NCBI GenBank assembly: GCA_016867715.1
Contig: VGIW01000016.1
Coordinates: 1 to 50,379 of the forward strand
Length of the DNA: 50,379 nucleotides
DNA from: Candidatus Eisenbacteria bacterium
GTDB taxonomy: Bacteria; Orphanbacterota; Orphanbacteria; Orphanbacterales; Orphanbacteraceae
Reading direction: 5' to 3'
Both the position numbers and the translations under genes were made by a program. Positions 1 to 50,379 of the stretch are shown piece by piece. Positions within the stretch are counted from its first letter, which is position 1; each line of letters begins with the position of its first letter. The notes beneath the pieces are model-generated. The model was not told the DNA's origin. It saw only the letters and a list, made by a program, of their open reading frames with translations, and did no database searches.

Positions 1-148
1 GCGGGAAGAGCGAGAAGAGGGCGAAGAACGCCATCGTCGCCGCCGCCTCGAGGCCGCGCGCGCGATCGAGGCCGACGATCGCCGAGGCGATGACGCGAAC
101 CGCGCGAACCGCCGGGGCGAGAAATCGCCGAAGCCGTGTTCCGAGCAT
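1..148 (-). CDS. YihY/BrkB-family membrane protein, N-terminal fragment
   Basis: Only the first 49 codons are present; the gene runs off the left edge. The reading frame starts at an ATG (146-148) with a GGGGA-type ribosome site about 7 nt upstream. It has a basic amphipathic start (MLGTRLRRFL), a linker containing GLDRARGLEAAAT, then the start of a membrane helix reading MAFFALFSLFP. An Ala-rich stretch followed by AFFALFSLFP is typical of the first transmembrane segment of the YihY/virulence factor BrkB family, polytopic inner-membrane proteins of unsettled function (once mis-assigned as RNase BN). The family call rests on this one motif, so it is moderate. The gene lies 75 nt downstream of the monoheme lipoprotein gene on the same strand and could be the distal member of that operon. 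Confidence 0.6.
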   Translation of the reverse strand, partial: MLGTRLRRFLAPAVRAVRVIASAIVGLDRARGLEAAATMAFFALFSLFP

Positions 149-223
149 TCCGATCCCCGGGCGCAAGAATCCCGGCCGAGAGGATATCAGGAAAAGGCCC
201 CGGGGCGAAGGCTGGAGGGGGGA

Positions 224-643
224 TCAGTTGTCCGCCGCGCCCTCCGCGATCCACGCGCGGATCGTCTCGAGATCCTCGCCGCCAAGCGCCCCTCCGGCGG
301 GCATTCTCTGGCCGAAGTCCGGGTTGCCGAGAAGCTTCTGGTAGAGGACCGAGCGCCCGGGGTCCCCCGGGACGACGCGAACCTCGGGCGCGTATCCGAC
401 CGAGACCACGCCGACGAGAGCGGAACGGCTGTTTCCTCCGACGAGGGTGAGCCCGCCGCTCGTACCGTGGCATCCGGCGCAGTTCGCGTTCCAGATCGGC
501 TGCACATCTTCGCGGTAGGAGACCGCGGGGGCCGGATTCCCGTTGCCGTTCGTGTTCCCGGGATCGACAGGGCCGCCCTGATCCGAGCATCCGGCGAAGA
601 CATGGATCGCGGCGGCGAGGACAAGCGGTTTCATCTTCTTCAT
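224..643 (-). CDS. Small monoheme c-type cytochrome lipoprotein
   Basis: 139 aa. The N-terminus is a lipoprotein signal (MKKMKPLVLAAAIHVFAGC, lipobox AGC), so the mature protein should be lipid-anchored. A Pro/Gly/Asn-rich linker follows, then SYREDVQPIWNANCAGCHG with one CxxCH heme-binding motif. Near the C-terminus, GQRMPAGG could supply the distal Met ligand (the M in RMPAGG), and the protein ends in a helix ETIRAWIAEGA. The layout resembles short cytochrome c domains that begin with a V-x-PI(W/F) stretch and have one CxxCH. The likely role is electron transfer at the outer face of a membrane; the partner is unknown. Its ATG overlaps the stop of the YceI gene as ATGA, so translation is probably coupled. 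Ribosome site GGAGG is upstream. Confidence 0.75.
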   Translation of the reverse strand: MKKMKPLVLAAAIHVFAGCSDQGGPVDPGNTNGNGNPAPAVSYREDVQPIWNANCAGCHGTSGGLTLVGGNSRSALVGVVSVGYAPEVRVVPGDPGRSVLYQKLLGNPDFGQRMPAGGALGGEDLETIRAWIAEGAADN

Positions 644-1254
644 GGCGCCTCCTCTTGTTCGGCGGCGAGCGGATGGGCGACGATCCGTACGTGAACGCGC
701 TGGACTTCATTCAGCCGGAGCAGGAGAAACTGCGGGCGCGGGATCTCGAAGTCGGAGAGGCGGATCTCGAACGCGGTCTCGATGAGGAGAGACCCGTTCT
801 TCCCGCGTCGGATCTCGACCGGGACCGCAAGCGGACGGGTCACGCCGTGGAGCGAGAACATTCCGGCGAGCGAGAAGCGTGCCCGGCCCTCCGAGTCCCA
901 GCTCCCCTCGATCGGATCGACGATTCGTCCACCGCGGAAGACCGCCTTCGGGAAATCGTCGGTGTGGAGATGGTTCTCCCGCATGTGCGCGTTTCGAAGG
1001 TCGATTCCGGTGTCCAGCGTCGCGAGGTCCGCCTCGACGAAGACCACGACCGATTCGGAGAGAGCGGGAAGATCCGCACGAATCCATCCCGATACCGCGC
1101 GCGTCTTTCCGTCGAAGCTCTCGAGCGGAGCGGACGATCGAAACCGGACGAGATTCTCCTCCTCGCCGGACCGGATCTCGAAGCGCTCCGCGAACGCCCC
1201 CGGCGCGAGGAGAGTGAGAACGAGCACCGCGCGCGTCGCCGCGCCTCTTCGCAT
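640..1254 (-). CDS. YceI-family periplasmic protein
   Basis: 204 aa with a signal peptide (MRRGAATRAVLVLTLLAPGAFA). The body fits the YceI lipocalin-like fold: a region with SFDGKTRAVSGWI, the block VVVFVEADLATLDTGIDLR, then NAHMRENHLHTDDFPKAVF, which is the family hallmark (D-x-R-(N/D)-x-H-L-(R/H)-x-(D/E)-F-(F/D)-x-x). It ends with a GMFSLHGVTRPLAVPV strand pair. YceI proteins bind polyisoprenoid-type lipids in the periplasm and often sit next to cytochromes. Here the gene lies between a cytochrome-porin fusion (10 nt upstream) and a monoheme lipoprotein (ATGA overlap downstream), so a role in a redox envelope system is plausible but inferred. The start was chosen at the ATG preceded by GGAGAAGAC and followed by the signal peptide. 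Confidence 0.85.
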   Translation of the reverse strand: MRRGAATRAVLVLTLLAPGAFAERFEIRSGEEENLVRFRSSAPLESFDGKTRAVSGWIRADLPALSESVVVFVEADLATLDTGIDLRNAHMRENHLHTDDFPKAVFRGGRIVDPIEGSWDSEGRARFSLAGMFSLHGVTRPLAVPVEIRRGKNGSLLIETAFEIRLSDFEIPRPQFLLLRLNEVQRVHVRIVAHPLAAEQEEAP

Positions 1255-1264
1255 GTCTTCTCCT

Positions 1265-2362
1265 CTAGTAGAAGAAATGAACGACAAGCAGGGCCTCCGC
1301 ATCGTCCTTTTCCGTGAATGCGGGCCCTTCGTCGAAGTCGTGAAAGTAGACCATGCCGAGGATGCCGGCGAAGGGGAGCGGAAGCGCGTCGATACCGATC
1401 CCGACTCGGCGGTGCGCGCCGTTCGCCCGATCGATGTCGGGGTCGTGGAGATCGTAGGTCGCGAGGAGGTCGATCCCCTGCGCCAACCTCCCCGAAACCT
1501 CGTGAGAGATCGCGAAGGAAGTGGTCTCGACTTCGCCCGCCGCTCGCTGCCAGTCGCACTCGCCGATCCACGCGAAAGGTCCCCACGAGAGGGAGGCGAA
1601 CGGACCGGCCGTCCAATCGGCGACGCTTGTCGGCGCGTCCTCGAGAAGAGAGCCGCCGATCGCCGCCCGGAGAGGACCGGCGCGGACCCTCTTCTCGACA
1701 CGGAAAACATACGCCCGCGCGCCGTCCGAATCGCGAAGCCGCCCGGGCGCTCCGTTCAAGATCGAAAGGTTGAGGCTCATATTGATCGGAAACAAGCCGA
1801 GCTCGATCCCGACGTCGGTGTGCGCCGGGGGCGTGAAGTAACCGAGCGTCGCGCGCGTGAAGGCCGTGTGGTCGGGCCGCCGCCAGCCGTAGGCCGGGGC
1901 GAATCGGCCGACCTTGAGGGTTCCGTTCGCGGGGAGAATCGATGCGGTCGCGAAGAGCTCGTAGGAACCGGTGATGCCGCGTTCCGCGTAGACGGCGAAG
2001 CGGGGTTCCATCTGAACGTGCAGATACACGTCTCCCTGCATCTGAAAGAAGTTGTTCGTCTGTTTGTGTTCGCGGGAGTAGGCGGCGAGCGTGCGCATGT
2101 CGGCTCCGAGGATCACGCTCCGGGTGAGGGCGCGCTCAATCCTCTCGACGCCCTCGTCGAACGAGGGGCGCATCGCGATTTCGTTCGGGAGGAGATACTC
2201 GCTCGCGTAGGCGCTCCGCATCCCACCCCCGGAGGGATCCTCGTGGCAGAGCTGGCAGCGCTGCCCGTAGCGGGCGGAGTAGCGCGGGACGGCGTGAGCC
2301 GCCCCGGTCGAGGCAAGAAGGGCGGCGCCCGCGAGCGCGATCGCCATCAACCGGAAGATCAT
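1265..2362 (-). CDS. Fused cytochrome-porin: single N-terminal CxxCH plus outer-membrane barrel
   Basis: 365 aa. A signal peptide (MIFRLMAIALAGAALLAS...AHA) is followed at once by a heme site, YGQRCQLCHEDPSGGG, and then MRSAYASEYLLP. The rest consists of short alternating strands with aromatic and charged turns (QGDVYLHVQMEPRFAVYAERG, GTLKVGRFAPAYGWRRPDHTAF and more) and ends in a terminal aromatic residue (VVHFFY). This is the usual look of an outer-membrane beta-barrel. One c-type heme at the mouth of a barrel matches the general plan of Cyc2-like cytochrome-porins, which carry electrons across the outer membrane. I see the architecture but cannot place it in a named family. It is first in a minus-strand operon with YceI and a monoheme lipoprotein. 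Ribosome site GGGAGAGG. Confidence 0.7.
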   Translation of the reverse strand: MIFRLMAIALAGAALLASTGAAHAVPRYSARYGQRCQLCHEDPSGGGMRSAYASEYLLPNEIAMRPSFDEGVERIERALTRSVILGADMRTLAAYSREHKQTNNFFQMQGDVYLHVQMEPRFAVYAERGITGSYELFATASILPANGTLKVGRFAPAYGWRRPDHTAFTRATLGYFTPPAHTDVGIELGLFPINMSLNLSILNGAPGRLRDSDGARAYVFRVEKRVRAGPLRAAIGGSLLEDAPTSVADWTAGPFASLSWGPFAWIGECDWQRAAGEVETTSFAISHEVSGRLAQGIDLLATYDLHDPDIDRANGAHRRVGIGIDALPLPFAGILGMVYFHDFDEGPAFTEKDDAEALLVVHFFY

Positions 2363-2575
2363 AACCTCTCCCGTTGCTCGTCGGAGGGATGGATCGCCCG
2401 GACGACCCGGATGTCTCGGGGGGCGGGCTCTTGAGATAGAGATAGGAAGAGAGCGGGCCTCGCGCCAGTCGCGGTTTCCCTTGCCGCTCCGTTGGTCCGG
2501 GTCTACGATGGGGCGGGCCGGGAGCGCCTGGGCTCCCCGCGGCCGATTCGGCTTTCCACCCGGCGGGTGCGTCGC

Positions 2576-3487
2576 ATGGATCGTTTCGACACGGGCATCC
2601 GCGCATCGGGGCTCTCGATCGGGGTCAACCTCGCCCTTGCGCTCGCCAAGGTCTTCACGGGGATCGTCGGAAACTCGTACGCGCTCATCGCGGACGGAAT
2701 CGAATCGACGGCGGACGTCGTCTCCTCGGCGATCGTCTGGGGCGGGCTCCGCATCTCCGCGCGCCCGCCGGACCGCACGCATCCCTATGGGCACGGCAAG
2801 GCGGAATCGCTGGCCGGGGTCCTGGTCGCGGTCGCGATCATGCTCGCGGCGACCCTCATCGCTGTTCAGAGCGTTCGGGGAATCCACGAGCCGCACCGCG
2901 CGCCGGAGTGGTACACGCTCGCCGTTCTCGCTCTCGTCGTCGGGATCAAGGAGACGATGTACCGGAGGAACCTTCGGATCGGGCGCACGCTGAACAGCCG
3001 CGCGCTGCAAGGGGACGCCTGGCACCATCGATCGGACGCGATCACATCGCTCGCCGCGTTCGTCGGGATCTCGGTCGCGCTGATCGGCGGGAAGGGCTAC
3101 GAGGCCGCGGACGATTGGGCGGCGCTCCTCGCGTGCGGCATCATCCTCTACAACGGCGTTCGGCTTCTCCGGCCGGCGGTGGACGAGGTGATGGACGCGG
3201 CGGTGTCCGGCGAGGTCGAGACGGAAATCCGCGCGATCGCCGCGAAGGTGCCTGGTGTGGTGGAGGTCGAGAAGTGCCGCGTGCGAAAGAGCGGCCTCGG
3301 ACTCCTCATGGACATTCACGTCGTGGTGGAGGGCCGGATCAGCGTGCGTGAGGGCCACCGCATCGGTCACGAGGTGAAGGACCGTCTCACGGAATCCTAT
3401 CTGCCGATTCGGGACGTCGTCGTGCACGTCGAGCCGGACCGCTCGGATCACGCGTGTGATGGGGGCGTGGACCAAGAGCCGGGGTAG
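2576..3487 (+). CDS. Cation diffusion facilitator (CDF) family metal transporter
   Basis: 303 aa from the ATG at MDRFDTGIRAS; an upstream in-frame ATG at 2492 adds only a low-complexity Arg/Gly stretch. The CDF pattern is clear. TM1 and TM2 end in SYALIADGIESTADVVSS, where D40 and D47 are in the positions of the intramembrane metal site. TM5 carries the second half of the site in LQGDAWHHRSDAITS, and HPYGHGKAESLAG is the conserved TM2-3 loop. A C-terminal cytoplasmic ferredoxin-like domain (from about residue 210) contains KVPGVVEVEKCRVRKSG and a final DVVVHVEP strand, typical of the dimerising metal-sensing domain. Members exchange Zn2+, Fe2+, Mn2+ or Cd2+ for protons; the metal cannot be read here. 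It converges with the CapA-like gene (16 nt apart). Confidence 0.92.
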   Translation: MDRFDTGIRASGLSIGVNLALALAKVFTGIVGNSYALIADGIESTADVVSSAIVWGGLRISARPPDRTHPYGHGKAESLAGVLVAVAIMLAATLIAVQSVRGIHEPHRAPEWYTLAVLALVVGIKETMYRRNLRIGRTLNSRALQGDAWHHRSDAITSLAAFVGISVALIGGKGYEAADDWAALLACGIILYNGVRLLRPAVDEVMDAAVSGEVETEIRAIAAKVPGVVEVEKCRVRKSGLGLLMDIHVVVEGRISVREGHRIGHEVKDRLTESYLPIRDVVVHVEPDRSDHACDGGVDQEPG

Positions 3488-3503
3488 GGGAGGTCGAGCG
3501 GTC

Positions 3504-6500
3504 TCATCTCAACAGGACGATCTTGCCCGTGAGCGCGCGCCCGTCGATCGCCGCGCGGACGAGGTAGACGCCGCTCGGAACCTCGCGGCCGCGCGCGTCC
3601 GTCCCCTTCCAGACGACGCCGAGCTTCGTTCCGCCCTCCGCTTCCCCTTGGTGAACCGTCGCGATTCTCCGCCCGCGGATGTCGAAGATCTCGATCCGCA
3701 CGTCGGCCTTCCCCTCTCCCGGGATCGAGAGCTCGATCGTCGTGCGCGCGTTGAACGGGTTCGGGAAGTTCTGAAGAAGCGGCGCAGCCGGCGCGGGCGG
3801 CCGGCCGCCGACGGATGTCGCCGACGGTTCGTAAGCGGTCTCGGAGTACTCGACGATCACGCTCCCCGGCCCGGCGCTCATGCTTCGCACCTGAAGGAAA
3901 CGGAAGTTGTTGGGTGAAGGAATCGCGCTCTCGCCGTTCCAGGCGACCCACGGCTCCCACTCGATGAACGCGAGGTCGTCGAACCACGCGTGTCCGGTTC
4001 CGCTCGCGGGACGATCGTTCGAGCAGCGCACCTCGAAGTATACGCCGTTCGACGGCGTGTCGAGGTCCTTCCACTGGCGGACCCAATCGCATGTTCCGGA
4101 GAAAGACGGCGCGGCGTTCGTGCTCGCGACTGGCGTCTCCGAGTGGCGGGTCGAGTAGAAGCGGGCGCTCATCCACGCGCCGCCGGCGTTCTCCGCCTTC
4201 ATGTAGCCGAGAATCGAGTGGGCATTCGCGGGATCGCAAGGGAGGTGTTTCTCGAGATCGGCGCCGACCGCGCCGCTGCTTCCCGAGGAGCGCCGGAGCG
4301 CGAGCGAGCGCGCGCCGGAGTGCGCGGCGTTGGTGTCGAGCCACTCGTCCGCCGAGTTCAGGTCCCAGAAGGTCGCGCCCTCCTCCTCGAAAACCCCGTG
4401 CCAAAGGATCTCTCTCCCCCAGCGCACCTCCCAGCCGCTCCCCGGCCCCTCGATCGATCGAATCGCGGAGAGGTTTCCCTTCCCCTCGAGCGCGAGAGGC
4501 GGCGTCGTGCGGCCTCCGCTCGCAACGAAGAGCGAGTCGACGATCGTCGCGGGGGTGACGGTCGAGTCGGTCGCGGCCCGGTCGAGATAGATACGCGCCC
4601 CCGCCTTGTCGAAGAAGGGGGCGACGATGGCGCCCATCGGACGCGAGTAGTCGGCCATCCGGTCCACGATCTCGCGTCCGAGCGTTCCGGTCGCCGGCCT
4701 CGGAATCCAATCGTCGATCCACGCCGGAACGAAGGAGTAGCCGACGATCCCCTCCTTGTCGATGGCGAGCGTGAGAACGATCGTCGGCATCGTCTCGGGA
4801 TAGTACAGATCGAAAACGAAGTTCCCGAGGCTGTGCGCGATGAGCTTTCCGTTGTGCGACTCGAACCCTTGCAGCACGTGCGGATGATGGTTGATGACGA
4901 CGTCCGCCCCGAGGTCCGCCGCGAGACGGCGAAGGGCCCGATCGCCCGGGCTCGGCTCCACGCGGAAGCGGAAGTCGGGGTCGCCCGGACCGATTGCGTT
5001 CGCCTCGACGGGGAACGGTTCCGCGAGACGCCCGCCTTTCTCCGGCGGCGCGGTGTCGTACTCGTCGCCGCTGTGCGTTTGGATGACGACGATGTCGGCC
5101 GCCTCGCGCGCCGAGGCGACCGCCGCCTCGACGTTGTGCGCGAGAAAGTACGCGAAGCCGGGCTTGCTCGCCCCCGCGTCGAGGAATGGCTGATAGTTCC
5201 ACTTCCGGCCGCATCGATTGCACTGTCCAAGAAACGCCATCCGGACGCCGTTCTTCGAGTAGAACGTCGGAAGGAGCGCGAAGTACTCGTTCGTTCCCGC
5301 GCCGGAATGCCGGATATCGAGGCTGTCGAGGAGACGAAACGTCTGGAGCATCCCCTCCTCGCCGTAGTCGATGATGTGGTTGTTGGCGGTCGTCACGAGG
5401 TCCACGCCGGCGTACGCGATCCCCGCGATGTTCTCCGGGCGGCTTCGAAAGACCACGCTCTTCGTCGGGTGCGGCGTCCCCTGGTTGGTATACGCACATT
5501 CGAGATTGCAAACATTCACGTCCGCGGCGTTTCCGAAGATCGAAAGGGTCGGCTCGAAGAGCGCCTCGATCCCCTGCGTGGCGATGATCCCTCCCGGTGT
5601 TTCGTAGCCGCGCCCGGTGAAAACATCCCCGACGAAGTTCACCGTGATCGGAAGGTCGCCCGCGCCCGGCTCGACGCGCACCTGGCACGTGTCGGTCCCG
5701 GCGAGGGCGCTCTCGTCGCGGACGAGGAGCCCCACCGTGTACGTGTAATGCGCCTCGACGAGGAACTCGTGGGTCGGGTTCCGCTCGCCGCTCGTCCCTC
5801 CGTCTCCGAAGTCCCAGGAGAAGGTGTGGACATCCGAGTCGGGATCGAAGACGTTCGCGTAGAACTGAACGCCGACGAGGAAGAGGTTCTTCGCGACCGG
5901 CACGGTCTTCTCCACGACATACGAGATGCTCGGCTCGGGCGGCACGGGGAGAGCCTCGGTCACGTCGGCGATCTCGTCGAAGAGAACGATTCCGGTCGTT
6001 CCCTCGTCGTCGTCGTTCGCGTAGAAGAGGCGGTCGATGGTCGGGAGGTAGCCGTAGGTCGCCTTCCAGTCGCGGCCGATCGGGAGGAGATAGGCGTACC
6101 ACTCGTCCTCCGGGAAGGCCCCCTGGTAGACGGTCCACCACTTCGATTCCTGCGGGAGCTGCTCCCCCGCGAACGTGTAGAAGAGCTCGTTCAGCGAATC
6201 GCCGACGCCGAAGGCCTGCATCTCGCCAAGCCGCTCGACAAACGCAGCCGCCTGCCAGACGGTCTCTTCCGCGATAGCGATCGCCGGGATCCGCTGGATC
6301 TTCCACGTGTTTCCGAAGAGGCGAAGGGCGTAGGAGCCTGCGTACGGATTGCTCGATGTCACGGTCCAGTCGGACGGATCGGCGTCCTGCCCCGGATAGC
6401 TTTCGAGGGCGACGGAGCCGCTCTCGAAGTCCTCGATGATCACCCCGCGCGTCGCGGCGAATGGAGCGCCGGCGGCGAGGGCCGATAGAAGAAGCACAAG

Positions 6501-6521
6501 AAGAAGTCTCGCGTTCGGCAT
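3504..6521 (-). CDS. Secreted CapA-type metallophosphatase-like protein with PKD and FlgD-like C-terminal domain
   Basis: 1005 aa. Signal peptide MPNARLLLVLLLSALAAGAPFA. An N-terminal jelly-roll-like region is followed at about residues 215-290 by a PKD domain (HTFSWDFGDGGTSGERNP). At about 295-640 lies a CapA/PGA_cap calcineurin-like domain: VNFVGDVFTGRGYE, DVNVCNLECAYTNQG, DLVTTANNHIIDYGEEGM, GADVVINHHPHVLQGFE, LIAHSLGNFVFD. A carbohydrate-binding-like region with GTCDWVRQWK follows. The last roughly 85 residues form a FlgD-like Ig domain (LLQNFPNPFNARTTI ... GKIVLLR). CapA is known from poly-gamma-glutamate capsule export; here the domain is in a large exported protein, so another surface role is likely. 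Ribosome site GAGGA precedes the ATG, and an extended -10 lies about 46 nt upstream. Confidence 0.85.
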   Translation of the reverse strand: MPNARLLLVLLLSALAAGAPFAATRGVIIEDFESGSVALESYPGQDADPSDWTVTSSNPYAGSYALRLFGNTWKIQRIPAIAIAEETVWQAAAFVERLGEMQAFGVGDSLNELFYTFAGEQLPQESKWWTVYQGAFPEDEWYAYLLPIGRDWKATYGYLPTIDRLFYANDDDEGTTGIVLFDEIADVTEALPVPPEPSISYVVEKTVPVAKNLFLVGVQFYANVFDPDSDVHTFSWDFGDGGTSGERNPTHEFLVEAHYTYTVGLLVRDESALAGTDTCQVRVEPGAGDLPITVNFVGDVFTGRGYETPGGIIATQGIEALFEPTLSIFGNAADVNVCNLECAYTNQGTPHPTKSVVFRSRPENIAGIAYAGVDLVTTANNHIIDYGEEGMLQTFRLLDSLDIRHSGAGTNEYFALLPTFYSKNGVRMAFLGQCNRCGRKWNYQPFLDAGASKPGFAYFLAHNVEAAVASAREAADIVVIQTHSGDEYDTAPPEKGGRLAEPFPVEANAIGPGDPDFRFRVEPSPGDRALRRLAADLGADVVINHHPHVLQGFESHNGKLIAHSLGNFVFDLYYPETMPTIVLTLAIDKEGIVGYSFVPAWIDDWIPRPATGTLGREIVDRMADYSRPMGAIVAPFFDKAGARIYLDRAATDSTVTPATIVDSLFVASGGRTTPPLALEGKGNLSAIRSIEGPGSGWEVRWGREILWHGVFEEEGATFWDLNSADEWLDTNAAHSGARSLALRRSSGSSGAVGADLEKHLPCDPANAHSILGYMKAENAGGAWMSARFYSTRHSETPVASTNAAPSFSGTCDWVRQWKDLDTPSNGVYFEVRCSNDRPASGTGHAWFDDLAFIEWEPWVAWNGESAIPSPNNFRFLQVRSMSAGPGSVIVEYSETAYEPSATSVGGRPPAPAAPLLQNFPNPFNARTTIELSIPGEGKADVRIEIFDIRGRRIATVHQGEAEGGTKLGVVWKGTDARGREVPSGVYLVRAAIDGRALTGKIVLLR

Positions 6522-6566
6522 GCGCGTTCCTCGGGTTCGGCCGGGCGCGGGGGAGGTTCGCGCTTC

Positions 6567-6575
6567 ATTATACCA
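6567..6575 (-). promoter_or_regulatory. Extended -10 promoter element for the CapA-like gene
   Basis: On the minus strand the sequence reads TGGTATAAT, an exact extended -10 (TGnTATAAT). No good -35 is visible at 16-18 nt, as is common for extended -10 promoters. Transcription would start near 6560, giving a leader of about 40 nt to the ATG at 6521. The opposite strand serves the M20 amidohydrolase; a weaker TACGAT at 6587-6592 could be its -10, so the two divergent promoters would overlap. Confidence 0.5.
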
Positions 6576-6625
6576 CGGCGGATCGTTTACGATGGAGCGA
6601 GGTTCCTGCTTCCGAGGAGAGGATC

Positions 6626-7915
6626 ATGAGACGAAAAGGAGTCGCCGCGTTCTTTCTCGCCCTGCTCCCCCACTGGGCCGCGGCCCACGCGGAGAGAAAC
6701 GCTCCCGATTTCGCCGCGTTCGTCGCGAAGCACGAGGCGCGCGCGATCGAGGAGCGGCGCTGGTTTCACGCGCATCCGGAGCTCGCCCTTCGCGAGACCG
6801 AAACACGGGCGCACATTCTCGCGGCACTCGCCGAGTTTTCGGGAATCGAGATCGTCGACGGGGATTGGGGGACCGGCGTCGTCGCGATCCTCCGGGGAGA
6901 CGAACCCGGACCGCTCGTCGCCTGGCGCGCGGACATGGACGCGCTCCCCATCGCCGAGGAGACCGGGCGGTCGTTCGCGTCGACGAGGACCGACACGTCC
7001 GAGGGGCGCACGGTCGGCCTCATGCACGCGTGCGGCCACGACATCCACATGAGCGTCGCTCTCGGCGCGGCGCGCGTTCTCTCGGACGCACGCGCGATGA
7101 TGCGAGGCTCTATTCTCTTTATCTTTCAACCGGCGGAGGAAACCGGCGCGGGCGCGGCGCAGATGATCGAGGCGGGTGTCTTCGAGGACGGACGCCTCCC
7201 GAAGTGCATCCTCGCGCTGCACGATCATCCGACGCTTCTCGCAGGCCGCGTCGGTTCGTGCGCCGGTTACGCGAGCGCGAACGTGGACGCCTTTCGCCTC
7301 ACGGTGAAGGGGAAAGGTGGGCACGGCGCGTACCCGCACGAGACGATCGATCCGGTGACGCTCGCCGCGGAGATCGTGCTCGCGCTTCAGACGATCGTCG
7401 CGCGCGAGATCTCCGTCGACCGTCCCGCGGTGATCTCGGTGGGGAGCATCCACGGAGGCTCGAAGAGCAGCGCGATCCCGGACGAGGTCGTCCTCTCGGC
7501 GACGGTTCGGAGCCGCGACGACGAGACGAGGGCGGAACTCCAAGCGCGGATCGAGCGGACCGCGCGCGGCCACGCCGCCGCAGCGGGCGCTCCCGAGCCG
7601 GTTCTCGAGTACTTCCTCGGCACGCCCGCCGGCTACAATGATCCGAAGCTCGTCGCCGAGGCGCGCGAGGTCTTCCGGCGCGTGCTCGGCGAGGAGAACG
7701 ATCTCGTCTACGAACCGGGAATGGGCGGCGAGGATTTCTCCTACTTCGGTCGAATCGTCCCCGGCTTCCAGTTCCGTCTCGGCGTCGGGCGGGAGGGGGT
7801 CGAGATGGCGCTTCATAGTTCAACCTTCGATCCGGACGAAGCGGCGATTCCGGTCGGCATCCGGGTCGTCGCCGAGGTGCTCTGGGATCAGCTTCATCGC
7901 GCGGAGAATGATTGA
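6626..7915 (+). CDS. M20-family metal-dependent amidohydrolase, probably exported
   Basis: 429 aa. The start at the ATG after GGAGAGGATC gives a signal peptide (MRRKGVAAFFLALLPHWAAAHA). The M20D/amidohydrolase motifs are in place: RRWFHAHPELALRETET; the substrate and metal block VAWRADMDALPIAEETG; the dinuclear metal signature HACGHDIHMSVALG (Cys136, His138); FIFQPAEETGAGA (the PAEE glutamate, about 171-172); LALHDHP; the dimerisation-domain motif GKGGHGAYPHETIDP; and a late MGGEDFSYF. Relatives hydrolyse hippurate, N-acetyl amino acids, IAA-amino acid conjugates or N-acyl dipeptides. The exact substrate cannot be told. Most relatives are cytoplasmic, so a cleavable leader is a small oddity. 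It converges on msrA with only 9 nt between stops. Confidence 0.9.
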   Translation: MRRKGVAAFFLALLPHWAAAHAERNAPDFAAFVAKHEARAIEERRWFHAHPELALRETETRAHILAALAEFSGIEIVDGDWGTGVVAILRGDEPGPLVAWRADMDALPIAEETGRSFASTRTDTSEGRTVGLMHACGHDIHMSVALGAARVLSDARAMMRGSILFIFQPAEETGAGAAQMIEAGVFEDGRLPKCILALHDHPTLLAGRVGSCAGYASANVDAFRLTVKGKGGHGAYPHETIDPVTLAAEIVLALQTIVAREISVDRPAVISVGSIHGGSKSSAIPDEVVLSATVRSRDDETRAELQARIERTARGHAAAAGAPEPVLEYFLGTPAGYNDPKLVAEAREVFRRVLGEENDLVYEPGMGGEDFSYFGRIVPGFQFRLGVGREGVEMALHSSTFDPDEAAIPVGIRVVAEVLWDQLHRAEND

Positions 7916-7924
7916 GTTCGCTCT

Positions 7925-8485
7925 CTACTTCGCCGGATCGTGCTTCAGCTTGCCTGCGAACTTCTCGCGGAAAGCGGCGACCTTCGGGTCGATCACGACG
8001 CGGCAGTAGGGCTGGTTCCGGTTCTTGAAGTAGTACTCCTGGTGGTATTTTGCGGCGGGATAGAACGCCTCAAAAGGGACGACCTCGGTGACGATCGGGT
8101 TGCGCCAGACCTTCTCCTCGGCAAGCTCGTGAATCAGGATCTCGGCCGTCCCCTTCTGATCCGGCGTGTGAAAGAGGATGATCGAGCGGTACTGGGTCCC
8201 CTCGTCCGCTCCCTGGCGGTTCGGCGTGGTCGGGTCGTGGACGGAGAAGAAGACCTCGAGGATCTCTCGAAAGGAGATCTCCCTCGAGTCGTACTCGATC
8301 TGAACGACCTCGGCGTGCCCGGTCGTTCCGTCGCACACCTCCTCATAGGTCGGGTTCGGCGCGGTCCCGCCCGCGTAGCCGGACTGCACGCCGACCACGC
8401 CGTGAAGCTGCCCGAAGAGCGCCTCGAGGCACCAGAAGCACCCGCCCCCGAGCGTCGCGACATGAACCCACTCGGCCCCGCCCAT
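7925..8485 (-). CDS. msrA: Peptide methionine sulfoxide reductase MsrA
   Basis: 186 aa, the normal length for a single-domain MsrA. It reduces methionine-S-sulfoxide in proteins, with thioredoxin as usual electron donor. Visible signatures: ATLGGGCFWCLEALFGQLHGV with the GCFWC active site (catalytic Cys16), VQSGYAGG, PTYEEVCDGTTGHAEVVQIEYD, VFFSVHDPTTPNRQGADEGTQYRS, and a C-terminal AAKYHQEYYFKN. A further Cys near the C-terminus (NQPYCRVVIDP) may not align with a resolving Cys, while Cys19 in GCFWC could resolve. No signal peptide, so cytoplasmic. No MsrB is fused or adjacent. The ribosome site is a G-rich GGGGGGAGAAACG just before the ATG. Confidence 0.97.
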   Translation of the reverse strand: MGGAEWVHVATLGGGCFWCLEALFGQLHGVVGVQSGYAGGTAPNPTYEEVCDGTTGHAEVVQIEYDSREISFREILEVFFSVHDPTTPNRQGADEGTQYRSIILFHTPDQKGTAEILIHELAEEKVWRNPIVTEVVPFEAFYPAAKYHQEYYFKNRNQPYCRVVIDPKVAAFREKFAGKLKHDPAK

Positions 8486-8578
8486 CGTTTCTCCCCCCTT
8501 TCGAAGAAAGGAAACCCGCGGCCGGTGAAGAGAGACCCCGGGCCGGTCGCCCCCTAAGAGGGTTTCCTTGACTGCAAT

Positions 8579-8590
8579 CTAATGCATTAG
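8579..8590. promoter_or_regulatory. Perfect 12-bp palindrome upstream of msrA
   Basis: CTAATGCATTAG is a perfect palindrome and an AT-rich island in GC-rich DNA, about 95 bp upstream of the msrA start. It lies in the 217-bp stretch (8486-8702) between msrA and the PD40-like lipoprotein gene, where I see no other gene. It could be an operator for msrA, but nothing identifies a regulator. Confidence 0.25.
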
Positions 8591-8702
8591 CCGCGCCCGC
8601 GCTTCTCCCGCGGCCGGTGCGCCCCCCGTCTCCGCTCTGTCGGGAAAGGTGCTCCCGAGGCGCGATCTCCCGAGCACTCCGCGCGGCTTCCCTTCGCAGA
8701 GG

Positions 8703-9698
8703 TTACGGGGCGGCCTTCCTCTTTGCGACGTAGATGTCCGCCTCGATCATCTTCATTTCGGAGTCGAAAAAATGATGAGTGAAGTAAATGTTCCCCTCGC
8801 GGTCGAGCGCCGGGTCTCCCGCGAAGCTCGAAACAATTTCCTCGGGCTCGCTCCACGAGCCGTCTCCTTGCCGGAAGGTCCGAAAGAGAGCGGGGCCGGG
8901 GTGGCCGAGACCGCTCCATGCGGTGAACCAGAGCTCGGATCCGTCGGGGGAAAGCCAGGGCCATCCCTCGTCATTCGGGCTGTTCACGGGCGCTCCGAGG
9001 TTGACCGGCGGCGTCCACTCGCCGGAGACCTTCTCGGTCATCCAAAGATCGTAGCCGCCCATGCTCTGCTCGAGCCGATGGAAGCACATCCGGGTTCCGC
9101 TCTCGTCCGTGTACAGCTCGCCGACGTTGTACTCGCTGTTCAGCTTCGCGCCGGCGTTCCGCCAATCGGTCCATGCGCCGCCGCGGAGAGTCGCGGTGTA
9201 GATATCCCCGTCCGCGCCGTACATCCCCTGCCGGAACGAAGCGAACCAGAGGAGATCTCCCTGGATGCAGAGCGGCCCGTCGAGGGAGATCGCGTGGTTC
9301 AGAACCGCCCGCTCCGGCTCGCTCCACTCGCCGCCGGTCTTCGTGGTCCACCAGATGCCGGTGATCCCGTCGAGGAGTTGGCGTTCGGGCGGAACGCTCA
9401 CCCCGGGCGTGAAGAAGAAGAGGAACGTGTTCCCGTCAAGCGAGACGACCGGCGCGTCTTCCGCGCCCGCCGTGTTGACGGGGCCCTCCATCGGCTCCGG
9501 GTCGAACCATTCGGACACGTGCAAGATCGGCGGGTAGAGATCCGTTTCGGGGGTCATCTTGACCGCGCCGGAGGGGATCGCTTCCTCGCGGGTCCGCGGG
9601 CGCGGCGCGTCCTCGTCGCTCGGGTTCGAGCAGCCGGCGACGCACAAGGCGAGCAGAACGAGAAGCGCGGGGTCGGTCATTCGGCGGCGGGCGCGCAT
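8703..9698 (-). CDS. PD40/WD40-like beta-propeller lipoprotein
   Basis: 331 aa from the ATG at MRARRRMTDP, preceded by AAGGAGACGG; an earlier ATG adds 22 unconvincing residues. The signal ends in a lipobox (LLALCVAGC), so the product is a lipoprotein. The mature part has repeated strands of the type GDNTF/ISLDGPLCIQGDLLWFASFR, GDIYTATLRGGAWTDWRN, YDLWMTEKVSGEWTPPVNLG, DEGWPWLSPDGSELWFTAW and DPALDREGNIYFTHHF. Such (G/Y)DIY/DLW-x-(S/T)-x-R-x-x-G-x-W units are typical of PD40-type propellers, found in TolB-like and OmpA-linked lipoproteins. The binding partner is unknown. The gene is monocistronic by position. Confidence 0.75.
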   Translation of the reverse strand: MRARRRMTDPALLVLLALCVAGCSNPSDEDAPRPRTREEAIPSGAVKMTPETDLYPPILHVSEWFDPEPMEGPVNTAGAEDAPVVSLDGNTFLFFFTPGVSVPPERQLLDGITGIWWTTKTGGEWSEPERAVLNHAISLDGPLCIQGDLLWFASFRQGMYGADGDIYTATLRGGAWTDWRNAGAKLNSEYNVGELYTDESGTRMCFHRLEQSMGGYDLWMTEKVSGEWTPPVNLGAPVNSPNDEGWPWLSPDGSELWFTAWSGLGHPGPALFRTFRQGDGSWSEPEEIVSSFAGDPALDREGNIYFTHHFFDSEMKMIEADIYVAKRKAAP

Positions 9699-9916
9699 GG
9701 GCACCGTCTCCTTTCTTGCCGCGCGCGGCTCTTCGTATTTTCCACGATCGATTTCTGGCGTCAAGCGGGACAGGAGACGATCGACCCGGCGCGCGCTCCC
9801 GGCGCAGCCGCTTCACTCTCCGCGAACGGCCGCGCATGATCTATGATGAAGAACGATCGGCCCGCGCAGCACCCCCGCGCGCGGGCCCCCGGTGCGACAG
9901 AAGGAGGGAAGAGAAG

Positions 9917-10351
9917 ATGACCACCGTGCGGCAGCTCTTGCAGGCGAAGAACGCCGAGGTCTGGACCGTTCGGCCAGACGCGCTCGTCTACGAAGCTCTT
10001 CAGATGATGGCCGAGAAGGACGTGGGCGCTCTTCCCGTCGTCGAGGGGGGGAGGGTCGTCGGCATCTTCTCGGAGCGAGACTACGCGCGCAAGGTGGTCC
10101 TCAAGGGGAAGTCGTCGAGGACTTCGCCGGTTCGGGAGATGATGACCGCGCGCGTGCTCTTCGTGAGCCCGGCCGAGACGGTCGAGGAGTGCATGAAGCT
10201 GATGACGGAGAAGCGCGTTCGCCATCTCCCGGTGCTGGAGGAGGGGCGTCTCGTCGGGATCGTGAGCATCGGCGACGCCGTCAAGAAGGTGATCGCCGAC
10301 CAACAGTTCACGATTGAAGTTTTGGAGAAGTACATCACCGGCGGGCGGTAG
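9917..10351 (+). CDS. Tandem CBS-domain protein
   Basis: 144 aa, almost entirely one Bateman module of two CBS domains. CBS1 spans about residues 5-60 (EVWTVRPDALVYEALQMM, VGALPVVEGGRVVGIFSERDYARKV). CBS2 spans about 72-125 (REMMTARVLFVSPAETVEECMKLM, RVRHLPVLEEGRLVGIVSIGDAVKK). A short helical tail follows (VLEKYITGG). Small stand-alone CBS pairs bind adenine nucleotides or related ligands and act as energy sensors on partner proteins, often one encoded elsewhere. The start is the ATG after a strong AAGGAGGGAAG site. A GC-rich hairpin 34 nt after the stop is a likely terminator. Confidence 0.92.
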   Translation: MTTVRQLLQAKNAEVWTVRPDALVYEALQMMAEKDVGALPVVEGGRVVGIFSERDYARKVVLKGKSSRTSPVREMMTARVLFVSPAETVEECMKLMTEKRVRHLPVLEEGRLVGIVSIGDAVKKVIADQQFTIEVLEKYITGGR

Positions 10352-10384
10352 AGGCTCGCCGGCAAGGCGTAGCGACGACGAGAA

Positions 10385-10407
10385 GGGCCCCGGTTCTCCC
10401 GGGGCCC
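10385..10407 (+). terminator. GC-rich hairpin, probable terminator after the CBS gene
   Basis: A 9-bp perfect stem GGGCCCCGG / CCGGGGCCC with a 5-nt loop lies 34 nt past the CBS stop and before the end of the convergent secreted-protein gene. The T-tract after it is poor (GGCTGTTCGT); on the other strand it is followed by TTCTCGTCG. It could work in both directions for the convergent pair. Confidence 0.55.
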
Positions 10408-10495
10408 GGCTGTTCGTGCGGCGCGATGTCGAAGAAGCGGCGCGGAAGAGACGCCGCCATCCGCGACCGGCGTAAGGAACGCGAACGCGTTCGGG

Positions 10496-11320
10496 CTAAC
10501 GACGGAACTGCGACTTCACGGCCCCCCAGCTCTTCTCCTCGACCGATGTGGAGCCGGAGGTTCCTTCAATCACAAAGGGAAAACCCTGGGGCGTCGAGGT
10601 TCCCGAGTCAAGAGCGGGCTCGAAGGTCGCTCCGTTGTCCAGCGACTGCTCGCCGTTCCCCGTCGTCGTCTGTCCGTTGATCGTGATCGGGGGCGCCCAC
10701 GGGCCGGATGAGAGCGTGCCGTCGGTCATCCAGGCGATCCAATAGGTGCCCGGACCGAGAACGACGGGGGCGCTGCACACGTTCGCCATGATCGGACGGT
10801 TGGTCGCGCCTTGAGCGGTCGAGCTCACTCGGTAGATGTTCGACCACTGAGACGACACGAGCCGGTTCGTCGTCTTGTCGCCGAAGATCCGGACCGCGCC
10901 CGGAGCATCGGGAACGCCGTTCCAGATCTCGACGTAGACCGCGGTCATCGTGGAGGGGTTCGTCACCGCGTTTGTCTGGTAGGCGAAGAACGTGATCGTG
11001 CTGATGTTCCACGAGTCTCCCGGCGGCACCGTGAAGTCATCGGTGACCAGGTACTGGAGCTGGGCTTGGTGTCCGAAGCCGAGCGTGTTCATCCCGAGGT
11101 TGCTCTGAAGAACCGACTCGTCCGCTCCGCCGAAGCCGGTTCCCGGGCTGTTGACGAGGGGCCCGTTGTCGTAGAGAACGGCCCGCGGCATCGACCAGGT
11201 CGGTCCCGGGACCGGCGGGTTGTACGTGAACACAGCGGTGTTGGCGTTCTCGACCTGGTTCGCGAGGCACGGCGTCGCGGCCAAGGCGAGAGAGAGGGCC
11301 AGCTTCAAGCAGTCGCGCAT
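10496..11320 (-). CDS. Secreted protein of unknown function with short SWGAVKSQFR tail
   Basis: 274 aa from the ATG preceded by AAGGAGGATCGAGT. Signal peptide MRDCLKLALSLALAATPCLA. The mature part is rich in Asn, Thr, Gly and Pro, with beta-type segments such as WNISTITFFAYQT, MTAVYVEIWNGVPD and GPGTYWIAWMTDGTLSSG. This resembles extracellular beta-sandwich proteins that describe a time or phenotype event in FCB and planctomycete genomes, but I do not recognise a family. There is no PNPFNP motif. The C-terminus is VEEKSWGAVKSQFRR, a short basic tail where other secreted proteins here have a FlgD-like domain, so it may be an alternative sorting or processing tail (inference). Confidence 0.6.
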   Translation of the reverse strand: MRDCLKLALSLALAATPCLANQVENANTAVFTYNPPVPGPTWSMPRAVLYDNGPLVNSPGTGFGGADESVLQSNLGMNTLGFGHQAQLQYLVTDDFTVPPGDSWNISTITFFAYQTNAVTNPSTMTAVYVEIWNGVPDAPGAVRIFGDKTTNRLVSSQWSNIYRVSSTAQGATNRPIMANVCSAPVVLGPGTYWIAWMTDGTLSSGPWAPPITINGQTTTGNGEQSLDNGATFEPALDSGTSTPQGFPFVIEGTSGSTSVEEKSWGAVKSQFRR

Positions 11321-11625
11321 ACTCGATCCTCCTTGGGTTCCCGGCGCCACGCGGAGCCGGGGGGACAGCTCCGATCGCGAGGGCGAAACGGCGCTCCCGC
11401 AATCCCGCCCGAAAGCGGTGCTCGCGATTCGACCTTCGCGGGAGCCCACGGTTGGCGGGCGGCTCCGCACGATGGAAGAACTCGCCAAGAGGAAGATCGA
11501 CGCCGGACGCCACCGCCTTGGGCGCGCTCCCAGGAAGATTTCGTGGCGCTCGCAGGCCCCCCGGGCCGGCGCCCGGCGGCAACTCGTTTCCGTACAAAAG
11601 GATGCGCGCGCCGCGGCGAACGCGA
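11321..11625. other. 305-bp intergenic stretch, no gene seen
   Basis: This region lies between two minus-strand genes. It contains the ribosome site of the secreted-protein gene and a small GC hairpin (CCGGGC / GCCCGG with a 4-nt loop at 11561-11576) without a T-tract. I see no convincing promoter and no coding frame with family features. Confidence 0.4.
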
Positions 11626-12444
11626 CTACCGGCTCCCGGAAGACCGAGGCTCGGCGGGCGCGGGGCGCGGCGGCGCCACGAGGAAGAAGGACTCGCCCGG
11701 GAGGGAGCGGTAGAAGCGCTGCGCGTTCTCCGCCTTCATGCGAAGGAGAACACGCGGGCCCTCGTTCGACCAAGAAGCGCGGAGGGCGCGCACTCGTTCC
11801 TCGACACGGCTTCGGACGATCTCCGTGCGAGAGAAGGTCCCCTGACCGGTCGAATCCGCCGAGGACTCAACGACGAGCGTGAGCCCCTCTCGGTAGCGAA
11901 TGCGGTAGACCGGCGGGACCCGATAGGCTTCCTCCGCGGTCGGAGGGATCGGGAGCGCCGGCTGCAGGCTGTCGAGCGCGAGGGCCGAGTCGGGAGGGGT
12001 GAACTCGATCCGCTTCTGGATGCGCGGGGGATCGAGACGCCCGTCCGTCCAGACGCGGACCGTCCAATCATCCGACCGCTTCGAGGGGCGAAACAGGACG
12101 CGGGGGCTCCCCACGCGGATCTCCTCGACCAGGTACTCCTCGAGGAACGCTCCTTTAAGCATCAATCGAAGAGATCTCGTTTCCGGATCGAGCACGACAT
12201 AGAAGAACTTTCCCGAAAGGAGGCTCGGCACAACCTCGCGAGGATGATCCGTCGGAGACGGCGCGTCCGCGGGCGGCTCCTCGCCGTCCCCGCCGCTTCG
12301 GTCAAGGTAGACAGCGATCGCGACGAGAACGGCGCCGGCGACGAGAACGATCGAAGCCCGCCGAAGGCGCTTCCGCGCTCTCCGGCCGCCGCCCGCCGGT
12401 TCCGGGGCGGGGAGGCTAGAAGATGTAGATGGGTGTTCCCACAT
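11626..12444 (-). CDS. Single-pass membrane-anchored protein of unknown function, distal gene of the L,D-transpeptidase cluster
   Basis: 272 aa. A basic Pro-rich cytoplasmic start (residues 1-30, GGGRRARKRLRRA) is followed by one membrane helix (about 31-46, SIVLVAGAVLVAIAVYL) and an acidic Pro-rich linker. The extracytoplasmic region contains FFYVVLDPETRSLRLMLKGAFLEEY, which recalls the opening of YkuD-type domains where the protein is read as a 'hidden' strand pair. No His/Cys active site (HG...GC) is present, so it is not an active L,D-transpeptidase. A later segment RVEERVRALRASWSN may be helical. Its start overlaps the upstream transpeptidase gene by 29 bp, indicating co-translation. It may be a degenerate partner of the two transpeptidases (inference). 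Confidence 0.6.
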   Translation of the reverse strand: MWEHPSTSSSLPAPEPAGGGRRARKRLRRASIVLVAGAVLVAIAVYLDRSGGDGEEPPADAPSPTDHPREVVPSLLSGKFFYVVLDPETRSLRLMLKGAFLEEYLVEEIRVGSPRVLFRPSKRSDDWTVRVWTDGRLDPPRIQKRIEFTPPDSALALDSLQPALPIPPTAEEAYRVPPVYRIRYREGLTLVVESSADSTGQGTFSRTEIVRSRVEERVRALRASWSNEGPRVLLRMKAENAQRFYRSLPGESFFLVAPPRPAPAEPRSSGSR

Positions 12445-13132
12445 GAGCCTGCCGGTACAGCTCGCGGAGATCCGCGCGCCCCAGTCGAATGCATCCGTGC
12501 GTGACGCTTCGCCCGAGCAAGCGTTCGTAGAGGGTTCCGTGAATGAAGTAGCTGTTTCCGAAGCCGAGCGCGTACTCCCCCATCATGTCGTATTCGAAGC
12601 GCTCGCTCGCGTCCTCTGGAATCGGCCTTCCTTCCTCGATGAACGCCCAATCCGGCTTCCTCCAAACGGGATCCTTGATTTTTTGGTTCACGCGGAAAAC
12701 ACCGGGCGGGGTGTCGAAGACCCACTCCTTCGTTCCATGCGAGAGGACGATCCCCGAGCCGCACGAGCAGACGGCGTCGAGGAGCGCGCGCTCCTTCTCG
12801 CGAAGATAGAGCCGGTTGTGCGTCTGGTCGATGACGATGTAGGGGCCGCGCGGCGCGAGCTTCTGAAGGCGGGCGAGGAGGTCCGAGCGCGTCTTCGCGA
12901 GATCGGCGTCCGGCTCTGAAGCGGCTCCGTCCGGAGCGTCGCTCGCGCCGCCCGAAACGCCGTTTTCGTAGGGGTCGTACGCGAAACCGGTTCCGAGAAA
13001 CGCGAGAACGACAAGAACGAGCGCGCTTACGGCAAGTCCGGCGGCGAGCCGGAATCGCCGCGGGGACTTCCGGGCCGGCCCGAAAGCGGCCCGCGGAAGG
13101 TCCGCGGATCGGTCCGCGTTCGAGGCGCTCAT
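12416..13132 (-). CDS. L,D-transpeptidase (YkuD domain), membrane-anchored
   Basis: 238 aa from the ATG at MSASNADRSADL. One N-terminal membrane helix (about 31-52, LAAGLAVSALVLVVLAFLGT) puts the catalytic domain outside. A Gly/Ala/Asp linker leads to PYIVIDQTHNRLYLREKERAL, a typical YkuD opening, then GTKEWVFDTPPGVFRV. The active site is NSYFIHGTLYERLLG followed by SVTHGCIRLGRADL, giving His and Cys of the HG-x(n)-SHGC(I/V)R signature. Enzymes of this family make 3-3 peptidoglycan crosslinks or attach lipoproteins to peptidoglycan. The ATG overlaps the upstream transpeptidase stop as ATGA. Two adjacent enzymes of one family suggest a division of labour, perhaps one crosslinking and one tethering (inference). 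Confidence 0.9.
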   Translation of the reverse strand: MSASNADRSADLPRAAFGPARKSPRRFRLAAGLAVSALVLVVLAFLGTGFAYDPYENGVSGGASDAPDGAASEPDADLAKTRSDLLARLQKLAPRGPYIVIDQTHNRLYLREKERALLDAVCSCGSGIVLSHGTKEWVFDTPPGVFRVNQKIKDPVWRKPDWAFIEEGRPIPEDASERFEYDMMGEYALGFGNSYFIHGTLYERLLGRSVTHGCIRLGRADLRELYRQAHVGTPIYIF

Positions 13133-14289
13133 CCTCCCCTCGCACGCCTGGCTTCTTGGAACCGAAGAACGAGCTCCTGGAAGACGCCGCCGTCGCCGTC
13201 GCTCCCGACGATCGTCACCGGCGTCCCAACCTCCGCGGCGTCGAAGATCTTGTCCATCAGATCGTTCGAGACCGCCACGCACCCCTGCGTCCAGTCGTTT
13301 CCTCGGCCGCCGTCGCCGTGAATCTCGATCAAGCCTCCGGGCGTCGCGTTACGGGGAACGAGCCCCTTCCTCTTCGCCTCTTGAAGCTCCTTCTTGTCCA
13401 GGCTGTTCGGGTAGTCGATCAGAAGCGCTTTGTAGTACTTGGACTGTCCCCGGCCTTTCTTCTGGACGACCGTGTATTTCCCCTCGGGCGTCGCGCCGTC
13501 TCCGGACCGGAGCTTGTCGCTCACGTTGTTGTATCCGATGTCGCACGGGTAGGTCGCCCGCACGACGCCGCCGCGATAGATCATCAATCGATGATTCGCT
13601 TTCGTGACGACGATCGCGGTCTTCCCGGTCCGCCGCGACCACTCGATCGTCTCCTGGACCATGCGGCGCCAGCTCCGCACAAGAGGACCCTGCGTGTAGC
13701 GCGCGGCGCGCTCCGCGCAACGGGTTCCGAGATCCTCCGCCCAGACCGCGGCCTTCTCCGCCAGCTGCCGCGCCTCGTCGTAGTGGCCGTCGCGCTGCCG
13801 GTCCTCCGCCCGCGACAGGAAGAGCCTGGACCGGTTGAGGAGCGAACGTTCCTCGCGCGAAAGATGGATGGTCGCGGCGAGCGCGCTCGACGCGTCCACG
13901 GAGATCTTCGCCCTCGACACCGATTGACGCGCGGATCCTCGCGCGCTCTCCTTGGACGAAACCGCCCCTTCGGCCGCCTCATGGGCGATCGCCTCGGCGA
14001 GCACGAACACGCTCTCCGCGGCGGCAAAGTCGCGCATCGGAAGGAAGCGGACCTCTTGTGTCCGGTACTCGGTGAGCGCCTCGGCGAGCCGCGTCTCCGC
14101 CTCGCGGAACCGCTCCGCCGCCCACGAATCGGCGCCGTGCGCCCGGGCATCCTCGATCGCGCGGAGCGCGAGGTGCCTCGCCGCTTCGGGAGGAGTCGTC
14201 TTCCCCGTCAGAATGGGCCAAGAGAAGAAGAATGCCGCGGAGAACACGGCGAGAACCGCCACCGGGATGAGAATCCAGCGCTTCTTCAT
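13129..14289 (-). CDS. L,D-transpeptidase (YkuD domain) with N-terminal helical DUF4398-like module
   Basis: 386 aa. An N-terminal signal or anchor helix (MKKRWILIPVAVLAVFSAAFFF) is followed by an Ala/Glu/Arg-rich all-helical region to about residue 205. This region includes WAAERFREAETRLAEAL and RDFAAAESVFVLAEAIAHEA, resembling the neighbouring helical lipoprotein. The catalytic domain begins at TAIVVTKANHRLMIYRGG; it carries DGATPEGKYTVVQKKGRGQSK, then GLIEIHGDGGRGNDWTQGC, giving the active His and Cys in an HGDGG...TQGCVAVSN variant. This variant is known among ErfK/YbiS proteins with a GCVA rather than GCIR motif. It likely acts on periplasmic peptidoglycan, with the helical domain positioning it through coiled-coil contacts (inference). 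Confidence 0.88.
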   Translation of the reverse strand: MKKRWILIPVAVLAVFSAAFFFSWPILTGKTTPPEAARHLALRAIEDARAHGADSWAAERFREAETRLAEALTEYRTQEVRFLPMRDFAAAESVFVLAEAIAHEAAEGAVSSKESARGSARQSVSRAKISVDASSALAATIHLSREERSLLNRSRLFLSRAEDRQRDGHYDEARQLAEKAAVWAEDLGTRCAERAARYTQGPLVRSWRRMVQETIEWSRRTGKTAIVVTKANHRLMIYRGGVVRATYPCDIGYNNVSDKLRSGDGATPEGKYTVVQKKGRGQSKYYKALLIDYPNSLDKKELQEAKRKGLVPRNATPGGLIEIHGDGGRGNDWTQGCVAVSNDLMDKIFDAAEVGTPVTIVGSDGDGGVFQELVLRFQEARRARGG

Positions 14290-14449
14290 CGTACTTGCTG
14301 TCGCGGCGCTCCCAGCAAGCGTGCCTGGGGACGAATCAGTCGGGATCGCGCCCGGCTCGCCGGCGGTCGGGCCGCCGGGATCCGGGAAGCGGAGGCGCCC
14401 CCGATCGGTCTCGGCGGAAGCGCCCCCGCGCCTTCTTTCGACGAACGAA

Positions 14450-15064
14450 CTATCTGCGCTTCTTCGCTTCCATCGCGGCGGTCAGCTCGTTCTTCACCGT
14501 CGTCGCCGTGTTGATCGCGAGCTTCGCCTGCTTCTGGGCCTCGAGGTACTTCTCGGACGCGAAGCTCATGTCCGCTTCCGCGATCGTCGTCTCGACCGAA
14601 GCCAAGTCCGACTTCATGACCTGGAGATCGAGGGCGGTCCCCTTCCCGCGCGGCGCCTTCTCGATCATCGTCTGCACTTCGACGAGGAGAGCCTTCGCCT
14701 CGTCGAGGAGACGGGTCGCTTCCGCCATAGCTTCCGCCTTCTTGGCGGCGGCGGTGCTCTTCACTTCCTGGGCCTTAGCCTCTACGTCGGCGGTGAGCGT
14801 CTTCGCCACTTCGTACTTGCGGAACAGGGCGAACTTCTTGTCCTGCACCCCAAGCTCGCGGTCGAGCGCCTGCTCCGCCTCGCGCAGCTTGCGAAGCGCG
14901 TCCGGCGCATACGTCTGCGCGTCCGGCGTCGTGGCTTCGGTCACCGCCGTGCGGGCCGCCGCGATCTCCATCTCGGGACGCTTGGCGCAGCCCGTGAAGG
15001 CGAGGCCGAGCACGGCTACGGCCGCGAACAGGAGCATGGGTTTCCATAGGGTCGTTCTACGCAT
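14450..15064 (-). CDS. DUF4398-like helical lipoprotein
   Basis: 204 aa, starting at the ATG after GGAGGAGGCATTGT. A lipoprotein signal ends in FTGC. The rest is predicted to be helical, built from Ala, Glu, Lys and Leu: AAARTAVTEATTPDAQTYAPDALRKLREAEQ, then EVAKTLTADVEAKAQEVKST and ASEKYLEAQKQAKLAINTA. The pattern A(R)-x-A-(V/I)-x-x-A-x-x-x-x-A...YAP-x-x-L-x-x-A is typical of DUF4398 lipoproteins. Their function is not settled, but they are often near OmpA or peptidoglycan-linked genes. It is the first gene of the cluster with two L,D-transpeptidases, so it could be a substrate tethered to peptidoglycan, as Braun lipoprotein is in E. coli (inference). A good promoter lies about 260 nt upstream. 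Confidence 0.75.
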   Translation of the reverse strand: MRRTTLWKPMLLFAAVAVLGLAFTGCAKRPEMEIAAARTAVTEATTPDAQTYAPDALRKLREAEQALDRELGVQDKKFALFRKYEVAKTLTADVEAKAQEVKSTAAAKKAEAMAEATRLLDEAKALLVEVQTMIEKAPRGKGTALDLQVMKSDLASVETTIAEADMSFASEKYLEAQKQAKLAINTATTVKNELTAAMEAKKRR

Positions 15065-15325
15065 ACAATGCCTCCTCCGAAGACGCCGACCGCGATGGCG
15101 AACCATCGGCGAGAGACCAGAAAAGAACCCCGAAGGCCCGGCTCGTCCCGGCGCCCCAGGGACCTCAACCTTCACGCCTGATCGGTCCGTGCCCGCGGCG
15201 GGCTTTGCGTTCCTCGGCGACGAGACCTCCAGCCGGAAATGGGACCGGCGCGCTGAACCGTTCAACACGCCCGGCGGGGGAGGGCACCGGCATGCCGAAA
15301 CACTTCCCCGCTTTCATGCCGAACG

Positions 15326-15354
15326 AATATAAACCCCCGCATCTTCCTCTGCAA
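15326..15354 (-). promoter_or_regulatory. Probable sigma70-type promoter for the DUF4398-like lipoprotein cluster
   Basis: On the minus strand TTGCAG is followed by a 17-nt spacer and TATATT. Both boxes are near consensus and the region is AT-rich against its surroundings. It would give a leader of about 255 nt before the lipoprotein ATG at 15064, so either the transcript has a long 5' region or a second promoter lies closer. Confidence 0.5.
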
Positions 15355-15455
15355 GATGAATGATGAGCGGGGCGCCCGTCAACGAAAACCGCACAACCGA
15401 CGACAAATCAACGGGTTGCTCGTCCGGGGCGGAAGTTTTCGCTCTCTTCCGCGCC

Positions 15456-15485
15456 TTCCGAGGCCTTCTCGGGCCGTGCTATAAT
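15456..15485 (+). promoter_or_regulatory. leuS promoter with perfect TATAAT ending 9 nt before the ATG
   Basis: A perfect TATAAT occupies 15480-15485 and a weak TTCCGA (3/6) sits 18 nt upstream. The leuS ATG is at 15495, so a start site 6-8 nt past the -10 box would leave a leader of only 1-4 nt. No Shine-Dalgarno sequence is seen between the box and the ATG. Confidence 0.55.
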
Positions 15486-15494
15486 CGCGCGATC

Positions 15495-18308
15495 ATGAAG
15501 CGTTACAACTTCCGCGCGATCGAGAAAAAGTGGCAAGAGAGATGGGCGCGCGAGGGAACGTTCCGGACTCTCGGGCCGGGCGACCCCGGTTTCGATGCTT
15601 CGCGTCCAAAATATTATGTCCTCGACATGTTCCCGTATCCGTCCGGGGCGGGTCTTCACGTCGGCCATCCGCTCGGGTACATCGCCACGGACATCGTCGC
15701 CCGCTACAAGCGCATGCGGGGGCACAACGTTCTCCACCCGATGGGGTTCGATGCATTCGGGCTTCCCGCGGAGCAATATGCGATCGAGCACGGCGTTCAT
15801 CCCCGCGTCACGACCGAGAAGAACATGGAGACGATGCGCCGCCAGCTCCGCGCGCTCGGGCTCGGCTACGATTGGGATCGCGAGGTCGCGACGATCGACG
15901 TCCGCTACTACAAGTGGACCCAGTGGATCTTCCTTCGCATGTACGATAGTTGGTACGACACGAGCTCCGACCGCGCGCGGCCGATCGCCGATCTGGGGCG
16001 GCTTCTCGCGTCGGGGGAGCGTCTCGTCGGTGCGGACGGATGCCTGATCCGCGCGGACGCGAGGATCTCCTCCGGCGACGCTCCGCGCCCGTGGGCTTCC
16101 CTGTCGAGGAAGGAACAAGAGGCGTTCGTCGACGCGCAGCGCCTCGCCTATCTCGCGGAGGTTCCGGTGAACTGGTGCCCCGCGCTCGGAACCGTCCTCG
16201 CCAACGAAGAGGTGACATCGGAGGGGCGCTCCGAAAGAGGGAACCATCCGGTCTACAAGCGTCCCCTGAAGCAATGGATGCTCCGCATCACCGCGTACGC
16301 GCAGAGGCTCCTCGACGACCTCGATCTCGTGGATTGGCCCGAGCCGATCAAGATGATGCAGAGGAACTGGATCGGCCGGAGCGAGGGGGCGATGGTCCGC
16401 TTCGCAGTCGCGGGGACCGGCGACCCGATCGAGGTCTTCACGACCCGGCCGGACACGATCTTCGGCGCGACCTACATGGTCCTCGCGCCCGAGCACCCTC
16501 TCGTGGAGAAGATCGCGGCTCCCGATCGGGCCGCCGAGGTCCGCGCCTATCGCGAGGCCGCCGCTCGGCGGAGCGACGTCGAGCGCCAAGCGGAGGCGAG
16601 AGAGAAGAGCGGGGTCTTCATCGGCGCGCGCGCGGTCAACCCGGCGACGGACGAGGAGATTCCGATCTGGATCGCCGACTACGTCCTCATGGGGTACGGA
16701 ACGGGCGCGATCATGGCGGTGCCGGCGCACGACGAGCGGGATGCCGCGTTCGCGAAGGAGTTCGGCCTGCCGATCCGCCCGGTGGTCCTCCCGGCCGACG
16801 CATGGTTGAATGCTCAACAAACGACCCGCGAAGCGTATCTCCGCGATCCGGCCGCGTTCGAGGCGGTCTTCGCCGGCGAGGGCGAGGGAGTCGGCTCCTC
16901 AAACGCCGATGTTTCGCTCGACGGGTTGCCGACGGATCGGGCGAAAGAAGCGATCGTCGCCTGGCTTGAAAGGAAGGGGATCGGAGCCGCGAAGGGGCTG
17001 TTCAAGCTGCGCGACTGGCTCTTCAGCCGCCAGCGCTATTGGGGCGAGCCGTTCCCGCTTCTGCACGGGAGCGGCGGGCGGATCCGCGCCGCCGGCGAAG
17101 GGGACCTCCCGGTCGTTCTTCCCGAGATGGAGGACTTCCGCCCCGCGGTCTCCGACGATCCGGAAACCCCGCCGAAGCCCTCGTTGGCGCGCGCCCCGGA
17201 GGAATGGCGGATCGTGACGATCGACGGGGAGCGCTGGGAGCGCGAGCACAACACGATGCCGCAATGGGCCGGTTCGTGCTGGTACTACCTCCGCTTCATC
17301 GATCCGAAGAACGACGCGCGCCTCATCGATCCGGAAAAGGAGCGTTACTGGATGTCGCCGGGCGGCGTCGATCTCTACCTCGGCGGCGTCGAGCACGCGG
17401 TCTTGCACCTTCTCTACGCGCGTTTCTGGCACAAGCTGCTCCACGACCTCGGGTACCTCTCGACGAAGGAGCCGTTCGGGCGCCTCTTCAACCAGGGCTA
17501 CATCCAGGCGTACGCGTACACGGACGAGCGCGGCGTCTACGTGGACGCGGCCCGGGTCGTCGAGGAGAAGGACGGGAAGTTCACGTTCGAAGGAAAACCG
17601 GTGACGCGCGCGTACGGGAAGATGGGAAAGTCGCTGAAGAACGCGGTGACGCCGGACGAGCTCGTCGCGGAGTACGGATGCGACAGCTTCCGCCTGCACG
17701 AGATGTACATGGGCCCGATCGAGGTCTCGAAGGCGTGGAGCACGCACGAGATCGTCGGCATGCACCGATTCCTTCTCCGCATTTGGAGAAACTTCTTCGA
17801 CGAGAAGACCGGTGCGCCCCTCGTCCGCGAGGAACGCCCCGGGGAGGACCTCCTCCGTCTTCTCCACCGAACGATCCGAACCGTCACGGACGATCTCGAG
17901 AACCTCCGCTTCAACACGGCGATCGCCGCCCTCATCGAGCTAAACAACGCGCTCGTGGGGAGAGAGAGCCTCCCGCGAGCGGTCGCCGAGCCGCTCGTTC
18001 TCATGCTCGCGCCGATGGCGCCGCATTTCTGCGAGGAGCTCTGGGAAGCGCTCGGGGGCGAGGGGTCGGTCGCGGTGGCGTCCTGGCCGGAGTGCGACGA
18101 GAAGTATCTCGTCCTCGAGGAGATCGAGATCGTCGTTCAGGTGATGGGAAAGCTCCGCGCAAAGATTCTCGTCCCGGCGGACGCCGGCGAGGAGATGGTG
18201 TGCGAGCGCGCATCCGCCGATCCCGGCGTCCGGCGCCACCTCGAGGGGAAGACGATCCGCAAGGTGATCTTCGTGCCGGGCCGCCTCATCAACTTCGTCG
18301 CTTCTTAA
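15495..18308 (+). CDS. leuS: Leucyl-tRNA synthetase
   Basis: 937 aa, longer than the roughly 860 aa common in bacteria. It charges tRNA-Leu with leucine and edits mischarged tRNA. Class I motifs: FPYPSGAGLHVGHPLGY (HIGH box as HVGH, residues 55-58) and GKMGKSLKN (KMSKS loop as KMGKS, K709-S713). The CP1 editing domain is present (FTTRPDTIFGATYMVLAPEHPLV; YGTGAIMAVPAHDERD). An insertion around WYDTSSDRARPIADLGRLL to AFVDAQRLAYLAEV precedes PVNWCPALGTVLANEEV; this resembles the insertion I associate with Bacteroidetes-like LeuRS. An upstream in-frame ATG at 15360 would add 45 residues unlike any LeuRS N-terminus, so 15495 was preferred. Cytoplasmic; monocistronic by position. Confidence 0.97.
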   Translation: MKRYNFRAIEKKWQERWAREGTFRTLGPGDPGFDASRPKYYVLDMFPYPSGAGLHVGHPLGYIATDIVARYKRMRGHNVLHPMGFDAFGLPAEQYAIEHGVHPRVTTEKNMETMRRQLRALGLGYDWDREVATIDVRYYKWTQWIFLRMYDSWYDTSSDRARPIADLGRLLASGERLVGADGCLIRADARISSGDAPRPWASLSRKEQEAFVDAQRLAYLAEVPVNWCPALGTVLANEEVTSEGRSERGNHPVYKRPLKQWMLRITAYAQRLLDDLDLVDWPEPIKMMQRNWIGRSEGAMVRFAVAGTGDPIEVFTTRPDTIFGATYMVLAPEHPLVEKIAAPDRAAEVRAYREAAARRSDVERQAEAREKSGVFIGARAVNPATDEEIPIWIADYVLMGYGTGAIMAVPAHDERDAAFAKEFGLPIRPVVLPADAWLNAQQTTREAYLRDPAAFEAVFAGEGEGVGSSNADVSLDGLPTDRAKEAIVAWLERKGIGAAKGLFKLRDWLFSRQRYWGEPFPLLHGSGGRIRAAGEGDLPVVLPEMEDFRPAVSDDPETPPKPSLARAPEEWRIVTIDGERWEREHNTMPQWAGSCWYYLRFIDPKNDARLIDPEKERYWMSPGGVDLYLGGVEHAVLHLLYARFWHKLLHDLGYLSTKEPFGRLFNQGYIQAYAYTDERGVYVDAARVVEEKDGKFTFEGKPVTRAYGKMGKSLKNAVTPDELVAEYGCDSFRLHEMYMGPIEVSKAWSTHEIVGMHRFLLRIWRNFFDEKTGAPLVREERPGEDLLRLLHRTIRTVTDDLENLRFNTAIAALIELNNALVGRESLPRAVAEPLVLMLAPMAPHFCEELWEALGGEGSVAVASWPECDEKYLVLEEIEIVVQVMGKLRAKILVPADAGEEMVCERASADPGVRRHLEGKTIRKVIFVPGRLINFVAS

Positions 18309-18394
18309 ACTGGATAAGGCGAGCGTTTTCTACTGTGGACGTGGAGCGCGCGTCTCAAGAGGCGTTCCTCCCGAGCGCGATCGGGAACACGAGG

Positions 18395-18811
18395 CTATTC
18401 CACGCAGTCGGCGATCCGTTTCGCGAGCGCGGCGCCCGAGGTCGCGTCCAGCTTGCCGGCGTTCCACGCGATCTCGAGCCCGGAGCCGTCGTCGAACTTG
18501 GGGATGATGTGGAAGTGGACGTGGTCGACGAACTGATGCGCCGCCCGCCCGTTGTTCTGGAGAACGTTGAAGGAAGCGGCGCCGGTCGCCTTCATCACGG
18601 CGCGGCTGAGGCGCGGAAGCACCCGTCCGATCGCGGCGGCCGCCGCGTCCGAGAGACGATCGATTGTCTCGGCCGGCTCCTTCGGAATGACGAGCGTGTG
18701 CCCTTCGCTGAGCGGGCCGATGTCGAGAAACGCGAGCACGCGCTCGTCTTCGTAGATCTTGTGGCAAGGGATCTCGCCCGCCAGGATCTTCGTGAAGATC
18801 GTCTCGGCCAT
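18395..18811 (-). CDS. HIT-family hydrolase (histidine triad)
   Basis: 138 aa from the ATG at MAETIFTKILAGEIP, with GAGAGGAG upstream; an earlier in-frame start would add 27 residues from poorly conserved sequence. Hallmarks: FTKILAGEIPCHKIYEDERVL (the N-terminal HIT opening), AFLDIGPLSEGHTLVIPKE, FNVLQNNGRAAHQFVDH and the triad HVHFHIIP. Proteins of this length belong to the HINT/Hit branch, nucleoside phosphoramidase or nucleotide hydrolases of the cytoplasm. The gene lies 121 nt downstream of rpmG on the same strand and converges with leuS. Confidence 0.93.
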   Translation of the reverse strand: MAETIFTKILAGEIPCHKIYEDERVLAFLDIGPLSEGHTLVIPKEPAETIDRLSDAAAAAIGRVLPRLSRAVMKATGAASFNVLQNNGRAAHQFVDHVHFHIIPKFDDGSGLEIAWNAGKLDATSGAALAKRIADCVE

Positions 18812-18932
18812 GCGAAGTCTCCTCTCACGGTCGGGCGCGTCCGCGCCGAGAATCGCGAGCGCCGTTCGGCGCAAAGAACCCCGCGGGGGCACCCTCGCCC
18901 AGGCTAGCCTCGCGATCCGCCCAGGGCGTTCG

Positions 18933-19112
18933 TCACCGGATCTCTTTGTGGACCGTGTGCCTGCGGAGAAACGGGTTGTACTTCTTGAGCTCGAGGCGTC
19001 CCGTGGTCTTCTGCTTGTTCTTCGTCGTCGTGTATCGAGACGGGGGCTTCCCCTCCTTCTTCGCCTCCGTGCACTCGAGCGTCACCATGACGCGGTTGCC
19101 TTTCTTCGCCAC
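18933..19112 (-). CDS. rpmG: 50S ribosomal protein L33, zinc-independent form
   Basis: 59 aa, a normal L33 length. It starts at a GTG preceded by AAAGGAG at 9 nt; no in-frame ATG is available upstream. The sequence begins [20 protein letters not shown] and contains [19 protein letters not shown], the L33 signature, ending in [16 protein letters not shown]. The paired Cys-x-x-Cys ribbons of the zinc form are absent: only one Cys (LECTE) remains, and the second knuckle is [11 protein letters not shown], which marks the C-minus form. It binds the large ribosomal subunit near the E site. The usual tRNA-Trp/secE/nusG neighbours are absent. A TATAAT promoter lies about 100 nt upstream. Confidence 0.95.
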
Positions 19113-19213
19113 TTCGCATCGCTCCTTTCCATCATCGGGAGATCCCTCGGTTCGCGGCCGGGTCTTCCCGTCGGGTGTTTCGCCCGGCGCCGAACCGGGG
19201 ATTCGACAGTCGG

Positions 19214-19243
19214 ATTATAACCGATCCGGCCCCTCGATGGGAA
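19214..19243 (-). promoter_or_regulatory. rpmG promoter
   Basis: On the minus strand TTCCCA, an 18-nt spacer and a perfect TATAAT. Transcription would start near 19207, leaving a leader of about 95 nt before the rpmG GTG. No other gene lies between the box and rpmG. Confidence 0.5.
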
Positions 19244-19311
19244 GACCGGAAAGGCGGGGGACGGCCCCGCCAACCGGCCGCAAAATGGTGAGTTGGCTTT
19301 GCGCGCCCGCT

Positions 19312-20379
19312 CTACAAAAACCGGTACGTGATGCCGATCGAAAGGGTCTGCTTGAACTGACCCGCCTTTCGGATCGCCGCGCGGACGTCGCCCGGGTTCT
19401 CGATCGCCCCGTCGATCGCCTCGGTCGGCGGGACCGTGTTGTCGTATTTATCGTAGAGCCACCTGAGGTACAGGTTGACCGAGAGGTACTTCGTGATCTG
19501 AGTCGAGAAGATGTTCTCCCAGTCGACGTCGAGAGCCATCGGGTAGTCGGCGACGTCGGAGGGGAAATCCGCGGCAGCGAGCTCGTCGACCGAAAGGCCG
19601 TCGAGGATGTCGCTGAATGAATAGAAGACCGGCTGGTAGAGGCTCAGCTTCGACGTCCAGGCGACCTGGTCGTCCAGAATCTTCGTCTTGTAGTCGGTCA
19701 CCCATTCGAGGCCGCCGTCGTTCGTCGTCAGCGTCTTCGTCTCGTTTCCCTCGAGCGGGTCGACGAAGAACTTCCGGCTGCTCTGACGGAAGGTGAAGCC
19801 GAATCGGCTGAGAAGCTCCCTGTCCTTCTCCTTGATGAACTCGTGCGCCACGCCCCCCGATTCCTTGAACTTCAAAGGATTAAGGAAAAGGGATCTCCCT
19901 CCGGTCGTGTCGGAAACGTCCTGGAACTGGCTCTCGAAGCGAGCGGAGACGTAGGGATCGAGAAACCAGCCGAGCGTGAAGCGGAGGACGCTCTCCAGGT
20001 CGATCAGGTCGGTCGACTTCTCCGGCTTGTCCCACCCGCGGGTCCCGCTCGAGCGGATCTTCTGCTGGTGCGTTTGCCCGAAGGCGAGCTTCAGGATGCT
20101 CTTCGAGTTCGTCTTCTCGTTGAGCTGGTTCTCGAGCGTCCCGTTCGTGATGAGCGCCCACACGACGGAGCCCTTGTCCCCTCCGCTCCAGTTGTTGCTG
20201 TAGGCGCTCTGCGTGATGTTGAGGCCGCTTTCGAGGCTCGGATACCAGCGGCCCGTCTCGAGCTTCTTCTCTTTCGAATCCTGCGCCGCTCCGGGCGCGG
20301 CTGTGGCGAAGAGACAGGCGGTGGCGACCAGGGCCGCCGCAAGGTCGCGGCCCAACCAGCGTTCGAGACGAGTCTTCAA
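19312..20379 (-). CDS. DUF3078-like outer-membrane beta-barrel protein
   Basis: 355 aa starting at TTG (MKTRLERWLGR), 6 nt after a strong AAGGAGG; no ATG or GTG competes. Signal peptide to about residue 33 (VATACLFATAAPGAAQ). The mature start, SGLNITQSAYSNNWSGGDKGSVVW, matches the opening of DUF3078 proteins, where (L/F)N-(L/I)-(S/T)-Q-x-x-(F/Y)SNNW-x-GG-x-x-S is the mark. The body is alternating strands (FTLGWFLDPYVSARFESQF, TKYLSVNLYLRWLYDKY) and ends in an aromatic strand (GITYRFL), as in outer-membrane barrels. Its role is unknown. It is divergent from the FG-GAP protein gene, with a repeat cluster in the 418-bp gap. Confidence 0.8.
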   Translation of the reverse strand: MKTRLERWLGRDLAAALVATACLFATAAPGAAQDSKEKKLETGRWYPSLESGLNITQSAYSNNWSGGDKGSVVWALITNGTLENQLNEKTNSKSILKLAFGQTHQQKIRSSGTRGWDKPEKSTDLIDLESVLRFTLGWFLDPYVSARFESQFQDVSDTTGGRSLFLNPLKFKESGGVAHEFIKEKDRELLSRFGFTFRQSSRKFFVDPLEGNETKTLTTNDGGLEWVTDYKTKILDDQVAWTSKLSLYQPVFYSFSDILDGLSVDELAAADFPSDVADYPMALDVDWENIFSTQITKYLSVNLYLRWLYDKYDNTVPPTEAIDGAIENPGDVRAAIRKAGQFKQTLSIGITYRFL

Positions 20380-20626
20380 CGCTTGCCTCCTTCTTCTTTT
20401 CTTCGGCGCGCGCGCCCGCGGCGCTTCTCGCCCCAGATCGCCGCGCGCCGTCCCCTTCATGCGAATCGACGATCGTCGGAAGGATAGCAGATGGGCCGGG
20501 CGATTTCGGGGGGCGAATTCGGGCGGCACAAGATCCGTTTCACGAGCTGCGGGGCGAGAGACGGCATGCCTCGACCTCGACATCGCCGGGATTTGTGAGG
20601 CGCTCCCGAATACCCTCCCTCCCGCC

Positions 20627-20657
20627 GCGTAACGCCTGCGTAACGCCTGCGTAACGC
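20627..20657. repeat. Three phased copies of GCGTAACGC
   Basis: An 11-bp unit GCGTAACGCCT occurs twice perfectly (20627-20637, 20638-20648) and a third partial copy follows (20649-20657, GCGTAACGC). The 9-bp core is itself a palindrome around a central A. Spacing of one helical turn is what phased operator sites look like. The repeat lies in the 418-bp gap (20380-20797) between the divergent DUF3078-like and FG-GAP genes, where no coding frame is convincing. Confidence 0.7.
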
Positions 20658-20797
20658 GCTCCCGGTACCATTCTCGCGTGATGGGGAACGAACAGCGTTG
20701 GCCCTGCCGCCCGGCTCGAGGTGCCGACGACTTGGGGAGAGCGTGCTCTATCAGTCGAGGGGTCCTGTTCCGACGACTCGGAAGGAGGAATGAGCCG

Positions 20798-22333
20798 ATG
20801 AAGAGAGGAAGCACAAGCCCGACCATTCGCGGAGCGCTCGCGCCGCTCGCTCTGCTCGCCGCGTTTGGCTGGATCGGAGCGGCGGCGGAGCCGGTGGAGA
20901 CCAAGGTCCTGGCCTCGGACGCCGCTTTCGGCGACCGGTTCGGAAGCGGGGTCGCGATCTCCGGCGCCTACGCGCTGATCGGCGCGCAGGCGGATGACGA
21001 CCTCGGCGGGGACGCCGGAGCCGCGTACATTTTCGACCTTTCGAGCGCGACGGAGATCCGCAAGATCCACGCTTCCGACGGCGCCGGGGGGGACTACTTC
21101 GGCGTCGAGGTCGCGGCTTGGGGAGACCGGGCTTTGATCGGGGCGCTTCGTGACGATCATGCCGCGACCGATGCCGGGTCCGCGTACATCTTCGACCTCG
21201 CGGACGGGACGGAGCTCCACAAGCTGGTCGCCTCGGACGCGGCGGTGGACGACTGGTTCGGCTGCGCGGTCGCCCTCTCGGACGCGTACGCTCTAGTCGG
21301 CGCGTACAAGTACAACCAGAGCTCCACAATCTACGACAGCGGCGCGGCCTACCTCTTCGACGCCGCGACCGGCGCGCAGATCCGCAAGCTGACCGCCTCG
21401 GACGCGGGGAAGCAGGACTGGTACGGCTACGCGGTCGCGGTCTCGGACGCCTATGCGGTGGTGGGCGCCCCCAACTGGGACGGGATCGGGACGACCCATA
21501 CCGACTGCGGGGCGGTCTACGTCTACGACCCCGCCACAGGGCAGGAGCTGTGGAAGCTGACGACGGTCGATCAGGGAGGATATGACCGCTTCGGCAACGC
21601 GCTCGCCATTCAGGGGGATCTCCTGCTCGTCGGGTGCTACTGGGACTCGAACGACGGAGGGGGCGACGCGGGCGCCGCCTATCTGTTCGATCTCACCACC
21701 GGGGAGCAGCTCCTCGAGATCTTCGCGGCGGAGCCGGAGGGGGGCGGCGACTGGTTCGGCGCGGCGGTCGCGCTGTCGGACGGCTACGCGGTGATCGGCG
21801 CGCCGCAGCAGGGGTACGGCACCGAGCTCGAGGGGTTCGCGTGCGTGGTCGACCTCGCGACGGGGGAGGAGGTTGAGCGCCTCGCCGCGTCGGACGGCTA
21901 CCTGGACGACAACTTCGGGGCCGCGGTCGCGATCCAAGGGCCGGTCGCTCTCGTCGCGGCCGACATGAACGACGACAACGGAACGAACTCCGGCTCCTCG
22001 TACTTCTATGAGCCGGTGACGCCCGCGACCGGCGCGGCGGAGGGGGTCGTTCCGCGAAGCCTCGTCCTCCAAAACCGCCCGAACCCGTTCAACCCGGCGA
22101 CCGAAATCCTCCTCACGCTCCCCTTCGACAGCCCAGTTCGGCTCGAGGTCCGGGACGCGCGCGGACGGCACGTGCGCACCCTCCTTCCGGGAGACCGCGT
22201 CCCTGCGGGCGATGTGCGCGCGGTATGGGACGGCACGGACGAGAGGGGCGCACCGGTCCCGAGCGGCGTCTACTTCTATCAGGCGGAGGCGACGAATCTT
22301 CGAGCCGCCGGAAAGATGATTCTTATAAAATAG
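20798..22333 (+). CDS. FG-GAP-repeat beta-propeller protein with FlgD-like C-terminal domain
   Basis: 511 aa. Signal peptide after MKRGSTSPTIRGALAPLALLAAFGWIGAAAEP. Seven consecutive units of about 52-56 residues follow (residues 37-410), each of the form SD(A/G)-x-x-x-D-x-FG-x-(A/E)VA-x-x-G-x-x-A-x-(V/I)GA...AGAAYIFDL-x-x-(G/T)-x-E-(I/L)-x-K-(L/I). FG or YG marks each blade. Seven units suggest a closed seven-bladed FG-GAP propeller, a fold used for protein or ligand binding at the surface. The final roughly 85 residues are an FlgD-like Ig domain: LVLQNRPNPFNPATEI, VRAVWDGTDERGAPVPSGVYF, end GKMILIK. Ribosome site GAAGGAGGAATG lies upstream. A clear terminator follows. Confidence 0.88.
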   Translation: MKRGSTSPTIRGALAPLALLAAFGWIGAAAEPVETKVLASDAAFGDRFGSGVAISGAYALIGAQADDDLGGDAGAAYIFDLSSATEIRKIHASDGAGGDYFGVEVAAWGDRALIGALRDDHAATDAGSAYIFDLADGTELHKLVASDAAVDDWFGCAVALSDAYALVGAYKYNQSSTIYDSGAAYLFDAATGAQIRKLTASDAGKQDWYGYAVAVSDAYAVVGAPNWDGIGTTHTDCGAVYVYDPATGQELWKLTTVDQGGYDRFGNALAIQGDLLLVGCYWDSNDGGGDAGAAYLFDLTTGEQLLEIFAAEPEGGGDWFGAAVALSDGYAVIGAPQQGYGTELEGFACVVDLATGEEVERLAASDGYLDDNFGAAVAIQGPVALVAADMNDDNGTNSGSSYFYEPVTPATGAAEGVVPRSLVLQNRPNPFNPATEILLTLPFDSPVRLEVRDARGRHVRTLLPGDRVPAGDVRAVWDGTDERGAPVPSGVYFYQAEATNLRAAGKMILIK

Positions 22334-22365
22334 AGAAGCGAGCAGATTCGGCATGAAAGACCGTG

Positions 22366-22393
22366 GGCCCCTCGAACGAGGGGCCTTCTTCTC
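22366..22393 (+). terminator. Rho-independent terminator of the FG-GAP gene
   Basis: A GGCCCCTCG / CGAGGGGCC stem (9 bp, loop AA, opening in practice to a slightly larger loop) ends at 22385 and is followed by TTCTTCTC. It begins 32 nt after the stop. Confidence 0.75.
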
Positions 22394-22501
22394 ATCCGTC
22401 CGTGGGGGGCTGCGGAACCCGCCGAAACGGCCACGTGGAGGAAAGACCGCGCTCGGGGTCCGCGGACACGAGGAAGGAGCGCCCGCGCCGCGCGCGCGCG
22501 A

Positions 22502-22531
22502 TTGCGGACGGCGCGGCAACGCTGCTATTGT
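22502..22531 (+). promoter_or_regulatory. Possible promoter of the HerA-like ATPase gene
   Basis: TTGCGG, an 18-nt spacer and TATTGT; both boxes match consensus only in part (3/6 and 4/6). It would start transcription near 22538, about 40 nt before the GTG start. Confidence 0.3.
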
Positions 22532-22576
22532 GGAGCCGTGCGATCCGGGGCGCGAGAGGATCGCGAGGAGGGAGCC

Positions 22577-24976
22577 GTGCAATCGTACGAGAAGCTGGGA
22601 GCCTTCTACCTGGGAAGAACCGTCGATCCCGAAACCGGCCGCACGGGCGAGCCCCTTCTGTACGATTCGCGCGATCTCACGACGCACGCGGTTTGCGTCG
22701 GCATGACGGGGAGCGGGAAGACCGGGCTCTGCCTCTCGCTCATCGAGGAGGCGGCGATCGACGGCATACCCGTTCTCGCGATCGATCCGAAGGGGGATCT
22801 CGGGAATCTTCTGCTCTCGTTTCCTGAGCTTTGTGCCTCGGACTTCGAGCCGTGGGTGGACGAAGGAGAAGCGCGGCGGAAGGGTCTTTCGAGCGCCGCC
22901 TACGCCGAGCAGGTCGCGGCCATGTGGAGAGAGGGCCTCGCCCAGTGGGATCAGGACGGGGCGCGCATCGCACGCTTCCGGGACTTGGCGGAGCGCGCGA
23001 TCTACACGCCGGGGAGCCGCGCGGGATTTTCGGTGAGCGTTCTTCGCTCGCTTGCCGCCCCGCCCCCCGCTCTCGTCTCGAACGCCGAGGCGGTCGTCGA
23101 ACGGGTCCAGGCGACCGTTTCCGGTCTTCTCGCGCTCGTCGGCATCTCCGCCGATCCGATGCGAAGCCGCGAGCACATCCTCCTCTCGCACATTCTGCAG
23201 CGCGCGTGGAATGAAGGGCGAAGCATCGAGCTCTCGACGCTCATCCGCGAGATCGGCTCTCCGCCCTTCGAGAGGGTCGGCGTTCTCGACGTCGAGACGT
23301 TCTTCCCGTCGAAGGAACGCTTCGACCTCGCGCTCGGCCTGAACAACCTCCTCGCCTCGCCCGGCTTCGCCGCGTGGATGGACGGGGATCCGCTCGACAT
23401 TCCGCGCCTTCTCTGGACTCCGGAGGGGAAGCCGCGCATCGCGATCTTCTCGCTCGCGCACCTTCCGGACCCGCAGCGAATGTTCTTCGCGACGATTCTT
23501 CTCGGCGAGCTTCTTGCGTGGATCCGCACGCAGCCGGGGACATCTTCGCTCCGTGCGATCCTTTACATGGATGAGGTCTTCGGCTACTTTCCGCCGACCG
23601 CGAACCCGCCGTCGAAGACGCCGATGCTCACCCTTCTCAAACAGGCGCGCGCGTTCGGCCTCGGGTGCGTGCTCGCGACGCAGAACCCGGTCGATCTGGA
23701 TTACAAAGGCCTCTCGAACGCAGGGACCTGGTTCCTCGGGCGCCTGCAAACCGAGCGCGACAAGGAGAAGGTCCTCGACGGCTTGGAGGGGGCGACGGGC
23801 GCATCGGGCGGCTTGGACCGCGCGGCGATCGACAGAACGCTCTCCTCGCTCAAGAGCCGCGTCTTTCTCATGAACAACGTGCACGAGGATCGGCCGGTCG
23901 TCTTTCAGTCCCGATGGGCGCTCTCCTACTTGAGGGGCCCTCTCTCCCGAGTCGAGATCGAAAGGTTGATGCGCGAACGAAAAGCTCCGCTTGCCCCGCC
24001 GGCTCCCGCGCCCGATACCGAACCGAGACCGCCGCGGGCCGCGCGGGCCGAGACCGTCGTTTCCGAGGAAAGCCGTCCGGTGCTCGGTCCGGGCATTCAG
24101 GACTTCTTTCTCGCCGCCGCCCGCCCGCTCGCGGAAGAGGAGAGCTTCGTCTATCGACCCGCGCTCCTCGGAACGGCGAGGGTTCATTTCGTGTCGAAAC
24201 GCGAAGGGGTCGATCAGTGGCGGGAGGTCGCGCGCCTCGCGCCACTCGGTGGGAGCCCGGAGGATCCTTGGGCGCTTTCCGAGGCGATCGCGATCGACGA
24301 GGCGGAACTCCATAAGGAACCGGATCCGCGGGGGCGCTTCGCTCCGCTCCCCGCCGAGGCCGCCTCTCCGAAGAGCTACCCCCCCTGGACGCGAGCCCTT
24401 GCGGATTTCCTCTATCGTTCGGAAACCTGCGCGGTGTGGAGAAGCGCGGCGTTCGGCGCGGTCTCCTCTCCGGAGGAGACGGAGCGCGACTTCCGCGCGC
24501 GCCTCGCGCAGACGGCGCGCGAGAAGAGGGACGCGGAGGTCGAGAAGCTTCGCGCGCGCTACGCTCCCAGGCTCGCGCAGCTCGAGGAGAGGATCCGCGC
24601 GGCCGAGGAGAGGGTGAAGCGCGAGGAATCGCAATACAAGAGCCAGAGAACGCAAAGCGCGATCTCCTTCGGCGCGACGCTTCTCGGCGCGATGCTCGGA
24701 CGGAAGATCGTGAGCGCCGGGAACGTGGGGCGCGCGACGACCGCCGCCCGCGGGATCGGGCGCGCCGCGCGCGAGAAAGGGGATGTCGCGCGCGCGATGG
24801 AAAGCCGGGAGGCTCTCCTCGAAAAGCTGGCCGCGCTCGAGAAGGAGTTCGAGGCGGAGACGGCGCGGCTTCAAGAGGCGATCGACCCCGCGGCGCTCGA
24901 GATCGAGAAGACCGAGATCCGCTCGCGCAAGGCGGACATGTCCTCGCCGGTCGTCCGGCTCGTCTGGGTCCCGTAG
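22577..24976 (+). CDS. HerA/FtsK-like ATPase of unknown role with C-terminal helical tail
   Basis: 799 aa from a GTG behind GAGGAGGGAGCC (MQSYEKLGAFYLGR). Residues about 1-20 form an entry strand pair, then a P-loop: CVGMTGSGKTGLCLSLIEEAA (Walker A GMTGSGKT). AIDPKGDLGNLL and YMDEVFGYFPPT (Walker B, with Asp-Glu) follow. The sensor-type segment CVLATQNPVDLDYKGLSNAG and the arginine-containing TWFLGRLQTERDKEKVLDGLEG are typical of HerA-like helicase/translocase ATPases (DUF87/DUF853 superfamily). The C-terminal third (about 590-799) is charged coiled coil with a Gly-rich hydrophobic patch, FGATLLGAMLGRKI. I do not know its function; a HerA partner such as NurA is not next to it. Confidence 0.7.
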   Translation: MQSYEKLGAFYLGRTVDPETGRTGEPLLYDSRDLTTHAVCVGMTGSGKTGLCLSLIEEAAIDGIPVLAIDPKGDLGNLLLSFPELCASDFEPWVDEGEARRKGLSSAAYAEQVAAMWREGLAQWDQDGARIARFRDLAERAIYTPGSRAGFSVSVLRSLAAPPPALVSNAEAVVERVQATVSGLLALVGISADPMRSREHILLSHILQRAWNEGRSIELSTLIREIGSPPFERVGVLDVETFFPSKERFDLALGLNNLLASPGFAAWMDGDPLDIPRLLWTPEGKPRIAIFSLAHLPDPQRMFFATILLGELLAWIRTQPGTSSLRAILYMDEVFGYFPPTANPPSKTPMLTLLKQARAFGLGCVLATQNPVDLDYKGLSNAGTWFLGRLQTERDKEKVLDGLEGATGASGGLDRAAIDRTLSSLKSRVFLMNNVHEDRPVVFQSRWALSYLRGPLSRVEIERLMRERKAPLAPPAPAPDTEPRPPRAARAETVVSEESRPVLGPGIQDFFLAAARPLAEEESFVYRPALLGTARVHFVSKREGVDQWREVARLAPLGGSPEDPWALSEAIAIDEAELHKEPDPRGRFAPLPAEAASPKSYPPWTRALADFLYRSETCAVWRSAAFGAVSSPEETERDFRARLAQTAREKRDAEVEKLRARYAPRLAQLEERIRAAEERVKREESQYKSQRTQSAISFGATLLGAMLGRKIVSAGNVGRATTAARGIGRAAREKGDVARAMESREALLEKLAALEKEFEAETARLQEAIDPAALEIEKTEIRSRKADMSSPVVRLVWVP

Positions 24977-25077
24977 TCCGGGGGGCGCTCTACCGATATC
25001 ACGAGACACGGGACGGTGCGCGCGCCGCCCCGCTCACAGAAGCAATGAAATCGGTAAGGTGTCCCCCCGGACTCCTA
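24974..25077. repeat. 104-bp foldback element between convergent genes
   Basis: The left end TAGTCCGGGGGG...TACCGATATCA pairs with the right end, whose reverse complement reads TAGGAGTCCGGGGGG...TACCGATTTCA. This gives imperfect terminal inverted repeats of about 30 bp around a GC-rich middle. The left arm begins with the TAG stop of the HerA-like ATPase and the right arm holds the TAG stop of the carboxypeptidase gene on the other strand. No coding sequence fits in it. It resembles a small palindromic mobile or REP-type element, and it could also act as a bidirectional terminator. Confidence 0.6.
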
Positions 25078-27663
25078 CCGAACCAACGTCATCTTGCGCG
25101 TCTCGCCCTTGCCGTCCGCCGTCATGCGGAAGAGATAGACGCCGGAGGAGACCGCCTCGCCCCGGTCGTTTCTCCCATCCCAAGAAATCGCATGCGCGCC
25201 CGCTCCGAGACGCTCGGAGGAAAGCAGCGTCCGCACGAGACGCCCCGCGGGATCGTAGACGAGAAGGTCTACGGCGAAGTCCGTCGCGAGGTCGAAGCGG
25301 ATCGACGTCGCCGGGTTGAACGGGTTCGGGACGTTCCCGAGGAGATGCGTGGCGGCCGGAGGCGCGCCCGCGACGCCGACGATCACCTGAACTCCCTTGA
25401 TGACGAAGTCGTCGAAGTAGAAACCGTCTTTCTGCGTCGATCCGTCGGAAAGAAGAACGAACCGGAACCGGACGTCCGACGCCGTTTGCCAGGGCGAGAG
25501 ATCGACGCGGTTCTCGACCCACGCCGTCTGCGTCCCCTCGAAGACCGGCGACCCGCTCGGCTTCTGCTTCCCCTGGCCGCTGGCGGGCTGCGTGTAGTTC
25601 GTTGCGATCGAGGTCCATGTCGAACCGCCGTTCGTCGAGATCTGCAGCTTCACGCAGTCCCAGTTCAGCTCGATCACCCACTTGGCCCAGAAAGAGAGCG
25701 AGCAGCTCTCCGCGGACGAGAGGTCGACGGAGTACGCCATCGTCGTGACCGAGCTGTCGTTCGCCGGGTAATTCCCCCCGGGGCTGTCGGTCATCGAATG
25801 GGACGGCGTATGGCTCGACTCGGTCGTGAGGGCCCAGTCCCCGGTCCACTTCGCGGCGCCGCCCTCGAAATCATCCTGGAAGAGAATCGCCTCTTGAACG
25901 ATGCCGAGAAGGAAGTCCTCCGTTTCCGACGGCTCATCCACGGCGACGACGCGCTCTTCGGTCGTGTGCCCGGTCGCGGAGACGCGGAACTTGTACTCCC
26001 CGTACATGAGGTTCACCGTGTAATAGCCGCCGTTCGCGGCGCTCGACTGGACCGTGGCGACGTACTGGTTCCCCGGATAGGTGCGGATCTCGATCGAGGC
26101 GGTGAGGCCGGCGCCGCTCCCCACCTCGCGCACGTACCCCGAGACGTCGCCGTAGGCGATCGGATCGAGCACGACGTTAAAGACCGCCGGCGTTCCCCAA
26201 ACGACCGAGACGCCGTAGTAGGTCTTCGTGATGTAGCCGGCGGCGGCGAACGAGATGTCGTACGTCCCTGTGTCGAGGAGTTTATAGTAGTCGCCGAAAT
26301 CGGGATCGGTGAAGACCCGCTTGGTGATTCCTGCGACCGTGATCTCCGCGTTGAGCGGGAGCCCGGTGTCCGATCCGGTCACGATTCCGTTCACGCAGTA
26401 GCGGGCCGACTTGATGAAGTGAATGAAGCTCTGTTTGTTGTCGATCGTCCAGAGCGAGTCAAGCGCGCTCGCCGGCGGCTGGAACGAGTTGCTGTACTCG
26501 ATCGTGACGTCGATCGCGCCGGTCTCGTGGTACGACCAGTCCTGCAAGCTTCCCTTCACGACGTACCATTGAGCGCCGTTCGTGATCCCCTGCGGGAAGG
26601 AGCCGTTGTACATCGGCAGGTTGTAAGTCGAGTACTCGAGGCTCATCTTGATGATCGCGTTGTTGTCGGGGGCGAGCGTGTAGGTGTAGTCCCAAGGATA
26701 GTTCACGACCAGCGCCCCGCTGTGACCGTTCTCGCTGATCACGAAGTGATGGTCGTAGCCGTAGTTCTTGAAATGGATCGTTTCGATCTGCTCGGTGTAG
26801 GTGCCGTCGTCGCCGATCGATCCGTCGGGGACCGGGAAGTTCCGATTGAGGTCGACGCCGTTCGCGTTGTTGCGCGTGCCGGCGACGCGGCCGTCCGGGT
26901 TGATGCACGGGATGATGTGCAGCTCGAAGTTGTTCACAAGAAACGTCGCGTCCGCATCGGTCCCATACTCGTTCGTGAGAAACTCGACCAGATAGAGGAG
27001 CATTTCAAGCCCCGGCGGCTCGTTGCCGTGCATCGTGCTCGCGAGGCGAACCTCGGGCTCTGCTTCCTCGCTCCCCACGTTGTCGGAGATTCGAATGCCG
27101 TAGATGGGGCGCCCCTGAACGGTGTTCCCGATGATGAAGGTGTCTGCGATCGCCGGATGGTCGATCATCGCCTGATAGAGAATCTGCCCGATCTGCGCAT
27201 AGGTGTGATAGACGCCACGGTCGCCGAACTTCAGGCGGTCGCCCCCTTCGCGCGCCTGCTCGGCCCACAGCGCCTCCATTTCGCGCCGTACGTGCTGCTC
27301 GACGTCGGGGAGTCGCTCGTAAGCGTAGCCCGCCCTCGTGAGCGAGCGCGCCTCGGCATCGGTGACGCGCGTCTCGATCACGAGCCGATAGGCATCCTCC
27401 GCCTCGCGCACGATTCGGATGTGTTCCCTGTCGAAATAGGCGATCGGCGCCTCTTTCAGCAAAGCCTCGAGATCCTCGAAGCTCCCGACCTCGAGCCGCA
27501 CCGGGAAGTCGTCGTACGCGCGGATCTCCCAGAGAGGAAGCCCCACCGCGTCGAAGGGGATCGCGTCCGCCCGCGCGCCGCACGGGAGGGCCGCGAGAAG
27601 AACCGCGAACGCGATGACGGTCGCAACAAGCGGGGGAGCTTGTCCGGTCGAATCCTTGCGCAT
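25075..27663 (-). CDS. Secreted M14-family zinc carboxypeptidase with jelly-roll and FlgD-like domains
   Basis: 862 aa. Signal peptide (MRKDSTGQAPPLVATVIAFAVLLAALPCGARA). A propeptide region (about 33-145) is followed by the M14 peptidase: YHTYAQIGQILYQAMIDHP, IGNTVQGRPIYGIRISDN, the zinc motif STMHGNEPPG (HxxE, about residues 210-213), IIPCINPDGRVAGTRNNANGVDLNRNFP, and the catalytic Glu in AIDVTIEYSNSF (about 386). Two carboxypeptidase-regulatory-like strands follow (GIVTGSDTGLPLNAEITVAG; YVREVGSGAGLTASI), then an adhesion-type jelly roll (DDFEGGAAKWTGDW...SFWAKWVI) and the FlgD-like end (GNVPNPFNPATSI ... RKMTLVR). It should be a surface or secreted exopeptidase for peptides or peptidoglycan peptides. 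It is downstream of the C25 peptidase on the same strand. Ribosome site AAGGAGAGC. Confidence 0.9.
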   Translation of the reverse strand: MRKDSTGQAPPLVATVIAFAVLLAALPCGARADAIPFDAVGLPLWEIRAYDDFPVRLEVGSFEDLEALLKEAPIAYFDREHIRIVREAEDAYRLVIETRVTDAEARSLTRAGYAYERLPDVEQHVRREMEALWAEQAREGGDRLKFGDRGVYHTYAQIGQILYQAMIDHPAIADTFIIGNTVQGRPIYGIRISDNVGSEEAEPEVRLASTMHGNEPPGLEMLLYLVEFLTNEYGTDADATFLVNNFELHIIPCINPDGRVAGTRNNANGVDLNRNFPVPDGSIGDDGTYTEQIETIHFKNYGYDHHFVISENGHSGALVVNYPWDYTYTLAPDNNAIIKMSLEYSTYNLPMYNGSFPQGITNGAQWYVVKGSLQDWSYHETGAIDVTIEYSNSFQPPASALDSLWTIDNKQSFIHFIKSARYCVNGIVTGSDTGLPLNAEITVAGITKRVFTDPDFGDYYKLLDTGTYDISFAAAGYITKTYYGVSVVWGTPAVFNVVLDPIAYGDVSGYVREVGSGAGLTASIEIRTYPGNQYVATVQSSAANGGYYTVNLMYGEYKFRVSATGHTTEERVVAVDEPSETEDFLLGIVQEAILFQDDFEGGAAKWTGDWALTTESSHTPSHSMTDSPGGNYPANDSSVTTMAYSVDLSSAESCSLSFWAKWVIELNWDCVKLQISTNGGSTWTSIATNYTQPASGQGKQKPSGSPVFEGTQTAWVENRVDLSPWQTASDVRFRFVLLSDGSTQKDGFYFDDFVIKGVQVIVGVAGAPPAATHLLGNVPNPFNPATSIRFDLATDFAVDLLVYDPAGRLVRTLLSSERLGAGAHAISWDGRNDRGEAVSSGVYLFRMTADGKGETRKMTLVR

Positions 27664-27686
27664 CCTGCTCTCCTTGAAACGGGGAG

Positions 27687-27718
27687 CGGCTGCCGCGACT
27701 CCTCCGCCGCGACAGCCG
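27687..27718 (-). other. Hairpin between the C25 and M14 peptidase genes
   Basis: CGGCTGCCGCG at 27687-27697 pairs with CGCGACAGCCG at 27708-27718 (11 positions, one mismatch, 10-nt loop). It lies in the 88-nt gap between two same-strand genes. On the minus-strand transcript it is followed by CTCCCCGTTTC, too weak for a clear terminator, so it may attenuate or stabilise the downstream message. Confidence 0.4.
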
Positions 27719-27751
27719 GCTCTCCCGAAACCTACGAAAGTCCTCGCGCCG

Positions 27752-30700
27752 CTACTTCACGAGCACCATCTTTCCGGTGAGCGCCTTGCCGGCGGTCTCG
27801 AGCCGGTAGAAGTAGACGCCGCTTCCGACCGTCTTCCCTTCGTCGTCGATTCCCATCCACCGTACCTGATAACTCCCGGCTTCCATTCGTCCGGAAAGGA
27901 GCGTCGCGACCTTCCGCCCCGAAGGCTCGTAGACGGCGAGCGTGAGCGGAGCCGCTTCCGGCAGATCGAAGAGGATGGTCGTCGCGGGGTTGAACGGGTT
28001 CGGGACGTTCCCCTTCAGCGCGAGCGTCTTCGGCACGCCCGGCTTGTCGCCCGCGACGCCGGTCTCGATGCCGTGGGTGATGCGGACGCACCATGTCCGG
28101 AGCGTGCCGAGATCGGCCCCGGCATTATCCGACACGTGAATGATCCACCTCTCGCTCATCGGGTCCCCGATAAAGTCGTCGAGATTTCCGGCGGGCGTGA
28201 GCTGCGTCGGATACCACCCGTAGATGTTGTCCGCGCTTCCTCCCGTCCGGTTGTGCAGAACCACATTCGTCCCGCCCGGCGAGGTCAGGTTGACGATGAG
28301 GTCGCCGATGTACGTGTGAAGAATATCCACGAACACCTCGATGTCGCTCACCGTGGCCGTCTTGGAGACGACGTGGATCGTGTCGCGAACGCCGACCGGG
28401 TTCGAGTCCGGAATCGACAGGTTCGGGCTTTCGCAGAAGTCATCCGTCGCGGTCGGCGTGAGGACGAAGTCGATGTCGGTCATGTGCTGCCCGGAGGTGA
28501 GCGACACCTCTTCCGCGTCGGTCGCCCAGCCGGTCTTGGTCGCGACGATGTTGTACGTTCCGGCGAAGAGACCGGTCAGCTCGTACGCGCCGGTCGGCCC
28601 GGTGTAGACATACCCGCCGTTCGGAACCGCCGAAACCTTGATGCCGGAATGATCCGACTGCCCGGCGAGGATCGCGGTTCCGGAGACGGAGCAGTTGCCG
28701 AACTCCGGCGTGATGAGCCAGTTCACCGCGTTCTCGAGAAGGAGCGGGCGAACCGCGGCGTCCATCGTGGAGTAGTTGAAGCAGAAGAAGACGATCTGGC
28801 CGCCCTCGGGAGCCGGGTTCGTGTCGTACACGATGATGCTCGCGTCGGTCGGGTAGGTCGACCAAGACGCGACCCTGCGCGCGTCGGGGTTCGGAACCAT
28901 CGCGTCCTGATCCCCGTAGCCCGAGTAGCTCATCGTGATCGTCCCGGTGATGGCGTTCGGCACGCTCATCACGTAATGCGTCGGATCGGAGACCGTCACG
29001 TTGCCGCTCTGGTCGTGGTTCCAGTCGTTCGAGTGAAGGACGTTCGTCGCGAACGTCGGATAGGCAGGATACGACGCCGCGTCGTATCCGATCTCGCCCC
29101 CCTCGACGAGGATGTGTCCGCCGGCGAGGACGTAGCTCTCGATGTTCGAGCGGAGCGCCGCGCTCGTGATTGGCGAGACGTTGCTCCCCGTCGTGAGGAT
29201 AAGCAGGTCGTAGTTCGGCCACGTCCCCGGATCGCTTGCGGTCGCCGCTTCGAGAGTCACCGAGTAGCCGATGTCCTCGAGGTCCGCCACGATGTCGGCG
29301 GCCGCCTTGCAGTCGTCGGAAAGATAGCCGTCGGCGATCATCGCTCCCGCCTTCTCCTCGGTCTTGGGCGGGTTGTACGCCCCCTTCGCCCCGTCGTTCA
29401 GCACGAGGATATCGCCCACGGTGGGCTCGAGAACGAAGTCCTTCTCGACGAGCGGCTCGTCAATCGTGATGCCGATCGTGAGCGTCTTGTGGCGGAACGC
29501 CTTCACGACCACCGTGTAATCGAAATACGGGAGGGACGAGGTGGTGTACGCGCCGGTCATCGAGTCGCTCACGGTCTGCGTGTAGAGCGACATGTTGTCG
29601 CTTCGGTACACCTTCACGCTCGCAAGGAGAGGATCTTCGGACACCTCGTCCGTGATGATGCCCGTGAGAACGCCGCTCGGCGCCGCAGCGAGGTCGATGT
29701 TGTACGTGTTCGCCCCATAGTTCACGAACATCGTGTCTTGGTAGTGCAGGTAGCCGAAGAAGTCGACCGTCACGATGTACGGCGCGACGAGGATCTCCTC
29801 GCCGACGGTGTAGTTCCCGAGCGAGTTCGCGGTGGCGCTCCACTTCTCGGCCATGTCCATGTCGAAGCCCTTGACCACCGCGCCGACGGCCGGCGATCCG
29901 GCGGCGTCGACGTGCCCGGCAAGCGTTCCGTACGCCTCGATAATCGGGAAGGTTTCTGTGTAAACATTAAATCCGCTGATCGCGATCGCGCCGGTGACGG
30001 CTCCCGCGGTGCTCGGCGTGATCTCCATCGTCGTTTCCGCCGTCTGGAGCTCCGTTCCGTCGGGAAGAATCGCGAAGAGCGTCGTCGTCCAGTGCCCGCC
30101 CACGCTCATGTGGAGAACGCCGGGCAGGTTCAGCGCGAATGTGTCCGAGAGGCCGATCTCCGTGGTCACCCAAAGATTCGGGTTCGTCATCGTCCCGGCG
30201 AGAACGACGATCGGCTCGCGGAAGAGGTTCCAGGTTTCCGCGGGATCCTTGCCGATGATGTCGAGCGACGGGCCGTACGGGTAGTTCACAGTGAGCGTGC
30301 AGACACCCGCGGCGTTCGTCGCGACCGGGGTCGTCTGGTAACCGAGGCCGTCCGCCCAAACGTCGATCCCCGGCTTGGGCGTGATGCCGTCCGCCTCGAG
30401 AACCGTGACGACGATCTCGGTTTCGACCGCCGCATGGATCGTGTCCGGATCGATTAGGATCGTGGCCGGCACGATCACCGGGATATCGGTGATGTACGGT
30501 TCCTTGTTCTGCATCGTCACGACGAGCCGCGCGGTGCCGGGCGTCAGGAGATCCCAGAGATCCATCACGAGCGATCCGCTCTCATCCACGGTTCCCGCGC
30601 CGACGATCGCGCCGTTCTGTGTGAGGCCGCAGTAGCTACCGGGAGCCGCGTCGACCGCGACCGACGGCGAGGTCGTGTAGAGAATCGGGAGATGAGAGAC

Positions 30701-32530
30701 GGCGTTCTCGGTCGGCACGCCGAGATACGTGGAGAGCGACGGATCGCCCATCAGGTTGTAGATGTTCCAGTAGTACGTGATCCGCGAGGACCCGGACTGC
30801 ATGACGGCGAGGTTGCCGCAGAAGATGATCGCGTCGTTCGTCACGTACCAATTGCTCATCGGCTCGCCGTGGTCGTGGAAGAGGCCGTCGTAGGCGCCCA
30901 TGCCGAAGTTCTCGTACACGGGGTACTGCACGACGGTGCCGTAGCCGACCCCCCACCAGTAGTCCTCGTTCCAGTAGGTCGAGTTGCTCCCGCCGATGTA
31001 GCCGATCGCGCCCTTGTTCGCCTCGCGGAGCCACGTCTCGGCGAAGCACTCGCTGATCTGGTAGCTGCTCGTGAGGCAGCAGTTGCCGACCGCCAAGCAG
31101 TACTCGCCGTTGTTCTGGAGGCCGCGGATGTTGGCTTGCGTGAAGGACGGGTCGGACCAGGAGGTCGTGCTCCCGTGCGCGGTGTAGTTCACGTAGGAGC
31201 AGCCGTTCGATACTTCCTGGACGATCTGCGCGGCCTGGCCCCCCGACTGCGGATAGAGGTGCGTGTGGCTCAGGATGCCGTGCGCCGAGTTGAAGTAGTG
31301 CGTCGTTCCGTAGTTGATCTGGCCGTTCGCCCAAACTTGGCCGTACGAGGCGTCCATGCCGGCGATCATCACGACCTCGCCGAGATAGGCCGGGTTCGGC
31401 ATGGTGAACTGGTCGTACATCATCGTCTTGTCGAGAATCGCCTGAAGCTGCGACGTGTTCGTGGCGGAGAAGCGTCCGTAGTAGATCTCGGGCGCGATGT
31501 CGCCGGTGATCTCGCAGTAAGGCCGGTCGGTCGCGTCGCCGCTCATCGTGAAGGTCGGGCACTGCTCGACGTCGCCGACGAAGAGAACGAAACTCGGAGC
31601 GGGCCTCTCGGGGGTCGGGTTGTTATAGAGACCGCGGATGTACGATTGGATCGACGTCGTCGTGGTCCCGACCTCAGGCGTGCCGATCACGCCGACGACC
31701 GTCACGAAGCCGCGCTCGGTCTTCCAAGCGACGAAGTCCTGCAGGGTCGCCTCGAACTGCGCGGGCGTGATGATGACGTAGGTCACGACATCGCGAACGA
31801 GATCCGGATGGTCGTCGTGGGGAGTGCGCGTCTGGTAGCCGGCGACCTGTCCATAGACCGGCTCGAAGAACGGGCTCCAGAGACGCGCCTTGAGAGCGTC
31901 GCCTTCTGCGTGGTCCGCGCCATCGAAGACCACTCGGAACTCGATCGCCTCGTGCACAACGATCTCGCCGCGCTCTGGGAAGTACTCGACCGGCGAGACC
32001 TCGACCCGTCCGATGCGAACGGCGCGGAGCATGCCGAGATCCTCGGTCCGGACGAGATCCTGGGCCACGCGCTCGACGGAGTAGCTTCCTTCGTTGAACG
32101 CGAAGGGAACGTTCGCGGGGTCCTCGCTCTTCGACAAGCTCGGCTGCGCCGGCAAAATGCGGTGCAGGATTCCGAAATCCGCCAGGCGGATCGTGCGGCT
32201 CTCGACGGACACGACCTCGACGCGGGGCGAGGCGCCGTACGGAATCTCGATCAGCCGGTTCATCATCGGCAGCTCCGGCTCGCCGACCTTCTTCGAGGAG
32301 TGGAATCCGGTGATCAGCAGCTGCGTGAAGGTTCCTTCCGGAGTCTCCACGTCGAGACCGGAGAGCTCGCCGATCTCCACGCGGAACCGGAACTCGTCGC
32401 GCGTCTGCTCGACAAGAGCCAGCGCAGATTCCTCTGCCGCGAGCGGGATCGGGTGAACGGCCGCGGCGGCCGCGCTCGCGCCGATAAGGGCGAGCAGCAC
32501 TCCGAGCATCAGACTATTACGGAGACGCAT
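27752..32530 (-). CDS. Large secreted C25 (gingipain-like) cysteine peptidase with P/Homo-B-type and FlgD-like domains
   Basis: 1592 aa. Signal peptide (MRLRNSLMLGVLLALIGASAAAAA) and a propeptide-like region to about 230 (LLITGFHSSKKVGEPELPMMN). The C25 catalytic region (about 245-600) has YVIITPAQFEATLQDFVAWKTERGF, FVLFVGDVEQCPTF, the His in NYTAHGSTTSWSDP (about 450) and the Cys in AVGNCCLTSSYQ (about 482). Fibronectin- or CarboxypepD-type repeats, a DJ-1/ThuA-like or Rossmann segment (ILVLNDGAKGAYN ... LLILTTGSNVSP, GGHILVEGGEIGYDA) and a P/Homo-B-like domain (VFVDILHTYIGDLIVNLTSP; WIIHVSDNAGADLGTLRTWC) follow. It ends in an FlgD-like domain (GNVPNPFNPATTI ... GKMVLVK). It is probably a surface protease exported by a type IX-like route (inference). 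Confidence 0.88.
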   Translation of the reverse strand: MRLRNSLMLGVLLALIGASAAAAAVHPIPLAAEESALALVEQTRDEFRFRVEIGELSGLDVETPEGTFTQLLITGFHSSKKVGEPELPMMNRLIEIPYGASPRVEVVSVESRTIRLADFGILHRILPAQPSLSKSEDPANVPFAFNEGSYSVERVAQDLVRTEDLGMLRAVRIGRVEVSPVEYFPERGEIVVHEAIEFRVVFDGADHAEGDALKARLWSPFFEPVYGQVAGYQTRTPHDDHPDLVRDVVTYVIITPAQFEATLQDFVAWKTERGFVTVVGVIGTPEVGTTTTSIQSYIRGLYNNPTPERPAPSFVLFVGDVEQCPTFTMSGDATDRPYCEITGDIAPEIYYGRFSATNTSQLQAILDKTMMYDQFTMPNPAYLGEVVMIAGMDASYGQVWANGQINYGTTHYFNSAHGILSHTHLYPQSGGQAAQIVQEVSNGCSYVNYTAHGSTTSWSDPSFTQANIRGLQNNGEYCLAVGNCCLTSSYQISECFAETWLREANKGAIGYIGGSNSTYWNEDYWWGVGYGTVVQYPVYENFGMGAYDGLFHDHGEPMSNWYVTNDAIIFCGNLAVMQSGSSRITYYWNIYNLMGDPSLSTYLGVPTENAVSHLPILYTTSPSVAVDAAPGSYCGLTQNGAIVGAGTVDESGSLVMDLWDLLTPGTARLVVTMQNKEPYITDIPVIVPATILIDPDTIHAAVETEIVVTVLEADGITPKPGIDVWADGLGYQTTPVATNAAGVCTLTVNYPYGPSLDIIGKDPAETWNLFREPIVVLAGTMTNPNLWVTTEIGLSDTFALNLPGVLHMSVGGHWTTTLFAILPDGTELQTAETTMEITPSTAGAVTGAIAISGFNVYTETFPIIEAYGTLAGHVDAAGSPAVGAVVKGFDMDMAEKWSATANSLGNYTVGEEILVAPYIVTVDFFGYLHYQDTMFVNYGANTYNIDLAAAPSGVLTGIITDEVSEDPLLASVKVYRSDNMSLYTQTVSDSMTGAYTTSSLPYFDYTVVVKAFRHKTLTIGITIDEPLVEKDFVLEPTVGDILVLNDGAKGAYNPPKTEEKAGAMIADGYLSDDCKAAADIVADLEDIGYSVTLEAATASDPGTWPNYDLLILTTGSNVSPITSAALRSNIESYVLAGGHILVEGGEIGYDAASYPAYPTFATNVLHSNDWNHDQSGNVTVSDPTHYVMSVPNAITGTITMSYSGYGDQDAMVPNPDARRVASWSTYPTDASIIVYDTNPAPEGGQIVFFCFNYSTMDAAVRPLLLENAVNWLITPEFGNCSVSGTAILAGQSDHSGIKVSAVPNGGYVYTGPTGAYELTGLFAGTYNIVATKTGWATDAEEVSLTSGQHMTDIDFVLTPTATDDFCESPNLSIPDSNPVGVRDTIHVVSKTATVSDIEVFVDILHTYIGDLIVNLTSPGGTNVVLHNRTGGSADNIYGWYPTQLTPAGNLDDFIGDPMSERWIIHVSDNAGADLGTLRTWCVRITHGIETGVAGDKPGVPKTLALKGNVPNPFNPATTILFDLPEAAPLTLAVYEPSGRKVATLLSGRMEAGSYQVRWMGIDDEGKTVGSGVYFYRLETAGKALTGKMVLVK

Positions 32531-33165
32531 CGTTCTTCCCCTCCAAAGGAAGCAAGGTGACCCAACTCCCTCCGCCGTTGGAAGCGGAGGTGCCCATCAT
32601 GCGCGGGTGGGGAGACAACTCGGGACGCATGAAGAAACCGCGCGTCCTCCCTGACGCCGCGGTTCCCTCGAGCGCCGATCGTTCGCAACGCCGATGGGGT
32701 TCCCTTCTTTTCGGAACAATTCTACCACACCTCTGCCGCGGATTTCTATTTGAAAATCAAGGGGATAGCCCATGTAGGCCGGGGGTGCGAGGAGCCTCGG
32801 GGCTCGGCGGTGCCGGGGAAATCCGGGGCGATTCGGGCGCGGCGTCCCCTTGAGGATGGGCGCTCCGGCGCCCCCGTCCCGCGAGCGCATCCCCGTCGGG
32901 CCCGCGACCCAGCAGGAAAGACAACTGCAATAAAGTCAACCGGTCGCGCCCGGACTCCCGCCGCCGGCCGCCGAAAGACGCTCTCTTCCCCTCTCGTCCA
33001 TCCCACCCTCCCGCGTGGCCCAGGCGAAGAAACCGTTCAAAAAGGACGAGGGTCCTGCCGATCCTTTGCGAGAGAGCTTCTGCTCGGTCGTTTGGGTCGC
33101 CGCTTCCAGCGAAGCGGATCGAACGAAATGGTCCGGTTCCATCCGGAATTCTCTTGGGGGGCAAC
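32531..33165. other. 635-bp divergent intergenic region
   Basis: This gap separates the C25 peptidase gene (minus) from the anchor-D protein gene (plus). It holds a minus-strand extended -10 at 32719-32727 and, in the resulting leader, a hairpin with a 7-bp perfect stem CCTCCGC / GCGGAGG at 32569-32590. For the plus-strand gene I see no convincing promoter. The translated frames here are Arg/Pro-rich and lack family features, so I see no gene. Confidence 0.5.
32719..32727 (-). promoter_or_regulatory. Extended -10 promoter element for the C25 peptidase gene
   Basis: The minus strand reads TGGTAGAAT, a TGn followed by TAGAAT (one mismatch to TATAAT). Transcription from about 32712 would give a leader of about 180 nt before the ATG at 32530. 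Confidence 0.4.
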
Positions 33166-36048
33166 ATGGGGTCCTCTCGTCGCGCGCTCGGTCCGGCGGT
33201 CTTCGCCGTTCTTCTTCTCCTTCTGGGCGCCGCGCCGCCCGGACACACGTACAAGGGAACGCTCGGCGGTTTCGACTCCGGGGGCGGTCTTCTTTCGGGG
33301 GGCGTCTACCGATCCGTCGCCTCTCTCGGCTCGCAGACATCCGGAACGAGCGCTTCGAACGCGCACGCCGCGCAGGAGGGCTTTCTTGCCTTCTATGGGC
33401 AGCCGATGCTCGGCGCGGACCCGAGCGCGCTCGGCTTCGGGGTCGTCGCCTTGGGCGGATCGCTCGTTCGTTCCGCGACGGTGAGCAACTACGGCGGTGT
33501 GTCCCTTCTCCTCTCGGACGTCCGTCTCGCCTCGTCCGGGACGCCCGGGCCCTTCGCGATCGAATCGGGCGGGTCGGACGCGACGATCGCGCCGGGCGGG
33601 AGCGTCGTCGTGGGCGTGCGCTTTACCCCCGTCTCGACGCCGCTCCGGCGCGACACGCTTCTCGCGAACACGAACGACCCGGCAGCGCCTCTGTGGCGCC
33701 TTCCGCTTTCCGGTTCGGGGCTCGGATCCGCGGGGCCCGTTCTCACGCTCTCAGTCGATTCTCTCGATTTCGGATCGGTGCCGATCGACTCGATGGCGGT
33801 CCGGGCTCTCACGATCCGGAACACGGGAGGGGCGACCCTCGATGTCGGCCCGATGACGACGAGCCGCTCCGCGTTCGAGGTAAGCACGGCGGCCCTCACG
33901 GTGCCGCCCGGTGGCGCGCACGATCTCAGCGTCTGGTTTGATCCCGACGCGGCCGAGGTCTACCGGGACACGCTCTTCGTTCCGAGCAACGACCCGGCGC
34001 ACACGGCACCCGCGGTCGTTCTTCTCACGGGGCGCGTCCCGGCGATGCTCGCGATCACCGAGCCCTCGGACAAGCAGCTCTTCTTCGACGCGGCGGAAGA
34101 CGGACCGGCGCCTCCCGAACAGCCAATCCGCATCCGTAACGAGGGGGCCGAGACGCTTCGCTGGGAAGCCTCTGCGCCGGGCGCCTCTTGGATCGAGATC
34201 GAGCCCGACTCGGGGAGCGTTCTTCCCGGGAACTCGACGGCTCTCGACATCGGAGCGCGCCACCAGGGCCTTTCGGCCGGCGAGTACCGCGCGGCGATCC
34301 GTCTCGCGAACAAGGAGCGCCCGCTCGCCGTCGACTCGGTCATGATTCTTCTTACGGTTGAACCGTTTTCCATTCAAGTTTCTTGGACTCCGGCGGTCGT
34401 CGAGGCGGGCGGGGCGGCGGAGGTTCGCGCGGCGGCGAGCCTCGAGCCCGACTCGGGGCGCGTTTTCTATCGCAAGAGCGGCGCGGGAGTCTTCGAAAGC
34501 GTTCGGATGACCGGCGGGACGGGCGGCGCGCTCATCGCGACTCTTTCGGGATCGGTCTTCGACATCCGGGGCCTCGAGAGCTACGTGATGGTGCACGCGG
34601 GCGGCCGGACCGTCGTCGACCCGAAGCCGCTCGTGGAAAAGCCGAAGCGCATCGCCGTTCGGTGCAAGCATGTCTCGTCCCCCGCCCTCGCTGCGGGGCA
34701 GTACCAGATGGTCTCGATCCCGCTTGCCGCGGAAGGCGCGAGCGTCGCAGACATCCTCGAAGACGATCTCGGGGAGCCGAGCCCCTCCTCCTGGCGTCTC
34801 GGAAGATGGTCGCAGGAAGAAGGAAGGTATCGGGAGCATCCGGACGATCTCGGGGCGCCGCTCGACGCGGGCTTTGGCTTCTGGATCATCACGCGGGAAG
34901 ACAGGAAATTCGGGACAGGCGGTCTTTCCGTTTTCCCTCCCGACGCGGAGCGGCATTTCCCGATTCGTCTCGCCGGAGGGGCCGGAAGCGTCTGGTGGAT
35001 CCAAATCGGGCATCCGTTCGCCTATCCGGTCTCCTGGTCCGATTGCTTGATCCGCGACGCGGATCGAAGGATCCACACGATGGAGCGCGCGGCGATCCAG
35101 GGGCTCGTCGAGAACGCAGCCTATTCTTATGTGTATGAAGGAAATGAAGGGCGCTACGAACACTCCTCGGTCCTCGCGCCGTGGCGCGGGTACTTCGTGA
35201 ACAACCTCTCTGGCGGCGACCTCGAGCTTCTCGTGCCGATGGAGGAAGCGTCCCCTGCGAAGGCGATTCACGCGCCGACTCCTCTCTCCGCGCGCGAAGG
35301 GGAATGGGAGCTTCCCGTGCGCGCCGCCGCGACGACGCGCTCCGCATCGATCCTCGTCGGCGAAAGGAAGGACGCCCGCGACGGATGGGATTCTTTCGAC
35401 CACTACTTGCCGCCCGCGCCCGACGGAGCGGCGCCCCTTCTCGCGATTCGCGCGTCGGACCGAATGCCGGCCCCGGGCGACCTTTGCGCCGATCTTCGCG
35501 CGGTTCGGCCGGGCATCGCCCTGTGGGATCTCGCGGTGCGCTTCGAGGGAGGGAAGGAGACGCGTCTTTCCATCGAGGCGATCGGCGCGCTTCCCGCGGG
35601 GTACGCGGCGCTTCTCGAGGACACGAGGACCGGCGCGGTCGCCGCGCTCGAGCGCGGAGCGTCCTACCGCGCCGTTCCGTATCCGGGCGAGGAGCTTCGC
35701 CAGATGCGGCTCGCGATCGGCCCCGCCGAGGAGCTCGGCGCGGAAGGATACGAGCTGCTTCTTCCGGAAGCGCGTTTCGCGCTCGAGAGGCCCTTCCCGA
35801 ACCCGGCAAGGGACGGAACGACGATCCGATTCGCGATTCCCGAAACCGAAAACATCCAGCTTCAACTGTTCAACATCGAAGGGCGGCTCGTTCGCGATCT
35901 CGCGAGCGGGAGCCTGGAGGCGGGGGAACACATCGCCTCGTGGGACGGGAAGGACGCCCGAGGGCGCCGGGCGGCGCCGGGCGTCTACTTCTTCCGTCTC
36001 GATCGAATGGGAGAAACAAGGACGGCGCGCGTCGTTGTGTTCCGATAG
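33166..36048 (+). CDS. Secreted choice-of-anchor-D protein with FlgD-like C-terminal domain
   Basis: 960 aa from the ATG at MGSSRRALGPAVF; a TTG 4 codons earlier is possible. Signal peptide to about residue 28. Two choice-of-anchor-D (ASPM-SPD-2-Hydin-like) Ig domains follow: LGFGVVALGGSLVRSATVSNYG to GVRFTPVST, and LSVDSLDFGSVPIDSMAVRAL to SVWFDPDAAEVYRDTLFV. A BACON-like domain (PIRIRNEGAETLRWEASAPG) comes next. The middle has a beta-rich region (YQMVSIPLAAEGASVADIL) of a kind seen before T9SS tails. The C-terminus is FlgD-like: ERPFPNPARDGTTIRFAIP to GVYFFRLDRMGETR, but lacks the NPFNP core (PFPNPARDG). Function unknown; probably a surface protein. First of three same-strand genes. Confidence 0.8.
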   Translation: MGSSRRALGPAVFAVLLLLLGAAPPGHTYKGTLGGFDSGGGLLSGGVYRSVASLGSQTSGTSASNAHAAQEGFLAFYGQPMLGADPSALGFGVVALGGSLVRSATVSNYGGVSLLLSDVRLASSGTPGPFAIESGGSDATIAPGGSVVVGVRFTPVSTPLRRDTLLANTNDPAAPLWRLPLSGSGLGSAGPVLTLSVDSLDFGSVPIDSMAVRALTIRNTGGATLDVGPMTTSRSAFEVSTAALTVPPGGAHDLSVWFDPDAAEVYRDTLFVPSNDPAHTAPAVVLLTGRVPAMLAITEPSDKQLFFDAAEDGPAPPEQPIRIRNEGAETLRWEASAPGASWIEIEPDSGSVLPGNSTALDIGARHQGLSAGEYRAAIRLANKERPLAVDSVMILLTVEPFSIQVSWTPAVVEAGGAAEVRAAASLEPDSGRVFYRKSGAGVFESVRMTGGTGGALIATLSGSVFDIRGLESYVMVHAGGRTVVDPKPLVEKPKRIAVRCKHVSSPALAAGQYQMVSIPLAAEGASVADILEDDLGEPSPSSWRLGRWSQEEGRYREHPDDLGAPLDAGFGFWIITREDRKFGTGGLSVFPPDAERHFPIRLAGGAGSVWWIQIGHPFAYPVSWSDCLIRDADRRIHTMERAAIQGLVENAAYSYVYEGNEGRYEHSSVLAPWRGYFVNNLSGGDLELLVPMEEASPAKAIHAPTPLSAREGEWELPVRAAATTRSASILVGERKDARDGWDSFDHYLPPAPDGAAPLLAIRASDRMPAPGDLCADLRAVRPGIALWDLAVRFEGGKETRLSIEAIGALPAGYAALLEDTRTGAVAALERGASYRAVPYPGEELRQMRLAIGPAEELGAEGYELLLPEARFALERPFPNPARDGTTIRFAIPETENIQLQLFNIEGRLVRDLASGSLEAGEHIASWDGKDARGRRAAPGVYFFRLDRMGETRTARVVVFR

Positions 36049-36072
36049 GTAGAAACAGGAAAGGAGTGAGAG

Positions 36073-38346
36073 ATGAGACATAGAAGTTCGATCGTTGCCG
36101 GGGCGATGCTCGTGCTCCTTGCGTTCGCGCCGGGGATCGATGCGCAGGTTCCGGCAGTCCTGCACTACCAGGGAGTGCTGACCGACGACGACGGTCTTCC
36201 GGTGACGGACACGCTGTCGATGACTGCTCGCTTGTACGCGGACACGACGCTGGCGCCGGTCTGGACCCATACAAACGCGAATGTGCCGGTGATCAACGGT
36301 TGGTACGAGCTGGACTTCGATGTGGCCGCTCTCTCCTTCGACACGGCCTACTTTCTCCAGATCGTCGTCGATGGGGCGCCGCTCGGCCCGAAGAAGCGGC
36401 TCGCGAGCGCTCCCTACGCGATGCGGAGCGCGAAGACGCGCGTGACCGCGGGAGACGGGCTCGCCGGAACGAGCGACAGCCTCGGCGTGCGGCTCGAGCT
36501 TGCCGACCTCGGGGTCTCGACCGCCAAGCTGGCGGTGGGGGCGGTGACGCGCGAGAAGATCGGGGATGATGCGGTGAACGAGGACAAGATCGCGGACCTC
36601 TCGATCATCAACGAGAAGATCGCCGACGGCGCGGTGAGCTCGGTCAAGATCGCGCCGGACCAGGTGGTGCGGCACATCAACGGTCTTCGGGACGGCGTGA
36701 GTCTTCAAGCAGGGAGCAACGTGACGGTGACCACGCTCGACAGTGTCATCCAGATCTCGGCGACCGCGGGGGGAAGCGGGACCGATTCGGACTGGGAGGT
36801 CGTCGGAGCGAACATGTACTCCATCCCCGCGGGGAACGTCGGTGTCGGCACGGCATCTCCGGGCGCGAAGCTCGACGTCTCTGGAGGGGATATACGCACT
36901 TCGGGGAAGCTCGTCTCCACGGTCGGGGTCGGAGCGCCGCCTCTCGAAGTCTCGTCGAGCACGATGGTTCCGAACCTAAACGCGAACTTCCTGCAGGGGA
37001 AGGACGCGCTCTTCTTCGCGCCCGCATCCCACGACCACGACGCCGGCGCGATCACGAGCGGGACAATCGCGTACGGGCGGCTTCCGGTCGGCACGACCGC
37101 CGGCACGGTCTCGGCGGGGAACCACACGCATCCCGGGGGAGACGGCGATTGGACCGTGTCCGGGACCGACATGTACAGCGCGGTCTCGGGCAACGTCGGC
37201 ATCGGAACGTCGAGCCCGACGCGGAAGCTCGACGTCGTGGGCGGGATGGCGATCGGCGGCGGCGTCTACGCGCGCGACGGGAACGGGGTCGGGTTCCGCG
37301 ACGACGGGGGCGTTCTCGGCGTCTGGGTGAAGGACGGGGGCGACGTCGGGATCGGAACGAACGCGCCGGAGAAGAAGCTCGACGTGAACGGGGATCTGAT
37401 GGTGCAGAAGAACCTGTACGTCGGCTCCGAGAGCGGAAGCGACAACGATATGGTCTTTATGGACGACGGAGCCGAGTTCCTCGAGTGGGACAACACCGAG
37501 ACGCGTTTCGAGCTGACCGACGATCTCGTCATCGAGGGTGTTCTCTCCGCCGGCACGACGAGCCGGAGCCTCGCGCCGGTCGCGTACAACCAGGCCACGA
37601 ACGCCGCCATGCCCACGCCGACATCCGTGGAGATGAACTCCTCGGGGGATCTCTACGTGCAGTGGGATCTCGAGGTCGGAGACGACGCATACGTGAAGAA
37701 GCTTCACGTCGAAAACGGGATGGACGTCGGGCAGGGGATCTCCGTCGGAGATGCGAGCGACTCCGACAACGACACGATCTTCTTCGACCAGAAGGGCGAC
37801 GAGATCGTCTGGGACAACACACAGGACCGTCTCGAGATTTCGGACGACTTCGCGATCGGCGGCGTGCTCTACGCGGGTTACCCGAGCGGCCTCACGGGCG
37901 CGACGCGCGCGTACAACTACTTGGGCCCATCGGGATCGACCCCCTCGTCGGGGGACATGATCAGTCCGGGCGACCTCTTCGTCGGGTACGACTTCGAAGT
38001 CGGCCATGACATCTACTACTCGGGTCTTCTCGTCGATCTCAGCCCGGCGCCTCCCTTCACGGGAGGCGGGGGCGAGGCCTTGACCTCCGACCAGGCCAAG
38101 CAAGTTCTCGCGGCCCTTCAGCCTCGCGTGATCCGGATGGTCGACACGGAGGAGGGGAAGGAAGGAGAGGAGACCGCGAAGCTCGGTTTCTTCGCCTCCG
38201 AGCTCCCCGACCTCGTGACGACGCCGAACAAGAACGGCTACAGACCTCTCGATCTCGTCGCGATCCTCGCGAAGATCGTGCAGGAACAGCAAGCGACGAT
38301 CGAAGCGCTCGAAGCGCGCGTTAGCGTCCTCGAGGAAGGGCGGTAA
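36073..38346 (+). CDS. Secreted tail-fibre-like protein with GNVGIGT repeats and C-terminal chaperone-like coil
   Basis: 757 aa. Signal peptide (MRHRSSIVAGAMLVLLAFAPGIDA) and an N-terminal domain with VLHYQGVLTDDDGLPVTD, of the kind that opens many such secreted proteins. The core is repetitive: three copies of the type GNVGVGTASPGAKLDVSGG (about residues 255, 375 and 430) and two of the type SDND(M/T)(V/I)F(M/F)D...E(F/I)(L/V)WDNT...(F/L)E(L/I)(T/S)DD (about 455 and 560), found in trimeric fibres. The C-terminus has a helix-forming region (TSDQAKQVLAALQPRVIRM ... RPLDLVAILAKIVQEQQATIEALE) like the S74 intramolecular chaperone of tail spikes, suggesting a trimeric fibre. No FlgD-like domain. 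It lies 24 nt after the anchor-D gene; ribosome site AAAGGAGTGAG. Confidence 0.8.
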   Translation: MRHRSSIVAGAMLVLLAFAPGIDAQVPAVLHYQGVLTDDDGLPVTDTLSMTARLYADTTLAPVWTHTNANVPVINGWYELDFDVAALSFDTAYFLQIVVDGAPLGPKKRLASAPYAMRSAKTRVTAGDGLAGTSDSLGVRLELADLGVSTAKLAVGAVTREKIGDDAVNEDKIADLSIINEKIADGAVSSVKIAPDQVVRHINGLRDGVSLQAGSNVTVTTLDSVIQISATAGGSGTDSDWEVVGANMYSIPAGNVGVGTASPGAKLDVSGGDIRTSGKLVSTVGVGAPPLEVSSSTMVPNLNANFLQGKDALFFAPASHDHDAGAITSGTIAYGRLPVGTTAGTVSAGNHTHPGGDGDWTVSGTDMYSAVSGNVGIGTSSPTRKLDVVGGMAIGGGVYARDGNGVGFRDDGGVLGVWVKDGGDVGIGTNAPEKKLDVNGDLMVQKNLYVGSESGSDNDMVFMDDGAEFLEWDNTETRFELTDDLVIEGVLSAGTTSRSLAPVAYNQATNAAMPTPTSVEMNSSGDLYVQWDLEVGDDAYVKKLHVENGMDVGQGISVGDASDSDNDTIFFDQKGDEIVWDNTQDRLEISDDFAIGGVLYAGYPSGLTGATRAYNYLGPSGSTPSSGDMISPGDLFVGYDFEVGHDIYYSGLLVDLSPAPPFTGGGGEALTSDQAKQVLAALQPRVIRMVDTEEGKEGEETAKLGFFASELPDLVTTPNKNGYRPLDLVAILAKIVQEQQATIEALEARVSVLEEGR

Positions 38347-38388
38347 CAAGCAATGATCGTTGATAGTCGAAGGAACGGAGGTTCCATC

Positions 38389-39153
38389 ATGACTCTCGGA
38401 CAACGGTCGATGCCTTGTCTCGTTGCGGCCGCCGTCTTCCTTCTTGTCCTGGCAGGCTCGGCAAACGGAGCCTCGGCCGGAGAGGAGACGGCCGCGCTCG
38501 ATCGAGCGATCGGACATTACTGGGACGGTCTCTTCTCGGATGCGGTCGCCGCGCTCGATCCGCTCGCCGATTCGCTCGAAGGCGAGAAAGAGATTCTCGC
38601 TCGCGAGTACCTCGCGCGCTCGCTTGTTCGGCTCGGCGAGGAAGATCGCGGCCGCGAGGCGTTCAAGGCGCTTCTTCGGATCCGTCCCGACTGGAGGCCG
38701 GACACGAAGGTCGTCGCCGGCCCCGAGATGAGCGCGTTCGAAGCGGCGCTCGAAGAGTACGAAAACGAGAACCTCGGCGCCCTCAGCGTGCGCACCGATC
38801 CGACGCGCGCGAACGTTGTGCTCGACGGCGAGCTCGAGAAGGAGCCGACACCGGTCACGATCGAGCGGATCCCCGCCGGAGAGCATCGGGTTCGGGTCGA
38901 GAGGGATGGATACGCGGCGCGGGACACGGTTGTGACGATCGCCGCCGCCGAAATCGCCGCGCTCGACCTTGTCCTCGTTCCGATCGAGGAGCATCGCGGG
39001 CCGGCGCCCTTCTGGAAGAAGCGGTGGGTGCAGGTGACGGCGGGGGGTGTGTTCGGCGTGGGCCTCCTGCTCGCGCTCGCCGGAGGCGGCGGGGACGGCG
39101 GCGGAGAGACGCCCAGCGATCTCCCCGGTTTCCCGGAGCCCCCGCATCGGTAG
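38389..39153 (+). CDS. PEGA-domain membrane-associated protein
   Basis: 254 aa from the ATG after GGAGG (an in-frame ATG 36 nt earlier has no ribosome site). Signal peptide (AAAVFLLVLAGSANGASA). Residues about 32-120 are helical and TPR-like (AIGHYWDGLFSDAVAALDPLAD, EYLARSLVRLGEEDRGREAFKALLRIRPDW). A PEGA domain follows (about 140-200): LGALSVRTDPTRANVVLDGEL, then PVTIERIPAGEHRVRVERDGY. One C-terminal membrane helix (about 222-240, VQVTAGGVFGVGLLLAL) with a Gly-rich tail. PEGA domains are surface-exposed modules thought to bind carbohydrate or peptidoglycan. The gene ends against a palindromic element and converges with a kinase that also ends in PEGA-like repeats. Confidence 0.85.
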   Translation: MTLGQRSMPCLVAAAVFLLVLAGSANGASAGEETAALDRAIGHYWDGLFSDAVAALDPLADSLEGEKEILAREYLARSLVRLGEEDRGREAFKALLRIRPDWRPDTKVVAGPEMSAFEAALEEYENENLGALSVRTDPTRANVVLDGELEKEPTPVTIERIPAGEHRVRVERDGYAARDTVVTIAAAEIAALDLVLVPIEEHRGPAPFWKKRWVQVTAGGVFGVGLLLALAGGGGDGGGETPSDLPGFPEPPHR

Positions 39154-39229
39154 CCTGGATCCTGCCCGCGTTTTCTGCTGCGGCTGCGGATCGCGGACTC
39201 GCGACGAAGACGCGTGCAGGATCCAGGCT
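39152..39229. repeat. 78-bp foldback element with 14-bp perfect ends
   Basis: AGCCTGGATCCTGC at 39152-39165 is matched by its exact inverse at 39216-39229, and the inner sequence (CGCGTTTTC... against ...GAAGACGCG) continues as an imperfect palindrome. The left end includes the last two bases of the TAG stop of the PEGA-protein gene. Confidence 0.7.
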
Positions 39230-39267
39230 GCCCCGAATGGAGCGGCTGCGGATCGCGGCCTCGTGAC
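39181..39267. repeat. Direct repeat pair spanning the 3' ends of convergent genes
   Basis: A 25-nt sequence starting CGGCTGCGGATCGCGG occurs at 39181-39205, inside the foldback element, and again at 39243-39267 with 2 mismatches, ending at the TAG stop of the kinase gene. It looks like a partial second copy of the element. Confidence 0.55.
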
Positions 39268-41210
39268 TATGGTTCCGTGATTTCCTGAAGCGTGAAGGAA
39301 AGCTCGATCATCGCGCCGTCGCGGATCGCCGCCTCGACGATCCCTTCCTCGACCCGGAACCCCTCCTTCTTCACCGTGACGCGATGAAGCCCCGGGGCGA
39401 TGGGGATTTCTCTCTGCGGGGTCCACTTGTCGGTCGGCGCGTCGTCGATCCAGATCATCGCGGGGATCCGGTTCGTGGTCACCGTGAGAAAGGCGCCCTT
39501 CGCTTCCTTCGTGAAGTCGTGCGCGAGGGCGACCGTTTGGTTCGACGGAAGCGCGACCTTGTTCCACGTTTTCGTTCCGTAGAACGGGTTCTCGAGCCGG
39601 ACGTCGTAGGCGCCGGGCGCGAAGAGGAGCGAGACCGCCGAGACGTTCTCGGCGATCACGCGGCCGTTCACGACGAAGGTCGCGGACGGCTTGGCGGTGA
39701 TATCGAGCGTTCCGTTCGCGGGCGCTTCGGCGGGAGCTTCCTCGCGGCTCGCCGGCTTCGGCGGGTCGGCGGGAGCGGCCGGAGCGGTGACCGATTCGCT
39801 CCGCGGCGCGGAAGCGATCGCCGGCTCGTTCTTCTCGGGTCGGGAGCGTTCCGCGGCGCGCTCTTCGATCGGCGGGGGTTCGTGCCGCGCATTCACGTCG
39901 GCCGCCTCTGTCGCCGCCAGTCCAACCGATGCCGCCGCCGCGACGAGAGAAGGATTCCTCTCGCTCGACGAAAGGGGCGATCGCGAGTCGTCCTCGCGCG
40001 CGGCGTCCCTTCCGCCGCCGACGAGCCAAGCGCCTCCGGCGGCTAAAACGACGAGAGCCGCGCCGGCGATCGAAAGCGCGCGCGCGCGTCTCCCCGGACT
40101 CCGGAGAACGGACGAGAAGCCGCCTTCTCCGCGCGCCCCCCGGCTTCCGCGCGGCGCCTTCTGCGCGCGGAGCTCTTCGAGATGACGGGTGACCTCGTCG
40201 TTCTCGGGCGCGAGATAGTGCGCCCGCTCGAACTCCTTGATCGCGTCGTCGATCTTCTCGAGCCCCATGCTCTTGTACTGATACGCGCGGTTCAGGTGCT
40301 CCTTGAAACGCCGGACGGAAAGCGTTTTCTTCACCTCGTCCGGTTTCGCCAGATACTCGGCGATGAGATCCGTCCCCCGCGTCACGCCCCAATGATCGAT
40401 CACCGGCTCGAGGTCTCTTCGGACCGCGTCCGCGCTCTGATAGCGCTTCGCGGGGTCCTTGTGGAGCATCTTCGAGACGATGTGGTGAAGCTCGTCGGTG
40501 ACGAGGGGGTTCAGGTTGACGAGGGGGAGCGGATCGAGCGTCACGATCGCGTGGATCACGCTCGCCGAGCTGCTCCCCGGAAAGGGACGCCTTCCGCCGA
40601 AGATCTCGTAGGCGACCACGCCGAGCGAGAAGATGTCGGAGCGCTCGTCCACGTGCTGGCCGGTCGCGTGCTCCGGCGACATATACGGGACGGTTCCGAT
40701 CATGGTCTCGTGCACCGTGAGAACCGTCGATTCCTGCGTCTGCTTGGCGAGCCCGAAGTCGGCGATCTTCGGGACGCCGGTCGGCGAGAGCATAATGTTC
40801 GCCGGCTTGATGTCGCGGTGGATGATGTGGTGCGCGTGCGCGTGCGCGAGCCCCGCGCACACGTCGTAGAGGACGAGCGTCCCGATCTCGGTCGGGAGCG
40901 AGCCGTGCAGCTCGATCCACTTCTTGAGATCCCAACCGTTTACGTATTCCATCGCGATGTACCAGGTATCGTCGGCGAGCCCGTAATCGATGATCTTGAC
41001 GATGTTCTCGTGGCTCATCGCGGCCGCCGCCTTCGCCTCTCGTTCGAAGCGGGCGACGAACGTCTTGTCCTCGCGAAGATGCTCGTGCATCGTCTTGAGG
41101 ACAACCGTGCGGCCGAGCGACTTCTGAATCGCCGTGTAGACGGTCGCCATGCCGCCGACGCCGATCTTCTTGACGATCTGGTAGCCGCCGAAATCCTGAT
41201 TCATAAGCAT
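39267..41210 (-). CDS. Transmembrane Ser/Thr protein kinase with PEGA-like extracellular repeats
   Basis: 647 aa. Kinase domain (about 8-275): glycine loop GYQIVKKIGVGGMATVYTA, VVLKTMHEHL (Lys), catalytic loop IIHRDIKPANIML, DFGLAKQTQ, GTVPYMSPEHATG and DIFSLGVVAYEIFGG. A helical region with a TPR-like pair follows (AYQYKSMGLEKIDDAIKEFERA). One membrane helix (about 380-400, LSIAGAALVVLAAGGAWLVGG) and a Pro/Ala/Glu-rich stalk lead to extracytoplasmic repeats: LDITAKPSATFVVNGRVIAE and FLTVTTNRIPAMIWIDDAPT ... IPIAPGLHRVTVKKEGF, both PEGA-like. It would sense the envelope and signal inside. Two ATGs lie 6 nt apart; I kept the upstream one. It converges with the PEGA-domain protein gene. Confidence 0.93.
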   Translation of the reverse strand: MLMNQDFGGYQIVKKIGVGGMATVYTAIQKSLGRTVVLKTMHEHLREDKTFVARFEREAKAAAAMSHENIVKIIDYGLADDTWYIAMEYVNGWDLKKWIELHGSLPTEIGTLVLYDVCAGLAHAHAHHIIHRDIKPANIMLSPTGVPKIADFGLAKQTQESTVLTVHETMIGTVPYMSPEHATGQHVDERSDIFSLGVVAYEIFGGRRPFPGSSSASVIHAIVTLDPLPLVNLNPLVTDELHHIVSKMLHKDPAKRYQSADAVRRDLEPVIDHWGVTRGTDLIAEYLAKPDEVKKTLSVRRFKEHLNRAYQYKSMGLEKIDDAIKEFERAHYLAPENDEVTRHLEELRAQKAPRGSRGARGEGGFSSVLRSPGRRARALSIAGAALVVLAAGGAWLVGGGRDAAREDDSRSPLSSSERNPSLVAAAASVGLAATEAADVNARHEPPPIEERAAERSRPEKNEPAIASAPRSESVTAPAAPADPPKPASREEAPAEAPANGTLDITAKPSATFVVNGRVIAENVSAVSLLFAPGAYDVRLENPFYGTKTWNKVALPSNQTVALAHDFTKEAKGAFLTVTTNRIPAMIWIDDAPTDKWTPQREIPIAPGLHRVTVKKEGFRVEEGIVEAAIRDGAMIELSFTLQEITEP

Positions 41211-41437
41211 CCGATCCTTGCGCGGGCGGGCCGGGAACCCCGGGGCGAACGGATCCGCCCCGCCATCCGCCGCGGATCGCGCGGCGCGGAGCGTCCGCGC
41301 GATCTAATGTTCGGCCGGGTCCGCAAAGGGCTGAAACGGCGCGTGCGCCCGCCGGGGCGACGCTCGAACCGCAAGCCGTGAAAGCAGTTACGATCTGTGA
41401 GCTTCCGGTGTTCTTTCGGGCTCGCCGGTGAGAAGGG

Positions 41438-42337
41438 TCAGCGTTCGCTTCTTCGCCGCCGGTCGATGAGGCGGCGGAAGGCTTGGACATGCTCGGGCCC
41501 GGCGCCGCAGCACCCCCCGAGAATCGACACGCCGAGCGCGAGGAGCTCCTCCCCCTTCTCCTCGAAGAACTCCGGCGTCTCCGGATAGACCGCGGCGCCC
41601 TCCTCGATTCGTGGAAGCCCGGCGTTCGGGCGGATGAGAAGCGGGAGCCGCGTATGCCGGCGAAACTCGCGCGCGACGCGCACAAGAATCTCGATCCCGT
41701 TTCCGCAGTTCGATCCGACGATGTCGGCGCCCGCCTCCTCCAGTCCGCGCGCCGCCCGCGCGACGTCGATCCCCATCACGGTGAAGAGACCGCGCGGCGT
41801 GGCATCGAACGTCATGCTCGCGGAGACCGCCACGCCGGGCGCGACCTCGCGCGCGGCCCGCACCGCAAGCGACGCCTCCACAAGATCCGTCATCGTCTCG
41901 ATGCAGAAAAGATCGACCCCCTCGGCGGCGAGCGCGCTCATCTGCCGGCGGAAGGAATCGGCGACGAGCCCAGGGTCGGCGTCCCCGTGGGGCTTGAGAA
42001 GCCGTCCCGACGGACCGCACGAGGCGGCGACGTACGCGCGGCCCGCGGCAGCCCGGCGCGCGATCCTCACGGCGGTCCGGTTGATCTCCTCCGTCTCGGC
42101 TTCGAGGCGGTGCCGCGCGAGACAGAGCGCCGACGCGCCGAAGGTATTCGTCTGAAGAATCTCGGCTCCCGCGTCGAGGAAGGCGCGGCTGATCGCCTCG
42201 ATGCGCGCCGGCTCCTCGAGGTTCAGCTTCTCGAGCGATGCGCCCGCGGGAACTCCCTCGCGAAGAAGAGAGGTGCCGATCGCGCCGTCCGCGACGAGGC
42301 ACTCGCCCGCGCGCACGCGGTCGAGAAGAAGCCTCAT
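41438..42337 (-). CDS. Homocysteine S-methyltransferase-family protein
   Basis: 299 aa, the size of a MetH N-terminal domain or a stand-alone Hcy S-methyltransferase. Motifs: LVADGAIGTSLLREGV; AEILQTNTFGASAL; ASCGPSGRLLKPHG; FCIETMTDLVEA; the zinc-site Cys211 in GSNCGNG; and the vicinal Cys276-Cys277 in LGGCCGAGPEHV. These three cysteines bind the zinc that activates the homocysteine thiol. Its methyl donor is most likely the corrinoid protein encoded just upstream, since their genes overlap by ATGA (42334-42337) and that protein has the B12-binding signature. It would thus make methionine. It lacks the other MetH modules, which are encoded by neighbours; no folate-binding module is found. 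Confidence 0.9.
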   Translation of the reverse strand: MRLLLDRVRAGECLVADGAIGTSLLREGVPAGASLEKLNLEEPARIEAISRAFLDAGAEILQTNTFGASALCLARHRLEAETEEINRTAVRIARRAAAGRAYVAASCGPSGRLLKPHGDADPGLVADSFRRQMSALAAEGVDLFCIETMTDLVEASLAVRAAREVAPGVAVSASMTFDATPRGLFTVMGIDVARAARGLEEAGADIVGSNCGNGIEILVRVAREFRRHTRLPLLIRPNAGLPRIEEGAAVYPETPEFFEEKGEELLALGVSILGGCCGAGPEHVQAFRRLIDRRRRSER

Positions 42338-42978
42338 CGCGCCTTCTCCGCGGTCAGCTCCCTCAAGCGATCGACGGCGTTCGCGGCGTCGTAGGCATAG
42401 GCGTCGGCGCCGATCTCGTGGGCGAAGTCGCGGGAGACCGGCGCGCCGCCGATGATCACCAGAAAGCGCTTTCGGAGGCCCCGCTCCTCCAGAAGCTCGA
42501 TCGTCTTTCGCATGTTCACCATCGTGGTCGTAAGAAGCGCGGACATCCCGATGACCGCCGCTCCCTCCCGCTCCGCCGCCTCGACGAACCGCTCGGGCGC
42601 CACATCGTGCCCGAGATCGATCACCTCGAAGCCGGCCCCTTTGAGAAGGATTCCCACGAGGTTCTTGCCGATGTCGTGAAGGTCGCCCTGAACGGAGCCG
42701 AGGACGATCGTGCCTCGGGTCGTCGGCCGTTCGGACGCGAGATGCGGCCGGAGCTCTTCCACTCCGGCGACCATCGCCTTCGCGGCGAGAAGAACGTCGG
42801 GGAGAAAGATCTCATGAACCCTGAACTTTTCCCCGACGACGTTCATCCCGGCGACGAGCCCTTCGTTTAGGATGCTCGCCGCGGGAAAGCCCGCGGCGGC
42901 GGCTTCGCGCACGAGGCGGAGAACGTCGTCGGGCTCGCCCTTCTCGACGCAGGATGCGATTCGCCCCAAGATCTCCAT
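42334..42978 (-). CDS. Corrinoid (B12-binding) methyl-carrier protein
   Basis: 214 aa from the ATG preceded by AAAGGAGCCGTCG. N-terminal four-helix cap (about 1-85), with FPAASILNEGLVAGMNVVGEKF and EIFLPDVLLAAKAM. Rossmann B12 domain (about 88-210): GTIVLGSVQGDLHDIGKNL carries the D-x-H-x-x-G motif with His101 as lower cobalt ligand; GMSALLTTTM (the S-x-L segment) and FLVIIGGAPVSRDFA (GG motif) complete the site. It belongs to the MtbC/MttC/MtaC-type carriers, which move methyl groups between methyltransferases. Its partner on one side is the MttB-family enzyme encoded two genes upstream; on the other, the homocysteine methyltransferase encoded downstream (inferred from overlap and order). 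Confidence 0.93.
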   Translation of the reverse strand: MEILGRIASCVEKGEPDDVLRLVREAAAAGFPAASILNEGLVAGMNVVGEKFRVHEIFLPDVLLAAKAMVAGVEELRPHLASERPTTRGTIVLGSVQGDLHDIGKNLVGILLKGAGFEVIDLGHDVAPERFVEAAEREGAAVIGMSALLTTTMVNMRKTIELLEERGLRKRFLVIIGGAPVSRDFAHEIGADAYAYDAANAVDRLRELTAEKAR

Positions 42979-43039
42979 CGACGGCTCCTTTCGCGCTCCG
43001 CGGCGCCCGCCGCTCTCGATCGAAGCGGCGCGCGAGGCG

Positions 43040-43744
43040 CTATTTCTTTTCCGCTCTCGCCCGGCATCCCGGGGCTCGGCATTCGCGGCAGAAAGGATGG
43101 TCGGGGGCGAAGACGTGAATCTCAGCGGGTCCCGACACGAGAACACCGGAAACCGATTTGATCGGCCGCATCAAACAACTTGGGCCGAGCGCGATGCCGG
43201 CGCCTTCCGGCTTCAAGCGCGCGAAGAGTCTTCTCTGGCCGGTGATGTCCCAGCCGCAGTAGCCGGGACTGTAGGCGAGCGTCTCCGTGCCGGGTCCCGC
43301 GTCTCCGCCGGCGGCGAGATACTGGTGATAACGTTCTTCCATGAGCGAGGCGGCGCGGTCGGCCGCGGCCGAAGCGACCGAGTCGAGCATGCCGGCGAGC
43401 GCCGGATCGTTCGCTTCGAAGAGACCTTGGATCGCCGAGGAGATCTCCTCGCCGATCGTCGCGGCGAAGAGAGCGAGGCGGCGCGCCCGCGGGGCGATCT
43501 TCTCGAGCGGCGCGCCGGGTTCGTTCTTTCCTTCTCCCCGAAAGACGTCGAGGAATTCCTCCGCGGGAATTTCGGCGAGAACCCCCGCGGGTCTCGCGTG
43601 CCGGAGGAAGAGCTTCTCCGCCTCCTCGTGAAGCTCCGCGATGCGGGGCGAAGGGGCCGCGCCGCGCGGAATCCCCTGCGCGGCCATCACGTCCTCGGAA
43701 GCGGGTCGAAGGAGCGCGGGGCGAAAGACCAGCGACTTTCGCAT
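43040..43744 (-). CDS. Stand-alone MetH activation-domain-like protein
   Basis: 234 aa. The hallmark is TLAYSPGYCGWDITGQRRLF (YSPGY at 158-162), followed by IALGPSCLMRPIKSVSGVLV. The RxxxGY-like and P-x-KSVSG segments match the cobalamin-dependent methionine synthase activation domain, which binds S-adenosylmethionine and allows reductive remethylation of inactive cob(II)alamin. The first half is helical (EELFLRHARPAGV, ALFAATIGEEISSAIQGLFE). The C-terminus has CRECRAPGC, possibly metal-binding. Stand-alone homologues are known in Thermotoga (TM0269). It ends 61 nt before the corrinoid gene and starts 3 nt after the MttB-family gene's stop, so the natural guess is that it reactivates the corrinoid carrier in place of the RamA protein used elsewhere. 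Confidence 0.8.
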   Translation of the reverse strand: MRKSLVFRPALLRPASEDVMAAQGIPRGAAPSPRIAELHEEAEKLFLRHARPAGVLAEIPAEEFLDVFRGEGKNEPGAPLEKIAPRARRLALFAATIGEEISSAIQGLFEANDPALAGMLDSVASAAADRAASLMEERYHQYLAAGGDAGPGTETLAYSPGYCGWDITGQRRLFARLKPEGAGIALGPSCLMRPIKSVSGVLVSGPAEIHVFAPDHPFCRECRAPGCRARAEKK

Positions 43745-43747
43745 CGC

Positions 43748-45205
43748 TCACTCCCGCGAGGGGAGCGCGTTCGCTCCCGCCCGCCGGGCCTCGCGCTCCA
43801 TGAGGCGCACGAGCTCTCTCCGCACGCCATCGTCGATCGCGGGCGGCTCGTGCCGCGCGATCCGCGCGTCCACCTCGGCGCGCGCTCTCTCCAGAAGCGT
43901 ACGGCTCCCCTCCTCGATCCACCGGGGCCGGTTCGCGCGATCGATCACGGGACCCGGGAAAAGATGCTCCTCGCGGAGGTGGCGCCGCGTGTGCGCGGAG
44001 ATGAGGAGATGATTCTCGCGAAGAAGCTCCTCGAAGATCGGCCGCGACGGGAAATCCTCCCTCGGCTCGATGCCGCGGACGAGGCGGAGGACCATTCCGC
44101 AGATCTCGTTGTCGACGACAAGCTTCTCGAGGCTCTGGCAGCTCTCGAAGTCGAGCATGCCGGGGCCGGAGATGTTGTTGATGCCGGAGAGCGCCGCGAG
44201 AACGGCCCCCATCGCGGATTCGAGCCCGGCCTGCGCGTCGAGGAGCTTCGCGTCGGAGAGCGCGATGTACGCCTGCGTCGGCAGCCCGAGGCGCTTTCCG
44301 ATCTCGTTGGCCGCGCAGTCGATCATTTGCGTCTCGATCGCGCCCATCGGGGTCGTTTCGTAGCGGACGTCGAAGGCGGCCGGCGAGCCTCCGTAGAGGA
44401 TCGGCGCCCCCGCTCTCGCGCACTGGGCGATCACGACGCCGCTCAGCGTCTCGGCGGTGTGCTGCACGAGCGTGCCGACGAGCGTGACCGGCGCGAGAAA
44501 GCCGGAGAGGGGCATCGCAATGAACTCGACGGGGATGAGGGATCGCGCGCAGTCGACCACGTTCTCCGACGTCACGTCGCTCCACTTGAGGGGCGAGGTC
44601 GGGCAGCAAGAGAACACGGCGAGCGGCTTCTCCTCGAGCGCGCGCTCCGATCCGCGCACCGCGATCTGCATGTCGCGCATCACGGCGAACGATTCAATGG
44701 TGAAGGTTCCCGTGACGACCGGCTTCTCGCAGTAGAGCAGGCTGAGAAACAAGCGGTAGCTGTCGGATATCTTCTCGGGAACATCGGACGGGATGAAGGC
44801 GGTGCTTTGCGAGGCGAGATGCTCGAGGCCCCCCATCAGCTTCGCGTAGCGGACGTAGTCGTGCGTGAGGGGCTTTCGGATCGCGTCCGTCTCGGGATCG
44901 AGGACGTGAAGAGCCGCGGAACCGGGGGTGAAGTGGACGTTGTCCCCGGAGAAGTCGTTCGTCTCCCGGCCGAGAACGTCGTACAGCTTGAACGATCGGG
45001 GCGCGGCGCGGAGCGAACGGTCGAGAAGCGCATCCCCGATGCGGACCCTGCGGGTCTCGCGATCGACGAGCGCGCCGTGTTCCGCGAGGAGGGAGACGAC
45101 CGAGTCGTTTTGGATCGTGACGCCGATCTCTCGGAGGACGTCGCGCGCCTCGCCGAGAATGCGGTCGGCGAGATCATCGGAGAGAAGCCGGAGGGTCGGT
45201 CGCAA
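43748..45205 (-). CDS. MttB-family (trimethylamine methyltransferase-like) corrinoid methyltransferase, non-pyrrolysine
   Basis: 485 aa, close to the normal length for the family. The start is a TTG preceded by AAAGGAG at 5 nt; the frame extends further upstream but with no family similarity. Landmarks: DLADRILGEARDVLREIGVTI (N-terminal helix), FTPGSAALHVLDPETDAIRK, THDYVRYAKLMGGLEHL, CCPTSPLKWSD, PLSGFLAPVTLVGTLVQHTAET and AQCARAGAPILYGG. The frame is open from start to stop, so no amber-encoded pyrrolysine is needed; it is one of the non-Pyl MttB homologues, some of which demethylate glycine betaine, carnitine or proline betaine. The substrate is not readable here. First gene of the corrinoid methyl-transfer operon. 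Confidence 0.93.
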   Translation of the reverse strand: MRPTLRLLSDDLADRILGEARDVLREIGVTIQNDSVVSLLAEHGALVDRETRRVRIGDALLDRSLRAAPRSFKLYDVLGRETNDFSGDNVHFTPGSAALHVLDPETDAIRKPLTHDYVRYAKLMGGLEHLASQSTAFIPSDVPEKISDSYRLFLSLLYCEKPVVTGTFTIESFAVMRDMQIAVRGSERALEEKPLAVFSCCPTSPLKWSDVTSENVVDCARSLIPVEFIAMPLSGFLAPVTLVGTLVQHTAETLSGVVIAQCARAGAPILYGGSPAAFDVRYETTPMGAIETQMIDCAANEIGKRLGLPTQAYIALSDAKLLDAQAGLESAMGAVLAALSGINNISGPGMLDFESCQSLEKLVVDNEICGMVLRLVRGIEPREDFPSRPIFEELLRENHLLISAHTRRHLREEHLFPGPVIDRANRPRWIEEGSRTLLERARAEVDARIARHEPPAIDDGVRRELVRLMEREARRAGANALPSRE

Positions 45206-45292
45206 GCGGGCTCCTTTCTTCGGCGCGGCCGGGCGGTGTCTCTCGGCTATTCTCGCAAGCCCTCGCCCTCGGGTCAAGAAGGCGGCCGCCGG

Positions 45293-45321
45293 TTGGGTTC
45301 GTGCTCCTCTTGTCGTATACT
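45293..45321 (+). promoter_or_regulatory. Promoter of the cysteine-desulfurase-like gene
   Basis: TTGGGT, a 17-nt spacer and TATACT. Transcription would begin near 45328, about 23 nt before the GTG start. The element lies in the 145-nt gap (45206-45350) shared with the divergent corrinoid operon; the GTATAC centre also reads as a weak -10 on the other strand. Confidence 0.45.
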
Positions 45322-45350
45322 CGGAGGGCGCCGGTCGCGGAGGTGATTTC

Positions 45351-47117
45351 GTGAAGAGAGAGAAGACCGTTTCCGACGGCATGCGGGCCGAGAGCGAGAT
45401 CGCGGGCCCCCGTCTCTCGATCTCCGATCTTCGAGAGGAGATCATCGGCGCGGGCTTCCGCTTCCGGACGCCGTTCGGGATGCGCCTGATGGTCTACGCC
45501 GACTACACCGCCTCCGGGCGAGGCGTCCGTTTCATCGAGCGCTACCTGGCGAAGATCCAGGAGAACTACGCGAACACGCACACCGAGGACGATGAGACCG
45601 GCCGGAGCACGACGGAAATGCTTCACGCCGCGGAGCGGATCATCAAGCGCGCGGTGAACGGCGACTCGTCGACCTGCATCGTCGCCGCGGGAACCGGATG
45701 CACCGGAGCGATCCAGAAGCTCCAAGAGATCCTCGGCGTCTACATTCCTCCCGCGACGCGCGAACGTCTGCGAAAAGAGGCCGAGCAGTACGCGCGGGAA
45801 ATCGGCTTCGATGACTCCGGATTCCGAAGCTTCTTGAGCGACTCAAGACCGGTCGTGTTCGTCGGCCCGTACGAGCATCATTCCAACGAGGTCTCGTGGC
45901 GCGAGTCTCTCGCCGAGGTCGTCGAGATCGCCCTCGACGAACAAGGAGGCCTCGACCGGGCGGATCTCGAGAGGAAGGTCTCCGATCCGAAGTACGGGAA
46001 TTGTCTCAAGATCGGTTCCTTCTCGGCCGCGTCGAACGTGACCGGGGTGAAGACCCCGGTATACGAGACGGCGCGGATTCTTCACCGGAACGGAGCGCTC
46101 GCCTGCTTCGATTTCGCGGCGAGCGCGCCGTACGTCGCCATCGACATGAACCGCGACGCCGAGTCGTACTTCGACGCGATCTATCTCTCTCCCCACAAGT
46201 TCCTCGGCGGCCCGGGATCGGCGGGGATTCTCCTCTTCAACAGCCGGGTCTACCGGCTCGATCTCCCGCCGACGTTCGGGGCGGGGGGCACGGTCGACTA
46301 CGTCGGGAGACACGGCCACGACTACACGGCCGACATCGAGGCGCGGGAGAAGCCGGGAACTCCGGGCACCCTTCAGATCATGAAGGCGGCGCTCGCGATC
46401 GAGCTCAAGGAGAGAATCGGCGTTCGGGCGATCGAGGAGCGGGAGCACGAGTTCATCCGCCGTTTCAACGCCCGCTTCGCCGGCCATTCGAAGCTCGAGA
46501 TCCTGGGCGATCCGCGTCCCGGCACGCACATCTCGATCTTCTCCTTCAACATTCGCCACGGAGACCGTTATCTCCACTCGAAATTCGTCACGCGGCTCTT
46601 CAACGATCTGTTCGGGATCCAATCGCGCGCGGGCTGTTCCTGCGCGGGGCCGTACGGCCATCACCTTCTTCGCATCGACGACGACCTTTCCGAGAGATAC
46701 CGATGTCAGATCAACGCGGGGTATCTCGGCATCAAGCCGGGCTGGGTGCGGCTCGGTTTTCATTACACGATGGACGAGAGCGACCTCGAGTACGTTCTCG
46801 ACGCAACGGAGTTCCTGGCCGAGAACGGCCCGCTCTTTCTTCCGCTCTACCGTTTCAGCGCGAGGACCGGGACGTGGAGCCACGTGGACGAGCCGCCGAA
46901 GAGCGCTCCTCCCTTCGGCGTCAGCGAGGCCCTGCGGCCCGAAGCGCGCGAAACGCCCCCCCTCCCGGAGCGGGAGAAGCGTGCGGAGTACGCGCGCGCT
47001 CTCCGCGAGGCGAGCGAGGTCGCGGATCGGCTGAGGAACGCTCCCGCTCCCGCGTACCGCGAGTTCCCCGGCGAGTACGGATCGCTCGCGTTCTTTCACG
47101 TCGTGCACGTCGAGTGA
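45351..47117 (+). CDS. Class V aminotransferase-fold PLP enzyme, cysteine-desulfurase-like
   Basis: 588 aa starting at GTG (MKREKTVSDGMRAES), 4 nt after a perfect GGAGGTGA site. Landmarks of the NifS/SufS class: MVYADYTASGRGVRFIERYL; AGTGCTGAIQKLQEIL; VGPYEHHSNEVSWRE; ACFDFAASAPYVAIDM; the PLP lysine in YLSPHKFLGGPGSAGIL. SRAGCSCAGPYGHHL aligns with the R-x-G-x-x-CA loop that holds the catalytic Cys in SufS-type desulfurases, and Cys residues are retained. It is longer than SufS (about 410 aa), with an extra segment between residues 130 and 180 and about 100 C-terminal residues. Substrate is uncertain: cysteine or a related sulfur or selenium compound. It is divergent from the corrinoid operon. 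Confidence 0.88.
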   Translation: MKREKTVSDGMRAESEIAGPRLSISDLREEIIGAGFRFRTPFGMRLMVYADYTASGRGVRFIERYLAKIQENYANTHTEDDETGRSTTEMLHAAERIIKRAVNGDSSTCIVAAGTGCTGAIQKLQEILGVYIPPATRERLRKEAEQYAREIGFDDSGFRSFLSDSRPVVFVGPYEHHSNEVSWRESLAEVVEIALDEQGGLDRADLERKVSDPKYGNCLKIGSFSAASNVTGVKTPVYETARILHRNGALACFDFAASAPYVAIDMNRDAESYFDAIYLSPHKFLGGPGSAGILLFNSRVYRLDLPPTFGAGGTVDYVGRHGHDYTADIEAREKPGTPGTLQIMKAALAIELKERIGVRAIEEREHEFIRRFNARFAGHSKLEILGDPRPGTHISIFSFNIRHGDRYLHSKFVTRLFNDLFGIQSRAGCSCAGPYGHHLLRIDDDLSERYRCQINAGYLGIKPGWVRLGFHYTMDESDLEYVLDATEFLAENGPLFLPLYRFSARTGTWSHVDEPPKSAPPFGVSEALRPEARETPPLPEREKRAEYARALREASEVADRLRNAPAPAYREFPGEYGSLAFFHVVHVE

Positions 47118-47133
47118 TCGGCGTCCCGTCTTC

Positions 47134-48012
47134 CTACGACCGCCGCTGAATCCATATCCCGAGAACGATCAGCGCGAGCCCCGCGACCGACGAGGGGAGG
47201 ATCCGCTCTCCGATTACGGAACGAATGAAGAAGAGCGAGAGGAAGGGGGAGAGAAAGACGATGTTGCTCACTTTCGCCGACGTCTCGGAGAGGCGGAGCG
47301 CGCGGAGCCAGAAGAGGAACGCGAGGCCCATCTCGAAGAGCCCGATGTAGAGGCACCCGGCGAGCCCGCGCGGCGAGATCCGGAGGTCCTTCCCGAGCGC
47401 GAGATGAAGGACAAGCACGTACGCGGCGCCGAAGACGAAGTTCCACGCGAGCTTCTCCGCGTCGTCCCGCGGGTCCTTCACGTTCCGCAGCCAATAGAGA
47501 GCCCAGATCGCGGAGCTCCCGAGCGCGAGGAGCGCGCCGGGTCCGTTCGTGAAGCGAAGCTCGCGGAGGTTCCCGTGCGTGGAGATCACGATCACCCCGA
47601 GGAAGCTCACGAGGATCGCCGCGAACCCGAGCGGGCGAATCCTCTGTCCGAGGAGAGGGGCGGAGAGAAGGACCACCATGATCGGCCACGTGTAGTTCAG
47701 CGGCTGCGCCTCTTGCGCCGGGAGGAGATCGTACGCCTGGAAGAGAACGACATAATAGAGGAAGGGATTCAAGAACCCGCCGGCGGCCGATCGACGCCAC
47801 GCCGTTCCTCTCGGCGTTCCGCTGCCGCCGCCTCTCTCGCGTTTTCGCCCGAACCGGACGGCGAGAAGAAACGCGGCCGAGAAGAAGGACGCGTAGAGAA
47901 GCATCGTGATCGGATCGGTCTCTCGAAGCGTGAGCTTGAACGCCGAAGCGACGGTGGACCAGCAAAGAACGGCGCCTACGGCGAAGAGGTACGCCTGGGT
48001 CTGTTTCCTCAT
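47134..48012 (-). CDS. EamA/DMT-superfamily transporter
   Basis: 292 aa from the ATG at MRKQTQAYLF. About ten predicted membrane helices in two EamA halves: YLFAVGAVLCWSTVASAFKL (TM1), then PITMLLYASFFSAAFLLAV; second half GALLALGSSAIWALYWL, CLYIGLFEMGLAFLFWL and VAGLALIVLGIWIQRRS. Two inverted halves are the mark of drug/metabolite transporters (RhaT/YdcZ-like). Such proteins move amino acids, metabolites or purines; the substrate is not readable. A hydrophilic loop (GRKRERGGGSGTPRG) is unusual. It converges with the PLP-enzyme gene (16 nt). The ribosome site is weak, but the start fits the first membrane helix. Confidence 0.9.
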   Translation of the reverse strand: MRKQTQAYLFAVGAVLCWSTVASAFKLTLRETDPITMLLYASFFSAAFLLAVRFGRKRERGGGSGTPRGTAWRRSAAGGFLNPFLYYVVLFQAYDLLPAQEAQPLNYTWPIMVVLLSAPLLGQRIRPLGFAAILVSFLGVIVISTHGNLRELRFTNGPGALLALGSSAIWALYWLRNVKDPRDDAEKLAWNFVFGAAYVLVLHLALGKDLRISPRGLAGCLYIGLFEMGLAFLFWLRALRLSETSAKVSNIVFLSPFLSLFFIRSVIGERILPSSVAGLALIVLGIWIQRRS

Positions 48013-48035
48013 CGATCGGTCCGCGCGCTCTCGCT

Positions 48036-48206
48036 CTAGGTGTCGTGTCCCGCGGATTCCTTGACGTTTTCGACGACCCTCGCGGCCCCTGGCTTCGTTG
48101 CTCCTCCTCGGCGTATCTCTTTGGATACGCGGTCGTCGTCGCGCCTCGCCAGGAACCACGAGGTCTCGCCGGAAACTGCCAAGTCACCCACGGGACACGA
48201 CACTAG
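48036..48206. repeat. 171-bp foldback element with CTAG-flanked inverted ends
   Basis: CTAGGTGTCGTGTCCCG at 48036-48052 is matched by CGGGACACGACACTAG at 48191-48206 (inverted, one extra G in the left arm). The inner arms also pair (CTTGACGTTTTCGACGA against the reverse complement of the right side), a CCTGGC/GCCAGG pair follows, and the centre is a perfect hairpin GCGTATC / GATACGC at 48111-48130. The whole element is thus a long imperfect palindrome. Its right end carries the TAG stop of the response regulator gene. No ORF fits. Confidence 0.7.
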
Positions 48207-48994
48207 TTCGCATCCTCGGGGATCGGCGGGACCTTGCCGTACGGGCCGACGCCCATCCTCCGGAGAAGAGTTTGCAATTTCTTCCTCCGTTCGGCGAGCA
48301 CGACCGACTTGAAGGAGTTTCGCGTCGCCCAGATGTCGTCCACGGTCTCGACGATCGCCTGAGTCATCTCGTCGAGCCGCGGGCAGTCGAAGAGGCGGCA
48401 CGCCTCCATCGGGGGCCTCCCGTCTTGGCGAAGCAAGGACTCGGCGAGGAGGCGAAGACCCGAGAGCGACGCGATGATGTTTCGGAAGGTGAGCCCGACG
48501 AACGCGTCGACGGGAAGCGACCGCCCGGCCGCGGGCTCGGCTTTGGTCTCATCGAGCATCTTCTCGAGATCCGCCGTCCACTCCATGAGCTGGGTTCGAG
48601 CGCTCCGAATCGCCTCGCGCGTCCGCGAGCGGAGCATCGCGTGCTTCACTTCGGCGAGCAGCTGCTGCTCCTCGAACGGCTTGAGGAGGTACGCCTCGAC
48701 TGGGAGACGGATCGCGTCCACGGCTGTTTTCACGGAAGGGTAACCGGTCACGATGATGACCGGGACCCCCTCGGCGATCTCGGGCATCTCCTTGATCAGC
48801 TCGAGATCGATGTTTCCGTTCATGTGGATGTCCGCGATGAGGAGATCGTAGGAAGCGCCGCGGAGCATCTCTTTCGCGCGGATCGCGTCGGGGGCGGTGT
48901 CGCATGCGTACCCCGCGCGGCGGAGAAGATCCGCGGTCGATTCGAGAAACACCTCCGCGTCGTCGGCGATGAGAATGCGTCCGGTTTGGTTCAT
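48203..48994 (-). CDS. Response regulator with receiver domain and uncharacterised helical output
   Basis: 263 aa. The receiver (about 5-120) has the acidic pair in ILIADDAEVFLE, the phospho-accepting Asp in LLIADIHMNGNID, VIIVTGYPSVKTAV (Thr/Ser site) and the Lys in YLLKPFEEQQLL. From about 125 it is helical (RSARTQLMEWTADLEKMLDE, FVGLTFRNIIASLSGLRLLAESLL) and ends in AERRKKLQTLLRRMGVGPYGK. No DNA-binding or catalytic output is recognisable; the output helices could act by protein contact (inference). Its ATG overlaps the kinase stop as ATGA (48991-48994), so the pair is co-translated. The stop lies within a palindromic element. Confidence 0.9.
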   Translation of the reverse strand: MNQTGRILIADDAEVFLESTADLLRRAGYACDTAPDAIRAKEMLRGASYDLLIADIHMNGNIDLELIKEMPEIAEGVPVIIVTGYPSVKTAVDAIRLPVEAYLLKPFEEQQLLAEVKHAMLRSRTREAIRSARTQLMEWTADLEKMLDETKAEPAAGRSLPVDAFVGLTFRNIIASLSGLRLLAESLLRQDGRPPMEACRLFDCPRLDEMTQAIVETVDDIWATRNSFKSVVLAERRKKLQTLLRRMGVGPYGKVPPIPEDAN

Positions 48995-50379
48995 GATGCC
49001 TGACCCCCTTCTTGGTCCGGCGGGATGAGAACCCGGAACACGGTCCCGCCGCCGGGCGTGCACTCGAAATCGATGGAGCCCTTCAGGGCTTCGATGATGG
49101 ACTTGACGACGGGGAGGCCGAGCCCGAGGCCTCCGGTCTCGCCGGGAGACTTCGTCGTGAAGAGGGGCTCGTAGATCTTCCATCGGTTCTCCTCGGGGAT
49201 GCCGGGCCCCTCGTCCGCGACCTCCAACAGAAGGACCCCGTCGTCGAGAACCCTCGTGCGGACGGAGACCCTCCCCTCGGAAGGAGAGGCCTCGATCGCA
49301 TTGAGAATCAAATTATAAAGGATCTGGCGAAGAAGAGGCTCCGTCATCGTGAACGCGGCGCGACCATCCCCGAGATCGAGCTCGAGGCGCACGCCCCGCT
49401 TCTCGCACGTGCGGCGAAGAAGCGTCGCGACCTCTTCCGCGGATCGTGCCGGAGGAAAGCGGGAGGGGGCGCCGACCTCAGGGGCATGCAGCGAGGACAT
49501 CTGCGAAACGATGAAGGCGATGCTGTCGATCTCCCTTAGAATGATCGGAACGTAACGAGCGTACGAGTTCTCCGAGGGGATCGCGTCCTTGATGAGAACG
49601 AAGGAGTTCCGGATGCCGGCGAGAGGATTGTTGATCTCGTGCGCGACGCGGGCGGCCATTCGTCCCGTCGCCGCGAGCTTCTCGATCTCCGCCTGACGCC
49701 TCTCGAGGGTTCGGACCCGCTCGGTCCGCTCGCGGACGAGGACCTCGAGCTTCTCGCCGTGCGCCCGCATCTGCTCTTCCGCCTTCTTTCGCTCGGTGAT
49801 GTCGCGCGAGACGCCGAGAATGGCTCGGACCTTTCCGTCCTCCGACCGGATCGGCACAAGGGTCGTGGCGATCCAGAGCGCTCGGTGCGCGGTTCGGAAG
49901 AAGCGCTCAGCGGTCGTCGTGCTTCCGGTTTGCATCACCCGGAGGATCCCGGCCGCGTATTCCTCTGCGACCGGCGCCTCGAAGACTTGATCGAGCCGCC
50001 TGCCAAGCGCCTCCTCCGGGGTCAGGCCGACCGCCTGTCCCGCCGCCGTGTTGATGTACTTCACCCGAAGATCCGCATCGATGACGAAGATGAAGTCGGG
50101 CGAGGACTCGGCAAGCGTGCGGTAGTTCTCCTCGCTCCGACGGAGCGCCTCCTCGGCCTTCTTCCGCGCCGTGTTGTCGATGCAGAGGAGCTGGACGGCC
50201 GGCTCACCGCCGTACTCGATCGCCGCCGAGTAGACTCGGAGCCAACGAACGTGGCCGTCCCGGCGGACGACACGGATCTCGCTCTCCGGAGGATGATCGA
50301 CACCGAGGAGACGCTCCCGGTAGGTGCCGAGGAGGCGCTCCTTCTCCTCCGGGTGGGAAACCCCAAGGAGGCCTCCAGG
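48991..50379 (-). CDS. PAS-domain sensor histidine kinase, N-terminally truncated by the window edge
   Basis: 462 residues are visible; the frame stays open to the right edge, so the N-terminus is missing. It opens within a PAS domain (LLGVDHPPESEIRVVRRDGH, WLRVYSAAIEYGGEP). A linker (ARKKAEEALRRSEENYRTLAE) leads to a second PAS (SPDFIFVIDADLRVKYINTA, TPEEALGRRLDQVFE, GVSRDITERKKAEEQ). The transmitter has the H-box RVAHEINNPLAGIRNSF, the N-box ILYNLILNAIEASP, VADEGPGIPEEN (G1), YEPLFTTKS (F-box) and GLGLGLPVVKSII (G2). No membrane helix is seen in the visible part, so a soluble or a distal anchor is possible. It phosphorylates the overlapping response regulator by family logic. Confidence 0.93.
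   Translation of the reverse strand, partial: PGGLLGVSHPEEKERLLGTYRERLLGVDHPPESEIRVVRRDGHVRWLRVYSAAIEYGGEPAVQLLCIDNTARKKAEEALRRSEENYRTLAESSPDFIFVIDADLRVKYINTAAGQAVGLTPEEALGRRLDQVFEAPVAEEYAAGILRVMQTGSTTTAERFFRTAHRALWIATTLVPIRSEDGKVRAILGVSRDITERKKAEEQMRAHGEKLEVLVRERTERVRTLERRQAEIEKLAATGRMAARVAHEINNPLAGIRNSFVLIKDAIPSENSYARYVPIILREIDSIAFIVSQMSSLHAPEVGAPSRFPPARSAEEVATLLRRTCEKRGVRLELDLGDGRAAFTMTEPLLRQILYNLILNAIEASPSEGRVSVRTRVLDDGVLLLEVADEGPGIPEENRWKIYEPLFTTKSPGETGGLGLGLPVVKSIIEALKGSIDFECTPGGGTVFRVLIPPDQEGGQAS

Follow-up and report, generated by a model that had tools for sequence, protein, structure and literature searches.

A single-heme cytochrome-porin encoded with a YceI lipocalin and a monoheme lipoprotein looks like an undescribed relative of Cyc2

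The window, i.e. the whole stretch of 50,379 nucleotides that was analysed, encodes a member of a cytochrome-porin family that, judged from its sequences, has its own signature and its own partner genes. The protein (heme-porin) seems to be related to Cyc2 without having been described before, and it is a candidate for a new route of electron passage at the cell surface. Cyc2, a well-described single-heme cytochrome-porin, serves as a marker for iron oxidation. The new element is a cassette in which the heme-porin gene is followed by genes for a YceI-family protein and a monoheme c-type cytochrome. If a second type of cytochrome-porin is indeed spread over several poorly cultured phyla, the known range of redox systems at the cell surface would become wider, and not every short heme-porin should be counted as Cyc2. 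Such a type would also suggest that YceI lipocalins take part in outer-membrane electron transfer, which is directly testable.

The first-pass annotation of this DNA had placed at positions 1265-2362 a single heme site fused to a barrel, in an operon with genes for a YceI protein and a monoheme lipoprotein. These coordinates are correct, the gene lying on the minus strand (Table 1). A signal peptide followed by one CxxCH and a terminal aromatic residue, both described there, are indeed present: the heme site reads CQLCH (residues 36-40), and the protein ends in LLVVHFFY with Tyr as its last residue. Outer-membrane barrels usually have an aromatic C-terminal residue, and F, Y or W closes 60 of 69 aligned heme-porins. 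The heme site is embedded in the signature AxPRYSARYGQxCxLCHxxPxGGGxR, and the ATG is preceded by an AGAGG motif. Searches of Pfam and NCBIfam gave no match for the heme-porin. A long plus-strand frame at 782-2434 that runs across the gene was rejected as a shadow frame of GC-rich DNA, since every homologue corresponds to the gene on the minus strand.

Table 1 Features of the heme-porin gene, its partner genes and their surroundings in the window.
Feature	Position	Strand	Sequence or length	Remarks
Heme-porin gene	1265..2362 (coding 1268-2362, stop 1265-1267)	minus	365 aa	
Heme-porin signal peptide	residues 1-24		MIFRLMAIALAGAALLASTGAAHA	AHA cleavage site
Heme-porin heme site	residues 36-40		CQLCH	eleven residues from the N terminus of the mature protein
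Heme-porin CxxCH codons	2243..2257	minus	TGCCAGCTCTGCCAC	
Heme-porin barrel (predicted)	about residues 80-365			aromatic C terminus
YceI-family periplasmic lipocalin-like protein	640..1254	minus		signal peptide; divergent subfamily
Monoheme c-type cytochrome lipoprotein	224..643	minus		lipobox FAGC; heme site NCAGCH
CxxCH codons of the monoheme lipoprotein	467..481	minus	TGCGCCGGATGCCAC	
Possible intrinsic terminator	197..212	minus		right after the cassette; weak, pattern match only
CDF metal transporter, MamB/FieF-like	2492-3487	plus		divergent; other side of the heme-porin gene
Secreted protein	3504-6521	minus	1005 aa	PGA_cap and PKD domains; weak match to a C-terminal sorting domain
M20 family peptidase/amidohydrolase	6461-7915	plus		

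The proposed operon is matched by the gene layout, as the three genes share one strand, the heme-porin and YceI genes are separated by 10 bp, and the YceI and cytochrome genes share a 4-bp ATGA overlap. Across the 50,379 bases of the window, codons that spell CxxCH turn up at two places, compared with 0.39 expected by chance, and both lie in this operon, in the right frame and one in each cytochrome gene. This pattern of single heme sites within one operon exceeds chance by far. The YceI protein of the cassette scores 62 bits against Pfam PF04264 (cut-off 23.7), whereas the other YceI of the genome scores 153 bits, which marks the cassette copy as divergent. The monoheme lipoprotein carries RMPAGG, possibly providing a Met ligand, and its best Pfam match is Cytochrome_CBB3 at 24.5 bits, slightly below the cut-off of 27. 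A single copy of the heme-porin is found in the genome.

On the other side of the heme-porin gene, the window encodes a CDF transporter. A MamB/FieF-like CDF transporter also adjoins a heme-porin in a distant genome (L054:4733-5719), in a different orientation. The transporter was rejected as a member of the cassette, since the adjacency is confined to the genus of the window and one other genome.

The barrel-like sequence proposed in the first reading is well supported by profile homology to both OprP-type porins and barrels of Cyc2-motif proteins, with negative reversed controls. In profile-profile comparison with 20 proteins collected by means of the published Cyc2 motif, the family profile aligned over its full length (P 99.6, E 4e-24). 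The barrel alone (P 97.9, E 3e-13) and the cytochrome segment alone (P 97.1) aligned as well, with reversed-profile controls at P 0.2-1.2. Heme-less Porin_O_P proteins of other genomes matched the barrel at P 98.9 and E 1.6e-17 (hhalign; reversed controls P 0.7-1.3), and the top porin in a sequence search of the PDB was OprP (2o4v, E 0.044). A hydrophobic-moment scan gave about 20 candidate segments, which do not fix the number of strands, and the AlphaFold model, built from a two-sequence input only, was unusable (pLDDT 27).

Published criteria for Cyc2 comprise AxPxFAR[Q/K][T/Y] before CxxCH, PxL after it and a length of at least 365 residues (Keffer et al. 2021, PMC8406198). Common to Cyc2 and the heme-porin are the signal peptide, the single CxxCH right after it (also a Cyc2 criterion) and the fused OprP-type barrel, as well as profile homology over the full length that includes AxP and the 3-residue spacing before CxxCH; with 365 aa, the heme-porin lies exactly at the minimum length. 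However, it reads AVPRYSARY at the position of the first Cyc2 motif, which fails across the family. The PxL found in Cyc2 4 residues after CxxCH is also missing, the heme-porin having CHEDPSGGGMR and the family a sequence of the NPxGGGxR type. Unlike Cyc2, the family shows CxxCHxxPxGGGxR together with the conserved barrel residues M108, K150, D164-H165, R170 and E187. The YceI-cytochrome cassette occurs at none of 22 Cyc2-motif loci, where neither partner is found. By the published criteria, the heme-porin is Cyc2-like in plan, as far as its sequence tells, and not a member of Cyc2. The plan recognised in the first-pass annotation thus holds for a single-heme segment fused to a porin-type barrel, whereas the assumption that the heme-porin is simply Cyc2 was rejected because both cytochrome motifs fail.

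The cytochrome segment is nevertheless probably related to that of Cyc2. Since heme-less Porin_O_P proteins fit the barrel no worse than the barrels of Cyc2-motif proteins do, a separate fusion event may have brought the heme to it. A search for the Cyc2 motif with zero mismatches found no gene in the genome of the window, although such a gene is present in two further genomes of the same family. Cyc2 homologues from hydrothermal metagenomes have been described in Gemmatimonadota, Calditrichota and other phyla (PMC9769843). At two loci (L059 and L060, from G156 and G294), a further protein with one heme, whose N terminus resembles that of Cyc2 (AIPAFARREKMPCHRCHDSWPRLNKFG), is encoded about 0.2-2 kb downstream of the heme-porin in the same direction. 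This adjacency suggests that both types may work together there.

Phosphate-selective porins of the OprP/OprO type (PF07396, Porin_O_P) have a homologous barrel with a shared KxGxFxxxxG segment, but the Porin_O_P proteins compared here lack the heme site. OprP is also the template named for the porin of Cyc2, which is described as 16-stranded and OprP-like (PMC8406198). The heme-porin itself gave no match to PF07396, and 2 of 23 family members match it weakly (best E 0.0015). An outer-membrane barrel combined with c-type heme is likewise found in the MtrCAB/MtoAB and Pcc conduits, but these have a 26-stranded barrel and a separate multiheme wire, whereas the heme-porin carries one heme fused to a smaller barrel. 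No multiheme cytochrome within or beside a large barrel was found in the 50-kb window, which contains only two CxxCH patterns.

Homologues were obtained from a protein search of 60 genomes (10 matches), a profile search of 386 genomes, which returned many more, and searches of three other phyla. A scan of genome contigs returned the sister species only (a metagenome-assembled genome labelled Gemmatimonadetes bacterium DeMMO4_6), and no relative of the heme-porin was found in the viral contigs searched. The first-pass annotation had considered that CxxCH might not be conserved in close homologues; none of the 71 distinct homologues whose sequence spans the heme site and most of the barrel is without it. 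In an alignment of 69 sequences, C36, C39, H40, G45, G152, G159, G185 and G236 are invariant, and P26, P43, R49 (68/69), D88, R90, M108, D164, H165, R170 and E187 are at least 94% conserved. M108 and H165 occur together in 65 of the 69 sequences and are both gone in the same 4. As these 4 are long branches in the tree, their joint loss can be read as a hint only. Based on this pattern, M108 or H165 may bind the heme or a metal in the pore, although M108 is not claimed as a heme ligand because the residue pattern suggests a lipid-facing side.

For 64 distinct heme-porins, 1 kb or more of sequence was available beyond the gene. In 37 of them, YceI lies directly downstream on the same strand, and in 29 of these the monoheme cytochrome follows next. 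The cytochrome alone is found downstream of 6, and 21 have neither partner adjacent, so that the partners are not obligatory for all heme-porins. Full cassettes were found in the phylum of the window and in three other phylum-level sets, i.e. in at least four phyla. Clustering of all frames from 50 neighbourhoods returned YceI (32 loci) and the cytochrome (28 loci) as the only broadly conserved neighbours, once antisense shadow frames and long scattered frames at no fixed position were set aside; the cluster of scattered frames includes the PGA_cap protein of the window with its sorting-domain-like tail. In a maximum-likelihood tree (quick search, SH-aLRT support only), all YceI-bearing members fall into one group of 53 with a support of 97, and at most one of the 16 members outside it has a partner gene. 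The window gene clusters with two genes of another phylum (L088 and L090, support 96) and apart from the YceI-only genes of its own family, a placement which suggests horizontal transfer of its cassette. No cytochrome-porin with YceI was found in the papers searched. The gene order of the putative electron partners, the heme motif and the porin homology are established at the level of sequence, and the cassette is conserved across phyla.

Function, substrate and direction of electron flow are inferred here by likeness to Cyc2 and YceI proteins. The outer-membrane heme-porin, YceI and the monoheme lipoprotein could form a conserved three-gene redox cassette that connects a small substrate in the pore with periplasmic carriers, and we consider the chances for and against this reading to be about even. 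The heme segment would probably be a plug at the periplasmic mouth of a barrel of the OprP/Cyc2 type and would bear a c-type heme. The presence of two cytochrome c assembly proteins and a heme-copper oxidase in the genome makes heme attachment plausible. A small soluble redox substrate, for which ferrous iron is one candidate, would enter the pore, reach a conserved Asp-His/Arg constriction and swap an electron with the plug heme, which in turn would exchange with the lipoprotein cytochrome in either direction, and YceI could carry or buffer a quinone. Located near the periplasmic end, the single heme could not span the membrane alone, and for Cyc2 it has been argued that the substrate has to enter the pore (PMC8406198).

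This scheme is proposed from the alignment to OprP and from YceI precedents. The D164-H165 segment aligns to T123-S124 of OprP, with H165 (65/69) on S124, a residue of the OprP phosphate site (PMC5877670). Most solved structures of YceI proteins contain bound ubiquinone-8 or other isoprenoids (PMC9113575), and a fusion of a YceI-like domain with c-type domains is known from Cbp2D (PMC8981238). Cbp2D of Cellvibrio (YceI/X158 and c-type domains) shares with the cassette the coupling of a YceI domain to c-type cytochrome domains, but it is a secreted single polypeptide with a carbohydrate-binding module and no porin. In a more specific version of the proposal, a heme-porin family distinct from Cyc2 would form a three-part machine with a dedicated quinone-binding YceI and the lipoprotein cytochrome. 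Electrons would then move between a substrate bound at the Asp-His/Arg site of the pore constriction, the heme of the plug and a quinone on a soluble carrier travelling through the periplasm; this version seems to us rather doubtful.

Alternatively, the cassette could be an envelope antioxidant system, in which quinol bound to YceI quenches radicals (lipid peroxyl or others), the quinone is recycled by c-type cytochromes, which take the place of cytochrome b561 (LcoA), and the heme-porin acts as a redox sink or channel instead of a respiratory entry. In Burkholderia, BcnA of the YceI family and a linked cytochrome b561 guard against membrane lipid peroxidation, and there, too, the YceI gene shares an operon with the neighbouring gene of a heme protein (PMC9113575). 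The position of YceI directly after the heme-porin at 37 of 64 loci would agree with such a function, as would the heme-copper oxidase, which implies that the organism can meet oxygen. Yet in the heme-porin cassette YceI is accompanied by cytochromes of the c type, including a porin, and neither cytochrome b561 nor a stress gene is among the widely conserved neighbours at the 50 loci. Moreover, no part of the cassette is as constant as the heme-porin, which is often found without YceI, and the cassette YceI is divergent (62 versus 153 bits), which together make an antioxidant role unlikely.

The Cyc2 domain order and the full-length profile homology to Cyc2-motif proteins would fit a functional ferrous iron oxidase of the Cyc2 type, i.e. 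a fourth cluster beyond the three known ones, with the lipoprotein cytochrome as periplasmic acceptor. The MamB/FieF-like CDF transporter, adjacent here and, in a different orientation, in a distant genome, is consistent with iron as the substrate, but this adjacency is rare. With both Cyc2 cytochrome motifs missing and a barrel whose match to Porin_O_P proteins lacking heme is no weaker than that to the barrels of Cyc2-motif proteins, the iron oxidase appears to be as improbable as the antioxidant system. The same barrel, which is nearest to OprP-type selective porins and has a highly conserved D-H...R in the segment aligned to the OprP phosphate site, could also belong to a substrate-specific porin for an anion, oxyanion or metal chelate, the heme being a structural or regulatory plug or a redox sensor without net electron flow. 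That the gene is so constantly linked with one for another c-type cytochrome and with a member of a quinone-binding family speaks for electron transfer and leaves such a porin very unlikely. The redox cassette connecting a pore substrate with periplasmic carriers is the reading we prefer.

Several members of the family depart from the common plan. L134 (G482:C37) belongs to the cassette group on a long branch, lacks M108 and H165 and has no adjacent YceI or cytochrome. Seven members carry a second CxxCH and form two groups of two-heme variants (L037, L039, L107, L111 and L112; L023 and L029); in one group the extra CxxCH precedes the GGGxR heme site, and in the other an extra CASCH lies in the segment preceding the barrel. 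At L085/L086 (G387:C205), a single frame of 469 aa comprises part of the heme-porin, YceI and the cytochrome, with the heme segment in another frame, and reflects either an assembly error or a real fusion.

Follow-up and report, generated by a model that had tools for sequence, protein, structure and literature searches.

A conserved four-gene cassette combines a helical lipoprotein with two types of YkuD enzyme and may fix the lipoprotein to peptidoglycan and release it again

The closest described counterpart of the locus analyzed here is Braun lipoprotein (Lpp) of Escherichia coli, which consists of one helix ending in a lysine, according to the available part of PMC10653827, and which is released by the enzyme DpaA. 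DpaA-like enzymes are also reported in many bacteria that lack Lpp, including Bacteroidetes and Acidobacteria, and in the available sections of their article (PMC8263019) the describers of DpaA leave the substrate of these enzymes open. In Coxiella, the outer-membrane lipoprotein LimB27 is joined to peptidoglycan via Lys21, by a transpeptidase given as unknown in the excerpt available of PMC12729407.

We analyzed a window of 50,379 nucleotides (the whole stretch of DNA under study) from Candidatus Eisenbacteria bacterium, in which four genes lie on the minus strand, at the coordinates that an earlier note on this DNA had given. The first gene (15064-14450) encodes a lipoprotein of 204 aa with the lipobox FTGC (Cys26) and a mature part that is predicted to be all-helical and distantly related to DUF4398. 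The second (14289-13129) encodes a protein of 386 aa, here YkuD-1, with a predicted membrane-anchor helix (residues 3-28), a lipoprotein-like helical domain (residues 33-199; 13693..14193) and a YkuD catalytic domain of the hydrolase, DpaA-like type (residues 224-360; 13210..13620). It overlaps by ATGA with the gene of YkuD-2 (13132-12416), a transpeptidase-type protein of 238 aa with an N-terminal hydrophobic stretch and a catalytic domain at 12422..12844. The YkuD-2 gene in turn overlaps by 29 bases with the gene of a fourth protein (12444-11626; 272 aa, N-terminal membrane anchor). A genome search found no YkuD proteins other than these two, and Lpp (PF04728) had no match in the same genome at E ≤ 1. 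Our favored reading, to which we give slightly less than an even chance, is that the four genes form a cassette that anchors the helical lipoprotein to peptidoglycan and also sets it free.

The earlier note had proposed that the lipoprotein and the N-terminal half of YkuD-1 share a domain, and profile-profile comparison bears this out over the whole helical length of the mature lipoprotein (residues 30-203; 14456..14977), with a score of 130.2 (E 1.1e-21) over 162 aligned columns. The reversed profile scored 12.9, 30 column shuffles reached at most 16.3, and 30 heptad-block shuffles, which retain short pieces of the true homology, at most 44.7; these controls rule out a chance coiled-coil or Ala-rich similarity. 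Circularly shifted profiles are no control, because a local alignment simply recovers the displaced block and returns the same 130.2 as the real profile. When a five-row lipoprotein profile was run against the window's own genome, it found two sites, the lipoprotein itself and the YkuD-1 N-terminus (13879-14214, E 5.2e-12). Among 2689 ORFs of 80 loci, a mature-lipoprotein profile matched 78 lipoproteins (by construction, being already in the model), 76 of the 80 YkuD-1 proteins and one other frame, a lipoprotein remnant in locus L118. The two AlphaFold models, each built from its own sequence alignment, show the same order of helices with similar lengths: 31-44, 47-52, 54-76, 85-136, 144-169 and 173-203 in the lipoprotein (mean pLDDT 90.7) and 35-50, 53-56, 58-80, 89-138, 145-166 and 170-199 in YkuD-1 (mean pLDDT 91.6). 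In a tree of 20 rows of each kind, lipoproteins and enzyme-borne copies separate cleanly, with support 100/99. The REAE stretches that the earlier note had quoted are not in register: the conserved Q is 13 residues away from REAE in the lipoprotein, against 16 in YkuD-1. The alignment pairs Q74 with Q78 and K77 with R81, so that the REAE match is a coincidence inside a true homology. YkuD-1 probably arose by duplication of a lipoprotein gene and its fusion with a DpaA-like domain, the direction of this event being hypothetical.

The label DUF4398-like, given to the lipoprotein in the earlier note, is fair but weak. Of all Pfam families, DUF4398 (PF14346) is hit most often by the lipoprotein rows (18/38 at E ≤ 0.01) and, YkuD apart, also by the YkuD-1 rows (14/38 at E ≤ 0.01), but the window's lipoprotein scores 14.9 bits against a cut-off of 27.9 and is outscored there by V-SNARE, itself sub-threshold at 18.1 bits. 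The full 96-residue chain of the DUF4398 protein PA2901 of P. aeruginosa (4fm3) aligns with YkuD-1 residues 32-136 (Z 12.4, rmsd 2.9), a value that for helices may reflect a mere common arrangement; compared with 4fm3, the lipoprotein and YkuD-1 each have two extra helices. The lipoprotein model matched no solved structure at Foldseek E < 0.1, and its VIA-align Z values of up to 12 are common for helical bundles, so that our claim about its fold is limited to the predicted order of helices. Residues 109-197 of the lipoprotein model match antiparallel three-helix bundles and YkuD-1 residues 32-136 match the DUF4398 hairpin, which would imply that the C-terminus of the lipoprotein lies at the lipid-anchor end and not at the far tip as in Lpp, although the underlying matches are common for helical bundles.

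The gene order that the earlier note had described is conserved: lipoprotein, YkuD-1 and YkuD-2 follow one another in 76 of the 80 related loci (each of the four misses falls at a contig end or at unread bases), and a homologue of the fourth protein lies downstream of YkuD-2 in 73 of the 74 loci examined. These loci come from distantly related bacteria of 13 named phyla. Only 10 of the 23 cassette genomes counted contain exactly two YkuD proteins, which weighs against the favored reading. One could suppose that the helical domain is a mere stalk or oligomerization unit reused in neighboring genes, the enzymes acting on the wall generally with no special link to the lipoprotein. Weaker lipoprotein relatives do occur in eight loci (L036-L043) without YkuD neighbors of either type, a stand-alone relative is found in G163, and in G182 the lipoprotein is unlinked, lying on a different contig from the other three genes, with both sites inside long contigs. 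G182 is also the exception, among 13 further stretches, to the notion that lipoprotein and YkuD-1 are always together. We nevertheless consider the stalk explanation quite improbable, given that the lipoprotein precedes YkuD-1 in all 78 loci in which that side can be read and in 13 of 14 further cassette genomes. Raw pairwise distances, suggestive only because they are taken among related sequences, point the same way: of the other parts of the cassette, the one that the lipoprotein tracks most closely is the helical domain of YkuD-1 (r 0.92, partial 0.46). The highest raw correlation (0.936) is that of the fourth protein with the same helical domain.

The association extends to both types of YkuD enzyme. 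In G178, a lipoprotein-type domain with a membrane anchor (profile E 2.3e-24) forms a single fusion protein with a YkuD-2-type domain (E 1.2e-44, THGCVR). In G386, from the same family, these two parts are adjacent genes, and the 9.5 kb read contain no YkuD-1. The fusion and the gene pair would connect the lipoprotein-type domain with the transpeptidase type alone, and the claim that the lipoprotein is tied to YkuD enzymes of both types is supported. The fusion is also compatible with a domain that docks YkuD enzymes in general. Six further loci carry a DpaA-like domain without the helical domain; in the stretch read, none of the six (0/6) has the lipoprotein or the fourth gene.

The earlier note had taken both enzymes for transpeptidases, which is upheld for YkuD-2 but not for YkuD-1. 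An arginine two residues after the catalytic cysteine (Cys+2) is the transpeptidase criterion, and L,D-carboxypeptidases lack it too, as stated in the available sections of PMC8263019. In YkuD-1 (Cys337, Ala339), the cysteine is present in 81/81 sequences and is followed at Cys+2 by Ala in 79 and Ser in 2, never by Arg; on this residue and the profile comparisons, the assignment as a transpeptidase is rejected. A five-row YkuD-1 profile found DpaA (8ikr) as the best solved structure (E 1e-10), followed by Csd6, Bd1075 and Pgp2, while the window's sequence alone placed Bd1075 (E 1.1e-4) and DpaA (1.2e-4) level. Against six E. coli enzymes, the YkuD-1 model scored DpaA at 45.1 bits and LdtA, the next, at 22.3. 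The NCBIfam DpaA model matched 38/38 scanned YkuD-1 rows at E ≤ 0.001, but the equivalog cut-off (NF040599) is far off (32.1 bits against 365), so that YkuD-1 is DpaA-like rather than DpaA. In a tree, DpaA groups with YkuD-1 (support 100/97), on very long branches. At positions counted from the catalytic cysteine in the profile alignment, the DpaA active-site loop residues Lys83, which DpaA needs, and Tyr109 are matched by Lys259 in 81/81 and Tyr285 in 78/81, whereas Tyr131 (loop 3), also required in the E. coli enzyme, is replaced by Leu in 68/81 and kept as Tyr in 1. From diagnostic residues and profiles, YkuD-1 is probably a hydrolase. We therefore hold it very unlikely that two transpeptidases fix the lipoprotein to peptidoglycan, or space it there, in the manner of Braun lipoprotein, even though both proteins have a YkuD domain and the adjacent lipoprotein a basic tail: YkuD-1 lacks the arginine throughout, and its profile fits DpaA and the carboxypeptidases better than transpeptidases.

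These results could also come from a peptidoglycan-editing complex, in which YkuD-1, as an L,D-carboxypeptidase, trims tetrapeptides and YkuD-2 forms 3-3 cross-links. The lipoprotein would then act as a partner or regulator without a covalent bond, and the helical domain would serve for docking, a unit that an enzyme may also carry itself. Several observations suit it: the missing arginine, shared with L,D-carboxypeptidases; the place of Csd6, Bd1075 and Pgp2 directly after DpaA among solved relatives, and the tie of Bd1075 with DpaA for the single sequence; the structural comparisons, where Foldseek ranks Bd1075 first and VIA-align ranks Csd6 first, tied with transpeptidases (Z 14-16, DpaA 12.3); the fusion of the lipoprotein-type domain to a transpeptidase-type enzyme in G178; and the poor conservation of a terminal lysine in the lipoprotein. 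However, the D-Ala pocket of the carboxypeptidases contains a Trp (Trp158 in Csd6, according to the available part of PMC10653827) in whose place 81/81 YkuD-1 proteins have Glu (Glu322), and DpaA is the nearest solved relative by profile. We regard an editing complex as possible but somewhat doubtful. Under the attachment-and-release reading, YkuD-1 would instead cut the bond between lipoprotein and stem peptide, its helical domain docking the enzyme beside its lipoprotein substrate.

YkuD-2 has His-Gly-Cys and Arg at Cys+2 in 79/79 sequences (THGC motif, Cys214 and Arg216 in the window). The best solved structure for a five-row profile is the L,D-transpeptidase 4lzh (E 1.4e-13), and the YkuD-2 model scores LdtB at 53.3 bits and DpaA at 5.0 among the six E. 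coli enzymes. NCBIfam equivalogs of named transpeptidases reach at best 36.6 bits against a cut-off of 583, so that YkuD-2 is of transpeptidase type but orthologous to none of the named enzymes. In the proposed cassette, it would link an amino group on the lipoprotein with the third residue of a stem peptide. The fourth protein, a putative membrane-anchored accessory, matched no Pfam family above cut-off; a degenerate YkuD protein was considered and rejected, since the 27 columns that resemble the beginning of YkuD-2 (probability 11.5%, P 0.0026) are too slight a likeness.

As to where the lipoprotein might be attached, a Braun-type terminal lysine is not required: the window's lipoprotein ends in KKRR, with a terminal Arg, and the last residue in the 78 other family members is Lys in 40, Arg in 20 and another residue in 18. 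In the 76 lipoproteins of at least 190 aa (3 shorter ones of 79 were excluded), the last six residues are enriched in Lys (0.395, against 0.108 in the body) and in Arg (0.140, against 0.021), so that charge is conserved, and not Lys as such; a Lys falls within the last four residues in 72/76 and within the last three in 60/76. Of the Braun lipoprotein models run against the window's lipoprotein, PF04728 gave no match and NF040598 (Lpp/OprI alanine zipper) gave 15.1 bits (E 0.024, cut-off 43). Two internal lysines, K77 at the hairpin tip and K141 in the P-x-G-K loop (residues 138-141), are invariant in the lipoprotein (78/78) and mostly lost in the YkuD-1 copy, which has Lys in 4/81 at the K141 position and Arg in 58/81 and Lys in 13/81 at the K77 position. 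In a bolder version that we consider unlikely, though conceivable, the cassette would be a covalent outer-membrane tether, evolved independently of Braun lipoprotein and present, going by the labels, in about a dozen phyla, with attachment at internal K77 or K141 and a release enzyme that contains a copy of the lipoprotein's fold, so that the two assemble side by side. We infer attachment, cutting, docking and sidedness alike from sequences and models.

The cassette was not found described in the open-licence literature, as judged by titles and the starts of abstracts. It sets a DpaA-like enzyme beside one specific lipoprotein, and fuses it to a relative of that lipoprotein, in Bacteroidetes, Acidobacteria and other phyla, and the open question of the DpaA-like substrate thereby becomes directly testable. 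If attachment is true, covalent outer-membrane anchoring with its own release enzyme would not be a gammaproteobacterial speciality, and an enzyme carrying a copy of its substrate's fold would be an unusual route to specificity. By description only, and from the part of the source available, the lipoprotein can be likened to LimB27, which indicates that an attachment lysine can sit away from the C-terminus. The L,D-carboxypeptidases Csd6, Pgp2 and Bd1075 resemble YkuD-1 in the YkuD fold, the conserved first-loop Lys and the lack of Arg at Cys+2, but differ from it in the D-Ala pocket. DpaA, described as a compact single domain, lacks the additional lipoprotein-like domain of YkuD-1, for which we propose a DpaA-like role. 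E. coli, with Lpp, LdtA-C and DpaA, likewise has a lipoprotein and YkuD enzymes of transpeptidase and hydrolase type in one organism, and most diagnostic residues agree; compared with Lpp, however, the lipoprotein here is multi-helical and without a fixed terminal Lys, and whereas the genes of the Lpp system are scattered in E. coli, lpp adjoining ldtE, whose product makes 3-3 links, those of the present cassette are clustered.

The cassette occupies the minus strand of the window in the order lipoprotein (15064-14450), YkuD-1 (14289-13129), YkuD-2 (13132-12416) and a membrane-anchored fourth protein (12444-11626), with an ATGA overlap joining the two YkuD genes and a 29-base overlap joining YkuD-2 to the fourth gene. 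A pattern scan of the 160-base gap between the lipoprotein and YkuD-1 genes revealed nothing resembling a terminator, and the gap's RNA fold prediction was ordinary (z -0.88). Pfam assigns YkuD to YkuD-1 and YkuD-2, and gives the lipoprotein and the fourth protein (11626-12444, minus strand) sub-threshold matches only; the latter carries conserved segments towards its end, dA..iYRA.P among them. In the window's genome, whose completeness the tool estimates at 100%, we found exactly two YkuD proteins, both in the cassette, and no match to Lpp, the Braun lipoprotein of E. coli. Near the cassette lies a DUF3078 protein gene (19312-20904, minus strand; 30.6 bits against a cut-off of 25), with leucyl-tRNA synthetase (15498-18308, plus strand) and HIT protein (18395-18892, minus strand) genes in between. 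Elsewhere in the window, a protein kinase that weakly matches PEGA (39267-41210, minus strand) adjoins a PEGA-domain protein (38353-39153, plus strand), and an MTTB-family methyltransferase gene (43748-45445, minus strand; Pfam E 5.2e-72) forms a 565-aa open frame without in-frame stop, inside which Rfam places the pyrrolysine insertion element PYLIS_3 (44161-44260; 39.8 bits, cut-off 38). This protein is probably a non-pyrrolysine relative retaining sequence matched by the RNA model.

We scanned GTDB 220, one genome per species, with a YkuD-1 alignment and took the best 80 of 258 relatives, so that close matches are over-represented in the set. The results show a conserved cassette: 76 of these best 80 loci carry the complete set of three, with the lipoprotein gene first, then YkuD-1 and then YkuD-2. 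Among the four exceptions, L045 starts inside YkuD-1, L109 and L122 end before YkuD-2, and L118 contains unread bases, with a lipoprotein remnant still recognisable. One of the loci (L074) is from a cultured marine bacterium, Roseivirga echinicomitans KMM 6058. Thirteen phyla appear in the titles (Bacteroidota 45, Zixiibacteriota 13, Acidobacteriota 2, Calditrichota 2 and nine others with one each; 9 titles lack a phylum), as deposited, and the single-locus labels may be binning errors; the closest labelled relative of the window's locus, with 93% YkuD-1 identity, is on a contig labelled Gemmatimonadetes (L044). A fourth-protein homologue was found at 73 of the 74 loci where the frame after YkuD-2 was picked (69 clustering together at E <= 1e-4, four wrong-frame picks rescued by direct search, and none at L068), with a hydrophobic N-terminal helix in 64 of 73 aligned rows on a simple scale. 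Genes upstream of the cassette showed no conservation (47 frames; biggest cluster 4).

Across a 386-genome sample, the lipoprotein profile matched 69 genomes at E <= 0.001, 14 of them strongly (below 1e-30). YkuD-1, YkuD-2 and the fourth gene adjoin in all 14, and the lipoprotein precedes them in 13, the copy in genome G317 being cut by a contig end; in genome G182 the lipoprotein is on a separate contig from the other three genes, both sites being within long contigs. Second lipoprotein relatives occur on a short contig in G317 and, in genome G163, as a stand-alone gene with a GAPTGK loop (locus L194, 3804-4781, minus strand), which has no YkuD neighbour within the 8 kb read. The lipoprotein also adjoins YkuD-1 in 9/9 further genomes near genome G178. 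Both genes are absent from five genomes of other genera in the window's own family, and the distribution is therefore patchy. Among 23 cassette genomes, 10 encode exactly two YkuD proteins and 13 encode one to four more.

The lipoprotein and the N-terminal region of YkuD-1 share a helical domain. In a protein search of 116 genomes, the lipoprotein query reached the YkuD-1 gene of one genome (G035, E 3.0e-7), and a five-row lipoprotein profile matched the YkuD-1 N-terminus in the window (E 5.2e-12). Profile-profile comparison of 78 lipoproteins with 81 YkuD-1 N-terminal regions aligned 162 of 184 columns (probability 99.4, E 1.1e-21) with a score of 130.2, against 12.9 for the reversed control and top scores of 16.3 for column shuffles and 44.7 for heptad-block shuffles (n=30 each). 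In AlphaFold models of the lipoprotein and YkuD-1, each built from its own 38-row alignment, helix order is the same and helix lengths are similar. Of the motif that the earlier note proposed as common to both proteins, the Q...F part is homologous, and the REAE stretches are three residues out of register. When 20 lipoproteins and 20 YkuD-1 helical domains were placed in one tree, the two kinds split (support 100/99), which supports an old divergence but no direction of copying: the tree is unrooted, and midpoint rooting nests the lipoproteins among the enzyme copies.

Diagnostic residues place the two enzymes in different classes. According to PMC8263019, transpeptidase-active YkuD enzymes carry Arg two residues past the catalytic Cys, a position that is mostly Ala or Asn in DpaA-like proteins and also lacks Arg in L,D-carboxypeptidases. 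All 79 of 79 YkuD-2 proteins have Arg there; none of the 81 YkuD-1 proteins does, 79 having Ala and 2 Ser. Against solved structures, a five-row YkuD-1 profile matched DpaA (8ikr, E 1e-10), Csd6, Bd1075 and Pgp2, no transpeptidase scoring better than E 0.015, and the YkuD-2 profile matched the L,D-transpeptidases 4lzh and 9tyw best; as single sequences, the window's YkuD-1 placed Bd1075 (1.1e-4) and DpaA (1.2e-4) level, and its YkuD-2 matched 4lzh (2e-9). Among six E. coli enzymes, the YkuD-1 catalytic-domain model ranked DpaA top (45.1 bits; next 22.3), and that of YkuD-2 ranked LdtB top (53.3) and DpaA bottom (5.0). The NCBIfam DpaA model matched each of the 38 YkuD-1 rows (of 81) that were scanned and, at E <= 0.001, none of ten YkuD-2 proteins scanned, whose best matches were L,D-transpeptidase models. 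DpaA also joins YkuD-1 in a tree (100/97), a grouping that counts little because the branches are very long. Comparison of predicted folds does not separate the classes, YkuD-1 giving Z 15.8 with Csd6, 14-16 with several transpeptidases and 12.3 with DpaA, and Foldseek placing Bd1075 first.

The carboxypeptidases among these matches fit a peptidoglycan-editing complex, in which YkuD-1 would be a carboxypeptidase, YkuD-2 a 3-3 cross-linker and the lipoprotein a non-covalent partner or regulator. PMC10653827 describes Lys83 of DpaA as essential and Tyr109 and Tyr131 as nearly essential, and places Met133 of DpaA where Csd6 has Trp158 in its D-Ala pocket. Counting from the catalytic Cys in structure-profile alignments, we found YkuD-1 to have Lys at the first position in 81/81, Tyr at the second in 78/81, Leu at the third in 68/81, and Glu at the Trp/Met position in 81/81. 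These residues speak against an ordinary D-Ala carboxypeptidase, without thereby proving the DpaA reaction, and we infer that the invariant Glu, positioned on the side of the leaving group, would favour a basic one. We regard the editing complex as rather unlikely, though deserving real weight.

Our preferred but tentative reading, to which we give a little less than an even chance, is that the cassette attaches and releases its lipoprotein: YkuD-2 would attach it to peptidoglycan, YkuD-1 would release it, and the shared helical domain would bring YkuD-1 and the lipoprotein into an assembly. A lipobox pattern is present in 75/79 lipoproteins, and the residue after its Cys is Ala, Gly or Ser in 73/75 and Asp in none. 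In E. coli, Ala, Gly or Ser rather than Asp at this position sorts lipoproteins to the outer membrane, and an outer-membrane location is therefore predicted. The window's YkuD-1 has a hydrophobic N-terminal helix (3-28); at least eight YkuD-1 proteins (L047, L057, L058, L062, L075, L086, L089 and L116) are themselves predicted lipoproteins, with a lipobox closely followed by a Pro-rich start, among 12/81 pattern matches of which some are doubtful. Among candidate attachment sites, 78/78 lipoproteins keep both K77 and K141, the latter together with the P-x-G-K loop around it, and the basic tail conserves charge only; YkuD-1 has Lys in 4/81 at the K141 position, and Arg in 58/81 or Lys in 13/81 at that of K77. 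Judged from alignment ranges of fold matches rather than coordinates, K77 should be at the tip of a helical hairpin, and the C-terminus, like K141, should be close to the anchor.

Lipoprotein distances track the YkuD-1 helical domain above other cassette parts (r 0.92, partial 0.46, bootstrap 0.39-0.53), which fits contact between the two without demonstrating it; fourth-protein distances track that domain and YkuD-2 (partial 0.49 each). Besides its cassette, G178 encodes a 357-aa protein (locus L195, 3665-4738, minus strand) comprising a membrane anchor, a helical domain whose match to the lipoproteins (E 2.3e-24) is closer than that to the YkuD-1 copies (2.7e-9), and a YkuD domain of the transpeptidase type (E 1.2e-44, motif THGCVR). 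A genome from the family of G178, G386 (locus L221, 3637-4977, minus strand), encodes a membrane-anchored protein of this helical type, with an APRGK loop, 18 bases upstream of a YkuD gene of the transpeptidase type, and no YkuD-1 was found within the 9.5 kb read. Thus, beyond its tie to the hydrolase type in YkuD-1, the helical fold has a direct link to the transpeptidase type in these two related genomes. DpaA-like domains lacking the helical domain had the lipoprotein or fourth gene in 0/6 loci (five genomes) over the stretch read, one of these loci (L031) having a second YkuD gene alongside, and eight loci of weaker lipoprotein relatives (L036-L043) have no YkuD neighbour of either type.

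We found no published description of this cassette among open-licence literature. PMC8263019 gives the range of Lpp as a subset of Gammaproteobacteria, and the cassette's hosts are mostly outside it. YkuD enzymes that attach and release a lipoprotein are known from E. coli; by comparison, the lipoprotein of the cassette is unrelated to Lpp, both enzyme types and the fourth protein are linked to it, and the hydrolase itself bears a relative of the lipoprotein.
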